A stretch of 64,000 nt of DNA from Macrolepiota albuminosa (taxonomy: Eukaryota > Basidiomycota > Agaricomycetes > Agaricales > Agaricaceae): NCBI GenBank assembly GCA_027475525.1, contig JAMWFC010000132.1:295074-359073 (forward strand), read 5' to 3'. Every line of letters starts with the position of its first letter. The stretch's first letter is position 1. Positions 1-64,000 of the stretch are shown here, in pieces. The notes below the pieces were generated by a model. It was not told where the DNA came from. It was given only the letters and a program-made list of their open reading frames with translations, and did no database searches. The translations under genes and the position numbers were made by a program.

Positions 1-315
1 AGAGGCGTTGCATGAATCGCTTGTGAAGATCAACTATAGTACGCGTTAGATGATGAAGCGGGGTATCGAGTTGACGTTGAGCCGAAGGATTTGCGAAGAG
101 AGAACACATACTCGCTGATCAGTGAGCCACATCTTTCCTAGAGCCTTGAGCTTCCTGCTTCCTCCAGATCCCCCCGCAGTATCGTTGCCTGTGGGTGTTG
201 AATCGGGTATTATCAGTGAGAGATCTACTCCTGTGTCAACGGTAGTAATAGTCATCTCGTCTGGAAGGGGGACCGGTGAACGGTTTTGGCTAAGCATCGT
301 CCAGTTGAGCGCCAT
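1..315 (-). CDS. WBP2-like GRAM/PH-domain protein, 5' end only
   Basis: The start codon is at 315-313 and the protein begins MALNWTMLSQNRSPVPLP. This resembles the N-terminus of fungal proteins related to WW-domain-binding protein 2, which have a GRAM/PH-like fold and are thought to act at membranes or as co-regulators. Exon 1 (315-112) ends after a WLTDQR motif at a GTATGT donor. A 78-bp phase-0 intron (111-34) ends in TATAG. Exon 2 resumes with LIFTSDSCNAS and runs off the left edge of the window. The splice restores the continuous WLTDQRLIF string expected in this family, which supports the model. Only about 79 residues are visible, so the rest of the domain and any C-terminal proline motifs cannot be judged. 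Family assignment is from memory of the conserved N-terminus. Confidence 0.7.
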
Positions 316-407
316 GGTGGCTTAGTGGTAGGTGTCCTTGGCGCATCAGGACCATCCATCACTACCGCTTTAATGAATAGAGGTTGGGTGCGAGGGTTGT
401 CTAGCAT

Positions 408-491
408 GGCTACCTGGCGCAATGGTAGCGCGTTTGGCTTCGATTGCTAAATGGCACCAAAAGGTTGCAGGTTCGAGTCCTGCGGTGGTCA
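408..491 (+). tRNA. tRNA-Arg (anticodon TCG) with 12-nt intron
   Basis: A cloverleaf can be drawn. The acceptor is GGCTACC paired with GGTGGTC, the D stem GCGC/GCGC, the anticodon stem TTTGG/CCAAA and the T stem GCAGG/CCTGC with loop TTCGAGT. The region between the anticodon-stem arms is 19 nt. This gives a 7-nt loop (C-T-TCG-A...A) if a 12-nt intron lies at the canonical 37/38 position. Mature length is 72 nt including the discriminator A at 491. The intron reads differently here (ctaaatggc) from the other copies, whereas the mature part is identical. Confidence 0.8.
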
Positions 492-1164
492 TGAGGAATC
501 TCAGTTGTGATAGTTTTACTTTGTTCGAAGTTTTCCAAGCTTTCCATTGAGTAATATATCTTCTAAGACTTTCTGGACAATATCAAACACAACAAACTGT
601 GTGACAGCATTTTTCAGACTTCCGCAATCAGTTTATTTGCTCAAAAACACTCGGAATATATGCGCCGGACAAGGCGTGGAAAGCAGCGTGCAGTTTTTTA
701 GTGGGTATGGGTACGAGACGCCCCCCGGGCAGTAAAAGATGATAAAGCCTGGGAGGGAAGGTACCTAGTCCCACACGATGTGCCTAAGAGCATTTTTCTT
801 CAGAGAGGCTGATTTCCCCCCTCCCCTCCGCTACAAAGCGGACACACTAAGTTCTTTACAATGCTCCATGCGAGAAAAGAACACTCGGAATAGGCAGTAT
901 TACACTTGATAATGATATTTCAAAGAGCACATTTTGTATTTTATTAGATTTGTGACCAAAACCTTGGCTATCTCGTAAAAATGGAATATTAAATGAAAAA
1001 TCGCAGAATCGAAAGCCCTTAAGAGCTGAACATGACGCTGATGGGAGATCTATTACCATCTCCTAAGACCAAAGACATGGCTCTCAAGATGTTCTGGAAA
1101 GTGCATTGATTGAACGATAGTAGTATCTGTCCATTAAAAACACACTTCCATGAATGCTGGCTAC
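492..1164. other. Intergenic stretch without recognised gene
   Basis: This stretch lies between the tRNA and the 3' end of the GST gene. Short open frames exist on both strands, but none has recognisable motifs or plausible splice structure. I see no repeats. Confidence 0.5.
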
Positions 1165-2281
1165 TCAGGGAAGACTACGACCAGTATTAATAGCATTTGC
1201 AACTTGACTAGTATTTGGGCGATTGAATGCATAGCTATTCTCCCAAATCAGCATCCTAACAAGGGCAAGAAAAAAACTGTACCGTTCATAACTATCAATA
1301 TACAGCTCTTCGGTACTGCACGTCGCCTTGAATGCCGGATGCCCAAACAACCTCTCTAAATATGCTTCCAGCCTTGGTTCGGAAGGTAACTCGAATCCAC
1401 GATAGTGTTTCAATACGTTGCTCGCTCTGAACAACCCTATTATCATCATCAGGCCTCTGCTGAGTATGACACTATGTAAGTACTCACAAGGGCCTGCCAT
1501 GACATCTGCCCAACCCAACTGCCCACCCTCAATCCACAGACCAAGACCCCTCCTCACTGCCTCCGCCTCTCCCTCACCCAGATACCCAGCACCGGAGAGA
1601 ACCTCGTGCTCTGCACGCTCGAAGGAAGAAACGAGAGTAGCAATGGCAGTGTGGAGTTCAACTGCAGATTCGACTTGTGAGGCAGGGGATTGGGACTGGA
1701 GGAAGCGGTAGAAGGAGGGGACGAGATGGCGGTTGGTATGATCTGCTTGAAGGCGAACTAGGGCACGAGCATCTGTGTGTATGTCAGTAATTCATTCAAG
1801 TCGAAGCTGACGAAAAATATACAGGGATCAACCGGGGAAGGGAGAAGACTACGTCCTGTCTTTGTGCTTGCGAGACTGGTGACGTCATGTCATCATCGAT
1901 GTGGAAGAAACGGAGAGAAACGCACTCCTCGAGATACTCCATGATGACCGTGCTCTCATTCAATGCTCTCGGTGGGTTATAGTTGTGCAGTTTCAATGCT
2001 GGAACAAGGCCTTTAGGCGAAACTTGGAGCAGTTCCTGAGGTTTCTTGTAAGGGTCGACTTCGTCTGTGCATCTAGTCATTAATCCAAAGGTCGCGTAGG
2101 ATTCCGAATTATTGGAGACGAACAGTACTAGATCGATGATTGAATCAAAGTGAATGTATCAATAGAGGACGCTGTACGGAATTCCAAAGAACTCAAGCGC
2201 AACCCACACGCGTTGCACAAACGGACAGAAACAGCTGCCAAAGAGTGTTATGTCTTCTGGTGCTTGGTGCTGCTTGACTGT
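1165..2281 (-). CDS. Glutathione S-transferase, Ure2/omega-like
   Basis: Cytosolic GST, inferred from a thioredoxin-fold start with LFGSCFCPFVQRVW (a CPF active-site cysteine, as in omega/Ure2-like enzymes), then EVDPYKKPQELL, SPKGLVPAL and ESTVIMEYLE. The C-terminal helical domain has GWADVMAGPWLFRASNVLKH and ends NTSQVANAINTGRSLP. Exons on the minus strand are about 2281-2178, 2072-1926, 1866-1823, 1772-1488, 1436-1283 and 1234-1165. The introns are 105, 59, 50, 51 and 48 bp, all GT-AG, and every junction keeps the frame (for example YLE|D-TKTGRSLLP, VDP|Y-ARALVR and MAGP|W-LFRAS). Stop TGA is at 1167-1165. The initiating ATG was not resolved; it probably lies in a short exon upstream of 2281. 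The gene appears intact. It probably conjugates or reduces glutathione-linked xenobiotics; the substrate is unknown. Confidence 0.85.
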
Positions 2282-4099
2282 CTCCAATGCGAGTCCTGTG
2301 CATTGGTTGTGATAATGTTTTCCTGTATCGATGGACACGTTGTTGCAAAAGAAGAGATTGTGTGGGAGTTCAAGCGATTAATGATGTCATTGTTGCGTTG
2401 GCCCATTTCTGTAAGCCCTCGCAGGTTAACAACAGCCATATACTGGTCAAAATATTCCTAAATGTGAACGAAACAGTTAATTGACATCAGGTCAGTAGTT
2501 CGTGCGTTAACCCAGTCAAAACATGTTTCGGTATCCTCCTACCGTATTACATGAGGAAATCGCGAAAACTTCGATTCAGCGTTGACAGACCTTGATAGGC
2601 TGTTAAGGAACAGGTCATTTTCTGCCTTTTCGGGGCATCCCATCCCCTTTCTTCTTCAGAACGTGTTGCTCAATTTCCGCTTTGAAAAGCTTCCGTCCAC
2701 CGTAACAAGTTGGGGACATGGCTTCTGGGTGTCATCATAGAGATTGTCGCGTCTGATTGCGAAAGATAGATGAGCAAATATCCGGTATATAAAGGGTCCC
2801 TGAGTACTCGAGTACATGCATGTACTAGCTTCAAGAGTTTTCGTTATGTTACACGTGACTTGATCGAGCCAGTCGGCGCACTCGACCTGTGTCAAGGTTG
2901 TAAGTGAACTATTTGTTTGGGTACCGGTATTATCTCGGCGTGGCTTTGTTTACTGCGTGTCCTGAACTTTCCTCTTGGTCTTCCTTCATGTCTTCAAAAG
3001 ACATCCTCCATATATCGCAGCTTTGTGTCAAAGAAAGGCACCTGTTTACAATGTTGGACTGATTAACTCTTCAGCCACAATGGTGGATTGACCTCTGTAG
3101 GAATACGTTGTCCGAGTCGAATTCATTGCATAACAAACAGCTTGATCCTGTTGAATATGGCATGGGATTTAAAAGAGGCGAGACGAACAAATTCGTTGGC
3201 TCTAAAGCAAATAAATTAACTTGTAAGGTTACTTTACCACTCTACTACCCATTTTCAACCATACGAGCGCTTTATATAGTACAAAAGGATATGGCCAAAG
3301 CTTTCGATAATAAGAAGTGACGCTTGTCCCTGAGGAAGAACATCCTTTGATGGGATAATCGTTATTCTTGTTCTCCAGATCAAAGGAAAAGGTATATTCC
3401 GGTAAGCGATTTTTTGTGCTCCTTGGTACGCTCTTCTGACATTCGTCTCAGCCAGAGAAAGGTCTTCGTGTAACAAGATCTGGTCGCACTCTCTAAACAT
3501 ACAATCTCTTTCGGGTTGAGTCTTTTCCTATCTATACTATCGATGGGACACTTACTCAGAGTGGTATTACACGTGTCTGGTCATCTATCGCAGCAAACCG
3601 AGTTCATGCCCTTGAGCCGCTCTTCGGGCCCAGCCTCACTGGGTTGGCGAATCTAGGGAACAGGTTTGTCTTTATTTATCTCCACAGCATACGCGCCCAT
3701 GCGCCCACCTCACAGTTGCTACATTGCCTCAGCGCTACAAGCCCTCTTCTCATTCTCCAGGCGTGGTATGACCCCTTCCCGGCGAGAAGACCCCACGATG
3801 ACAACTACGACCATGCGCTGATGTGCCCTGAACACCTCCCCGCATTGTGCATCGAGTGTCAGCTGCACAAGATGGCAAGCAGGCTGCTGAGCGGACAGTA
3901 TGCGGTTCCGAGGAGCCAAAACATGTTGAGCATAACAAAGGTTTGTGTTCGAGCCAACAGTGTATGTACAAAACCCTTTTCTTGTATTGCACACTAGTAC
4001 GCCAATACAATGCAATACAATACACGTATCCACGGGTGCTTCCAGAGCCACAAAGAAACGAACGAACGAAGAAACAAACGAGTGGCCGGCTATATATTC
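2282..4099. other. Long stretch with no confident gene
   Basis: About 1.8 kb between the GST gene and the scrambled transmembrane-protein region. It contains short open frames (for example minus strand 3500-3255, beginning MFRECDQILLHEDL), but I recognise no family and could not build a spliced model. It also contains the distal, poorly conserved tail of the transmembrane pseudogene below 4100. Confidence 0.4.
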
Positions 4100-4574
4100 G
4101 ATACAAAACCCTGTGGACGGTAATACAGCTGTCCCTCCTGCCTGTGTCCCTGTGACGGAGACGAATATAAGTTCGAATGCGAGTTGCACCGCTGTGTCCT
4201 GTGGATAAAAATGTGCCTGGGCATAATCGGCGTATACCTGCGCCTGCTGCGAGTGCGCATACGCAGCGGCAGGAGTGTACGCGTCGTAGTCGTAACCATG
4301 TGCATACCCCGGCGTCATTCCGATACCAACGCCATGGCCAACTCCCTCATGCCATACGCCTCAGTGGACATTGGAGGCTGCGCAAAAGTACCGTGACTGC
4401 TCGAGTTGCTATAGACACCGCCGGGCCCGTCGTAGCCGTCGTAGCCGTCATGCGTATCCAGGAAGGGGGCGCAGAGGTGTTGGCTGCTTCAAGGGTGGCC
4501 TCGTTGACTTGGCGGTCAAAATGGCTTGACGTCGTCAGCGGATGATGAATGTGACGAGAAAACTGGAGAGCGAC
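4100..4574 (-). pseudogene. C-terminal part of a single-pass membrane protein, frameshifted (copy C)
   Basis: Read on the minus strand, this holds the end of a transmembrane segment (FLVTFIIRRR), a juxtamembrane stretch FDRQVNEATLEAANTSAP, and a Gly/Tyr-rich tail (HDGYDGYDGPGG, GTFAQPPMSTEAYGM, MTPGYAHGYDYDAY). These pieces lie in three different frames, separated by one-base shifts near a run of five C (about 4465) and near 4330. The arrangement resembles fungal single-pass proteins with a short cytosolic Tyr/Gly/Pro-rich tail, such as SKG6/Mid2-like proteins. The extracellular half is missing. About 90 bp at 4470-4560 is nearly identical to 4941-5030. Probably a broken gene. Confidence 0.5.
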
Positions 4575-4938
4575 TTGATGAGCACAGGTGATACGTATTC
4601 GCCTGCGCCGATTGCACCGACATTCGATACGGTGATCGTACCCCCACGACAAGGCATATCTGCTGGAGTGAGTCCACATGGTACCTGTCGTCCTCTATGT
4701 GCGAAGGCCTGTATGGAGGAGGCAAGAATGTGTATGGAGTGTGTATCGGCCTGTACGAGGGTCGTGTAAAGACCTGTTGGCGTCGACAAGGCAACGTTGA
4801 TGTCTGCGAGATTGAACTTGCGGACGACCTTAACGTGTTGCCCCAAACGTGGCACTAGAATGGAAATAGGCACGTCGAATGGTATCAGGGCGCCTAAAGA
4901 GGCGCAACAGCAGTCTCGTTATCACCCTCGACTCCACG
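4575..4938 (-). pseudogene. Fragment of a lipoamide acyltransferase (E2) gene, internally deleted
   Basis: On the minus strand this reads, in order, an Arg-rich mitochondrial-presequence-like stretch (RRPDTIRRAYFHSSAT), KFNLADI (start of an E2 lipoyl domain, normally KFNLADIGEGI), and then directly NVALSTPTGL. This is followed by RRGRQ-like residues and GGTITVSNVGAIGAGEY from the catalytic domain. The lipoyl domain, hinge, E1/E3-binding region and most of the catalytic domain are absent, and there is a one-base shift after the presequence. The 3' edge runs straight into the transmembrane exon copy C (SPVLIK-SLSSFLVTF). This is therefore a chimeric relic rather than a working enzyme. The branched-chain (DBT) type is my best guess from the GTITVSNVGAIG block. 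Confidence 0.6.
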
Positions 4939-4940
4939 TG

Positions 4941-5092
4941 TGGCGCAGAGGTGTTGGCGGCTTCAAGGGTGGCCTCGTTGACTTGGCGGTCAAAATGGCT
5001 TGATGTCGTCGGCGGATAACAAATGTGACGAGAAAGATGAGGAGAGCAAGACCGACGATGGTGTTTTGGAACAACCTGTTGTGAGGTCAGTG
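4941..5092 (-). pseudogene. Transmembrane exon copy B
   Basis: The minus strand reads FQNTIVGLALLIFLVTFVIRRR (hydrophobic segment then basic stop-transfer residues), preceded by an acceptor-like CACAACAG. The part from 4941 to about 5030 is nearly identical to 4470-4560, including the same frame break before DRQVNEATLEAANTSAP. It lies immediately upstream (minus sense) of the E2 fragment. Confidence 0.5.
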
Positions 5093-5149
5093 AGTTAGTT
5101 GGCTGTGCAACAATTCAAGTCAGAAGCCAAACATGGCTTACACAGATTG

Positions 5150-5242
5150 AACGTCACGAGGAAGATGAGAAGGACGAGACCAGCAACGCCAACCGCGGTA
5201 AATGTGCCTGCGACGGCACCGGTGTTTTGAAAGAACCTATTG
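5150..5242 (-). pseudogene. Transmembrane exon copy A
   Basis: The minus strand reads FFQNTGAVAGTFTAVGVAG followed by LVLLIFLVTFNL and a GTAAG donor-like sequence, preceded by CGACAATAG. It is homologous to copy B but about 30 bp longer in the glycine/alanine part. Copies A, B and C lie in tandem on the same strand. No extracellular-domain exons are found upstream, so the parent gene is truncated here. Confidence 0.5.
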
Positions 5243-5451
5243 TCGGGTCAGTGAGTAGTAATTTGATATTTATGAAGATAAGATTAGATCTTGCAACCTC
5301 AATTTAAAATATATTTTTTATTTATTTTAAAAACTAGTTAGCATGGGAAAGTGACCGGATGGGGAAAGAAGGTGATGCGCCGTCAAGGGGATCGTGTGCG
5401 ACCATAACTTGACTTGTTGAATTTTGTGCACCTTCCTTCCTTCAACCAGCT
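5243..5451. other. AT-rich spacer
   Basis: Contains a very AT-rich run around 5300-5335. It separates the membrane-protein relics from the older antisense retrotransposon gene. An LTR of the older element would be expected here, but none is recognisable. Confidence 0.5.
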
Positions 5452-5751
5452 ATGTCGTTCCCCTCTAAGAGCCAGCCCCACACCCCTGGGCCTTCCGCAC
5501 CCTGTCGCCGCCGTATGGCTAGCTTGCTGCCCCCCTCTCTACCCCCACGCGTCGCCCAACCTGCCACCCCCCAAAAACTTCCCTCGGGCAAGGTCGTGCG
5601 TGCTGCTGCCAAGGACCTCGCTGTGGAGTTGCCTACCCACACCTGGTGTCAGGCCAACGTGCCGGTGCGTCCATTCCTGTATCTGCGTTTCCCCACTTAC
5701 CCTCTGCCAGTGTGACTATTGTGCCCGAAAGGGCCAGACATGCATGTTTCC
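5452..5751 (+). pseudogene. Older chromovirus antisense gene, 5' part (interrupted)
   Basis: ATG at 5452. Exon 1 (5452-5664) is Pro/Ala-rich and ends LPTHTWCQANVP at a GTGCGT donor. A 46-bp phase-0 intron (5665-5710) ends TGCCAG. Exon 2 starts CDYCARKGQTCMF, the first half of a six-cysteine cluster, and is cut at 5751 by the insertion of the younger retrotransposon. Reading resumes in frame at 17346 after one copy of the TTTCC target duplication is removed. It is the homologue of the antisense gene carried by the inserted element itself (14245-16468). The plus orientation means it is antisense to the older element, whose chromodomain lies on the minus strand at 19567-19715. Confidence 0.7.
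5747..5751. repeat. Target-site duplication TTTCC (left copy)
   Basis: TTTCC directly precedes the 5' LTR and recurs at 17341-17345 directly after the 3' LTR. Confidence 0.85.
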
Positions 5752-6495
5752 TGTCACGACCCCTCCCCTCCGGGCCCACCCCGGGACACCCCCGGAACAC
5801 CATCCAGGACCCTCCCTCCGACCCCACAGGACACGCCCCGCCATCACGACCGCCGACACCGCCATCATGCGCATCAAGGACCGCCATCAGCCGCCACCAG
5901 CCCCGATCAACGACCGGATCACGCGGCCCATTTCCGGCTATCACGCATCACGCATCACAGCTCCCTCCGCGCCAATTGATCGCGCGCCCCACACGCGCAA
6001 TCCCAGTATACAGCCCCTGCCGCTACTCAATGACCCCCGGAGCCCATCCCAGACACCCCGGAACCCCGAGACCGGGTCCCGTAGTACTTATAGCGTAGTT
6101 CCTTGTTGTATTCGCCAGTCTTGATATTGCATAACTGTTACTTTGGATATTGCGTGCCCCTTGCTTGACTGGTACGCCTTGTTTGGTACGCTTTGACTGG
6201 CACGCCTTAGTATTCGCGTGCTCTAAGCTTTGGTACGCACTTCGCGACTCTTAAGTTACTAACTTGGTCTCGTCTTAGAACCTCCGGTTCACGACTCGAC
6301 CCCCTCTCGAACTTCCCCGTTACCCACCCACCCAAAACCCCCGGACCAAGTCCCCTCTCCTGGGATTTCCCTGTCCACGTCTTGAACCCCGGAGTCCTAG
6401 CCCCGGAGTTCCAGACACCCGAGTATCCGTAGATCAAGTCCGCATCGTAAGGGCGTCGCTTTCCCGGAAAGCCCCCGATTCAGCGGAACCTGACA
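5752..6495 (+). repeat. 5' LTR (744 bp)
   Basis: Starts TGTCACGACC and ends GGAACCTGACA. It is almost identical to 16597-17340; visible differences include one in CCATCC(A/G)GGACC, one in TATCAC(G/A)CATC and two near CGCGC(A/G)ATCCC(A/G). Confidence 0.95.
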
Positions 6496-6647
6496 TAATA
6501 TCAAGACTCTCTCCTTACACCGTTCTTGATGGCTACGTATACTCACACTTACTACCCCACCGGGTACCAGACCGACCCTTACGGACGCCCGGTACCCGAC
6601 CACTACTCCGCGCAGACCCCCCGCCCCGTCTACCCACCTCTCCCGTA

Positions 6648-6801
6648 CGAACCTCCATACCTCCACCGCCACTGGGCCCCCGACCCGTCCCTCTACGACC
6701 TGGGGCCCTCAGCCAGCTGGGCCCCGAACCTCCATACCTCCACCGCCACTGGGCCCCCGACCCGTCCCTCTACGACCTGGGGCCCTCAGCCAGCTGGGCC
6801 C
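6648..6801. repeat. 77-bp tandem duplication in gag
   Basis: Two identical adjacent 77-bp copies. It shifts the gag frame by +2; probable assembly artefact. Confidence 0.9.
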
Positions 6802-6809
6802 CTCTGCCC

Positions 6810-6963
6810 AATTTAGCCATGGCGCGACCCGTGGAGGTCCCCTCGTACCGGAGCATCCCCGGGGGCCTGCCGGAGACCCCACCTGTAATTTAGCCATGGC
6901 GCGACCCGTGGAGGTCCCCTCGTACCGGAGCATCCCCAGGGGCCTGCCGGAGACCCCACCTGT
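6810..6963. repeat. 77-bp tandem duplication in gag
   Basis: Two adjacent 77-bp copies with one mismatch (CCCCGGGGG versus CCCCAGGGG). Probable assembly artefact. Confidence 0.9.
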
Positions 6964-7078
6964 ACTCAGTGGACCTCGCCCGATTTCCCCCAGCGAGGGC
7001 CCCTTTGCACCCACCCCCTACTACGGTTACCAGCGCCCCGTCCCCCAACCCCGAGAACCCCGAGGACCCCCCTACCCC

Positions 7079-7232
7079 GACTACCCCCTTCGTCATTACC
7101 CGGCCGCCGCCCCACCCGCTCGAACCCCTCCCTCGCCAATGGGACGACGACGCCTGACTACCCCCTTCGTCATTACCCGGCCGCCGCCCCACCCGCTCGA
7201 ACCCCTCCCTCGCCAATGGGACGACGACGCCT
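7079..7232. repeat. 77-bp tandem duplication in gag
   Basis: Two identical adjacent 77-bp copies. Together with the two preceding duplications it restores the net gag frame. Confidence 0.9.
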
Positions 7233-8086
7233 TGAGGAGTATGAACGGCAACGGGACAAGGTACTCCGCTCCCTCAGGATCTTGCCAGAGAACTTCGCAC
7301 AACGGACAAGGACGCTGCTCGTGGAATTCGGACACGACGACTTCGAAGGCACTCCGGAGGAATGGGCTCACTGCCTGGTCGAATTCGGGGATCGCCTCAC
7401 GCGGGGAGAACTCCCGGAGCAAACCATGGTAAAGTATAGGCGCAATACGATCCTCCGGGAAGAATTACAGCAGCTGCTCGACGAAGTCCACGCGTCCCCC
7501 TCCCCTCGGCCCCTCAACGACCCCGCGGACCCAGGTCGCTCGATTCACATTCGACGGGAACCCCCGGAACCGGCCCCAGCAGTCCCGGCAGCCCCCACGG
7601 TCCCCACTCCGGAGCAACGACAACGGGAAGAACGGCAGAACGCCTCAGCCATATTACGGTCCCTCAACCTGGCTGGAGGCCTCTTCGATCAGCCCGCGGC
7701 CCGCACGGTAGGCTTGTCAACTCGCCGCAGGGCTAACTCCGTCCCTAGTACCTTCGAGACCTGGAGACAGCCTCAAAGACCCCTGGAACCCCTCCTGCGA
7801 ACAGACAACGCCCGACCCCTGGCCCCGGCGAACCCCGGTAGACCCCGCGCAGACACCCCTAGCACGGACGACACGCTGTGCTACATTGACGAGCTTACGC
7901 GTGGCAACAATGAACTGCGTCCCACGCCCGCGCCCGTCCCGGTACCGCCCCCTACGTCAGTCCCGGTCCCTCTGGAACGCAGCTTCCGCCGCGATCCGCC
8001 ACCCCACTTCGACCTACAAAACCCCCCGCGACCCCCGATACAAGCACGACCCTCCCAGGTTGAACGTCCCCCGCGCAACCCAGTAC

Positions 8087-8240
8087 CCGACCCAGCACCC
8101 AACCCCCCTCCGCCCGACCCGACACCGCCGAACCCTCCCCGACCACCTCCGCCACCCCCAGCCCCGACCCAGCACCCGACCCCCCTCCGCCTGACCCGAC
8201 ACCGCCGAACCCTCCCCAACCACCTCCGCCACCCCCAGCC
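8087..8240. repeat. Imperfect 77-bp duplication in the Pro-rich gag linker
   Basis: The period is again 77 bp, but with several mismatches in a CCG-rich stretch. Collapsing it brings the N-terminal gag frame into register with the capsid frame at 8655. Either a genuine repeat or a join between non-identical overlaps. Confidence 0.7.
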
Positions 8241-9439
8241 AAACCTCGAGGACGACCCCCAGGCCCTCCACCCCCGCCACTCCCTGCGTGGAGACCTGGG
8301 CCCCCTCCTGGCAGGAACGAACCCCCTTGGGACAACGGGCCTCCCGGGCGTGGACCCTCAGGTGAGCCATCCGGAGGAGGACCTCCCGGCGGGTGGGGTC
8401 CTGCCCTTGGTGCTTTTCCTCCTCAAGGAGGGGGGGGTAATCATTACTACTATTATTACAATGCTGGCCCCCCTCCCCGTAACGCTGCCGGACCGGACGA
8501 CGCTCGCGACGCCCTCGCCCGCGAAGGACGACTGGACATCCAAAAGCCCAACGCTTTCACGGGCCGGGACCCCCGAAAATGGCGTACCTTCCTCACTCAG
8601 TGTCTCAATACATTCCAGGCAAAGCCGCTCACGTTTCAGGTTGACAGCTCCCAGGTGGCCTTTGCCGCGTCGTACCTCCAGGGGATCGCCTTCGATCACT
8701 ACACGGCCCTCATCCAGTTCGACCCCAACAACCCGGCACTTGCTCGCTGGCAGGCCTTCGTCGACGAGTTCTCCGGGAAGTTCGGAATCTACGACACCGT
8801 GGCCAAGGCCGAGGACAACCTCTTCAATCTCCGGATGCGCTCGGAAGAACGCTTCACCACCTTTATCGTACGTTTTGAGAAGGAAGCTTACGAAACAGGT
8901 TGGAACTACAGCGCCCTCCGGTACGCTCTCCGCCGCGCCCTACCACAACGCATCAAGGACGTCCTCTGACTCGCCCCGAAACAACCCTCCTACAACGGAT
9001 ACAAGGCCCTCGTCATGCAGATCGACCAACGCTACTGGGAAGACCGCAGCGAGTATTCGAATTCCCGACCCCCCTGGCCCTCCGGCGAAGCCCTCAACCC
9101 CCAAGGTCGAAACCCCGGTCCCCCCGCGTTCCCTGGCGGCCGACCCCCGGTGAGTCGCGGCCCGCCCAATGCTAACCCCGGCAGCGGCACCCGCCCCCAG
9201 GCCCAGCTCAACGCCGCCGTGGCCGCCCAAGACCCGGGCGACGCGCCAAGCCCCGAGGAACCCCCGGGAGACCCCGAAGACTTCGACTTCGACGACGAAT
9301 GGGACGAGGAGGCCCTCCGAGCCAACCGGCTTCAAAAGAAGGGACGACCCTGGATCGAAGTCCCGACGGATGTGCAGGAACGACGGAGAAGGGAGGGTGT
9401 CTGCATACTCTGTGGTGAGAAAGATCATTTCATCTCCGA

Positions 9440-12400
9440 GTGCCCCAAATGACAGGTCATGGGACATGCCACCTGGACCTTCGAAGGGGAAGACGCCACC
9501 TACGAGTATTCGGAAAACGACCCGGCGATTTAGACCCGGAAGACACCCTAAATCGTGGAATCGACCCCGACGTCTTCTCCGCCCTGGTCTCACATCTTCG
9601 CTCTACGACACTCGTACAGGACACCCTCACGGCTTATCTACCCTCCCACTCTTCGCACTCCCTCCTCCTCAAAACCCGCCTCACCCCCTCCGGAACTCCC
9701 CTCAGCACCCTCGTCGACAGCGGCGCCACCGACAACTTCATCGACGAAGCATGGTCTACCCTCGCCCCGGAACCCGCCCAGCGACTCCCGGTCCCGGTAC
9801 GGCTCTGCCTCTTCGACGGAGACGCCTCTACGGCGGGGGACATCACTCATTTTGTGCGTATGCCCGTTACCTTCGCCAACGGACAGACTCACACCCTCCG
9901 GATGTTGATAACCAAACTCCACCCTTCCGCACCCCTGGTCCTAGGGCTCCCGTGGCTCCGAGACACTAACCCCCGCATCGATTGGCGGCACCTCACCCTT
10001 CGCCTGACCCGGGACCCGACCCCCGACGACCAGCAACTCCTCTTCGACATCCCCCACTCCCCCAACCCTGCCCCGAAGGACGGGCCTCCACCACCCCCTG
10101 GACTCCAGTCCCGTTCATCCCGATTCTTCGTCATCAATGCCAGGCTGGACGGCGCCCCAGGACCAGTCTCGGCCCTCATCGACAGCGGAGCCACCGGAGT
10201 ATTCATCAGCGACGCTCTCGACCTCCCCCACGACTCCCTCGACCAGCCCCTCCGCCTGCAACGCCTCGACGGCACCCCCTCCTCCTCTGGCCCCATCCAA
10301 AGGTCTCACTCGGGACGCGTGACCCTGGACAACAACTACAAGTTCACTTCCGACTTCCTGGTCACGCGACTTCACGAATCGACCCTGATGGTGCTGGGAC
10401 TGCCCTGGCTGCGCGACACGAACCCCAATATCAATTGGAGGACGCTCACCATGACCTTCCCGGGGCCCGAAGACCACCCCTCGACCGCCGTGCACCTCCG
10501 GGCTCTAGGAAGCGACCCGACGCCCGACACCCCCGGGACGACTGCCGCGCCCCCCACGCATGCACCACCCCCGCCCATCCGAGACCGCAAGGCCCCCGAT
10601 CGACCCCCAAACATTCCTCGGAACAAGTACAAGGGGCCGAACTACCCCTGCCGGTCTCAGACACGCGTCACACCCGCTCCGGCCGATGATTCCGCAACAC
10701 CGATCGACCCGAGCGCACTCGACATTAGGATCATTGGGGCCGCCCCCTTCGCCCGCCTCATGAGGGATGGGACTCCCACGTTTCAGCTGCACACCTTGCC
10801 TTCTCTCCCGGAAGAACACCTACGAGGGGACGCCATTCCCCCGGAACAGAAAACCGAGGAGCAAATCCTCCGAGAAGTAGTTCCCCCGAAGAACACCTAC
10901 GAGGGGACGCCATTCCCCCGGAACAGAAAACCGAGGAGCAAATCCTCCGAGAAGTAGTTCCCCCAGAGTATCACGAGTTCGCTGACATATTCTCCGAAGG
11001 AGACGCCAAGGAGATCCCCCCTCACCGCCCCTATGATCACACCATCGACCTCGAGGAAGGAGCCAACCCCCCTTTCGGCAAGGTCTACAACATGTCGGAG
11101 GTCGAACTCTGGGCTCTCAAGGACTACCTCAACGAAATGCTCGGTAAGGGATTCATCCGACCCTCCGCCTCCGCCGCCGGAGCCCCGGTTCTATTCGCCA
11201 AGAAGAAGGACGGCTCACTCCGACTCTGTGTCGACTACCGGGGACTCAATAAGATCACCAAGAAGAACCGCTACCCGCTCCCGCTCATTGGCGATCTGGT
11301 CGATCGACTCCGCAGTGCCAAGGTTTATACGAAGATCGACCTCCGCTCCGGTTACAACAACGTCCGCATCGCCCTGGGACACGAGTGGAAAACTGCGTTC
11401 CGCACGCGGTATGGTCTGTTTGAGTACCTTGTGATGCCTTTTGGAATGACTAACTCCCCCGCCACGTTCCAATACTTCATGAACGACATCTTCCACGACA
11501 TGAGCGACGTCTTCGTGATCGTCTACCTGGACGACATCCTCATTTATTCCGACTCACCGGAGGATCACCAGAAGCATGTCCGGCAGGTCCTCGAACGCCT
11601 CCGGGAGCACAACCTCCATGCCAAGCCCGAGAAGTGTTCATTCCATACGGAAGAGGTTGAGTATCTTGGCGTCATCGTATCCCCGAACGGCGTTCGCATG
11701 GACCCCCACAAGGTCGAGGCCATCGTCAACTGGCCGCAACCCCGGAACGTGAAGGAAGTACAGTCCTTCCTGGGTTTCGCTAACTTCTACCGGAGGTTTA
11801 TAGACAACTACTCCGGGATCACAAAACCCCTCAACCGGCTCACGCGTAAGGACATCGCCTGGAACTGGGACAGTAAGTGCCAGAGCGTCTTTAACTTGCT
11901 CAAGGAGGCTTTCACAGTCGCCCCGGTACTCCGGCACTACGACCCGGCCCTCCTGATCATCCTGGAATGTGACGCGTCCGACTACGCCATCGCCGGGATT
12001 CTCTCGCAGATGGAACCTGCCGGAGGGGAGCTCCGGCCAGTTGCCTTCTACACCCGGTCCATGATCGACGCCGAACTCAACTACAACATTTACGACAAGG
12101 AACTCCTCGCCATCGTCGAAGCCTTCAAGCAATGGCGGGCCTACCTCGAGGGAGCCCGGCACCGGATCCAGGTCTATTTGGATCATAATAACCTGCAGTA
12201 TTTCACCACGACCAAGCAACTCAGTCGACGGCAGGCCCAATAGTCCGAGATCCTCTCGGAATACAACTTCACGATCCAGTACCGCCCGGGACGACTCGGA
12301 GCTAAACCCGACGCCCTCACCCGTTGACCGGATGTCTATCCCAAGAAGTCGTTCGAGGCGGAACGCAATGCGTTCAATCATCGCGTGGTGATCCCCCCTG

Positions 12401-13853
12401 AACATCTGAATGCCGTACTGATCCTAAACGACGAAGGAACCCTGAACCAGATCCGCCGCGCTCCCCGAGACAAGTACTTCACCGATCACAACCCCCGAAA
12501 CTCTTCCGACGGAACCGACCGGGACCCCGCCTTCTCCTTGTCCCCCGACGAGAAACTCCTCCTTCGGGACGGCCGCATCTACGTCCCGGATCACGCCCGA
12601 CTTCGCTACGACGTCCTCCATCAACACCACGATCACAAGCTCTGGAAACACCCTGGAATACGTAAGACTCTCCAGCTGATCTCCCAGACTTATTTTTGGC
12701 CAGGGTTGAAGAAGGACGTGACCCGCTACATTTGATCATGTGAACCCTGCCTCTGGGCCAAGGTCCCCCAACACCGACCATACGGACTCCTGAAACCCCT
12801 GCCAGTCGGACGACGCCCCTGGTCCTCCATATCCCTGGACCACATCGTCGAACTCCCGGAATCTGAAGGGTTCGATGCCATTCTCGTCGTTGTGTGCAGG
12901 CTAACCAAACAGGGCATCTTCCTACCCTGCCATACCATGGACACCGCCCCGGACTTCGCCCGACTGTTCCTCGAGCACGTCTTCGCCAAACATGGACTCC
13001 CGGACGACATCGTCTCCGACCGTGGCCCTCTCTTCGTGTCCAAGTTTTGGACTTCCCTGTGTAAGGCACTTGAAGTAAAGACTAACCTCTCTACCGCCTA
13101 CCACCCCGAAACCGACGGCCAAACCGAAAGGGTCAATCAGTCTCTCGAGCAGTACCTCCGACTGTACGTCAACTACTTGCAGGACGACTGGCGCGCCGAG
13201 CTCCCCCTGGCCGAGTTCACCTACAACAACACACCGCACTCTGCCACCGGGGTATCCCCCTTCTTCGCCAACAAGGGATACCACCCTCGACTGACACTCT
13301 TGCTCCGGGACATCCCGTCGCACGCCGCCCACGAGGTCGCCCGGGATCTCCAATCCCTTCACGAGTTTCTCCGGGAGACACCCCCGACTGGGCCCCCGGG
13401 ACAAAGGTATGGCTAGATCGGCGACACCTCCGTACCCGCCGGCCCTCCCCAAAACTCGATCACAAGCGTCTCAGCCCGTTCAAAATATTGAAGAAGGTCT
13501 CATCCCACGCCTACAAGATCGAGCTCCCCCCGGGACTAAAAGGTCTGCACCCGGTATTCCACGTCTGCCTCCTGGGACGACACCCCCCGGATCCTTTCCC
13601 CGAACGGCGCCCTGAGCCCCCTCCCCCGGTCGAGGTCAAGGACGAGTACCACTACGAAGTTGAGGACATCCTCGACTCCCGGAACATTTGTGGACGACCC
13701 CACTTCCTCGTACGGTGGAAGGGATATGGCCCGGAAGACGACACCTGAGAACCACGCAAAAACCTCGAAGGCGCCCTCGACAAACTCCGGGACTTTCAAC
13801 AACGGCACCCGGGAAACGACCTCCCCGGGCGCAGGACTCACAGACGGCAGTAG
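9440..13853 (+). pseudogene. pol: pol polyprotein gene (PR-PR-RT-RH-IN-chromodomain), mutated
   Basis: Pol overlaps the end of gag in the -1 frame. Domains in order: two retropepsin-like modules (LVDSGATDNF at about 9710 and ALIDSGATGVF at about 10172, each followed by VLGLPWLRDTNP); RT about 11000-11700 with [30 protein letters not shown] and YLDDILIYS (YLDD 11524-11535); RNase H with [14 protein letters not shown] and [12 protein letters not shown]; integrase with an HHCC zinc site (12620-12750) and catalytic D, D, E (LDHIV, SDRGPLF, VNQSLE); chromodomain 13635-13805 ([15 protein letters not shown]). In-frame stops at 12241 (TAG), 12325 (TGA), 12733 (TGA) and 13746 (TGA) each replace a conserved Trp or Arg through one C:G to T:A change. 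At about 13375 a short deletion plus frameshift removes the stretch before [14 protein letters not shown] 77-bp duplication at 10811 is an artefact. Confidence 0.88.
10811..10964. repeat. 77-bp tandem duplication between protease and RT
   Basis: Two identical adjacent 77-bp copies. Removing one joins the protease frame to the RT frame. Confidence 0.9.
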
Positions 13854-14244
13854 TGGGCGTAACCCCCGCCTCTGGGCTCAGTAGGGATTCAACTTCCATG
13901 TATATTTTCTGCTTTCCCTTTCTAGATCTTACTCTCTTTAGTACTTTCTTCACAGTAACGCCCCGGATTCTGGGCAAGGTACACTTTCTCGTTTTTCCTA
14001 CCACTTTACTTACTTTAGTACTTTCTTCACAGTAACGCCCCGGATTCTGGGCAAGGTACACTTTCTCGTTTTTCCTACCACTTTACTTACATTTTGAGTA
14101 CGACGGCCGAATATATACATTTTCTAGGAGATACATTATAGTTACAGACCAGGAAACCGGCAAACGGCAAGAAAACAGGGACCCCTAGATCTGGGGCCCC
14201 GAGTCACCCTCACCCCCCCCTCCCCTCGGCCAACCCCGGAAATC
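13854..14244. other. Spacer between pol and the antisense gene
   Basis: Convergent 3' ends of pol (+) and the antisense gene (-) meet here. The stretch is T/C-rich, contains a 77-bp duplication at 13936, and has no coding signal. Confidence 0.6.
13936..14089. repeat. 77-bp tandem duplication in the pol/antisense spacer
   Basis: Two identical adjacent 77-bp copies in non-coding DNA of the retrotransposon. Confidence 0.9.
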
Positions 14245-16468
14245 CTACCCCACCCCCTCTGGACCGTGCTCTCGCAACACCTCCTCGGCCAGCTGCTCCC
14301 AAGACAGGAGCTGCTCGCCCTCGTCCAAAATGCGCTCGAACCACGATTCCGGGGCCGGGACGTTCCTCCGGCGGTGCGCGCCCACCAGCCTCCCCAGCAA
14401 ATCTAGACCCCGCTCCACCCTGGGGCTCCCCGCCTCCGACCGTAGCCCCTCTTGGAGAGACGCGAGCGCCGTGGCGGCCTCGTCGAGGAGCAGACGGTGC
14501 TCCCGAGCCCAGCCTGGAAATATTAGTACGACCTAGGCACGAAAGGGGAGACACTCACTCAAGGAGGCCATGCGCCCGATGACCACGTCCCGGCGCAAGG
14601 CCTCGAGGGACCTCGCTCCGGGAGCCCAACCCCCTGCCCCAGCCTGGCCCTCATGGCGTCCAGCTGGGCCTCAGCTCCCCCTCGGGCCACCCTCGCCTCC
14701 TCCAGCTCCCGGAGGGCCATCTCGCGGTCCTCCTCCAGCCTCCTCCGGAGTGCCGCCTCCTCCCTCGCCCCCTCCTCGCGCTCCCCCCGCTCCTGGTTGG
14801 CCTGCTTGAGGCGCTCCTGCAGAGCCCTCACTTCAACGTCCAGCGGTCGCCCAGACAGGGGAGAGAACATCGCCGGGGAGAGGTGCGCTGGGGGAGTCGG
14901 GGGCGGGGTTGCCGCAGGCAGACGCGCCCTCTTAGAAGGCCCCGGGGAGGGACTAGGCGACGCCCGCCTCTTCCCCTTGTCGGGGCGCCCCCCGCGACCC
15001 TTGTGACTGCTGGCCCCGGCCCGGGTCACCCGACGGGTGATCAGGATCACGGGCCGCCCCCGGCCCCCACCCGAACGACCCCTCGACCCCCCGACCCCCC
15101 ACTGGGCGCCTCAGCGGGCGCCGCGGACTCCTCCCCCACCGGCTCCACCCCCTCCCCCACCGGCTCCACCACCCAGTCCCGGTCCTCCACTCCCATCCTC
15201 CGAGTGACCCCAGCCAGCGGCCACCCCCCTCCCCCACCGGCTCCACCACCCAGTCCCGGTCCTCCACTCCCATCCTCCGAGTAACCCCAGCCAGCGGCCA
15301 CCCCTGCTCCCGGGAGACACACCGCGCCCTCCACAGCGCCGATACGGAGCACCGCTCATGGTTCTGGCGGCAGGCCTCGCAAACGGATGTATCGCGGCGG
15401 GACGAGGGGCCCGGAACCTTGAACAGGCAAGGGACCACGCGCCGGGCGCAGTGCAGGCACTGCACCGAGATCAGCACAAAGACCAGGAGGTGAGTGTCAG
15501 GTTCCGCTGAGTCGGGGGCTTTCCGGGAAAGCGACGCCCTTACGATGCGGACTTGATCTACGGATACCCGGGTGTCTGGAACGCCGGGGCTAGGACTCCG
15601 GGGTTCAAGACGAGGACAGGGGTAATCCCGGGAAAGGGGACTAGAGTCCGGGGGTTTTAGGTGGGAGTAGCTGGGGGTAGGAGGGGGTCGAGTCGTGAAC
15701 CGGAGGTTCTAAGACGAGACCAAGTTAGTAACTTAAAGGTCGCGAAGTGCGTACCAAAACTTATAGCACGCGAATACTAAGGCGTGCCGGTCGAAGCGTA
15801 CCAAACGAGGCGTACCAGTCAAACAAGAGGGCANNNNNNNNNNNNNNNNNNNNNNNNNNNNNNNNNNNNNNNNNNNNNNNNNNNNNNNNNNNNNNNNNNN
15901 NNNNNNNNNNNNNNNNNNNNNNNNNNNNNNNNNTGAGAGCCCACTCACCGGTCCGTTGCTCACGCACCAGGCGTGGGCAGGTAAGCCCCGGAGCCTCTCA
16001 AGGGCCTCCTCAAACAACTCTTGCGTCACGCCCTCCCACACAACACGTTGACCCTCCGGGACTTCTGAGACGGCCCCTATCGCCATCCCGGAGCGACGAA
16101 AGCGGGGGGCAGGAAGTCTAGGACGAGGAGGGGGTTGAGGGCGGGGGGGGCGGACAGTCATCCACGCAAAGGTAGGCGCGGGACGACTGGGGCGGGACTC
16201 CGGGAGAACGCTGGGGCCAGCCTTGGGAACAGACTCCGGAAGTCGGCTGGGACCTGCCTCCGGGGCCGGAATGTTGCGTTGTTCTGAAAAGAAAAGGTCA
16301 GTGGGGTAAAGGGGCGGCGTGGGAGTACTCACGTTGCTCGACGAGCGCCGCCACGCGCTCCCGGTCAAGACGAGCCCGGTAACGCGCGTCCCGGGCTTCC
16401 CACGCCATGAGGGGCGCGACCTCGTTCGTTTGCGGGGGCGTCGGGGAATGCGTTGGCGTACGCGACAT
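14245..16468 (-). CDS. Antisense retrotransposon gene: Zn2Cys6-like cluster plus coiled-coil protein
   Basis: Spliced gene opposite to gag-pol. Exon 1 runs 16468-16333 (MSRTPTHSPTPPQTNEVAPL). After a 49-bp intron, exon 2 (16283-15949) is Pro-rich and ends LPAHAWCVSNGP. A 46-bp phase-0 intron follows, now containing an inserted LTR and the N gap. Exon 3 starts at 15459 with CLHCARRVVPC, then CEACRQNHERC. The six cysteines are spaced C-X2-C-X6-C-X15-C-X2-C-X6-C, close to the fungal binuclear zinc cluster (usual linker 5-12). Downstream are a low-complexity linker (77-bp duplication at 15148), a basic stretch (GPSKRARLP), a strong coiled coil (about 14880-14650) and a last exon after a phase-1 intron reading SWAREHRLLLD. 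Stop TAG is at 14247. A one- or two-base shift in a G run near 14640 may be a sequence error. Possible DNA-binding regulator; function inferred only from motifs. Confidence 0.7.
15148..15301. repeat. 77-bp tandem duplication in the antisense gene
   Basis: Two adjacent 77-bp copies differing at one base (CGAGTGACC versus CGAGTAACC). Confidence 0.85.
15490..15494. repeat. Target-site duplication GTGAG of the nested LTR
   Basis: GTGAG precedes the nested LTR. TGAG follows directly after the gap at 15934, consistent with a second GTGAG whose first base is hidden in the N run. Confidence 0.65.
15495..15833 (-). mobile_element. Nested LTR (3' part) of a related element, inverted
   Basis: Starts TGTCAGGTTCCGC, the reverse complement of the LTR end seen at 6495 and 17340. 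It remains alignable with the LTR of the host element for the whole 339 bp, with scattered substitutions and small indels, so it is an older or different subfamily. It lies in the intron just upstream of the cysteine exon of the antisense gene. Because gene sequence resumes immediately after the gap, the hidden part is either the rest of a solo LTR (about 400 bp) or a whole element. Confidence 0.8.
15834..15933. other. Assembly gap (100 N)
   Basis: Exactly 100 N, a conventional placeholder for unknown size. Confidence 0.99.
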
Positions 16469-16583
16469 GGTTGAACTTGACGGTAAAATTTTTTTTCGAT
16501 ACGTGGCAGGTCAGGTGCCAGATCCCACGGTTGACCCCCGGTCCGAACCACCGGCTACGCGCGCCTCGGAGGGTCTCGGTGCT

Positions 16584-16596
16584 GAGGGGGGGGTGA
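16584..16596 (+). other. Polypurine tract
   Basis: GAGGGGGGGGTGA lies directly before the 3' LTR, the expected place for the plus-strand primer of the retrotransposon. Confidence 0.75.
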
Positions 16597-17340
16597 TGTC
16601 ACGACCCCTCCCCTCCGGGCCCACCCCGGGACACCCCCGGAACACCATCCGGGACCCTCCCTCCGACCCCACAGGACACGCCCCGCCATCACGACCGCCG
16701 ACACCGCCATCATGCGCATCAAGGACCGCCATCAGCCGCCACCAGCCCCGATCAACGACCGGATCACGCGGCCCATTTCCGGCTATCACACATCACGCAT
16801 CACAGCTCCCTCCGCGCCAATTGATCGCGCGCCCCACACGCGCGATCCCGGTATACAGCCCCTGCCGCTACTCAATGACCCCCGGAGCCCATCCCAGACA
16901 CCCCGGAACCCCGAGACCGGGTCCCGTAGTACTTATAGCGTAGTTCCTTGTTGTATTCGCCAGTCTTGATATTGCATAACTGTTACTTTGGATATTGCGT
17001 GCCCCTTGCTTGACTGGTACGCCTTGTTTGGTACGCTTTGACTGGCACGCCTTAGTATTCGCGTGCTCTAAGCTTTGGTACGCACTTCGCGACTCTTAAG
17101 TTACTAACTTGGTCTCGTCTTAGAACCTCCGGTTCACGACTCGACCCCCTCTCGAACTTCCCCGTTACCCACCCACCCAAAACCCCCGGACCAAGTCCCC
17201 TCTCCTGGGATTTCCCTGTCCACGTCTTGAACCCCGGAGTCCTAGCCCCGGAGTTCCAGACACCCGAGTATCCGTAGATCAAGTCCGCATCGTAAGGGCG
17301 TCGCTTTCCCGGAAAGCCCCCGATTCAGCGGAACCTGACA
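16597..17340 (+). repeat. 3' LTR (744 bp)
   Basis: Same length and ends as 5752-6495. It is followed by TTTCC (TSD). Its last 94 bp reappear at 49276-49369 directly after the second gap. Confidence 0.95.
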
Positions 17341-17345
17341 TTTCC
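17341..17345. repeat. Target-site duplication TTTCC (right copy)
   Basis: Matches 5747-5751. Confidence 0.85.
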
Positions 17346-19039
17346 CACCCAAAAGGCCGGCTCGCGTCAAGGGGGCGCCACCTGCGAGGCCTGCCGACAC
17401 AAACACTCGGTGTGCTCGTACTGGATGCTGTGGGCTGCCGCCCTGGTTTCACGTGAGAACGGGTGGCCCTTTGGGTGGACCTATCAAATTCTGGGAGGAT
17501 GGGGCGGAGTGGAGAGTGTTCGTGATGAGGATGCATCGGAGGAGGAGGTCTGGTCGGAGTGGGAAGGTTTGGGGGGAGAGGGTGGCGACGACAGGAGTGA
17601 GGGACCAGACAGGGAGCTGCAGGCAGAGGGGGAGCTCATCGGCCCTACAGCCGATGAAGCAGTGATGGAGACGGTGACGGTGGGGGTCAAGTTGATGGGC
17701 ATAGGGGAGGGTATGGGGAAGGCCACGAGGTCGTTGGAGGGGGATGCGGGACCGTTGGCCGTGGCGCTGGGGAAGCGGCGCATGACTATGGAGGACGTAG
17801 AGGAAGGGAGCACTCCCTCCAAGTGCCAGCAGGTGAGCGCGCTCCCGCTACCCCTGGGTGGGTCGCTAATCTTCACCCAGGTCTTCTTGCCCTCGACAGG
17901 TCGTCCAGATGAGGCCGCCACCCTGCGATTGAGGAATGCGGAGTTGGAAGCGACGGTCGCAAGGCTGCAGCAAGACAGGACTTGGCAAGCCGACCAGTAC
18001 CGTGCAATACTGAAGACCATTCAGCAGGACCAGGAGGAGGCGCGGGTCGCATGCAACGCCTCCCTACACGCGCAGGTTGTGGTGCGGGAGATGGAGGAGG
18101 AGATCGGGGATTTGAGGAGACGTTTGGAGGGGGTTGACGGGCCCATCCGCCGCTACCTGATGGAGAGGCGAATCGGCCAGCTCCAAGAGGTGGTGGACTG
18201 GGGTGTGCAGTGGGACAAGGGCGAGGGTACCACGACGGATGGGGGGATTAGGCGAGTGGAGCTGGGGGTTCAGGCACAGATAGAGGGGGGGCTCCCTACG
18301 CCAAGATTGTGGAGCGGGCAGTGCACTGCAATGGGGGGGAGGAACCCGAGGAGAGGGAGAGGATGGTAGAGGTGGGGGTGCAGACTCAGGAGGGCGAGGG
18401 GGTGATGCTGCGCGACGCCAGGGTCCAGGCCTTCGTGCAAGAGGAGGAGGGGGACTCGGAGGAGGGAGTTAATGGGCTACAGCGGAGTCTTGGGTTGCCA
18501 CCCCTGAAAACGCTGGATGGGTTGAGGCGGGTGCAGGATGTCGAGCACCAGCGAACCTGGGCTTTTCCTCGTCTGACAGCAACTCGGACATCGGAAATAT
18601 GTGAGTACTGGTTCCCTGGGACCCTCCTTCACCTGACCTTCGAATCGAAGCATGGATACGCAACCACCGAGCCCTACTGGATGGACTGACCGCATCCTGG
18701 GGGTACCTAAGCGACGGTCTGCATCAAGTTCGCCCAGAGTACCGTCTGCCCCCGGAGATTCAGACAGCCCAGCTTGAGATGGAGTCCCTCGAAACCCAGC
18801 ACCGGCACCTGTCATTCTCCCTGGATCGTCCACTGGACCGCATCGCCCGAAAAACTGGGGAGCTGCTGCCAGATGCGACAGCGATCGTGTGTGAGGTTTG
18901 GGGGGACCTTACGAGGGACCTAGGGGATCCAGAGGTGATGGGGCCGCCGGAGGGGTCTGTGGATGTCACCCAGCCCATCGAGGAGGGTTCGGGGTCGGTG
19001 GATGTGCGGGTCGGGATCGTGCCAAGGGGTGTGGAGTAG
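17346..19039 (+). pseudogene. Older chromovirus antisense gene, 3' part
   Basis: Continues the gene cut at 5751. After the Pro-Thr junction it reads CEACRHKHSVCSYWMLW, completing the same C-X2-C-X6-C-X15-C-X2-C-X6-C cluster as in the younger element. An acidic linker (DASEEEVWSEWEGLGGEGG) follows, then a long helical, probably coiled-coil region (LRNAELEATVARLQQD to MEEEIGDLRRRLEG, about 17920-18140). A 50-bp intron (18601-18650, phase 1) precedes a last exon with SWIRNHRALLDGL, matching SWAREHRLLLD in the younger copy, and the frame ends at 19037-19039. One frame change between about 18290 and 18370 could be a small intron or decay. It is interrupted by an 11.6-kb insertion and therefore dead, but otherwise surprisingly open. 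Confidence 0.7.
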
Positions 19040-19225
19040 GTCAGGGGTTGAGGACGAGCGGAACGGGAGGGGGGCAATCGACTTAGGGATAGTCGGGGAT
19101 GGTCAGTGGAAGGGAGGGTTAGGGGGTAAACCGAAGAGTCAGGGGGGGAGGGGGGGGCTCATTTATGTATATAGTGTATAGTAGAAAATGTATATACTAG
19201 TGAGTCGGAGAAGGGGTATGAAGTG

Positions 19226-19356
19226 GAAGTATCAGTCAACAAAAGTAGGGGGTAGTGTCGATCAAGGGGAAGTATCAGTAAACGATAAGTAGGGGGTAGT
19301 GTCGATTTAGGGGAAGTATCAGTAAACGGTAAGTAGAGGATAATGTTGATTTTGTC
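19226..19356. repeat. Three tandem copies of a 43-44-bp repeat
   Basis: GAAGTATCAGT...GTAGTGTCGAT units start at 19226, 19269 and 19313 in the spacer between the older antisense gene and the older chromodomain. Confidence 0.75.
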
Positions 19357-19361
19357 ATTCC

Positions 19362-19389
19362 TATTATTATTATTATTATTATTATTATT
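19362..19389. repeat. (TAT)n microsatellite
   Basis: An uninterrupted trinucleotide run of about nine units. Confidence 0.9.
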
Positions 19390-19566
19390 GAGGTGTCCAC
19401 GGGCTGCAGGAGCAATGGGGGACAGTGAGAGGAATGGAAAGAAGAAAGGAAAAAGACAAAAAAAGAAAATGGGAAGAAGAAACGGAAACAACAGGGCGGA
19501 GAGAGGGGAGGCATACCAGGAGAACCATTATGTCGTGCGGGGGTCCTGGAGCTTGCCAAGGAAGAG

Positions 19567-19715
19567 TTAATAGAAGGTTTGGAGGGTGTCCGGAGCACTG
19601 CGGAGGTTGTTGATGGGTTCCCAGGTGTCATCTTTGGGGCCGTAACCTACCTAGTGGACTAGGTAGTGGACCCTTCCTCGGTGGAGGCGGGAGCCCGCAA
19701 ACATGCTGACGTGAA
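19567..19715 (-). pseudogene. Chromodomain remnant of the older Ty3/Gypsy element
   Basis: The minus strand reads RVHYLVH, a stop, then VGYGPKDDTWEPINNLRSAP and ends TLQTFY-stop. This is the chromodomain C-terminus of a pol polyprotein (compare [15 protein letters not shown] at 13700). The expected Arg-Trp is replaced by His-stop, two single C:G to T:A changes. Upstream pol domains are missing; KDZ-derived sequence begins at once. Its position and strand show that the gene at 5452-19039 is antisense to this older element, as in the younger one. Confidence 0.75.
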
Positions 19716-19749
19716 ACGACTACCCACCCCAGACTGGCCCATGGGATCC

Positions 19750-20925
19750 CTAGTTTGACTGGATAGGAGAGGCCAGTTTATGAAGGCGTTGCATGTGTAG
19801 GAAATTGAACTGATGAAGGCATTCTCGCTGCAGGAAAATCTGATGTGCGAGAGCACTGTCTGTACTTGCAATAGCCTTCTCTCGCTCCGGTAGATACACT
19901 TCTTCATCACAAATATAGGTAACAAGTTGTCGAATCTCGACGTTGACACGATCAATTTCCTCGTGCGCACGCTGGATCCTAAAATACTCATCTATCATAA
20001 TACAAGCAGCAGGTGCTGCCCAAGGGCGCTTAGGGATCTCTTCGCGTGTATCTGAAAGCAAGTCAAAGTCAGCAAGAAATGTTGAGACAAAGCATGTTGC
20101 GTCAGTCACACCGCGAGTGATCGTGATATTGATCATGCTCAGGCCAGTACTCAGGGTTGTCTCTTTGTATAAGTCGGACAAAGAGACAATGGACTGAAAT
20201 TGTACATATATACGATACCTACCAACATCGAGCCCTCAGTCAATTGTACGAAAGACTGAGGGTGAGTCACTTAGTTATATTACACACTACAAACCATACT
20301 TACCTTGATTGTAGACTGAACGTACTTACAATCTAGGGTTTATCTTCTAACAAGAAAGGCATATTCCACTACAAGTTCCCATGAAAGTTGAGGACGTGGT
20401 GGGGACAGGGCTTGAGCAGCAATGTTGTACTTGTCGAGAGCATTTCGTACTGCCTGTGACCAAGCCTTGAGGGCATTACCAATGTGCTTACGTAACTTGT
20501 ATCCTATTCCTCATTAATGTCAGTAATTATATTATAATTCATGATTGAATCAACTTGCCTATTTGTGACATGTTCATCTTTGTTAACTCAAACATCCTTG
20601 AAATAACCAAGCCCTCCAAATGCTGGTAGCGGCGCTTTGCCGACATCTCTGCTGCAGCACTCCACTCAGGGCTTGTTTGAGTCCATTGCGATGTCACACC
20701 GAGTTTTATTTTGAGGTCTTGGACAATGTTGAGGTCCTTTTCTTGGTTTTTGAGAGCATGTCGACGTTTTGTCTCTATAAACTGTGTATAGAGTCTGTGG
20801 ACTCGCTCGAGGTGTTGAAGAGACAATGGTGTATGACAACGACGCGAGGCTTTCAATTTGTTCGGCCGCTGAGGACACGGACCCAGAGGCCTCTGCTTCC
20901 TCATCCTCCTCATCCTCAACATCAT
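19750..20925 (-). pseudogene. KDZ-family transposase, C-terminal remnant
   Basis: The minus strand carries pieces typical of the C-terminal part of Kyakuja-Dileera-Zisupton transposases, common in mushroom genomes: YQHLEGLVISRMFELTKMN, GYKLRKHIGNALKAW, PPRPQLSWELVVEYAFL, then RPWAAPAACIMIDEYF and LAHQIFLQRECLHQFNFLHM. An intron with a GC donor (GCAAGT) and TAG acceptor joins MSQI to GYKLRKHIG in frame. Between EYAFL and ADFDLL lies a 271-bp insertion (20080-20350) flanked by a 7-bp duplication. The N-terminal catalytic part is absent. Confidence 0.65.
20080..20350. mobile_element. 271-bp hairpin-rich insertion in the KDZ remnant
   Basis: Flanked by CAAGAAA at 20073-20079 and 20351-20357. Removing the insert and one repeat restores the coding string EYAFL-ADFDLL exactly. 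Inside are three stem-loops: a 12-bp perfect stem (20157-20168 with 20178-20189), a 9-bp perfect stem (20233-20241 with 20254-20262) and a 7-bp stem (20307-20313 with 20327-20333). The ends show only weak inverted similarity. Nature unknown: MITE-like or SINE-like. Confidence 0.6.
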
Positions 20926-21189
20926 GCAGTCTGCACTTCCGTCTCTGCCATTATACGTGGAATAGAACGGGTTCAGACTCCGTCTGTATCACAAAAGTTG
21001 ACAGATGCAGTTCGTCCGTTTGTGTGCTGAACGAAACGTGGATGATCCTAGGCTCAGATTCGGTCTGTGTGTGGTGCGTCGTGAAGGAATAGTGGGGATC
21101 GTATTGGCATGAGGGGCCATGAACGCGTAGATTGTGATGTCATCTCCATTTTCACATGCTCAGCCTGTCACGAACCATTACACTTAAAT

Positions 21190-23638
21190 CCAAGTATGTC
21201 GTTCATAACCGGACAGGGATTAGCAACCAAGAGATTTCTCGAGCTGGATAGTGACGGTGAGGATATTGAGAGCAGACCCAAGGTTAGCCTGCTCATCAGC
21301 CGATACGCATGGAAAGGCTTATTCTTTGGCAAAAGCAAAGACAGGAAGAGGACGAGACAGACGAGGAAGAAGCCTATTCACGGTGCCATGCAGGGTATGA
21401 TCTCAACAACGAGGATATTGTATGTTGTGACCCAGTCTGCATATCATGCCCTATTTTAATGTCGCATAGTGGAAACCTCCAAAAGTTAATCCAGAGAAGA
21501 TGGTATTTGACATCCCAGAAAACCCAGATCATCTCTTTACATCTAATGCATCGAGTTCCCACCCAAAACCTTGACTTCTTCAACTTGACTTTAGCAGTCC
21601 TCACCTGTACCCCTTTACAAAACTTGCTGAGTGGAAACCACTCGTACGATCTTTAATTGCTGGATTTAATTTGTCCTCATGTTTTACAGAGACGTTTTAT
21701 TGTCCCACCACCTCCCCGTCTAATTGCATACTTCTTGCCAACCAAGTTGCGTCGTGGTAGTCGGCAACGTATCGTTCAGCCAATGAAGCCATTTACTTCG
21801 TTTAAACATGCCCCCGGATGTACTGTCTGCACCATTTTTAGTCATTGGACAGATGTTGATTTCCTTTTAAAATATAGTAATCAATCATATTGAACAGTCT
21901 GGGCCTTGGGTTGCAATAGCCAGTGCCACCGCTGGAGGACATGCCGACGACAACGTGATGGGTTCATATATTCTGTTCAGTTTCCATCTGAGTTTGCACG
22001 TCCTTACATGATGCATTATAGGTGACATCGACCCATATAACAGGGAGGGATCCATTATGGTGTGGAATGAGGAACCTGAAATGCTTCCAGGGCATTTCCG
22101 CCTCAAAAGTATGCAAAGCGTCTCTGAGGCAGTGTCGTTACAGCCGTTCAAGAAATACTACACCATAAATGACATCAAGTTCGATCCATGCAGGTAAACT
22201 TCGTTCTCTTAAACATTGCCCATCTCATCTCAACGTTCTGATCCGTTTAGTTCTTCCCTTGTATCTGCAGGGAATGACAAGACTGTGCATATATGGAGAT
22301 TCGATGATGAAACAAATACTTACAAGAAGGATGACCGATTCTTGTGTAATCTTAACGTCTGTATACCCACATAGTCTCCAGCTGAACCTTTGCACAGTCC
22401 CACATCAACCTATCAGTCTCACGTTCTGCCCAGATACATCTAGATCTGTCATTGCAGTTGCTGAAAAGTATGGTTAATCCTCTTTGTGATCGCTCAGGTC
22501 TAAGTTTGACGGGTATCTAGATCTGTCATTGCAGTTGCTGAAAAGTATGGTTAATCCTCTTTGTGATCGCTCAGGTCTAAGTTTGACGGGTTAGGTCTTT
22601 ACACCTCTTCTTTAATATAACCAGTCGTCCAGTACAAATGCCGCCCCTCTCCCTTTCCGGTCGCAAAAAGAAAGATTTTTATGTTGGCGCCATGAGATGG
22701 GGCTGTGACCCCACAGCAAATCATCTTTTTGCTTCATCGGAGCCCATAGACTCTGCAAAATCTGCGGGATACCACAAAGCAATTGATGCGGAACAGTGGA
22801 TACCACTATATGCCTTTAATGAGACCGGTGCCGGAGATGAAATTGCAATCACAAACGATGGTACGTTCAACAATGCCTTTGCTAGTCAGCTCTGAAAGGG
22901 ACTTTTAATAACCCTAGGTACAAGGTTGGCTTTGATCACACGCAGAGAAGATCAAACCCACCCTGTGTGTATATACGACATCAGGCGCTCAGACTCCACA
23001 GCCACTACCTCTATAGAACTGCCTTCCTTCCCTTCGGGTATTGAAGGTGAAGTCACTAGTGCAGCCTTTAGTCCAGACAACGTCTATCTGGCACTCGGCC
23101 ATAATGACAACTGCACTCACGTCTACGATTCGTGATTTTTTGACAGACTCATGTTTGAATACAAGCATCACAGTACACCGCGGACTCATCCAGGTAACTA
23201 TTCTCACGGTGTGGTGAAAGTTCAGTGGGTGGATGAGGATTCGGTACTGCCTTTTGGTCTTGTAACTGGCGGGAATGATAGTGAGCTAGTTGTGTTGAAC
23301 TTCATTCAAGTTTTTAACCACGTCATGATCTCATAGGATGTGTGCGCTTTTGAAATCCTTGGCAAGCTGACGGCAATCTCCGCAACGGTAGTATCCTTGC
23401 AGAGACTGATTCGGATGTGGCTACCTTTTTTATTGGGAACAGATATGAAAGGAAATACCCAATTGTGGTGTACGTCGTCTTCGTCACATTTCTGGTCTTT
23501 GTCATTGCTAATGTACGCCCCCAGCGGTGATAGCTCTGGGGAAGTTAGAGTATTTGACTTTGTTCCTCAAGGCTACCATTTGGTATATCGACAGCTCGAT
23601 CTTTTGCTCTGTCTAATTCTTTTCACCATGTGCTATTG
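21190..23638 (+). pseudogene. WD40-repeat protein gene, decayed
   Basis: Successive exons on the plus strand read an acidic N-terminal region (KRFLELDSDGEDIESRPK; EEDETDEEEAYSRCHAGYDL; FDIPENPDHLFTSNASSS), then WD-type repeats: SLVSAGNDKTVHIWRFDDE, FYVGAMRWGCDPTANHLFAS, VTSAAFSPDNVYLALGHND, SHGVVKVQWVDEDSV and GLVTGGNDSE, ending GDSSGEVRVFDFVPQGYH. Short introns can be placed in several positions (for example before GDIDPYNREGSIMVW, acceptor TTATAG at about 22020). Stops such as TGA after HVYDS (CGA expected) and missing connections argue for a decaying copy. It could be a beta-propeller scaffold of unknown role. A 77-bp duplication at 22438 is an artefact. Confidence 0.55.
22438..22591. repeat. 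77-bp tandem duplication in the WD40 gene
   Basis: Two identical adjacent 77-bp copies. The same duplication is present in the second block at 54467. Confidence 0.9.
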
Positions 23639-24299
23639 AGCTTTGTTTTCCAATTTCGTCCGTTACATATATTTGGGCTGCAACGAGAATCGTGGGAGAA
23701 ATTGACCAGGCCAACTGTTGAAGAATATGATGCTTAACTCCGGCTATTTGTTTATGACATCATTATTTCATCATATACACGTATGTTTTCTTTTTATTTC
23801 ATTACGACGCATTTATTATACTATCATGACATACACAATGTACATATATTCACGATTATAAATATCTTGTCGCACTGGAGTCATGTCATCTCTCAATATT
23901 GACTCCAGGTGGATTGTATACTTACATTATTACAAACTTATACTTATAAATCTCTCCATATTGACTCCAGTATTAAATATTGTCCACTACTGTACACAAA
24001 TACACATACTGTTCCGCTATAATGCTGCATCACCAACATGTGTGAGATTTATCAATTATATATGTAGTTAAATTTGGGTGCACGATCAATGCGAGGCAGA
24101 ACACTTGTGACAAGTGAGAATAAGATATCGAGTGACTTCAGTCGGTCGTGGTATTTTGCGTGAGCAATGATGTATTTCTGAGTCCGGAGTTTTTGAGCCG
24201 ACCCCCCAAAAAAAGAGGCTGAGTACTCAAGCCATGGCAGTGACCGGAGATTCAAATGGGACGACCTGAGGCCTTATTTGTTGCCTTCCGCTGCCTCAC
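23639..24299. other. AT-rich intergenic stretch
   Basis: Low-GC DNA with short direct repeats of TTGACTCCAG around 23927-23969. No gene is recognised. Confidence 0.5.
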
Positions 24300-25116
24300 G
24301 ATCAAACAACACTTTCAGACCGCTCGTATAACGGAGATTGGATCAGGAACAATGAAGGTGGAGATGCGAGGTCATGATAATCATGTAGATAATGCCATAT
24401 TTGTTCCGAAGGCTTCGATTCCTGCAGTCCGAGAACTTGTCGCACAAGTATGATGCTTACCCTATGTACCATAACCAGCTGATGTCTTCCTCTCAGCCGA
24501 CATCTGTTTTGTCTGCAAAGGTGGACTCGCTTGCCATGTCATTCGTAATGATGGCTTTGTGCGACAAAACTATCAAGCTTTGGGACTCTTTACGAGGTCT
24601 TTGCTTGTGGACTTTCGTGAGTCAGCTCATTGTATGCCTATTTTTATTGGTATTTTGACATATGTAGGTGGGACACAATGGGTGGGTGCAAGCTTTGGCT
24701 TTCCATCCCTCAGGCCAACATATGTTGTCAGTCGGAGATGACCATACGATGCATATTTGGGACCTTAGGACTGGATGGTGTACTAAGAAAGGTAACAATG
24801 TGCACAGCGATTACTTTATTCTCCTGAAGACATCATCCAGTTGAGGCTCACAAGCCTTTCACACAATGTTTGTCTTGGGGTCCTACATCCGTCACAGATG
24901 GAAAGTCTGACGACGCTGAGAAATGCGTCAACGTAATTGCTACAGGAGGCACAGACCAGGTATAGCCGTCACAGATGGAAAGTCTGACGACGCTGAGAAA
25001 TGCGTCAACGTAATTGCTACAGGAGGCACAGACCAGGTATAGCTGCTTTTGTTCGTCTTCTTGTTTCCATGCTTACTATGTATGGCGCTTAGCTTGTCAA
25101 AATTTGGTGCCCTTGA
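24300..25116 (+). pseudogene. LIS1/PAC1 (nudF)-like gene, 3' half only
   Basis: LIS1 is a WD40 regulator of dynein. The C-terminal propeller blades are present with sensible splicing: SGTMKVEMRGHDNHVDNAIF ... ASIPAVRELVAQ | PTSVLSAKVDSL ... DKTIKLWDSLRGLCLWTF | VGHNGWVQALAFHPSGQHML ... DDHTMHIWDLRTGWCTKK | VEAHKPFTQCLSWGPTSV ... DDAEKCVNVIATGGTDQ | LVKIWCP-stop (25114-25116). The string AEKxVNVIATGxxDQ and the final KIW-x-P are characteristic of fungal LIS1. Introns are about 50 bp with GT-AG ends. The LisH and coiled-coil N-terminus and the first blades are missing upstream of 24300, so this is a 5'-truncated copy despite its open 3' half. A 77-bp duplication at 24889 lies in the penultimate exon. 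Confidence 0.65.
24889..25042. repeat. 77-bp tandem duplication in the LIS1-like gene
   Basis: Two identical adjacent copies. Collapsing one restores the exon ending GGTDQ before the last intron. Repeated at 56918. Confidence 0.9.
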
Positions 25117-26702
25117 GTTAAAGAGCATTGGGTTGTGTGTATTCTACTTCTGATCATTCATCTGCCAATTCGACGACCTATGATTGTGGTCTATCCCACT
25201 AGGGCCCATAACGGATTCACATAGATTTCCATATTCACCGTTCACCTTTCCTGTTGTTAGATGCCCATCTTAGACATCATATAATGCCCTCACATACCCC
25301 ATATGCTGTTCGTTTCCTACTTTAGTTCTCTGAACAATGATATCCCGTAATTGTTATGTTGTAGTCATAGTATTTAGCTTATGAATTGGTTTGTACAGAG
25401 ACATAGGCTCTTTGAGGAAGTTTAACGAAAAGAAAAGGAAAAGGTTTGCAAGAGGCACGTCCCACTGTGCGACTGACGACATGCCCTGGTGACTGGTCTC
25501 CAAAGACTAACTCGGCAAGCCCTGCAGATTGCGGAATTGCTTCGCTGGTCTGTCACGGGCAGATTATTCCAAGTCCAAACCACCCTTTACAAGGCGAAGG
25601 ACTGTGGAAACCAAGTTTTCTGAAAGGGACAGTCTTGAACCATTGCACTGATAGGTTTAGCTGATGAGAATAACCACTCGCATTCCTGGGTTCCACCACT
25701 ACAGCCGTTACACCACAGGGCATTACAGAGCTATATAGCATTATAAATTAAGTATCCTTCTTTTCAGCCTCGATTCTCCGATTTCTTCGTGCCTTTTTGC
25801 AGTTCTCTTCTCTTGCCTCCACCTAAGGCAGGACACTTCATGCTTCTTGATGGCACTTTAGGGGGGTTATCTGTGCTTACAGTAAGTACCCTAAGACGTC
25901 AGGAGGTTGTACGGTCATGCTTCTATTTACCAAAATAGCACCTCCCGAGATCTCCAATCTACTGTTGACCTCACCTTCCATAGCTCCATACCTCCGTACC
26001 GCCATACCTTTAAACCTCCATACCTCTATACCCTCATACTTATCAACCTCCTCCCTGACAATGAACATAGATATTCAATAGCCCTACCCAAGTACCCAAC
26101 ATGCAGCCCCAACTACTGCCTTAGGGGAACATTTCATGAGTCTGAGATTACTGTCATTGTACTTTGGATTTCGTGTACTAATGACTGGCTTATTTCTATA
26201 TTTATAAATTCAGTATATGTTACAAACTATTGGACTAGAAGACTTACTTATAGTAGCTTCTACAGCTTTTAGCATTTGCTGCAAGCCTCCTCTCTGTAAT
26301 ACAAAGTAAGTCTTAATGCTCAGTGAGAACGGGATCTGATATAGTCTGATGATATCTGAGAGTTTCTGCGCTGCCAATAACCACAGAATATGCAGAAATT
26401 TTCTATAATTTTCAGAGGTATTTCTGACAAGAGTTGGCAAATTCTGTGAACTGGCATCCACTTCTCTGCCGTTATCTGTTCTTGTCTGTATTGAACCAAA
26501 CACATCCGATTGTCCATTTAAAAAAATGTACAGAAATAACTGTTTATAATCTGTAGTTATCTGAATACAATGGCATCTATCTGAGCATTCTAAAATACAT
26601 GTATCATGATGGCAAATGTAAGAAACTTCAAATAAAAAACAAATACGGAGGACATAGCACACCAGAGTGTCAGTTTGAAAGTGTCAAGAAATGATCGAGG
26701 TC
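25117..26702. other. Gene-poor stretch
   Basis: No recognisable gene. It contains a pyrimidine-rich run of CTCCATACCT-type units at about 25985-26050. The 23-bp motif around 26297 (TGTAATACAAAGTAAGTCTTA) recurs near 27573 in the same orientation, on the other side of the small gene below. Confidence 0.4.
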
Positions 26703-27288
26703 TCAGTCATTGGTTGTCTTGGTTCCTTTCTTGTGGGCCTTGGTACACTCCTTCGAACGATCCTGGTATATCTGGAAGCATATCGTCAAGTCAATTTCTC
26801 AATCTAACAATATGTGAAACTTACCTTTCTGGTTTCTGCGTTGCAAGCCTTCCATACATCAACGAACTCGGCTTTAGTTGCATCTGGGTATGATTTCAGA
26901 TAATCGATAGCGCAAATGTTTCTGGACAGTTCAAGAAGTTATTATTATTATAGAGTAAGTACAAACAAACTTACTGAGCTGATGTTAATCCTTCTTTTAC
27001 TTTTAGTCGTTTTGTATTTAATTTCTTAGCATGGGCAGTGGCAGCGAGTTCACATAAGAATAAGGAAAGTTTTGAAAACATACCGACAATGGAATTTTGA
27101 TAGGCACCTGCAATAGAGTAAGAAAGTGAGAATAAAGAAGATTTTGAAGACGTGCCTGCAATGGGTTTATGGGTGGTGCCTGCAACATCAAGGGCATTGG
27201 TGCATGTGATGGAGTAGGATTTTGAGCATGCAACAAAAGCAATGGCATGGAAATCAGTGCCTGCAATGGCAAGGGAGCTGGTACCCAC
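26703..27288 (-). CDS. Small basic spliced protein, NICAIDYLK type
   Basis: The 3' exons are clear. One ends ...LKVKEGLTSA at 26975 (GTAAGT donor); after a 53-bp intron exon 26921-26825 reads NICAIDYLKSYPDATKAEF then VDVWKACNAETRK; after another 53-bp intron exon 26771-26703 reads IYQDRSKECTKAHKKGTKTT and ends ND-stop (TGA 26705-26703). Both introns are GT-AG and keep the frame. The protein is rich in Lys, with two predicted helices reminiscent of a compact HMG-like or nucleic-acid-binding fold. I recall similar short proteins from transposon-rich parts of mushroom genomes but cannot name a family. Upstream, around 27000-27288, a repetitive Ala/Gly/Thr- or Leu/Pro-rich reading frame may be its N-terminus; the start is not resolved. 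Confidence 0.55.
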
Positions 27289-27644
27289 CTGTGATGAGGA
27301 TATATGTGAAGATACCAGATTTGACTGGTGTAGTAGGCATAGACAAGTTGCTCATGGTATAAGTTGTGAATCAACAAGCGTGTCATCACCCGTGACAACT
27401 TGACGTGCGATTTTGACAATGTGTCTGTTTCATATCTAAATTTAGAGTTACACAAGAACCCCCCAGAAGGCGTCAGAAATCAACCTCAATTTTCCGATCC
27501 TCCCAGATTCCCCCAGATTCAGTTTTCACTGGGCTTAATGCCTCAGTCTTTGGAAAAAGAACTCTGTTTGACCTGTAATACGAAGTAAGTCTTAATGCTA
27601 CAGATCAAATGTAAGTATGGGCTAGAGTAAGCGGGAGGTAAAGT

Positions 27645-27798
27645 AATGTACCCTTAGTCTTTGGTAAAAGAACTGAGGGCTAGTAAAAGGGGTCCCTCCC
27701 ACTAAGGGAAGATAGTGGCTAAATGTACCCTTAGTCTTTGGTAAAAGAACTGAGGGCTAGTAAAAGGGGTCCCTCCCACTAAGGGAAGATAGTGGCTA
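27645..27798. repeat. 77-bp tandem duplication, intergenic
   Basis: Two identical adjacent copies. Each includes an imperfect stem CCCTTAGT...ACTGAGGG. Repeated at 59674. Confidence 0.9.
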
Positions 27799-28419
27799 AA
27801 TAACTATATAGGACAATTGACCACGATCGTCCTAGAGAAGAATATAAGTAGGTAAAACAAAGAAAATAAAAACAAAAACTTGAGATGCCAGGAAGTAACC
27901 GACACACTGCCACCACAGTGATGAGTCTATTCCGACACTCTCTTCTTTGGTGTTGTAGAGGCACTGGCATCCCATACTTGAGGAAGCAAAACAGAAGTTG
28001 GTGGATCGAAGTTAAGCTCAAGTTGAAAGTATTTGCCAAATCCTATCTTACCTTTTCAATTTTGTCTGATCTTTTTTGTTCGACGTAAACGCGGGTTCCG
28101 AGGGTAAGGAGCGTTTTCGGAGGCCTCTGCGTGGTCAACACTTTACGGATCGCCGAGTTTAGGGCCATTTCCGACTCAGTGCCAGTGTTTGGCAGATGCT
28201 GGGCAGGGAACAGTAGGGTCCAGGGCTTCATTTATCAGCCAGTTCACATGCAACGGTCTTGCATTGTCCTCCATGCAACAATTTTGCAATTTCTTTTTCA
28301 TGCAACGGTCTTGCATTCATACCACTACCATCGCCTCACAGGTGAGCGCAAGTCGCTCGTACCTCATAGTTGAGTAATTTGACACTCTTCACAGAGCAGT
28401 GATAGCCTCCGTTGTCCGA

Positions 28420-28573
28420 TTTTTGATTCTATTTGCATCACTGTTCCAAGAAGTAGGTCTATATTCAGTTGCCAGTCGATGAGTCTCTATCTCATGTTTT
28501 TGATTCTATTTGCATCACTGTTCCAAGAAGTAGGTCTATATTCAGTTGCCAGTCGATGAGTCTCTATCTCATC
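28420..28573. repeat. 77-bp tandem duplication, intergenic
   Basis: Two identical adjacent copies. Repeated at 60449. Confidence 0.9.
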
Positions 28574-29218
28574 GTGCACCGCAGTTTAAAACGAATACGC
28601 TTTCAGAATTATCTTCTGAATAGCAAGTTCATTCACAGTAAGCCTACGGCTAGTACAGTTGACTATGAGCTTATGCATACGCTTTCAATACTAGATTTTC
28701 TATTCCCTAGTCGTACTTTTCTTGCGCACCCTCCCACCTCTCCCTTGTTATCCTTTTCTTGGACTCTGTTTTTTGACGAATCTTCTTTCTTGTTCTCATT
28801 ATTCTAGTACATAGTGTACATACAAAGTGCTTAGCCATAGCTACGTCGCCACTTCAAGAAATCGAAAATAAAGGGGTCGCTTTGGCAGCCAATTTCCGCT
28901 AAACTGTTTTCCATCAATAAGAATCGTGTGGTGCGACGAACTGCAGAGGCCTGGTACCATTTTGCTTTTCCACAACATGTGCCCACCACCACCACCCCAG
29001 AGCTGTGGAGCATACGATGCAAGTTCTTCACATGTGCCATATGCTGGTGAACTATTCTGGGGTCTGTCGGACTGGTATACATGAGAGGACAATGACATAG
29101 ACCCAGACATGCTTAGTTGAAGTCAACATTTCTTGTAGCTTCCTGATCATAGCTGAGTTTTTTTTATAATGTTTCATGTAACTACAAATGTTATTCTTTT
29201 CTTGGCATCACACACTAA

Positions 29219-29400
29219 TTTTCCATGAAAACAAACTAATTCAACAGATAAATGTCTGATATTCCATGAAAACAAATGAATTTGATAGTCCACAAAAACC
29301 TACTAATTCAACGGTCATCCAAAATATTCATGGAATTCTGGTCTGGTCAAGATATTCCACGAGAACAAACTAATTCATCAACAGTGTGGTCTGGTCAAGA
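29219..29400. repeat. Imperfect tandem repeats (about 50-60 bp)
   Basis: Units contain TTCCATGAAAACAAACTAAT or close variants about four times, followed by a shorter TCTGGTCAAGA repeat. Origin unknown. Confidence 0.6.
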
Positions 29401-30554
29401 AGTTCGAGACCTCATAACCTCCAAACCTCTCCTGGAACCTCCCGACCTCTCCACCCCACCATACATCTGGCTGGTTGTTTCTGCTGTTTTCTTGAGCATC
29501 AATATCGTTCTATTCCGGCAGCTCTTTGTTCGCAAAAATGGAGAATTTTTGTTGTCGATGACATGGCAAGGTCCCCATATCCGCGTCTTTTTATTCCTAA
29601 CCAGGCACAGCCCAATAGGCCGCATCCTTATATCAAGGAAATGGGACAGGTCCAACCACAGGATGATTGATAGTGTTAAATAATGATGAGGCCGCCACAA
29701 TCTGCGACGAAAGTTTCTCATGGCAACTTGACTCTACCCTGGACGTGGTCTCAACCAATCTCAATGGCAGTGGTTCAGATGCAACAGGCTTTATAACATC
29801 ATTATATGGAGAGTGGGCTTACAGGCTCTATAAAGTGTACTCTGCAATTTCTTGTGCTTCGTTTACTCCAACGACGACTCAGAGCCTTTGATTTAAAACC
29901 ACGTTTCCTCTTCACGTCCATGGTCGCCCGGAATGCTGCGCTTTCTATATGAGCAGTCCCCAGACAGAGGTATCGCAAAGATGAACTGGCGAGGGTGCAG
30001 TGAGAGCTTGCAACAATGCTTATATGCAGTTGGATGTGAAAGTTAGTTGTCTACAGGTGCTCAATTCTCAATGCTCTGTAGTGCTCTCATTTTCATGGTG
30101 TTGAAGGGTTCCAATTTCGGAGGAGATGAGCCCCCAGTATATGCAAGTTTTCTTTCATTTTATCTATGTCAGCACTGACCATGATCCAGATACTTCTGAA
30201 TTCAATCCAAACTTCAAATACATCATTGCACCTTCACATCATTCTTCACAGCTGCAAGTCCATTGAGCTTGTAGAGGCATGCCAGAAGCTGGGAGTGGAT
30301 GTAGGTGATGCATATTGCCGAGCTCTCTGGAGAAAACGCTTGAGGAGGAAGGGGAGGATTGTGATACTTGTAAGGATTGTCTTGAGTGCTGAGCATGCTA
30401 AGGTCTTGCAAATTTCCTTTTCCCAGGTTTTCTGGTACACATGGCTTTGAACGGAAGACAAAGAGAAGATGTTTACAAGTAATTTGACTACGTAGGAACT
30501 AAGGTGTCTTCAGGGATCGACCTCGAACACCCATAACTCGGGGAACAACTGGGA

Positions 30555-30925
30555 TGCATGCTGATAAACAGAAAAGGAAATTCTGACGGAGACTCCCTGG
30601 GTGCCAAACGTTTCTCAGCAATAGTAGTGTCGGAAACCGCGCACGTAATATGGAAAGTCAGGTGTAAATGGTGTATAAGATACGAGTCGGACCCGGAAAG
30701 GGTACCGTCTGATAGAGAGATCGCAAATAAGGCAAAGGCTGCGGTCGCACGTAGAATGAACTAGATTGCCTCGCAACTGACGCAAGTCGTTTCGGCGGGA
30801 AAGCCTTGCAGAACAGACTAGTAAAGAATACATGGAGGCACTTCTTTCCCGAAGATCGAAGTCCGAGAAAGTCATGGAGAATTGCAACCGAGGTTTTAGT
30901 GGGTATTGGCTAATGGTTTGAGCCC
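30555..30925 (+). pseudogene. LINE ORF2 C-terminal remnant
   Basis: The plus strand reads SAIVVSETAHVIWKVRCKWC then DPERVPSDREIANKAKAAVA and RRMN. In shifted frames it continues CLATDASRFGGKALQNRLVK and NTWRHFFPK. This pattern (SESAHLIWKLR..., an EIxNRW-like helix, then TxxxRFGxKA...LVxxTW) is typical of the extreme C-terminus of non-LTR retrotransposon proteins in basidiomycetes. Several frame breaks and no upstream RT show it is a relic. It ends about 320 bp before a tRNA-Arg gene. Confidence 0.5.
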
Positions 30926-31244
30926 CACACTTAGTGCGTAAAGGCATTTCCTCCGGCGTGGCTCCCGACTCATACCAGATTTACTGTACGAAGTGAGACT
31001 CTCTCACATACCCTTGCTTGCAGATATTGACAACGCGTGGATTGTCTGCAACCAGTAGTGGTACCACGGAAAAAAAAGGTGTCATCTTCAGTTTTGAGCA
31101 TCCAGCTTGCCTTCATGATGCGGTGGAATGATGCTTCTCTGAAGACGACCATTCCGAAAGCAGTGAGTTGAAAACGCGCACAATCGCTGGCATGATTTGG
31201 ATAGGAATACTTTTCTTGGTAGCAAAAGGTCAATGCATACACAT
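30926..31244. other. Spacer between LINE remnant and tRNA
   Basis: No gene signal. Open frames here on the minus strand are antisense to the tRNA or accidental. Confidence 0.5.
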
Positions 31245-31328
31245 GGCTACCTGGCGCAATGGTAGCGCGTTTGGCTTCGATTGCTGAGCGGCACCAAAAG
31301 GTTGCAGGTTCGAGTCCTGCGGTGGTCA
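31245..31328 (+). tRNA. tRNA-Arg (TCG) with 12-nt intron, copy 2
   Basis: Identical mature sequence to 408-491. The intron differs (ctgagcggc). Acceptor GGCTACC/GGTGGTC and discriminator A at 31328. Confidence 0.8.
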
Positions 31329-31701
31329 ATCCTTCTTCAAGTGTTGATGTTTTTGATACTACCAATGTCTGACCCAGCGGCCGCTTTACCGATGATTTGT
31401 CCGGGGCCGCCTGATGCAGCCAGTGGGCTTACCTAGAGGGAGATCGTCGAACTGGAAGTTCCCCGAGGAACACGTTCCGCTCGCTCTAGGCACACACGTG
31501 ACGGTCGCGACTTCAGGCTCTTTCATTGGTTGTGTAAAAACTTGGTAAAAACACTTTGTTTTGATTTAATCAAACAATCCAAATGGATGTCCAACTCCAC
31601 AATGTTCTTGGAACTCCTTGCCCCCTTCCTCCCCTTTTCCCACCCATTCTCAAGAGGAATTATATCAATACAACAACTAAAATACAGAAAAAAAAGACAA
31701 A
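31329..31701. other. Spacer downstream of the tRNA and of CDC7
   Basis: Contains a NotI-type GCGGCCGC near 31380 and the probable 3' untranslated region of the kinase gene. No gene is seen. Confidence 0.5.
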
Positions 31702-34056
31702 CTAATAAACCTCCATATCCTGATGGAACTCACAAGGCTGCCTCCCAATTGCAAGTCCCTGCCCAGCCTCGACAAGCACAACCTCCTCAAGCACATCCTC
31801 ACACCCTTCTGCACACTCACACCTCACCTGCACCTTGACAGCCGGACGCCCTGTCTCGTCATAAAAATGCCATTGTCCACACACGCCCTCTCCAAACAAA
31901 TGCGGCACGAACTCGTCGTCGTCCGCCGCCTCGTCAAAGTCGCCTTCGTCCCCACGCAGGAACGGGTGCGCGAGCGCCTGTTTAGGCGTTATACGTCGCG
32001 TCGAGAAGGGGTTCATGAGTTGCTCCGCGAGATCGATGGCTAATTCCACCTCGCGCGTGTGAGACGCGGCTGATTGGGGGCGTGATATGTCCGGTATGCT
32101 GGGATCGCCACTGTGCATGGGCGGGGAGGAGGAGCGGGGGAAATAGAGGGATGGTGGAGAAGATGTCGTTGATGAGGATGGAGGGACAGAGTGGCTTTGT
32201 TCGAGTTCGCGCGCAATGTGTGCTTGGTAAGAGGGTTGGTTGTAGGGATAGAATCGGAGGTCGGGCTCTGGGGGGTCATAGAGCGTTGGATTTTGCTTCT
32301 CGATGAATTCGCGCCATGGCATGGGCTTACCCACACTGGGCACATTTGTACAAAATGTACGGCCTGCGAGTGCATGATTAGGCACGAATACGGAGCGAGA
32401 AGTGTGCAAAAAACTGACTGTGAAGAGTGGCGACGTCAGCCATCTCTCTGTATCCAATGATAGCGGCGATTTCCATGAGAGCCTCTGTGTCGTCATTTGA
32501 CTGAAAGAGAGGGAACTTGCCCGTGAGGAAAAAGAGCAATATGATGCCGGCAGCCCACACGTCAATAGCTGATTTATTGAATTAGCAGCAGCGCGGCGGC
32601 ACAGGGAGAGACCATACCGCCTGTCTGTTGTAGACATTTAAGCAAAACTTCGGGCGCGCGGAAACCTCTTGTACCCGCCCGATTGGCCTTGTTCACAGGC
32701 CTTGAGTGCATGTGTCAGTATTTGATACAACATCCGAAATATCGAGTCCACCTGGTATCTTGTAAAGGGTATCCAACCTTTTCTGATGATAGTTTACACC
32801 GCTCCTTTGCAGCTTGTTGCTTCTGCCGTATGATACTCCCCGCAATGTTACGGTGTATTTGCCCATGTGGATATTCTACTGACGGTCCGGTATGAAAGCA
32901 AGCTCCAAGCGATGGCGCGCCAGTGTCCATGCGCTAATTAAAGGAATTGAGTTCGAGAAGGAGTAGAGAGGGAAGTACTAACTGATGCAAGACCAAAATC
33001 ACAAAGTGTACCAATGCCAGTACGCGGGTCGAAAAGAAAATTCGCAGGTTTCACATCACGATGAATGATGTCTCGATGGTGGACATCGCGTAGGGCGCGA
33101 AACATACAGCGGAAGTACGCTTTGATTCCATGCATCGGGAGCACGCGATAGTAATCCTATAAATACCTCAGCGTCGTTTACGACAATTAAAGAAGTGAGC
33201 CGAAGCTAACTCGAAAATCCTCGTTGCGGTGGTATGGCATTATTGCAACGACCTGATCATTCACGCGAAAAGCTGTGATGAGTTGGGATATATGTCGACA
33301 TCCTCTGCAGTCCTCCATGATCGATATCTCGTTTCTGATACGTTCTGGGCTGCTGGTCACATATATCCGTTTAATAGCGACAAATACTTTCGAATTTTTA
33401 TGCCTGGGTATGGACTGATAGTATGCTGAAGAAGATGGTGGATGGTGTCCGTGCCACGGGTCGTTGTCCCATTTCGTATGGTATCCAAGATCAATGGCCT
33501 TATAGACAGACGAAAAGGTGCCTGTTCCTAGACGGTCTACAATCTTGTAATCGTTAGCAAGCTCAGGCATCCTGTTCTCCAAGTCGGCAATCTCCTCCAT
33601 AATTTCCAGACGTTCCTCGCGTGACTTTAGTGAAATTGTAGTCTCTTCGTCGACATCTTCTGGTTCGAGGGGGCTGTGTTCATCTTCGGGAGCGTCATCG
33701 GCGTCTTCTTCTACCTCTTCAACATGACGTGTCTCCAGCGCGGGCGGTGGTGCTGGATTCGGAGGCAGTATGATCAAGTCGTCGCTTTCGTTCATCTCGA
33801 CGTCGACATCGATGTAGGCAGGCTCGGGTTTCTTTGCGGACAATGCAGGAACTACTTCGGCGAGATGAGTATGGTACTCCTTCATGTCGTACCCATTTAT
33901 TGGGTCGTCAGAGGAGGAGAGGGGGCTGAGGCTGCTTGAGAAGTGGCCTTGACGGCGTGCGCGCTGGACGGCGTCGTGGTAGTCCCTGTTCCTGACGTCG
34001 GAGGAGCCGACCTCGAGGGGGTTGGATGAGTGTTGGGACAGAAAAGCCGCCGCCAT
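31702..34056 (-). CDS. CDC7: CDC7-like protein kinase (DDK catalytic subunit)
   Basis: Serine/threonine kinase that, with Dbf4, fires replication origins by phosphorylating MCM proteins in the nucleus. ATG at 34056 (MAAAFLSQHSSNPLEVGSSD). An acidic N-terminal region precedes the kinase core: DYKIVDRLGTGTFSSVYKAI (P-loop), VFVAIKRIYVTSSPERIRNE (catalytic Lys), HRDVKPANFLFD (catalytic loop, with the NFLFD typical of Cdc7), LCDFGLAS (DFG), a kinase insert (GAPSLGACFHTGPSVEYPHG to KVGYPLQDTR), GTRGFRAPEVLLKC and AIDVWAAGIILLFFLTGKFP. The C-terminal lobe ends ITPKQALAHPFL. Exons include 34056-33210 and 33156-32992 and continue to a last exon of about 32366-31702; the introns (about 50 bp) begin GTTAGC, GTTAGT, GTGGAC, GTATGG and GTCAGT. 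No in-frame damage is seen. The last exon reappears truncated at the window end (63731-64000). Confidence 0.9.
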
Positions 34057-34064
34057 TGCGACAA

Positions 34065-34111
34065 ACGCGAGAAAACGCGAGAACTCAAGTTGGCTGTCAG
34101 GTTGGACGCGT
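34065..34111 (-). promoter_or_regulatory. Cluster of MCB-like ACGCG sites upstream of CDC7
   Basis: ACGCGA at 34065-34070 and 34075-34080 and ACGCGT at 34106-34111 lie 9-55 bp upstream of the CDC7 start. ACGCGT is the core of the MluI cell-cycle box bound by MBF at G1/S. Confidence 0.4.
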
Positions 34112-34162
34112 CTTGAAACTAAGTCACGTGAGGCTATCGTGACAAAAATCATTAAAAAGAAA

Positions 34163-34246
34163 TGACCACCGCAGGACTCGAACCTGCAACCTTTTGGTGC
34201 CGCTTAGCAATCGAAGCCAAACGCGCTACCATTGCGCCAGGTAGCC
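34163..34246 (-). tRNA. tRNA-Arg (TCG) with 12-nt intron, copy 3
   Basis: Minus-strand copy, same mature sequence as the other two; the intron reads ctaagcggc. It lies between the divergent CDC7 and ubiquitin-protease genes. Confidence 0.8.
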
Positions 34247-34334
34247 ATGCTTATGTATTGACCGATCTGCATCACTCGCGGTTGCGCGGCGACGACAGGA
34301 GTCTTTGCAACTCTGTCCCCTCGCCACGAACCAC

Positions 34335-37093
34335 ATGCGCCTTTCCGACGAGCTGCGAGTCTGGTATATTGAGTTCGCATCCACCGACGCATTCCAGCAG
34401 ATCGTGCCCCTCGTCGTCCTCGTGCTCATCCCCACTATCGTCTTCCTCATTGCCACAAATCTCGGCGCCCTCTTTGTCGACGTCAGGATGGGCCTCGACT
34501 CGTATCTCCCATGGAACTGGGCTGCGGGTGGCTCTGTGTCCTCTAGAGAATCTACAAGGAGCACCGAAAAGAAGAAATCACGCAAAGCTGTGCGTACTAG
34601 AGCGGAACAGATACCAATGAATGGCATTTCTAGCCATTGTGCGTCTGGTTTTCCTGTCTACACCAAGCTTATGTTCAAACTGTAGTGCTACAGCTTCCGA
34701 GACTGGCTCAGACGACGGCTACTATCCCGGGCTGGTGAATATATCTGGCACTTATTGTTTCATGAATTCAACTCTACAAGTTGGTTTGCCTCATTACTAT
34801 ATACGTCACTATTTTTTACCATTTGTTATAGGCATTGGCCTCTTTATCCTACCTCCAACCCCATATCGACACAATACATGCCAAGGCTGAATTCTTGGAC
34901 GTACCCACACCAGTAATTGATGCCCTGCAAAAACTTTTCCGACGTAAACCACTCGAACATCTTTCTTGGCACTGCCTTACTCATAATACTTTGTAGGATT
35001 GAACGAACCGAAAGCATCATACCATTCTATACGGCCAATAGAGCTTATCGAAGTCCTCAGCAGACAAAACGAGGGTCGCCCAGGCTCACTATTCAATTCG
35101 CGGGAACACCAGGACGCGCAAGAGCTCTTCCAGTTGCTCTCGGAATGCATCAAGAATGAGATTGCTGCAGTTGATAAGGAGGGCTACCGAGATAGAGGTC
35201 TGGGAGGTCTCTCGCAGGTGTCAGAGGCAACCAAGGAGATTGGGAAGAGTGTCTTTGACGGGCTCACTGCGAATCGACGGAGTTGTGTGGTCTGCGGATA
35301 CACCGAGGCCGTAATGCACTTTGCCTTGGACAATTGGCAGCTCGCCGTTCCGAGGCTATCAGTGAGTTCGGCCCGCTTCTCAAAATCTATTGACTCACAA
35401 CCATGTACAGGCTAGCTGCCGCCTTGAGGACTGTCTAGAAGAGTACACGACGCTCGAGATACTCAGGGATTGCATATGTCGAAAATGCTCTCTAATCGCC
35501 ACACACAAAAGGCTTCTCAGCGACCTGCACACGCTGGAAGAAGCTACTCGTCCTGAAGCAAGTCCGTCCCCATCCAAGAAGAGGCGGCTAAAGGAAGTGA
35601 AAAGAATGGAGAAGCGTGTTCAAACGGCGTTGGAAGAAGGCCGAATAGAGGACAACCTACATGACGTCCGCATAGAAAAAGTCTTCAGCAAAGCCTCGAC
35701 CAAGCAAGCCATGATAGCTCGAGTGTGTGCCCCTCATAACTTCCTCTTCTCTTCTTCTATTAACAATCGCCATCCAGCCACCACAAGTCCTTGCGCTACA
35801 CATAAACCGTTCCGTCCACTACGGCCAATACGCCGCAAAAAACACCGTCCGTGTGATCTTCCCCGAAGTCCTCGACCTAACACCCTACACGACCACTACG
35901 GCCAATACGCCGCAAAAAACACCGTCCGTGTGATCTTCCCCGAAGTCCTCGACCTAACACCCTACACGACTCAGGAAGCCTCTCTATCATTCCCACCTCT
36001 GCCATCTCAACCCCCCCACTGCCCATACGCCGCTCAACAACGCCCACGCCTGCAACTTACGCCCACCCACGGACACTCTACCGCCTCTCCGCCGTAGTGT
36101 GCCACTACGGACAACATTCATTCGGCCACTACATCTGCTACCGCCGCCGCCCACGGAGCGCCGACCTCCCGCCCCAAAAACGCTGGGCGCCTCCGCGCCT
36201 CGTCGACCCGCTGCACTCCGCCGACGACGCCGTCGAACGGCGCTACATCTGGGAAACCGAAGACGGAGAGCGCGAGCCCCCTGCTCGATGCACTCCGCCG
36301 ACGACGCCGTCGAACGGCGCTACATCTGGGAAACCGAAGACGGAGAGCGCGAGCCCCCTGCTCGAACCGGGCACGGCTGGCTGCGGATAAGCGACGATGC
36401 GGTACGGGAATGCGGGATTGAGGCGGTGTTGGCGGAGGGCGCGGGGGCGTTTATGCTTTATTATGAGAGGGTGGTGATTGTGCAGCCTGCTGGCACGATC
36501 TATGCGAATGGCGAGGAGGGGAATGTGTCGGAGGAGACGTTGAAGCCTGAGATGAGGGCTGTGGATCTGAATGGGAGCGTGGGGTCGTTGATCACGGAGG
36601 TAGGGATTGGTGTTCGGATTGGGTCAGAGGTGCCGGTGACGAATGGGAGCGCGAGTGTGGTGGTCGTGGGCTCGGTGCCTGAACCGAGGATCGTGAGGAG
36701 TGTGGCGGCGGGGAGGAAGAGGAGCTCGAGTGTTGTGCCTTCAGATCGGGAGTTGAGTGCAATGTCGGCGGTGAAGGCTGCGAAGGCGCCACCGTTAATG
36801 AACGGCGAGGTTCACCTTCAGATCGGGAGTTGAGTGCAATGTCGGCGGTGAAGGCTGCGAAGGCGCCACCGTTAATGAACGGCGAGGTTCACCGATTGGA
36901 ATGGGAGTGCCACAACGAAAGTTTCTGCGCCATCGTTACTCTCCCTCCAGAAGCCTTTACCATCATTACCACCATCACCCGTTGTTCCCTCTGCCCCGCT
37001 TCCGACTACACCTACTACACCTACACCCCCGCCAAAGTCCACTCCAGCGCCAAAAGCAACTCCATCATCGAAACACCCAAAACCGTCACCTAA
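34335..37093 (+). CDS. Ubiquitin carboxyl-terminal hydrolase (peptidase C19) with N-terminal membrane segment
   Basis: Cysteine deubiquitinase. ATG at 34335. Residues about 15-35 form a membrane segment (QIVPLVVLVLIPTIVFLIAT), as in fungal Ubp1/USP30-type enzymes anchored to organelle membranes. The Cys box GLVNISGTYCFMNSTLQ is at about 34733-34782. QDAQELFQLLSECIKNE, a zinc-ribbon-like CVVCGY...CICRKC and the His box YGQHSFGHYICYR (about 36105) follow, with WLRISDDAV and GAFMLYYER closing the catalytic domain. Introns of about 50 bp start at GTGCGT, GTTGGT, GTAAAC, GTGAGT and GTGTGT and keep the frame. Three 77-bp duplications (35816, 36212, 36738) break the frame; collapsing them rejoins the domain. 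The C-terminus is uncertain: the collapsed frame stops at 37091-37093, but a Pro/Ser-rich frame ending VVDLKA-stop at 37163 looks more protein-like. Confidence 0.85.
35816..35969. repeat. 77-bp tandem duplication in the ubiquitin protease
   Basis: Two identical adjacent copies in the coding region before the His box. Confidence 0.9.
36212..36365. repeat. 77-bp tandem duplication in the ubiquitin protease
   Basis: Two identical adjacent copies encoding the ADDAVERRYIWETEDGERE segment twice. Confidence 0.9.
36738..36891. repeat. 77-bp tandem duplication in the ubiquitin protease
   Basis: Two identical adjacent copies encoding the SAMSAVKAAKAPPLMNGEVH segment twice. Confidence 0.9.
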
Positions 37094-37163
37094 CCGGAGA
37101 GACGCCCCGACTTCACACAAAGCGATCCCGATTCCTTCGCCGGTCGTCGATCTCAAAGCATAG

Positions 37164-37644
37164 AAGACCATCCTCTTTATCTCGCTTTAACTCTGTATCA
37201 TTAGGCTAATCTAGGTTTATTCATTTCATGTTCTTCATTGCAAATCCGCTTTGTTTGCCACCATGTTCGACTTCGTGTACCAAAGTACCCTGGAAATGTT
37301 TGCTCATCGCACCATGCCTTTTTTTTGTCCATGAGCAGAAAAGAATCATATAGGAATAATACAATCGATCAGGTCAGGCGAGTAGATAGGATCATACGTC
37401 ATCAGCAATAGTTATGTATATACAGAATGAAGGAAAAGTTGTACTGAATTTTTTCTTCATTCATGTCTAGCCCTTGTTCTCCTCCGAGCATTTAACGTTT
37501 CAATGCAAGTTCCACACCCCCGAGTGAATAGATGAAGACGGATGTCGTCCAAGATACGAAAAATGCAAGAAAAAAAGGATGTGTAAATATATATGAATGA
37601 TGAATATCAGTGATTCCTAACATTCCGAGGACATGTATGATCGA
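37164..37644. other. Convergent intergenic region
   Basis: AT-rich 3' flank between the protease (+) and the small gene (-). It contains an 8-T run at 37319-37326. No gene is seen. Confidence 0.5.
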
Positions 37645-38032
37645 TCACCAAAGCACGCGACGCTCGACGGTTCGGACCCTGTGAGGCGCAGAGAGACTCG
37701 GATGAGAATACGAGATTGTTCTTCTCAGCCGTGTAACATATGGGTGGTAGACATGGTACACTTCGGTGCTATCGAGCTGGACCTCGATGACTTGGCGGCC
37801 CTAGAGGGAGAAAGAACCCATCATTGAGGGATGCGGAGGTCTGCAGAAGGGCGAAGCGAGACGTACCAAGTGGTCGATGTGAGAACCGATGACGAGGCCC
37901 TCCTGTCTGCCTTTCAGGCCATGTCGGACGGCGACGATGTCACCGGGCTAGAGAGCACGAGCAATTCAACGACTGTGCACTGAGAGCAAGCGATATACGT
38001 ACGATAATTTCGTCGTCGGTGTAGGAAGACAT
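37645..38032 (-). CDS. Small three-exon protein of unknown function
   Basis: Exon 1 runs 38032-38003 (MSSYTDDEII), then a 55-bp intron (GTACGT...CTAG). Exon 2 runs 37947-37867 (PGDIVAVRHGLKGRQEGLVI, GSHIDHL), then a 66-bp intron (GTACGT...CTCTAG). Exon 3 starts at 37800 (GRQVIEVQLDSTEVYHVYHP, YVTRL) and is open to TGA at 37647-37645, giving about 88 residues. Both introns are phase 0. The core GDIVAVRHGLKGRQ...GRQVIEVQL...VYHVYHPYV alternates hydrophobic and charged residues, like a small SH3/KOW/Tudor-type beta barrel. I think it is conserved in mushrooms but have no named family. The tail after VTRL may include a further unrecognised intron. Confidence 0.65.
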
Positions 38033-38856
38033 GGGTTGGATTCAGCCGTGAGAGGGACGAGTAGAAATATGATGGGATGAAGAAGCGAATAACCTAAGTC
38101 GGAACTATTGTACTTAGCCGGCATTTAAGAATAAGATAGCGCTTAGGGACATCAGAAGACATCTGGACAACGTGAGGCATGCCTCGAGGTGGCGTCTAAT
38201 CGTCAATTACTCGCGCGACAATTTTCTTGGATAACTATGATCGACTTCAATGGACATACTGACTCAACTTGCCATCGAAAATCGGCTAGCTTGTATCTAC
38301 TACCCCTAAGGACATGGACGTGGACAATGCCCAATACACTCCATACGTAATTCCGGCGGCCAAGTCCTCGTGCGAACCTCGAGGTGCTGCACTGAATCGA
38401 GACAACCGGTCATATCCCAGGAGCGCAACCCACATGACCGGTTATCGAGTCAGTCATCTAAGGTTTCGCAATTTGTGCACCCATTGTAGTGCACGATGAT
38501 AATCATGCGTCGCATGTTCCCGTTACGGTATGGATGATAATCAGGACAACAATGGACACGCTGTTTGGCTTGGCTGGGCTGAACGCAAGGTGCGTGGTCT
38601 AGCTCTCACTCGACGAAGCATGTAGGGTGGAGACCAAAACCGTAAATCAGATTCCTTGGCTGGGCAGAAAGGGTTGCCCATGGAGCAATCCGACAGACAC
38701 CCTGTCATTCAATGGAATATTGAGTCGATTCTTGGAATCTTCGTCCATCCAAGGTTCAGTCAAGTCGTCTGCAAGGAGGAACCGCGGCTCTGTGCAATGA
38801 CCTTACCATCAGCATGCCAAAGAATGTCCCAAATCAGCTAGACTGCGGCAGGCAGT
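38033..38856. other. Intergenic region
   Basis: Upstream region of the small gene and downstream region of the DUF1992 gene. It holds a 10-bp inverted repeat AACCGGTCAT/ATGACCGGTT at 38404-38413 and 38434-38443. No coding signal. Confidence 0.5.
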
Positions 38857-40348
38857 TCAAATTCTCCGCTGGCGTCTCCAAAGCTTCGACAGTATAAATT
38901 CCAACCAGCCTTTAAATACGTCCCGCAAGCTCCATATTTGAATACCGTCGCCTTCTATACCAACAACGGAGGATTCGGCACCTGCTCTCGTGGCACTCAG
39001 CAAGTTCTTGGCGTCAATGGCATGAATTCTCTCCTTCAACGCCGAAAGTATGCTCTCCGCGGAGTCCTCAAAGAGCCTTTCCATCTCAACGTGGTAGATA
39101 TAATACGGCCGTCGCACTGCGTATGGGGCCATCCCATTGTATTTTCGTACCATGGCATTGAGCTCTTCCAAAGCAATGTGATGGTATGAGCGTTCACGTT
39201 GCTCCCATTCTGGGTCACGGAAGGCTTTGATATCGTTTAGGGTAAAAGTATGTAGAAGGGCAGGGGGCGTGGTTGAGGTTATCATGTTGACAACGCGACG
39301 GACCCATGACTGACGGAGGATTTCACGGAAGGTGGTAACTGCGTTGTCGAGTTCTTCCTCGGAAACCATAAGATCGGGAAGAGCACTAAAAGTTGGCGAC
39401 TTACCGCCTTGTACTTCGACCCACGGAGGCACAGCTCCGTTTCGCTGCACAATACGATTCATGAGAAACTCTTCTCGCGCAATGAATGGGTTAGATTCGT
39501 CCGTAGACGCAATCAAAGGTTGCCCTCTACCCTTGATATTTTGAAATAAGCCAGCCTTGCGAGCTTTCTAATGGATAGTCAGTCAATGTTTCCAAAGTAG
39601 CATTATTGAGAATTCGCACCTCAATTCTGTCCTCCACAAGGCTCGTCCACCCTTTAAAGCTTACTGGAGTCATCTGTCCTCCAGAACCCCCTCCAGATCC
39701 TCTGACTCCCATACGATAATCTAGTGTCGCTTCCTTTGCCTTGCCAAGCCTGATACCTTGTTGCATCCTCTTCCTCTCCTCTCTCTCCTTCCTCTTAGCC
39801 TTCTCATCAACAGGCATGGATTTTGGTACTGTTGGCTGAGCAGGAAGCGGAGGCAATGAAGCGTACTTAATTGACGAGGTCGCATGGTCTGGCACCTTGA
39901 AGGTAGTATGCCACGGCTGGTGACCCTCCTTCGACGGCAGCAGCGGTTCAGTAGCCCACGAGCCCGTAGACGGTGTCATCGGCTTTATTATCACCTGGCT
40001 CCTCGGACGTACTCCGGGGGGTGAAACCTTGAGTTTCTCGTCCGCGGATTGTATGGCCCTAGTGCGCAGGGGCTTGTACTTGTCGACGAGCATGCGGAGG
40101 ACAGTGTCTTGTATACGCTCGTCCCCATTCCAATTCTCATGTTCGTTCTCTAGAGCGGTGATGCGAGAGGACTGTTTAGCTCGATCTTGTTCTTCAGCTT
40201 CCTCACGCGCTGCATCTGCGAAAAGCTTGTCGCTGGCTGAACTGTGAGAATAACGATATGAGCAGTTGCATAGCTGTGACCGATGTGGATGTAAATGAGG
40301 AACACTAATGAAACGTCGGATTGTAGAGAACGAAAGTCGCGATTCCAT
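38857..40348 (-). CDS. DUF1992 / DNAJC28-like mitochondrial protein
   Basis: ATG at 40348 (MESRLSFSTIRRF). The N-terminus is Arg/Ser-rich and looks like a mitochondrial presequence (RYSHSSASDKLFADAA). After a linker comes the DUF1992 signature: SFKGWTSLVEDRIE (exon 1 ends 39620), an intron of 53 bp (GTGCGA...ATTAG), then KARKAGLFQNIKGRGQPL, SNPFIAREEFLMNRIVQRNG and PPWVEVQ. This matches the conserved domain of DNAJC28 (the SLVE-RI, LPGRGKPL, NPF...MNRI...G..PPWVE pattern). The rest is helical and ends with RDVFKGWLEFILSKLWRRQR. An additional intron near the presequence (GTGTTC...CTCACAG, about 40320-40255) is possible. The gene appears intact; biochemical role unknown, no J-domain visible. 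Confidence 0.85.
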
Positions 40349-41023
40349 GCAAAGATCTCGCAAATTTGTCTTTGTCAAGTAGTTGTCGCTCCGGACCGTC
40401 GGCGGCCCGACATCGTGGCGTCATTCTCTTGGGCTGAAGTATCGTGGCGCTGACAATAAAACTAGCAACATCGTTGGGTATGCCATTTGAACGGACAACA
40501 AGTCGGTGGCGCGGTTGTTTTTGAGTGAGCAAAGATTGCTTTTTAACTAATGGTCAAAACTTTTAAGACGATCAACGCTGCTGACCATTCGACAAATTTA
40601 CTCAGAGGGTACTTATTGTGTCTGGGAATACTTTGAACGAGTTGACCATCACACCGAAGAACGTTCAGGAGGTATTAGTGAGAGCTCCCCTAGCAAGTAG
40701 CAGGACAAGGGCCTTGGGGCCACGGTACGAAACCAGGAAGCAAGACAACTTGCTAACTCAATACTAGCCTCATGTGATAGAACGAGATAAAGGAAATTCA
40801 TCGGGTAAAAGGTACACATATCTGCATGGGTTTTTCAGTATGCTCTTCCGGGTCTTGGCACTGGGTCACGGGTTTATTCCGAAATGATCATGACGACCAC
40901 ATTGTCAGATACTTCGAGGTAATCTTCAATTCTTCTTTGATGAAGTGTGAAGCAAGTCGAGTCATATATTACGTCGTCGAAAGTACAATGCACGATATGG
41001 GATTACTCTGCCGTACTCGCCGT
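40349..41023. other. Intergenic region
   Basis: Promoter side of the DUF1992 gene and 3' flank of the LPMO gene. No further gene is recognised. Confidence 0.5.
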
Positions 41024-42126
41024 TCACCCAGACCAGACAGCAGGGCCAGGAGCAGTGTAGCTCTGGAGATTGTTGTAGATGTTAATCTGCGAAAAGTACT
41101 GCGTCAGAGGACTACAACGCCGGCATTGAAAGTTTGTGACGTACCGTGATACCAGGGTCGCTTCCATGGTAAGCACCGGGCAGGGCAACCTTGGGAGGGT
41201 TTGCACTTCCACCGCTCGTGATACTAACCTGAGCACATCCTTTTGATATAACTGACTCAGCCAGTAGCTCAATAGGTATTGTGGATAAAAGGACGTACCA
41301 ACGTAGAATTGAGCTCCTGGGTAGGTTTGTGCCACATGCAATGCAATCTATGGAGGAGTCAGGTTTTACCATTGTCAATAACAATGCCAAGACTGCCTTA
41401 CTATTTCGGCACGAAGCAAGTATTGGCCACCAGGAAGAGAAGAAGGGATGACGACGCTGTGTTTTCCTACCACGTAGGAATAAGACACGATCCAAGTGCA
41501 TAAGGGAATACGATACAGAATCACCTACCGTTATTTAAGTTCACGACATCAGTCGCCCACAATTGAGGGTTCACGGTCAAAAGACCCGAGGAATAAATCT
41601 TGGTCCAGACTGCACCCTGGCCGTCGAATGACGATACGTCTCCAGAGGCCTTTGCAATGTAAACTTGCACTGCGCCTTTGTGTCCCCCAGAAATGGCATC
41701 CTCTCCAGTGCGCTGGGCGTGTTGATGCCATTCAAATCTGAGGAAAGATTAGACGTGTGACCTCAGGCATTGAAAAAGTATGCCATACGTGATATTAGTG
41801 CCTGCAGCGATAGAAAGCGTCGAGACACCCGCACCGCTGAGCCCGTTCACGTTGCAGGTAAGATCAGTCGAGGTAACGTCCGTTACAGGGTTATTACTCG
41901 GTGGGACGCGAATATAGTTGTTTTGCCCTTCATCGACCTACGAGAACTGCATAAAATATGGAACTTATATCAAATGTAGATACTCACCCCGTTATCCCAA
42001 ATATATTGCATGGTGACTAATTACGTAGCCGTTATAGTAGAAACAACAAAGACTCTGAGAATAAAAGAACATACAATGAGCATTGGCGAAAGCCGCCGTT
42101 GCGAGCAGGGAAAGAGCGAACTTCAT
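41024..42126 (-). CDS. AA9 lytic polysaccharide monooxygenase
   Basis: Secreted copper enzyme that oxidatively cleaves cellulose or related glucans. ATG at 42126. The signal peptide MKFALSLLATAAFANA is followed by the N-terminal His (ANA-H), the first histidine-brace ligand; its codon sits just before an intron. Then come MQYIWDNG, VDEGQNNYIRVPPSNNPVTD, LTCNVNG, TFEWHQH, GGHKGAVQVYIAKA (second Cu-ligand His), WTKIYSSGL, HSVVIPSSLPGGQYLLRAEI, ALHVAQTYPGAQFYVGCAQV (axial Tyr and disulphide Cys) and GAYHGSDPGITI. It ends TAPGPAVWSG-stop (TGA 41026-41024). The family pattern GxYLLRxExxALH...GAQFYxxCAQ is clear. Six or so introns of about 50 bp are GT-AG. No CBM1 or C-terminal extension is seen. 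A TATA-like box lies 38-48 bp upstream, and a GCGGGG CreA-type site lies near 42423. The gene appears intact. Confidence 0.92.
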
Positions 42127-43005
42127 GATAGCGTATTGATATGATAGTCTGTAGAGGAAGGCTTATTTATATAGTCACACGTATACATAACTTCCATTCT
42201 TGTAAGGGATGCGTGGGAGCTCGTTCCAGAGGGTCACAAACACCTTTGAGTCCCAAGACGCGAAAATGACGGGACAGACGATAAGCAAGCACCATAAATT
42301 AATCCACAGCAATCAGTAAGCATACCACGAGGATTTCCATGCGGGGTATCATAGACATACAAGTCAGCAACAGATTAGGGTCACGATGGCCATTGTGTCA
42401 AGTACTGCTGTCCGAGATTGAGGCGGGGGGCTTTATTTCGGAAAATGATTGAACGTCATGGCGTCAGTGTGCCACGGCTTGAGAAGTTTAGTGGAGCCAA
42501 ATGAGGATCCTGAAGAACTTCGGAAATCTAGAATATGCGACACCGAAAGTAAAAGGCTTAAAAGTGAATTGAAAGAAGTTTGGCAGTTGTTGCCAATCTC
42601 GGAAAGGTGATGAAAGTTTTCACAGTTTCGTTATCGCTGCTAGATCACCGTGCGTATTATCGCGACCATGATGAAGGTAAGACACCTCCTTGAGGGTCAA
42701 AGATTGACAAAGACATCCATACAGCACTTAGTCTGCTAAGTTCCATCGTAGACTCGTGCTTTCAATGTTAAGTCTCGAAAAGGATTTGGAGGACGGCTAG
42801 CGCGCTGACACGATGATCGAGAACGAAGACTCCGAATTTCGCGCGTCACCTGTTCCAGTCGGTCTGAGATCACAGGCACGTGTACATCGCCAAACGCGAC
42901 CTCGAGTTTATTGGCATTTCCCAACGACAATCATGAGTATATCGTACACAAATTGATATAGGCAAAAGCGTTTGCGTTGACATGAAGGAATAATCATAGC
43001 CCAAT
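42127..43005. other. Upstream region of the LPMO gene
   Basis: About 880 bp without a recognisable gene. It contains the TATA-like box and GCGGGGG at 42423-42429. Confidence 0.5.
42164..42174 (-). promoter_or_regulatory. TATA-like box of the LPMO gene
   Basis: The minus strand reads CTATATAAATA about 40 bp upstream of the start codon. Confidence 0.45.
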
Positions 43006-44250
43006 TTATGTGCCAACCTTAACGACCACCTTTTCCCCGCTGACTTTGTTGTTCCTCAAAAGATCTAGACCCTCAACTACTCGTTCCTTGAAAGATCCAT
43101 GAGCAATCAAGCGTAATTTGTTTGGTTTGATAATTCCGGTCTCAAGCAGGGAAGGTATGATCTTTGGCGCCAAGTTGTCTCTCAAGAAGGGGTCCTTACG
43201 CAGATTGTTCAGCCTGTGCAACACAGGAAGATTCACTTTACCTGGAAGACCGTGAAAGCCCTTACATCGTAAAGCTTAACAGTACTGGCGAAAGGTGCGT
43301 TATCTTCGGGCAAGTCAGAAAAGTCACTGACTTCCTTGACGGTAAGCGTGTTCGATTTCTTGATCGGCATAAGGATTGCAGCTTTACCAGTCGGACTAAC
43401 GATGCCCGCGAGGGCTTTCAGAGACGAATCCGCAGCAATGCAATCCACGACTATCGGAACTTTTCCATCGCCACCAACTGCCTTTGCTACGTCAGCTACC
43501 AGATTTGGGCCCTTGTAATCAAAAACGTCTGTCGCGCCAATCGATTTGAGATAGTCATGATGTCTGGGCGAGGCCGTGGCGAGGACCTTGGTATAACCTG
43601 CTGCTCTCAGAAGTTGAATCATGTACTGCCCTGAAGTCGAACCAGCCCCATACACAAGGAAAGGAGTAGAGGCAAGCGGAGGTGGCTCTTTTGCAGGGAA
43701 AGAAGGGGGGATAGGTAGATCAAGTTGATTAAACAAAGTGAAGAAAGCAGAAATCAAGTTATCCGGGATTGTTGCCGCGTCTTCGAGAGAAATTGTGTCC
43801 GGAAGCTGCATTCAACTTGAGAATAAGCATTCCTATACTCCCAACCTTGTTTGCCTACTTTAGAAACACTGATACGCGATTGTACAGTGTATTCCTGCGC
43901 CCCCTTGGAATAGAACGAACCAAAGCATACTGCAACGACCTAAACAGAAGGCTTGTCATGGATTTTCAAAGGCAGAGTTGATTGTCAATACGTACTCTAT
44001 CTCCAACAGCGAGGTCAGTGACGTCCTGTCCGAGTTTTGCGACTGTACCCGAAGCGTTAAAACCAGGAATGACAGGATAGTTTTCGACGAAGTAGCCCAA
44101 ATCGATCATATATGTGTCAAACACAATCAACGACGTGTAGTCAACTTTGATTAAGATCTCGCCAGCACCAGGAGCGGGAGTTGGCACCTGTATCGTATCA
44201 ATGGTCCCAGGTTTAGTGATGGCAACGGCACTGTGGGTAGACATGACCAT
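43006..44250 (-). CDS. Medium-chain dehydrogenase/reductase (enoyl-/quinone-reductase type)
   Basis: NAD(P)H-dependent oxidoreductase of the MDR superfamily. ATG at 44250 or 44244 (MVMSTHSAV). The GroES-like N-terminal domain has TKPGTIDTIQVPTPAPGAGE, VDYTSLIVFDTYMID, GFNASGTVAKLGQDV and VGDRV. After two short introns the nucleotide-binding domain reads LPDTISLEDAATIPDNLISA, FLVYGAGSTSGQYMIQLLRA (Rossmann GxGxxxG-like), ATDVFDYKGPNLV, then VDCIAADSSLKAL. The C-terminal exon has NLAPKIIPSLLETGIIKPNK and ends GEKVVVKVGT-stop. It lacks the structural and catalytic zinc Cys/His ligands of classical alcohol dehydrogenases, so it is nearer to quinone oxidoreductases or trans-acting enoyl reductases. 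The junction near 43240 could not be spliced cleanly. TATATATATA lies at 44278-44287. Confidence 0.85.
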
Positions 44251-45055
44251 AAAATGCGGGACCTCAAAGGTGCTTAGTATATATATAGTGGACGAGGAGT
44301 ATGATTGTTAAGCACTGTGTCCAAAGATAGATTGACGCGTTCAGTGTTGCTGATTCGTCAGCCTATGTCAGCTTCACCCCACCGCAAGTGATAGATATCG
44401 GCGAACGAGGAACATTTGCATCTCCGTCCGTGGCCAAGGTCTTCCTAACATGGAAAGCACGCCGACATCTTTTCCAAATTTCAGTTATATGTGGAAGTTT
44501 CTCTCCACGAACAAATCAATGTACATAAACACCGTCCTGGTGCTGGTAATCGTCGATTATGGCCTGATATACCGAAGGATGATTACTGAGTTGCAACCCT
44601 TGTGCACTGGTGGCTAATGTCGAACCACGACGTTTCTGCAACATAAAAAGAACTTTTCTGTCTCACTCATTATTAAGATAACATATGAGGATTCTTCTAC
44701 TCACAAGCTGATAGGCAACATAAAAAGAACTTTTCTGTCTCACTCATTATTAAGATAACATATGAGGATTCTTCTACTCACAAGCTGATAGAAAAATGTT
44801 CTGTCAAGAATGGGGCAAGTGTTGGGCTGGTTATCAATCAGAAGAAAAAGCATTTAGAGCATCTCCCTTGTTTTTGAAGGTCTTCCAGCAGCTTCAGGCT
44901 TGCATTTCGCCAATTTTCTCGACCTTTGGTGTACGTTACCAGGTCGAGTTTACGGTACTTTCGGGCCGTCGAAGCCGCGCGTCCAATATTGTTTATGTTG
45001 GTTTGTCAAGGACAACGTTCTCACCCAAGAGCTGAAGCTTGAAACGCATGATTCT
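44251..45055. other. Divergent intergenic region
   Basis: Shared upstream region of the MDR gene (-) and the PPIL4 gene (+), with a 77-bp duplication at 44638. No gene is recognised. Confidence 0.5.
44638..44791. repeat. 77-bp tandem duplication, intergenic
   Basis: Two identical adjacent copies. Confidence 0.9.
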
Positions 45056-46565
45056 ATGTCTGTTCTTCTAGAAACGTCTCTTGGTGATCTGGTGATTGAC
45101 TTGGAGGTCGATGCATGCCCAAAGACTTGTGAAAATTTCCTTAAACTATGCAAAGTTTACTATTTCAATCTCAATGCCTTTTTCAATGGTGCGTTCTAAT
45201 AAAATTCTGTTGTACACTGGTTGATAGGTTTTCGGCCATAGTATCAAAAGATTTTCTAGCGCAAACAGGAGACCCCACTGCGACAGGGACTGGTGGTGAA
45301 TCAATATGGTCGTACATCGCATCACAGTCCCCATCCAATACTGAGTCCGCTGTGTCTCGATACTTTGAGCCAGAGATACGTCCAAAGCTCAAGCACACGA
45401 CGAAAGGAACGGTTTCAATGGCCGTTGCCCCAGCGCTTGAGGGTTACAAGGGTGGATGTGGTAGCCAATTCTTTGTCACTTTGGCTGACAATATTGATTA
45501 CTTGGATGGCAAGCACGCGGTCTTTGGGCACGTCGTTGAGGGTCTTGAAACTCTGGACAAGATCAACGAGGTATATGTAGACCAGGACGGTCGGCCGTTC
45601 AAAGACATACGAATTCGCCATGTGGTGATATTAGGTCTGAAGCTTCTTTTGATGGCATACAACTTTTCTATTGACTGTCTCCGGTCCAGATGACCCATTC
45701 CCGGACCCTCCGGGCTTGATTCAACCACCGTCATCACCTACGCGCCCACCAGACAATTCAACACGGATAGCAGAAGACGAAGACCCCCTGGCGACCTTAC
45801 CCGAGGAAGAGGAAGAAAAAATACGGCGTGAAAAAGCCGCCGCAGCGTCAGCACTTACTTTAGAAATGGTCGGTGACTTGCCATTCGCGAACGTCAGGCC
45901 ACCTGAAAATGTTCTATTCGTGTGCAAATTGAATCCTGTTACCTGCGATGAGGACTTAGAACTTATTTTCTCGCGCTTCGGAGTTATCATGAGCTGTCAA
46001 GTCATCCGAGACAAGCGGACAGGCGATTCGTTGCAATATGCGTTTATCGAATTCGATAAGCGTGAGGATGCTGAACAGGTAAAACCAGCATCATTTCGTT
46101 TCATCAGCTTTTGATGAATTTTGCATAGGCATATTTCAAGATGCAAAATGTGTTGGTTGATGATCGCAGGATATGGGTTGATTTGTATGTCAGCTTTACG
46201 TCAGAGAAGTGCAGCAGCATCTGACTTAATCTCCTTGTAGCTCGCAATCAGTAGCAAAGCTCAATACACACTGGTCAAATGACATTAGGCGCGATAACAA
46301 GCTCCCTAAACGATCCACTGGGTTTGGTGGACGCCATGACCTTGAGAAGACCCGCCGATACCGAGACGAAGACGAGACTTCACGAAGACATGGTGGTCAC
46401 TATGATATGGTGTTTGATGTTAGTGGATCACATGGCCACGGGAGGAAGCGCAGCCGGAGCCGTGACAGATTTGAAGACGGAGAGGGTCGTAGAAGGCGTT
46501 CTAAGTCGCCTCGCAGGAATCGTGACTACTCCAGAAGGAGCCACAGCAGAGAGAGAAGACGATAA
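45056..46565 (+). CDS. PPIL4: PPIL4-type cyclophilin with RNA-recognition motif
   Basis: Nuclear peptidyl-prolyl isomerase fused to an RRM, linked to spliceosome function. ATG at 45056 ([20 protein letters not shown]). The cyclophilin domain continues [86 protein letters not shown] and [17 protein letters not shown] linker ([14 protein letters not shown]) leads to the [23 protein letters not shown] (RNP2), [14 protein letters not shown] (RNP1) and [20 protein letters not shown]. The tail is Arg/Ser-rich ([20 protein letters not shown]) and ends RERRR-stop (46563-46565). Introns: ATG|GTGCGT...CCATAG, TTAG|GTCTGA...TCCAG, GAACAG|GTAAAA...GCATAG and GATTT|GTATGT...TTGTAG. All keep the frame. Apparently intact. 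Confidence 0.93.
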
Positions 46566-46792
46566 TATTGTGTTTGTGTGTGTTGTTCAAGGCAGATGGT
46601 AAGAGGACTCCTTTGCCGGGTACCTCGGACATTCCAATTAGGCGCGCCTCTACCCCACAGCATCTATCACCATGACGGTGCCATTTGGGCGATCGGGCTC
46701 ACGTTCCTGTTCCATAGCCCGGACTCTGCCTTGTCTGCCGCTACATATATATATATGTACGCCATATTGATCCAGTTTTGTTTCATCTTCCA

Positions 46793-47700
46793 ATGAGCGC
46801 TCAAGGTCATCCCTTTGACTCTCCTGACGCTGATATCATTCTTCAGTCTAGCGAACATGAAGAAGAACCTGCCCAGTTCCATGTACATCGATGCATACTC
46901 GCTGCTGCATCCTCCTTCTTCCATGATATGTTCTCCTTACCCCAAAATCCTGTTGTCACCCACAAAGTTCCAGCCATCCCTATGTCTGAGACAAAGAACA
47001 CACTCGGTACTCTACTCGAGTTTGTCTATCCAGTTGAAGACCCCAACATCGAATCGCTCGCTAAACTCACCTCTGTCCTCGGTGCCGCAGTCAAATATGA
47101 TTTTCTGGGGGTTATAGCCACACTACGAAAGCTCCTGGTGGCACCAGCCTTTGTCGAAGCGGATCCCACTCGGGTCTACGCTATTGCATCCCGCTTTGAA
47201 CTTGAAGAGGAGGCCCGCATCGCGTCGAAGTATACACTCGGTATTCAAATCCTGGATGCACCTCTCTCTGAAGACCTCAAGTACATCACAGCATATTCAT
47301 ACCATCAGCTCCTTAATCTCCATCGGCGCCGCGCGAATGCCGCCATCGCTCTGCTCAAAGCCTCACCCGATATCAAATGCATGCAATGCAACGGGTCGAC
47401 GTTCTCTCTCTATAATATACCGAAGTGGTGGTACCAGTTTGAGAAGATGGCGAAGGAGGAGCTGAGCGTGCGTCCGACGAGTGATGTGATTTTCGGCATT
47501 GGGTTTTTGGCACAGGTGGCCATGGGATCGGAGTGCCAATGAGCGTGCGTCCGACGAGTGATGTGATTTTCGGCATTGGGTTTTTGGCACAGGTGGCCAT
47601 GGGATCGGAGTGCCAACGCTGCGCAGGCAGCATCTTAGATTCGTGGAAGTTCTTGCAGAGCTTGAAAGAGGCGATTGACAAGCTTCCTGCGACAATCTGA
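46793..47700 (+). CDS. BTB/POZ-domain protein
   Basis: ATG at 46793. The BTB fold starts HPFDSPDADIILQSSE, then FHVHRCILAAASSFFHDMFS (the classical FxxHRxxLAxxSxxFxxMF pattern), PVVTHKVPAIPMSETKNTLG, LLEFVYPVEDPNIESL and AAVKYDFLGVIATLRKLLVA. The C-terminal part is helical with a CMQCNGSTFSLYNIPKWWYQ segment, whose two Cys may pair with QRCAGSILDSWK. A 77-bp duplication at 47463 inserts a false stop after GSECQ. Collapsing it gives one exon ending DKLPATI-stop (47698-47700), about 276 residues. The protein has no other domain; such BTB proteins are abundant in mushrooms and may be adaptors. Confidence 0.85.
47463..47616. repeat. 77-bp tandem duplication in the BTB gene
   Basis: Two identical adjacent copies. 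Confidence 0.9.
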
Positions 47701-47859
47701 TCTCGGAGTCAGTTGTTTTTTTTTCCTTGTCCATTGGTATCTATAGTATATGCGACGACTTTTGTGGGAATTTGATGTGATGACTAAAAATTTGTCAGCT
47801 GAGTCATCAATGACTAAGGCTGACAAATAGTTGTCTTTTTGGTCTGTTTTGAATAAATG

Positions 47860-48165
47860 TTGGTAGATAATGCTTAAAAAATTCAGATAAAATCACTAAA
47901 AAATTAGAAAAAATTCAAGGCTAACTGATACACTGAGTTTAGTTTTTCTGAGATTTATAAATCCTTAATGAAATTTGAAAATTTCAAGAAAAATTCAATT
48001 GCTCTGTTTTTTAGAAGATGTTAGTGGAAAATGCTCAAATAATTCCAGGAAAATTACCAGAAAATGAGGAAAAATTCAAATGCTACTAATATACTGATTT
48101 TTAGTTTTTTAAAGATTTATAAATGCTGAATAAAATCCGAAAAATTCAATTTAGTTTACAATAAT
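47860..48165. repeat. Two diverged AT-rich repeats of about 160 bp
   Basis: Matching landmarks such as TAGATAATGCTTAAAAAATT versus GTGGAAAATGCTCAAATAAT, and TACTGA(G)TTT...TTAGTTTTT followed by AGATTTATAAAT, recur about 160 bp apart. Non-coding. Confidence 0.55.
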
Positions 48166-48188
48166 GCTGTGAGAGTTGTGGAAAGAGA

Positions 48189-49111
48189 ACTGAGTTGTGA
48201 GATGCGGAGGCCTTAACCGAACGAAGTGAGGTTGAGGCCGGGAATGAGCACTGAGTTGTGAGATGCGGAGGCCTTAACCGAACGAAGTGAGGTTGAGGCC
48301 GGGAATGAGCACTGAGTTGTGAGATGCGGAGGCCTTAACCGAACGAAGTGAGGTTGAGGCCGGGAATGAGCACTGAGTTGTGAGATGCGGAGGCCTTAAC
48401 CGAACGAAGTGAGGTTGAGGCCGGGAATGAGCACTGAGTTGTGAGATGCGGAGGCCTTAACCGAACGAAGTGAGGTTGAGGCCGGGAATGAGCACTGAGT
48501 TGTGAGATGCGGAGGCCTTAACCGAACGAAGTGAGGTTGAGGCCGGGAATGAGCACTGAGTTGTGAGATGCGGAGGCCTTAACCGAACGAAGTGAGGTTG
48601 AGGCCGGGAATGAGCACTGAGTTGTGAGATGCGGAGGCCTTAACCGAACGAAGTGAGGTTGAGGCCGGGAATGAGCACTGAGTTGTGAGATGCGGAGGCC
48701 TTAACCGAACGAAGTGAGGTTGAGGCCGGGAATGAGCACTGAGTTGTGAGATGCGGAGGCCTTAACCGAACGAAGTGAGGTTGAGGCCGGGAATGAGCAC
48801 TGAGTTGTGAGATGCGGAGGCCTTAACCGAACGAAGTGAGGTTGAGGCCGGGAATGAGCACTGAGTTGTGAGATGCGGAGGCCTTAACCGAACGAAGTGA
48901 GGTTGAGGCCGGGAATGAGCACTGAGTTGTGAGATGCGGAGGCCTTAACCGAACGAAGTGAGGTTGAGGCCGGGAATGAGCACTGAGTTGTGAGATGCGG
49001 AGGCCTTAACCGAACGAAGTGAGGTTGAGGCCGGGAATGAGCACTGAGTTGTGAGATGCGGAGGCCTTAACCGAACGAAGTGAGGTTGAGGCCGGGAATG
49101 AGCACTGAGTT
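48189..49111. repeat. 61-bp satellite, 15 copies plus a partial unit
   Basis: Identical 61-bp units start at 48189, 48250 and so on to 49043; a partial unit begins at 49104. Each unit contains an inverted repeat GGCCTTAACC/GGTTGAGGCC around the loop GAACGAAGTGA. The array stops about 65 bp before an assembly gap. The copy number may be set by the assembler. Confidence 0.95.
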
Positions 49112-49127
49112 CTCTATACATACTTGG

Positions 49128-49165
49128 AGCCCTAACCGAACGAAGTGAGGTTAGGGTGGAGGCTT
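49128..49165. repeat. Isolated hairpin related to the satellite
   Basis: CCCTAACC-GAACGAAGTGA-GGTTAGGG keeps the satellite's loop but has a different, still fully paired, stem. Confidence 0.7.
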
Positions 49166-49175
49166 AGTTGGGGGG

Positions 49176-49275
49176 NNNNNNNNNNNNNNNNNNNNNNNNN
49201 NNNNNNNNNNNNNNNNNNNNNNNNNNNNNNNNNNNNNNNNNNNNNNNNNNNNNNNNNNNNNNNNNNNNNNNNNNN
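49176..49275. other. Assembly gap (100 N)
   Basis: Exactly 100 N, a placeholder. The sequence on the right begins inside a copy of the chromovirus LTR. Confidence 0.99.
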
Positions 49276-49369
49276 CCCGGAGTTCCAGACACCCGAGTAT
49301 CCGTAGATCAAGTCCGCATCGTAAGGGCGTCGCTTTCCCGGAAAGCCCCCGATTCAGCGGAACCTGACA
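49276..49369 (+). repeat. LTR end (last 94 bp), second block
   Basis: Matches 17247-17340. Followed by TTTCC at 49370-49374. Confidence 0.9.
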
Positions 49370-49374
49370 TTTCC

Positions 49375-51068
49375 CACCCAAAAGGCCGGCTCGCGTCAAG
49401 GGGGCGCCACCTGCGAGGCCTGCCGACACAAACACTCGGTGTGCTCGTACTGGATGCTGTGGGCTGCCGCCCTGGTTTCACGTGAGAACGGGTGGCCCTT
49501 TGGGTGGACCTATCAAATTCTGGGAGGATGGGGCGGAGTGGAGAGTGTTCGTGATGAGGATGCATCGGAGGAGGAGGTCTGGTCGGAGTGGGAAGGTTTG
49601 GGGGGAGAGGGTGGCGACGACAGGAGTGAGGGACCAGACAGGGAGCTGCAGGCAGAGGGGGAGCTCATCGGCCCTACAGCCGATGAAGCAGTGATGGAGA
49701 CGGTGACGGTGGGGGTCAAGTTGATGGGCATAGGGGAGGGTATGGGGAAGGCCACGAGGTCGTTGGAGGGGGATGCGGGACCGTTGGCCGTGGCGCTGGG
49801 GAAGCGGCGCATGACTATGGAGGACGTAGAGGAAGGGAGCACTCCCTCCAAGTGCCAGCAGGTGAGCGCGCTCCCGCTACCCCTGGGTGGGTCGCTAATC
49901 TTCACCCAGGTCTTCTTGCCCTCGACAGGTCGTCCAGATGAGGCCGCCACCCTGCGATTGAGGAATGCGGAGTTGGAAGCGACGGTCGCAAGGCTGCAGC
50001 AAGACAGGACTTGGCAAGCCGACCAGTACCGTGCAATACTGAAGACCATTCAGCAGGACCAGGAGGAGGCGCGGGTCGCATGCAACGCCTCCCTACACGC
50101 GCAGGTTGTGGTGCGGGAGATGGAGGAGGAGATCGGGGATTTGAGGAGACGTTTGGAGGGGGTTGACGGGCCCATCCGCCGCTACCTGATGGAGAGGCGA
50201 ATCGGCCAGCTCCAAGAGGTGGTGGACTGGGGTGTGCAGTGGGACAAGGGCGAGGGTACCACGACGGATGGGGGGATTAGGCGAGTGGAGCTGGGGGTTC
50301 AGGCACAGATAGAGGGGGGGCTCCCTACGCCAAGATTGTGGAGCGGGCAGTGCACTGCAATGGGGGGGAGGAACCCGAGGAGAGGGAGAGGATGGTAGAG
50401 GTGGGGGTGCAGACTCAGGAGGGCGAGGGGGTGATGCTGCGCGACGCCAGGGTCCAGGCCTTCGTGCAAGAGGAGGAGGGGGACTCGGAGGAGGGAGTTA
50501 ATGGGCTACAGCGGAGTCTTGGGTTGCCACCCCTGAAAACGCTGGATGGGTTGAGGCGGGTGCAGGATGTCGAGCACCAGCGAACCTGGGCTTTTCCTCG
50601 TCTGACAGCAACTCGGACATCGGAAATATGTGAGTACTGGTTCCCTGGGACCCTCCTTCACCTGACCTTCGAATCGAAGCATGGATACGCAACCACCGAG
50701 CCCTACTGGATGGACTGACCGCATCCTGGGGGTACCTAAGCGACGGTCTGCATCAAGTTCGCCCAGAGTACCGTCTGCCCCCGGAGATTCAGACAGCCCA
50801 GCTTGAGATGGAGTCCCTCGAAACCCAGCACCGGCACCTGTCATTCTCCCTGGATCGTCCACTGGACCGCATCGCCCGAAAAACTGGGGAGCTGCTGCCA
50901 GATGCGACAGCGATCGTGTGTGAGGTTTGGGGGGACCTTACGAGGGACCTAGGGGATCCAGAGGTGATGGGGCCGCCGGAGGGGTCTGTGGATGTCACCC
51001 AGCCCATCGAGGAGGGTTCGGGGTCGGTGGATGTGCGGGTCGGGATCGTGCCAAGGGGTGTGGAGTAG
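49375..51068 (+). pseudogene. Older antisense gene 3' part, second block
   Basis: Copy of 17346-19039: second half of the cysteine cluster, coiled coil and SWIRNHRALLD exon. Confidence 0.7.
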
Positions 51069-51254
51069 GTCAGGGGTTGAGGACGAGCGGAACGGGAGGG
51101 GGGCAATCGACTTAGGGATAGTCGGGGATGGTCAGTGGAAGGGAGGGTTAGGGGGTAAACCGAAGAGTCAGGGGGGGAGGGGGGGGCTCATTTATGTATA
51201 TAGTGTATAGTAGAAAATGTATATACTAGTGAGTCGGAGAAGGGGTATGAAGTG

Positions 51255-51385
51255 GAAGTATCAGTCAACAAAAGTAGGGGGTAGTGTCGATCAAGGGGAA
51301 GTATCAGTAAACGATAAGTAGGGGGTAGTGTCGATTTAGGGGAAGTATCAGTAAACGGTAAGTAGAGGATAATGTTGATTTTGTC
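51255..51385. repeat. 43-44-bp tandem repeats, second block
   Basis: Copy of 19226-19356. Confidence 0.75.
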
Positions 51386-51595
51386 ATTCCTATTATTATT
51401 ATTATTATTATTATTATTGAGGTGTCCACGGGCTGCAGGAGCAATGGGGGACAGTGAGAGGAATGGAAAGAAGAAAGGAAAAAGACAAAAAAAGAAAATG
51501 GGAAGAAGAAACGGAAACAACAGGGCGGAGAGAGGGGAGGCATACCAGGAGAACCATTATGTCGTGCGGGGGTCCTGGAGCTTGCCAAGGAAGAG

Positions 51596-51744
51596 TTAAT
51601 AGAAGGTTTGGAGGGTGTCCGGAGCACTGCGGAGGTTGTTGATGGGTTCCCAGGTGTCATCTTTGGGGCCGTAACCTACCTAGTGGACTAGGTAGTGGAC
51701 CCTTCCTCGGTGGAGGCGGGAGCCCGCAAACATGCTGACGTGAA
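51596..51744 (-). pseudogene. Chromodomain remnant, second block
   Basis: Copy of 19567-19715, with the same His-stop in place of Arg-Trp. Confidence 0.75.
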
Positions 51745-51778
51745 ACGACTACCCACCCCAGACTGGCCCATGGGATCC

Positions 51779-52954
51779 CTAGTTTGACTGGATAGGAGAG
51801 GCCAGTTTATGAAGGCGTTGCATGTGTAGGAAATTGAACTGATGAAGGCATTCTCGCTGCAGGAAAATCTGATGTGCGAGAGCACTGTCTGTACTTGCAA
51901 TAGCCTTCTCTCGCTCCGGTAGATACACTTCTTCATCACAAATATAGGTAACAAGTTGTCGAATCTCGACGTTGACACGATCAATTTCCTCGTGCGCACG
52001 CTGGATCCTAAAATACTCATCTATCATAATACAAGCAGCAGGTGCTGCCCAAGGGCGCTTAGGGATCTCTTCGCGTGTATCTGAAAGCAAGTCAAAGTCA
52101 GCAAGAAATGTTGAGACAAAGCATGTTGCGTCAGTCACACCGCGAGTGATCGTGATATTGATCATGCTCAGGCCAGTACTCAGGGTTGTCTCTTTGTATA
52201 AGTCGGACAAAGAGACAATGGACTGAAATTGTACATATATACGATACCTACCAACATCGAGCCCTCAGTCAATTGTACGAAAGACTGAGGGTGAGTCACT
52301 TAGTTATATTACACACTACAAACCATACTTACCTTGATTGTAGACTGAACGTACTTACAATCTAGGGTTTATCTTCTAACAAGAAAGGCATATTCCACTA
52401 CAAGTTCCCATGAAAGTTGAGGACGTGGTGGGGACAGGGCTTGAGCAGCAATGTTGTACTTGTCGAGAGCATTTCGTACTGCCTGTGACCAAGCCTTGAG
52501 GGCATTACCAATGTGCTTACGTAACTTGTATCCTATTCCTCATTAATGTCAGTAATTATATTATAATTCATGATTGAATCAACTTGCCTATTTGTGACAT
52601 GTTCATCTTTGTTAACTCAAACATCCTTGAAATAACCAAGCCCTCCAAATGCTGGTAGCGGCGCTTTGCCGACATCTCTGCTGCAGCACTCCACTCAGGG
52701 CTTGTTTGAGTCCATTGCGATGTCACACCGAGTTTTATTTTGAGGTCTTGGACAATGTTGAGGTCCTTTTCTTGGTTTTTGAGAGCATGTCGACGTTTTG
52801 TCTCTATAAACTGTGTATAGAGTCTGTGGACTCGCTCGAGGTGTTGAAGAGACAATGGTGTATGACAACGACGCGAGGCTTTCAATTTGTTCGGCCGCTG
52901 AGGACACGGACCCAGAGGCCTCTGCTTCCTCATCCTCCTCATCCTCAACATCAT
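51779..52954 (-). pseudogene. KDZ transposase remnant, second block
   Basis: Copy of 19750-20925, including the 271-bp hairpin-rich insertion at 52109-52379. Confidence 0.65.
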
Positions 52955-53218
52955 GCAGTCTGCACTTCCGTCTCTGCCATTATACGTGGAATAGAACGGG
53001 TTCAGACTCCGTCTGTATCACAAAAGTTGACAGATGCAGTTCGTCCGTTTGTGTGCTGAACGAAACGTGGATGATCCTAGGCTCAGATTCGGTCTGTGTG
53101 TGGTGCGTCGTGAAGGAATAGTGGGGATCGTATTGGCATGAGGGGCCATGAACGCGTAGATTGTGATGTCATCTCCATTTTCACATGCTCAGCCTGTCAC
53201 GAACCATTACACTTAAAT

Positions 53219-55667
53219 CCAAGTATGTCGTTCATAACCGGACAGGGATTAGCAACCAAGAGATTTCTCGAGCTGGATAGTGACGGTGAGGATATTGAGA
53301 GCAGACCCAAGGTTAGCCTGCTCATCAGCCGATACGCATGGAAAGGCTTATTCTTTGGCAAAAGCAAAGACAGGAAGAGGACGAGACAGACGAGGAAGAA
53401 GCCTATTCACGGTGCCATGCAGGGTATGATCTCAACAACGAGGATATTGTATGTTGTGACCCAGTCTGCATATCATGCCCTATTTTAATGTCGCATAGTG
53501 GAAACCTCCAAAAGTTAATCCAGAGAAGATGGTATTTGACATCCCAGAAAACCCAGATCATCTCTTTACATCTAATGCATCGAGTTCCCACCCAAAACCT
53601 TGACTTCTTCAACTTGACTTTAGCAGTCCTCACCTGTACCCCTTTACAAAACTTGCTGAGTGGAAACCACTCGTACGATCTTTAATTGCTGGATTTAATT
53701 TGTCCTCATGTTTTACAGAGACGTTTTATTGTCCCACCACCTCCCCGTCTAATTGCATACTTCTTGCCAACCAAGTTGCGTCGTGGTAGTCGGCAACGTA
53801 TCGTTCAGCCAATGAAGCCATTTACTTCGTTTAAACATGCCCCCGGATGTACTGTCTGCACCATTTTTAGTCATTGGACAGATGTTGATTTCCTTTTAAA
53901 ATATAGTAATCAATCATATTGAACAGTCTGGGCCTTGGGTTGCAATAGCCAGTGCCACCGCTGGAGGACATGCCGACGACAACGTGATGGGTTCATATAT
54001 TCTGTTCAGTTTCCATCTGAGTTTGCACGTCCTTACATGATGCATTATAGGTGACATCGACCCATATAACAGGGAGGGATCCATTATGGTGTGGAATGAG
54101 GAACCTGAAATGCTTCCAGGGCATTTCCGCCTCAAAAGTATGCAAAGCGTCTCTGAGGCAGTGTCGTTACAGCCGTTCAAGAAATACTACACCATAAATG
54201 ACATCAAGTTCGATCCATGCAGGTAAACTTCGTTCTCTTAAACATTGCCCATCTCATCTCAACGTTCTGATCCGTTTAGTTCTTCCCTTGTATCTGCAGG
54301 GAATGACAAGACTGTGCATATATGGAGATTCGATGATGAAACAAATACTTACAAGAAGGATGACCGATTCTTGTGTAATCTTAACGTCTGTATACCCACA
54401 TAGTCTCCAGCTGAACCTTTGCACAGTCCCACATCAACCTATCAGTCTCACGTTCTGCCCAGATACATCTAGATCTGTCATTGCAGTTGCTGAAAAGTAT
54501 GGTTAATCCTCTTTGTGATCGCTCAGGTCTAAGTTTGACGGGTATCTAGATCTGTCATTGCAGTTGCTGAAAAGTATGGTTAATCCTCTTTGTGATCGCT
54601 CAGGTCTAAGTTTGACGGGTTAGGTCTTTACACCTCTTCTTTAATATAACCAGTCGTCCAGTACAAATGCCGCCCCTCTCCCTTTCCGGTCGCAAAAAGA
54701 AAGATTTTTATGTTGGCGCCATGAGATGGGGCTGTGACCCCACAGCAAATCATCTTTTTGCTTCATCGGAGCCCATAGACTCTGCAAAATCTGCGGGATA
54801 CCACAAAGCAATTGATGCGGAACAGTGGATACCACTATATGCCTTTAATGAGACCGGTGCCGGAGATGAAATTGCAATCACAAACGATGGTACGTTCAAC
54901 AATGCCTTTGCTAGTCAGCTCTGAAAGGGACTTTTAATAACCCTAGGTACAAGGTTGGCTTTGATCACACGCAGAGAAGATCAAACCCACCCTGTGTGTA
55001 TATACGACATCAGGCGCTCAGACTCCACAGCCACTACCTCTATAGAACTGCCTTCCTTCCCTTCGGGTATTGAAGGTGAAGTCACTAGTGCAGCCTTTAG
55101 TCCAGACAACGTCTATCTGGCACTCGGCCATAATGACAACTGCACTCACGTCTACGATTCGTGATTTTTTGACAGACTCATGTTTGAATACAAGCATCAC
55201 AGTACACCGCGGACTCATCCAGGTAACTATTCTCACGGTGTGGTGAAAGTTCAGTGGGTGGATGAGGATTCGGTACTGCCTTTTGGTCTTGTAACTGGCG
55301 GGAATGATAGTGAGCTAGTTGTGTTGAACTTCATTCAAGTTTTTAACCACGTCATGATCTCATAGGATGTGTGCGCTTTTGAAATCCTTGGCAAGCTGAC
55401 GGCAATCTCCGCAACGGTAGTATCCTTGCAGAGACTGATTCGGATGTGGCTACCTTTTTTATTGGGAACAGATATGAAAGGAAATACCCAATTGTGGTGT
55501 ACGTCGTCTTCGTCACATTTCTGGTCTTTGTCATTGCTAATGTACGCCCCCAGCGGTGATAGCTCTGGGGAAGTTAGAGTATTTGACTTTGTTCCTCAAG
55601 GCTACCATTTGGTATATCGACAGCTCGATCTTTTGCTCTGTCTAATTCTTTTCACCATGTGCTATTG
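53219..55667 (+). pseudogene. WD40 protein gene, second block
   Basis: Copy of 21190-23638 with the same stops. Confidence 0.55.
54467..54620. repeat. 77-bp tandem duplication, second block
   Basis: Copy of 22438-22591. Confidence 0.9.
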
Positions 55668-56328
55668 AGCTTTGTTTTCCAATTTCGTCCGTTACATATA
55701 TTTGGGCTGCAACGAGAATCGTGGGAGAAATTGACCAGGCCAACTGTTGAAGAATATGATGCTTAACTCCGGCTATTTGTTTATGACATCATTATTTCAT
55801 CATATACACGTATGTTTTCTTTTTATTTCATTACGACGCATTTATTATACTATCATGACATACACAATGTACATATATTCACGATTATAAATATCTTGTC
55901 GCACTGGAGTCATGTCATCTCTCAATATTGACTCCAGGTGGATTGTATACTTACATTATTACAAACTTATACTTATAAATCTCTCCATATTGACTCCAGT
56001 ATTAAATATTGTCCACTACTGTACACAAATACACATACTGTTCCGCTATAATGCTGCATCACCAACATGTGTGAGATTTATCAATTATATATGTAGTTAA
56101 ATTTGGGTGCACGATCAATGCGAGGCAGAACACTTGTGACAAGTGAGAATAAGATATCGAGTGACTTCAGTCGGTCGTGGTATTTTGCGTGAGCAATGAT
56201 GTATTTCTGAGTCCGGAGTTTTTGAGCCGACCCCCCAAAAAAAGAGGCTGAGTACTCAAGCCATGGCAGTGACCGGAGATTCAAATGGGACGACCTGAGG
56301 CCTTATTTGTTGCCTTCCGCTGCCTCAC

Positions 56329-57145
56329 GATCAAACAACACTTTCAGACCGCTCGTATAACGGAGATTGGATCAGGAACAATGAAGGTGGAGATGCGAGG
56401 TCATGATAATCATGTAGATAATGCCATATTTGTTCCGAAGGCTTCGATTCCTGCAGTCCGAGAACTTGTCGCACAAGTATGATGCTTACCCTATGTACCA
56501 TAACCAGCTGATGTCTTCCTCTCAGCCGACATCTGTTTTGTCTGCAAAGGTGGACTCGCTTGCCATGTCATTCGTAATGATGGCTTTGTGCGACAAAACT
56601 ATCAAGCTTTGGGACTCTTTACGAGGTCTTTGCTTGTGGACTTTCGTGAGTCAGCTCATTGTATGCCTATTTTTATTGGTATTTTGACATATGTAGGTGG
56701 GACACAATGGGTGGGTGCAAGCTTTGGCTTTCCATCCCTCAGGCCAACATATGTTGTCAGTCGGAGATGACCATACGATGCATATTTGGGACCTTAGGAC
56801 TGGATGGTGTACTAAGAAAGGTAACAATGTGCACAGCGATTACTTTATTCTCCTGAAGACATCATCCAGTTGAGGCTCACAAGCCTTTCACACAATGTTT
56901 GTCTTGGGGTCCTACATCCGTCACAGATGGAAAGTCTGACGACGCTGAGAAATGCGTCAACGTAATTGCTACAGGAGGCACAGACCAGGTATAGCCGTCA
57001 CAGATGGAAAGTCTGACGACGCTGAGAAATGCGTCAACGTAATTGCTACAGGAGGCACAGACCAGGTATAGCTGCTTTTGTTCGTCTTCTTGTTTCCATG
57101 CTTACTATGTATGGCGCTTAGCTTGTCAAAATTTGGTGCCCTTGA
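56329..57145 (+). pseudogene. LIS1-like 3' half, second block
   Basis: Copy of 24300-25116. Confidence 0.65.
56918..57071. repeat. 77-bp tandem duplication, second block
   Basis: Copy of 24889-25042. Confidence 0.9.
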
Positions 57146-58731
57146 GTTAAAGAGCATTGGGTTGTGTGTATTCTACTTCTGATCATTCATCTGCCAATTC
57201 GACGACCTATGATTGTGGTCTATCCCACTAGGGCCCATAACGGATTCACATAGATTTCCATATTCACCGTTCACCTTTCCTGTTGTTAGATGCCCATCTT
57301 AGACATCATATAATGCCCTCACATACCCCATATGCTGTTCGTTTCCTACTTTAGTTCTCTGAACAATGATATCCCGTAATTGTTATGTTGTAGTCATAGT
57401 ATTTAGCTTATGAATTGGTTTGTACAGAGACATAGGCTCTTTGAGGAAGTTTAACGAAAAGAAAAGGAAAAGGTTTGCAAGAGGCACGTCCCACTGTGCG
57501 ACTGACGACATGCCCTGGTGACTGGTCTCCAAAGACTAACTCGGCAAGCCCTGCAGATTGCGGAATTGCTTCGCTGGTCTGTCACGGGCAGATTATTCCA
57601 AGTCCAAACCACCCTTTACAAGGCGAAGGACTGTGGAAACCAAGTTTTCTGAAAGGGACAGTCTTGAACCATTGCACTGATAGGTTTAGCTGATGAGAAT
57701 AACCACTCGCATTCCTGGGTTCCACCACTACAGCCGTTACACCACAGGGCATTACAGAGCTATATAGCATTATAAATTAAGTATCCTTCTTTTCAGCCTC
57801 GATTCTCCGATTTCTTCGTGCCTTTTTGCAGTTCTCTTCTCTTGCCTCCACCTAAGGCAGGACACTTCATGCTTCTTGATGGCACTTTAGGGGGGTTATC
57901 TGTGCTTACAGTAAGTACCCTAAGACGTCAGGAGGTTGTACGGTCATGCTTCTATTTACCAAAATAGCACCTCCCGAGATCTCCAATCTACTGTTGACCT
58001 CACCTTCCATAGCTCCATACCTCCGTACCGCCATACCTTTAAACCTCCATACCTCTATACCCTCATACTTATCAACCTCCTCCCTGACAATGAACATAGA
58101 TATTCAATAGCCCTACCCAAGTACCCAACATGCAGCCCCAACTACTGCCTTAGGGGAACATTTCATGAGTCTGAGATTACTGTCATTGTACTTTGGATTT
58201 CGTGTACTAATGACTGGCTTATTTCTATATTTATAAATTCAGTATATGTTACAAACTATTGGACTAGAAGACTTACTTATAGTAGCTTCTACAGCTTTTA
58301 GCATTTGCTGCAAGCCTCCTCTCTGTAATACAAAGTAAGTCTTAATGCTCAGTGAGAACGGGATCTGATATAGTCTGATGATATCTGAGAGTTTCTGCGC
58401 TGCCAATAACCACAGAATATGCAGAAATTTTCTATAATTTTCAGAGGTATTTCTGACAAGAGTTGGCAAATTCTGTGAACTGGCATCCACTTCTCTGCCG
58501 TTATCTGTTCTTGTCTGTATTGAACCAAACACATCCGATTGTCCATTTAAAAAAATGTACAGAAATAACTGTTTATAATCTGTAGTTATCTGAATACAAT
58601 GGCATCTATCTGAGCATTCTAAAATACATGTATCATGATGGCAAATGTAAGAAACTTCAAATAAAAAACAAATACGGAGGACATAGCACACCAGAGTGTC
58701 AGTTTGAAAGTGTCAAGAAATGATCGAGGTC

Positions 58732-59317
58732 TCAGTCATTGGTTGTCTTGGTTCCTTTCTTGTGGGCCTTGGTACACTCCTTCGAACGATCCTGGTATAT
58801 CTGGAAGCATATCGTCAAGTCAATTTCTCAATCTAACAATATGTGAAACTTACCTTTCTGGTTTCTGCGTTGCAAGCCTTCCATACATCAACGAACTCGG
58901 CTTTAGTTGCATCTGGGTATGATTTCAGATAATCGATAGCGCAAATGTTTCTGGACAGTTCAAGAAGTTATTATTATTATAGAGTAAGTACAAACAAACT
59001 TACTGAGCTGATGTTAATCCTTCTTTTACTTTTAGTCGTTTTGTATTTAATTTCTTAGCATGGGCAGTGGCAGCGAGTTCACATAAGAATAAGGAAAGTT
59101 TTGAAAACATACCGACAATGGAATTTTGATAGGCACCTGCAATAGAGTAAGAAAGTGAGAATAAAGAAGATTTTGAAGACGTGCCTGCAATGGGTTTATG
59201 GGTGGTGCCTGCAACATCAAGGGCATTGGTGCATGTGATGGAGTAGGATTTTGAGCATGCAACAAAAGCAATGGCATGGAAATCAGTGCCTGCAATGGCA
59301 AGGGAGCTGGTACCCAC
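58732..59317 (-). CDS. Small basic NICAIDYLK-type protein, second block
   Basis: Copy of 26703-27288 with the same two 53-bp introns. Confidence 0.55.
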
Positions 59318-59673
59318 CTGTGATGAGGATATATGTGAAGATACCAGATTTGACTGGTGTAGTAGGCATAGACAAGTTGCTCATGGTATAAGTTGTGAAT
59401 CAACAAGCGTGTCATCACCCGTGACAACTTGACGTGCGATTTTGACAATGTGTCTGTTTCATATCTAAATTTAGAGTTACACAAGAACCCCCCAGAAGGC
59501 GTCAGAAATCAACCTCAATTTTCCGATCCTCCCAGATTCCCCCAGATTCAGTTTTCACTGGGCTTAATGCCTCAGTCTTTGGAAAAAGAACTCTGTTTGA
59601 CCTGTAATACGAAGTAAGTCTTAATGCTACAGATCAAATGTAAGTATGGGCTAGAGTAAGCGGGAGGTAAAGT

Positions 59674-59827
59674 AATGTACCCTTAGTCTTTGGTAAAAGA
59701 ACTGAGGGCTAGTAAAAGGGGTCCCTCCCACTAAGGGAAGATAGTGGCTAAATGTACCCTTAGTCTTTGGTAAAAGAACTGAGGGCTAGTAAAAGGGGTC
59801 CCTCCCACTAAGGGAAGATAGTGGCTA
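59674..59827. repeat. 77-bp tandem duplication, second block
   Basis: Copy of 27645-27798. Confidence 0.9.
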
Positions 59828-60448
59828 AATAACTATATAGGACAATTGACCACGATCGTCCTAGAGAAGAATATAAGTAGGTAAAACAAAGAAAATAAAA
59901 ACAAAAACTTGAGATGCCAGGAAGTAACCGACACACTGCCACCACAGTGATGAGTCTATTCCGACACTCTCTTCTTTGGTGTTGTAGAGGCACTGGCATC
60001 CCATACTTGAGGAAGCAAAACAGAAGTTGGTGGATCGAAGTTAAGCTCAAGTTGAAAGTATTTGCCAAATCCTATCTTACCTTTTCAATTTTGTCTGATC
60101 TTTTTTGTTCGACGTAAACGCGGGTTCCGAGGGTAAGGAGCGTTTTCGGAGGCCTCTGCGTGGTCAACACTTTACGGATCGCCGAGTTTAGGGCCATTTC
60201 CGACTCAGTGCCAGTGTTTGGCAGATGCTGGGCAGGGAACAGTAGGGTCCAGGGCTTCATTTATCAGCCAGTTCACATGCAACGGTCTTGCATTGTCCTC
60301 CATGCAACAATTTTGCAATTTCTTTTTCATGCAACGGTCTTGCATTCATACCACTACCATCGCCTCACAGGTGAGCGCAAGTCGCTCGTACCTCATAGTT
60401 GAGTAATTTGACACTCTTCACAGAGCAGTGATAGCCTCCGTTGTCCGA

Positions 60449-60602
60449 TTTTTGATTCTATTTGCATCACTGTTCCAAGAAGTAGGTCTATATTCAGTTG
60501 CCAGTCGATGAGTCTCTATCTCATGTTTTTGATTCTATTTGCATCACTGTTCCAAGAAGTAGGTCTATATTCAGTTGCCAGTCGATGAGTCTCTATCTCA
60601 TC
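60449..60602. repeat. 77-bp tandem duplication, second block
   Basis: Copy of 28420-28573. Confidence 0.9.
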
Positions 60603-62583
60603 GTGCACCGCAGTTTAAAACGAATACGCTTTCAGAATTATCTTCTGAATAGCAAGTTCATTCACAGTAAGCCTACGGCTAGTACAGTTGACTATGAGCT
60701 TATGCATACGCTTTCAATACTAGATTTTCTATTCCCTAGTCGTACTTTTCTTGCGCACCCTCCCACCTCTCCCTTGTTATCCTTTTCTTGGACTCTGTTT
60801 TTTGACGAATCTTCTTTCTTGTTCTCATTATTCTAGTACATAGTGTACATACAAAGTGCTTAGCCATAGCTACGTCGCCACTTCAAGAAATCGAAAATAA
60901 AGGGGTCGCTTTGGCAGCCAATTTCCGCTAAACTGTTTTCCATCAATAAGAATCGTGTGGTGCGACGAACTGCAGAGGCCTGGTACCATTTTGCTTTTCC
61001 ACAACATGTGCCCACCACCACCACCCCAGAGCTGTGGAGCATACGATGCAAGTTCTTCACATGTGCCATATGCTGGTGAACTATTCTGGGGTCTGTCGGA
61101 CTGGTATACATGAGAGGACAATGACATAGACCCAGACATGCTTAGTTGAAGTCAACATTTCTTGTAGCTTCCTGATCATAGCTGAGTTTTTTTTATAATG
61201 TTTCATGTAACTACAAATGTTATTCTTTTCTTGGCATCACACACTAATTTTCCATGAAAACAAACTAATTCAACAGATAAATGTCTGATATTCCATGAAA
61301 ACAAATGAATTTGATAGTCCACAAAAACCTACTAATTCAACGGTCATCCAAAATATTCATGGAATTCTGGTCTGGTCAAGATATTCCACGAGAACAAACT
61401 AATTCATCAACAGTGTGGTCTGGTCAAGAAGTTCGAGACCTCATAACCTCCAAACCTCTCCTGGAACCTCCCGACCTCTCCACCCCACCATACATCTGGC
61501 TGGTTGTTTCTGCTGTTTTCTTGAGCATCAATATCGTTCTATTCCGGCAGCTCTTTGTTCGCAAAAATGGAGAATTTTTGTTGTCGATGACATGGCAAGG
61601 TCCCCATATCCGCGTCTTTTTATTCCTAACCAGGCACAGCCCAATAGGCCGCATCCTTATATCAAGGAAATGGGACAGGTCCAACCACAGGATGATTGAT
61701 AGTGTTAAATAATGATGAGGCCGCCACAATCTGCGACGAAAGTTTCTCATGGCAACTTGACTCTACCCTGGACGTGGTCTCAACCAATCTCAATGGCAGT
61801 GGTTCAGATGCAACAGGCTTTATAACATCATTATATGGAGAGTGGGCTTACAGGCTCTATAAAGTGTACTCTGCAATTTCTTGTGCTTCGTTTACTCCAA
61901 CGACGACTCAGAGCCTTTGATTTAAAACCACGTTTCCTCTTCACGTCCATGGTCGCCCGGAATGCTGCGCTTTCTATATGAGCAGTCCCCAGACAGAGGT
62001 ATCGCAAAGATGAACTGGCGAGGGTGCAGTGAGAGCTTGCAACAATGCTTATATGCAGTTGGATGTGAAAGTTAGTTGTCTACAGGTGCTCAATTCTCAA
62101 TGCTCTGTAGTGCTCTCATTTTCATGGTGTTGAAGGGTTCCAATTTCGGAGGAGATGAGCCCCCAGTATATGCAAGTTTTCTTTCATTTTATCTATGTCA
62201 GCACTGACCATGATCCAGATACTTCTGAATTCAATCCAAACTTCAAATACATCATTGCACCTTCACATCATTCTTCACAGCTGCAAGTCCATTGAGCTTG
62301 TAGAGGCATGCCAGAAGCTGGGAGTGGATGTAGGTGATGCATATTGCCGAGCTCTCTGGAGAAAACGCTTGAGGAGGAAGGGGAGGATTGTGATACTTGT
62401 AAGGATTGTCTTGAGTGCTGAGCATGCTAAGGTCTTGCAAATTTCCTTTTCCCAGGTTTTCTGGTACACATGGCTTTGAACGGAAGACAAAGAGAAGATG
62501 TTTACAAGTAATTTGACTACGTAGGAACTAAGGTGTCTTCAGGGATCGACCTCGAACACCCATAACTCGGGGAACAACTGGGA

Positions 62584-62954
62584 TGCATGCTGATAAACAG
62601 AAAAGGAAATTCTGACGGAGACTCCCTGGGTGCCAAACGTTTCTCAGCAATAGTAGTGTCGGAAACCGCGCACGTAATATGGAAAGTCAGGTGTAAATGG
62701 TGTATAAGATACGAGTCGGACCCGGAAAGGGTACCGTCTGATAGAGAGATCGCAAATAAGGCAAAGGCTGCGGTCGCACGTAGAATGAACTAGATTGCCT
62801 CGCAACTGACGCAAGTCGTTTCGGCGGGAAAGCCTTGCAGAACAGACTAGTAAAGAATACATGGAGGCACTTCTTTCCCGAAGATCGAAGTCCGAGAAAG
62901 TCATGGAGAATTGCAACCGAGGTTTTAGTGGGTATTGGCTAATGGTTTGAGCCC
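62584..62954 (+). pseudogene. LINE ORF2 remnant, second block
   Basis: Copy of 30555-30925. Confidence 0.5.
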
Positions 62955-63273
62955 CACACTTAGTGCGTAAAGGCATTTCCTCCGGCGTGGCTCCCGACTC
63001 ATACCAGATTTACTGTACGAAGTGAGACTCTCTCACATACCCTTGCTTGCAGATATTGACAACGCGTGGATTGTCTGCAACCAGTAGTGGTACCACGGAA
63101 AAAAAAGGTGTCATCTTCAGTTTTGAGCATCCAGCTTGCCTTCATGATGCGGTGGAATGATGCTTCTCTGAAGACGACCATTCCGAAAGCAGTGAGTTGA
63201 AAACGCGCACAATCGCTGGCATGATTTGGATAGGAATACTTTTCTTGGTAGCAAAAGGTCAATGCATACACAT

Positions 63274-63357
63274 GGCTACCTGGCGCAATGGTAGCGCGTT
63301 TGGCTTCGATTGCTGAGCGGCACCAAAAGGTTGCAGGTTCGAGTCCTGCGGTGGTCA
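63274..63357 (+). tRNA. tRNA-Arg (TCG), second block
   Basis: Copy of 31245-31328, intron included. Confidence 0.8.
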
Positions 63358-63730
63358 ATCCTTCTTCAAGTGTTGATGTTTTTGATACTACCAATGTCTG
63401 ACCCAGCGGCCGCTTTACCGATGATTTGTCCGGGGCCGCCTGATGCAGCCAGTGGGCTTACCTAGAGGGAGATCGTCGAACTGGAAGTTCCCCGAGGAAC
63501 ACGTTCCGCTCGCTCTAGGCACACACGTGACGGTCGCGACTTCAGGCTCTTTCATTGGTTGTGTAAAAACTTGGTAAAAACACTTTGTTTTGATTTAATC
63601 AAACAATCCAAATGGATGTCCAACTCCACAATGTTCTTGGAACTCCTTGCCCCCTTCCTCCCCTTTTCCCACCCATTCTCAAGAGGAATTATATCAATAC
63701 AACAACTAAAATACAGAAAAAAAAGACAAA

Positions 63731-64000
63731 CTAATAAACCTCCATATCCTGATGGAACTCACAAGGCTGCCTCCCAATTGCAAGTCCCTGCCCAGCCTCG
63801 ACAAGCACAACCTCCTCAAGCACATCCTCACACCCTTCTGCACACTCACACCTCACCTGCACCTTGACAGCCGGACGCCCTGTCTCGTCATAAAAATGCC
63901 ATTGTCCACACACGCCCTCTCCAAACAAATGCGGCACGAACTCGTCGTCGTCCGCCGCCTCGTCAAAGTCGCCTTCGTCCCCACGCAGGAACGGGTGCGC
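63731..64000 (-). CDS. CDC7: CDC7-like kinase, 3' end (cut by window edge)
   Basis: Copy of 31702-31971: the end of the last exon, down to the stop codon. Whether a full second CDC7 gene follows cannot be seen. Confidence 0.85.
   Translation of the reverse strand, partial: AHPFLRGDEGDFDEAADDDEFVPHLFGEGVCGQWHFYDETGRPAVKVQVRCECAEGCEDVLEEVVLVEAGQGLAIGRQPCEFHQDMEVY

Follow-up and report, generated by a model that had tools for sequence, protein, structure and literature searches.

A putative accessory gene that is spliced and runs antisense to gag-pol is carried by an abundant family of basidiomycete-type Ty3 chromoviruses in the genome of Macrolepiota albuminosa, where it lies between the chromodomain and the 3′ LTR. 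Its frames and splice signals are kept intact in most modelled copies, its codons are under purifying selection, and sequence comparison indicates that it is a divergent two-module cassette, whose modules are mixed near a basic hinge resembling a nuclear localization signal (NLS). We favour, with slightly better than even confidence, the reading that its product is a nuclear, dimeric regulator of the chromatin or transcription of the element. Two copies of the gene are located in the window, that is, the whole stretch of 64,000 nucleotides that was analysed, and further copies were searched for in the genome (100 Mb, 129 contigs).

The two copies in the window are nested (Table 1). Copy 1 is on the minus strand between pol and the 3′ LTR of element E1, running from an ATG at 16468 to a TAG at 14245. 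Copy 2 belongs to an older relative that was the target of the E1 jump, and the E1 insertion splits it (5452-5664 and 5711-5751, then 17346-19039). Both sets of coordinates are those of the original prediction, which had been made from the sequence of the window. The family of E1 has the parts by which a Ty3 chromovirus is recognized, namely reverse transcriptase/RNase H, integrase, a C-terminal chromodomain, and LTRs with a target-site duplication (TSD), with the integrase domain rve itself below its Pfam cut-off. RVT_1 and RT_RNaseH scored above their cut-offs in the window piece of E1, as did Chromo in a 329-aa pol piece of another genomic locus, L037. The LTR pair of E1 has four differences over 744 bp, corresponding to 99.5% identity. 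A G-rich polypurine-like tract is found before the 3′ LTR.

Table 1 Element E1 and the two antisense-gene copies, in positions of the window
Feature	Position	Strand	Remark
E1, whole element	5752-17340		Paired LTRs and TSD
5′ LTR of E1, 744 bp	5752..6495	+	TSD TTTCC precedes at 5747-5751
3′ LTR of E1, 744 bp	16597..17340	+	TSD TTTCC follows at 17341-17345
E1 reverse transcriptase/RNase H ORF piece	11092..12243	+	RVT_1 E 2e-43
E1 integrase core piece	12892..13416	+	rve at 24.2 bits (E 4e-5), under its Pfam cut-off of 32.6
Copy 1 exon 1	16333..16468	-	Starts MSRTPTHSPTPP...; based on homologous models
Copy 1 intron 1	16284-16332	-	Phase 1
Copy 1 exon 2	15949..16283	-	Ends ...HAWCVSNGP
LTR piece and 100-N assembly gap	15495..15933	-	Within the copy-1 intron before Cys1
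Copy 1 exon 3	14559..15459	-	Both cysteine triads, NLS-like hinge, coil
Copy 1 intron 3, 45 bp	14514..14558	-	Phase 1, branch-like TACTAAT
Copy 1 exon 4	14245..14513	-	(S)WAREHRLLLD... up to TAG
Copy 2 first exon	5452..5664	+	Ends PTHTWCQANVP
Copy 2 intron before Cys1, 46 bp	5665-5710	+	
Copy 2 start of Cys exon (CDYCARKGQTCMF)	5711..5751	+	Interrupted by the E1 insertion
Copy 2 remaining Cys exon and helical region	17346..18600	+	Frame shifts in the 3′ half, broken copy
Copy 2 intron before last exon	18601-18650	+	Phase 1
Copy 2 last exon	18651..19039	+	(S)WIRNHRALLDG... up to TAG
Degenerate chromodomain of the older element carrying copy 2	19573..19716	-	52% over 48 aa, E 5e-9, one stop

Both window copies are broken, a point missing from the original prediction. 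Copy 1 has three splice-site pairs at the expected positions, a broken reading frame in exon 3 and an imperfect internal duplication in that exon. Its intron before the first cysteine (Cys1) contains an LTR piece of the same family (15495-15833, corresponding to LTR positions 404-744 at 91%) followed by a gap of 100 N (15834-15933), and this insertion had also gone unmentioned. The 46-bp intron described before Cys1 in both copies is therefore present as such in copy 2, but in copy 1 only when the LTR piece and the N gap are taken out. The other shared marks were recovered from both copies: the spacing C-x2-C-x6-C-x15-C-x2-C-x6-C (read across E1 in copy 2), the SW.R.HR.LLD motif, and a phase-1 intron between the S and the W of that motif.

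Genome searches gave at least 148 scored matches among 596 first-look candidates with the copy-2 Cys exon, at least 150 of 777 with the last exon, and at least 122 of 3667 with pol. Given 148 scored matches and the open models described below, the pattern is far beyond chance. Of the 20 loci fetched first, 13 had an antisense, tail-to-tail pol where it was expected (from about 5.3 kb), beginning about 1.9 kb behind the Cys exon. Judged by coordinates alone, at least 86 of the 122 listed pol matches had a gene match downstream on the other strand, and one had its gene match upstream instead. The Cys exon was paired with 57 of the listed pol matches, being 932-1507 bp downstream in 56 of them, and the last exon with 50, at a distance of 273-461 bp in 49. 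Counted from the gene, 144 matches (the 148 minus two in the window and two overlapping others) had their nearest listed pol on the opposite strand in 57 cases and on the same strand in one, with none among the matches listed for the remaining 86. Twelve loci were drawn at random from the 73 unfetched gene matches without a pol partner among the matches listed; 11 had an antisense pol at the expected place, and no antisense pol was found near the other, L048. The pairing of 86 of 122 pol matches and the 11 of 12 random loci argue that the gene regularly belongs to the element, as opposed to a host gene that happened to be captured on two occasions, in agreement with the prediction that it is integral to a chromovirus family. 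A host gene outside elements is unsupported by the same counts. Homologues lying mostly outside retrotransposons had been named in advance as contrary evidence; the matches that were examined are mostly inside elements.

Loci L021-L027, which comprise the six loci nearest to copy 2 and L027, a truncated E1 copy with an N gap, lacked pol at the usual place. Among them, L021 retains a chromodomain piece, L023 has antisense pol pieces further off than usual, L025 has distant pol matches, on either strand, and no pol was found in L022, L024, L026 and L027. Such loci bear on the idea that a host gene travels as a passenger and is useless to the element. Seven examined gene matches were without a clear antisense pol (L022, L024-L027, L048 and, its chromodomain piece apart, L021), most of those whose frames were inspected look degraded, the introns would suggest an origin as a nuclear gene, and captured genes are known in LTR elements, as the available part of PMC7264820 describes. 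However, many divergent elements have the gene in the same position, with purifying selection between them, and we give the passenger idea very little credence.

Splicing and coding capacity were assessed in ten modelled copies, which are those with a recognizable start and last exon out of 18 E1-type loci fetched among the first 20 loci. Eight of these ten yield a 529- or 539-aa protein free of stops, and the two failed models coincide with 77-bp duplications resembling assembly joints. The modelled copies contain three introns of 51-52, 45-47 and 45 bp, in phases 1, 0 and 1, respectively. In all 17 loci inspected, intron 2 is of the GT-AG type with a length of 45-47 bp, and intron 3 was located by pattern in 14 of 17 loci and by eye in the remaining three. 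CTRAY-type branch sites were judged to be present by eye.

Comparison of the divergent copies L029 and L037 gave a dN of 0.129, a dS of 0.792 and a dN/dS of 0.163 (0.085 for the Cys region alone), with 71, 69 and 205 differences at codon positions 1, 2 and 3. Coding on the sense strand of the gene region was rejected because each of the other five frames is interrupted by stops in both copies, with dN/dS values of 0.36-2.0. In exon 3 of nine elements, dN/dS was 0.17-0.78 and below 1 in 36 of 36 pairs; the interval of the close pair L033-L028 includes 1, and the antisense gene is less constrained than pol in many of the pairs. Very young copies may lack signs of constraint, which is expected of fresh insertions, as in the pairs L029-L034 (one synonymous and seven non-synonymous changes) and L029-L030 (four and three). 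The open models and the dN/dS between divergent copies bear out a selectively maintained spliced antisense gene, as had been proposed, and the ratio is far from the value near 1 that had been set against the proposal.

Selection at the codon level implies that the protein matters to the element. Alternatively, the antisense RNA itself could be the functional product, through convergent transcription, double-stranded RNA, silencing or feedback, with an incidental ORF. The tail-to-tail layout does set the antisense mRNA opposite to the genomic RNA, and the available part of PMC7264820 discusses how other elements may be controlled by antisense RNA, but the low dN/dS with changes concentrated at third positions, and the conservation of splice sites and open frames across divergent alleles, render this explanation highly improbable. 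In the regulator reading, transcription would start from a promoter in or beside the 3′ LTR and converge on pol, and splicing would yield the mRNA for the 529- or 539-aa protein. Because the introns are antisense to the genomic RNA, retroelement biology suggests that they would not be removed from it, and the gene would pass reverse transcription with its introns. The family shows how a retroelement can keep introns, with the gene carried backwards.

The encoded protein starts with a short charged segment and a proline-rich linker, followed by W-C-x3-[GV]-P, two C-x2-C-x6-C triads 15 residues apart, and a conserved W-x7-E-[QN]-G-W stretch. The basic hinge comes next, as KGKRRA...PSKRAR in the E1 type, KGKRKA...VRRR in homologues from Termitomyces and GKRR...TPSK in copy 2. 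A GKR[RK]...[KR]-rich hinge is shared by the alleles, copy 2 and most of the Termitomyces homologues covering it, and it is called NLS-like on the basis of this pattern. Behind the hinge are a coiled coil, predicted as a long helix, and a helical C-terminal SWAREHRLLLD domain. In an alignment and profile of 15 sequences, F, C, C, H, C, W, E, G and W are invariant. The invariant His is in the second triad, which reads C-x2-C-x3-H-x2-C, and a conserved extra Cys is located six residues before the first triad.

The original prediction had considered this protein Zn2Cys6-like, an identity that is not established by the results. Zn_clus (PF00172) matched four of 12 queries at 11.9-20.1 bits, below its gathering cut-off of 21 bits, and was not among the Pfam matches for the other eight. 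The first triad, submitted as a 34-aa piece, scored 16.3 bits from L029 and 20.1 bits from Termitomyces, and it was aligned to profile positions 13-37, the second half of the family, in the whole L029 protein, the L029 piece and the piece of protein P0007. The second triad of copy 1 (P0001) was weakly matched to positions 2-15, the first half (E 0.13), and no Zn_clus was among the Pfam matches of three second-triad pieces. The likeness to PF00172 consists of two C-x2-C-x6-C triads with basic residues. The differences are the apparently swapped order of the triad matches, the scores, the conserved extra Cys and His, and the spacer, which is 15 residues by eye in copy 1, copy 2, the L029 and L037 models and the Termitomyces homologues with both triads, and is thus outside the spacing C-x2-C-x6-C-x5-12-C-x2-C-x6-8-C quoted in the prediction. 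The Cys region looks like a half-swapped relative of PF00172 yet fails membership. Since the His and the extra Cys are conserved, a pair of four-ligand sites is no less plausible than a Zn2Cys6 cluster, and we predict that the Cys/His-rich region probably binds two metal ions. The AlphaFold models were poor (mean pLDDT 54 and 63); a PDB fold search with these low-confidence models gave no match at E <= 0.001, and a PDB sequence search gave weak matches alone, mostly to coiled coils (best E 0.26).

With its NLS-like hinge, coil and Cys/His region, the protein is best guessed to be a nuclear, dimeric regulator that binds nucleic acid or chromatin. It would enter the nucleus, dimerise and regulate the element's own chromatin or transcription, either by anti-silencing or by feedback on the LTR. 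The main rival is a role in the particle or in the pre-integration (import) complex rather than in transcription, with CCHC-like binding of RNA or DNA, nuclear import of cDNA, or targeting as the function. Consistent with such a role are the C-x2-C-x3-H-x2-C form of the second triad, a match to the CCHC-type family AIR2-like_ZnK4 (E 0.039), the basic hinge, and the position of the gene, which is that of env in retroviruses according to the available part of PMC7264820. The AIR2-like_ZnK4 match, however, reached 14.4 bits against a cut-off of 27 in one of three second-triad pieces, and no nucleocapsid family was among the Pfam matches of the scanned pieces. Moreover, separate antisense expression would be expected to uncouple the protein from gag-pol dosage. 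We consider the particle role unlikely, if still the main rival to the nuclear regulator.

The gene is made of strongly divergent, apparently recombining modules, a feature that is missing from the original prediction. Between L037 and L029, the LTR part adjoining the gene is 95-99% identical and pol 91-99%, dropping to 89% in one 150-bp step where pol ends, whereas the gene is 69-87% identical. The ratio of exon-3 dS to pol-end dS was 1.5-6.2 over 21 pairs among the nine elements, after seven pairs with L032 had been set aside because their pol comparison looks out of frame; over all 28 pairs with pol it was 0.8-6.3, and the eight L033 pairs, which are without pol, are outside this ratio. Up to about position 3800, L041 matches L039 at 95% identity; beyond that point the identity is 73%, and the 3′ part of L041 is closer to L029 (83%). 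L044 behaves in the same way with another 3′ module (90% then 72%), and L033 and L028 are the reverse mosaic, being L037-like in the 3′ half only. Copy 1 has a 5′ module of the L028/L033 type and a 3′ half of the L037/L033/L028 type. The switch point is directly behind the codons of the basic hinge, and the modules seem to have been swapped between otherwise similar elements.

Contig joins inside repeats might produce such divergence as an artefact, in which case the real elements would be uniform per lineage. Assembly joints are indeed marked by exact 77-bp tandem duplications (66 in 276.8 kb, many of them within the fetched elements), which we take for overlaps left unmerged by a k=77 assembly. 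Because the assembly holds so many of these duplications, the module comparison was repeated on clean stretches, from L029, L034, L041 and L044, all free of 77-bp duplications and of N there, and from L039, which has one imperfect copy beyond 5700. In these stretches the pol end was 92-97% identical, the LTR part 83-97% and unlike gene modules 72-79%, except that the 3′ module of L041 was 83% identical to that of L029 or L034. Since the same pattern is found in clean elements, an assembly artefact is improbable. L029 and L039 have LTR parts that are 97% identical but different cassettes; in this pair the LTR type does not track the cassette type, which counts against straightforward allele-specific recognition of the LTR by the protein.

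For a nuclear regulator, the N-terminal/Cys and the coil/C-terminal modules would each exist in several old versions recombining near the hinge, with pol, and the LTR in part of the pairs, staying much more alike. Deep module types would fit a factor whose specificity matters. A bolder version, which we regard as rather doubtful, is that the protein is a type-determining modular regulator, in which similar LTRs and pol are combined with old, reshuffled Cys and coil versions and the diversity is held by selection. The modules would then be reshuffled by template switching near the NLS-like hinge, and an element would gain from a version unmatched by the control of resident elements or of the host, in the manner of immunity or incompatibility types. 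Should balancing selection act on the module diversity, retrotransposons would have their own equivalent of immunity-type diversity.

In plants, LTR elements with antisense genes have long been on record, with no function assigned to these genes. The human retrovirus HTLV-1 also has an antisense gene, HBZ, which is spliced and transcribed from the side of the 3′ LTR, and its product is a nuclear coiled-coil-type regulator of the bZIP class. The fungal gene differs in being carried by a chromovirus instead of a retrovirus, and no bZIP family was among the Pfam matches of its protein. The available part of PMC7264820 describes an antisense promoter in the HTLV 3′ LTR. Closer parallels come from plant Ty3 elements with an antisense additional ORF in the interval from pol to the 3′ LTR, such as gene23 of Grande, that of RIRE2 and TRP28 of Retand (PMC7264820 and PMC11963269, in the parts available). 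As described there, the plant ORFs (aORF-3R) have the same place and orientation as the fungal gene, occur in most copies and have a predicted nuclear or DNA-related role. Like them, the fungal gene occupies the opposite strand behind pol and ahead of the 3′ LTR and is conserved like other element proteins, as judged from the exon-3 pairs. In contrast, Retand is of a non-chromovirus lineage in these sources, and the three introns, the Cys/His-rich region and the divergent recombining modules are features of the fungal gene; "intron" and "zinc" each occur zero times in the main text of PMC11963269. No family of the gene23/TRP28 type was among the Pfam matches, and this comparison is one of Pfam scans alone. 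In fungi, Boty-like Ty3/gypsy elements of Botrytis cinerea carry an antisense additional gene, brtn (PMC8365987 and PMC7264820, in part); compared by description, it shares with our gene the antisense position in a fungal Ty3/gypsy element and differs in its ascomycete host.

The precedents in Grande, RIRE2, Retand and Boty mean that the antisense gene is not a new kind, and the original prediction, to which no such described system was known, needs correction in view of what PMC7264820 and PMC8365987 report in their available parts. Judged by titles and abstract openings, we found no paper on an antisense gene in a basidiomycete LTR element among the papers listed, and "antisense" has zero occurrences in PMC10799480, on co-option of fungal transposable elements. 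As far as these listings show, what is new is the basidiomycete-type chromovirus as carrier, along with the conservation of three introns, the protein with its triads and the exchange of modules. Many copies, intact spliced frames, strong codon constraint and natural module swaps make the role of such genes testable.

Homologues were obtained by protein searches, which reach relatives with shared 5-residue words only, and these are hypothetical proteins of Termitomyces sp. T32_za158, T159_Od127 and J132, together with protein P0006. Neither among the matches listed nor among relatives with such shared words was there a clear host gene of this family, and a tblastn search of plasmids with the copy-2 piece found nothing, as expected. 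Scored against an E1-type query, the homologues have 33-37% identity over 68-97% of the query, with 40% over 27% for P0021 and 54% over 45% for P0006. The Cys region, the hinge and the SWAREH domain are common to the homologues where these are covered and not decayed; cysteines are lost in several Termitomyces copies (P0016, P0018, P0019 and P0021). Termitomyces belongs to the Agaricales. Eleven of the 15 Termitomyces proteins are located on contigs shorter than 8 kb, as repeats are.

Comparison of the antisense gene's N-terminal and C-terminal modules showed that the module breakpoints of L041, L044, L032 and L033, loci from elsewhere in the same genome, gather at the basic-hinge codons, around position 3800 in the coordinates of locus L037. 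This clustering suggests that template switching took place at a conserved part of the gene. In the encoded protein, the Pfam Zn_clus profile was matched in its second half by the first cysteine triad of L029 and of P0007, a homologue outside this genome, and weakly in its first half by copy 1's second triad, an arrangement resembling a cluster whose halves have traded places.

A scan of the window and L021–L044, 276.8 kb in all, for periods of 30–259 bp found 66 places where a unit of exactly 77 bp is repeated in tandem with ≥75 matching positions. These are almost certainly contig overlaps left unmerged by a k=77 assembly, and gene models across this genome will be broken by them. Two 14.2-kb stretches of the window are 100% identical and share even their 77-bp duplications; the second begins within the end of the E1 LTR, directly behind an N gap. 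They are probably a single locus that the assembler put in two places.

The sole other tandem repeat seen at these periods was a long array with a 61-bp unit, which in L026 adjoins a degenerate antisense-gene copy.

Coordinates of repeats and assembly features
Feature	Sequence	Position
77-bp duplications (examples)	window	6648, 7079, 10811, 13936, 22438
14.2-kb stretch, first	window	17301-31500
14.2-kb stretch, second	window	49330-63529
N gap	window	49176-49275
61-bp array	window	48189-49050
61-bp array	L026	4435-5110
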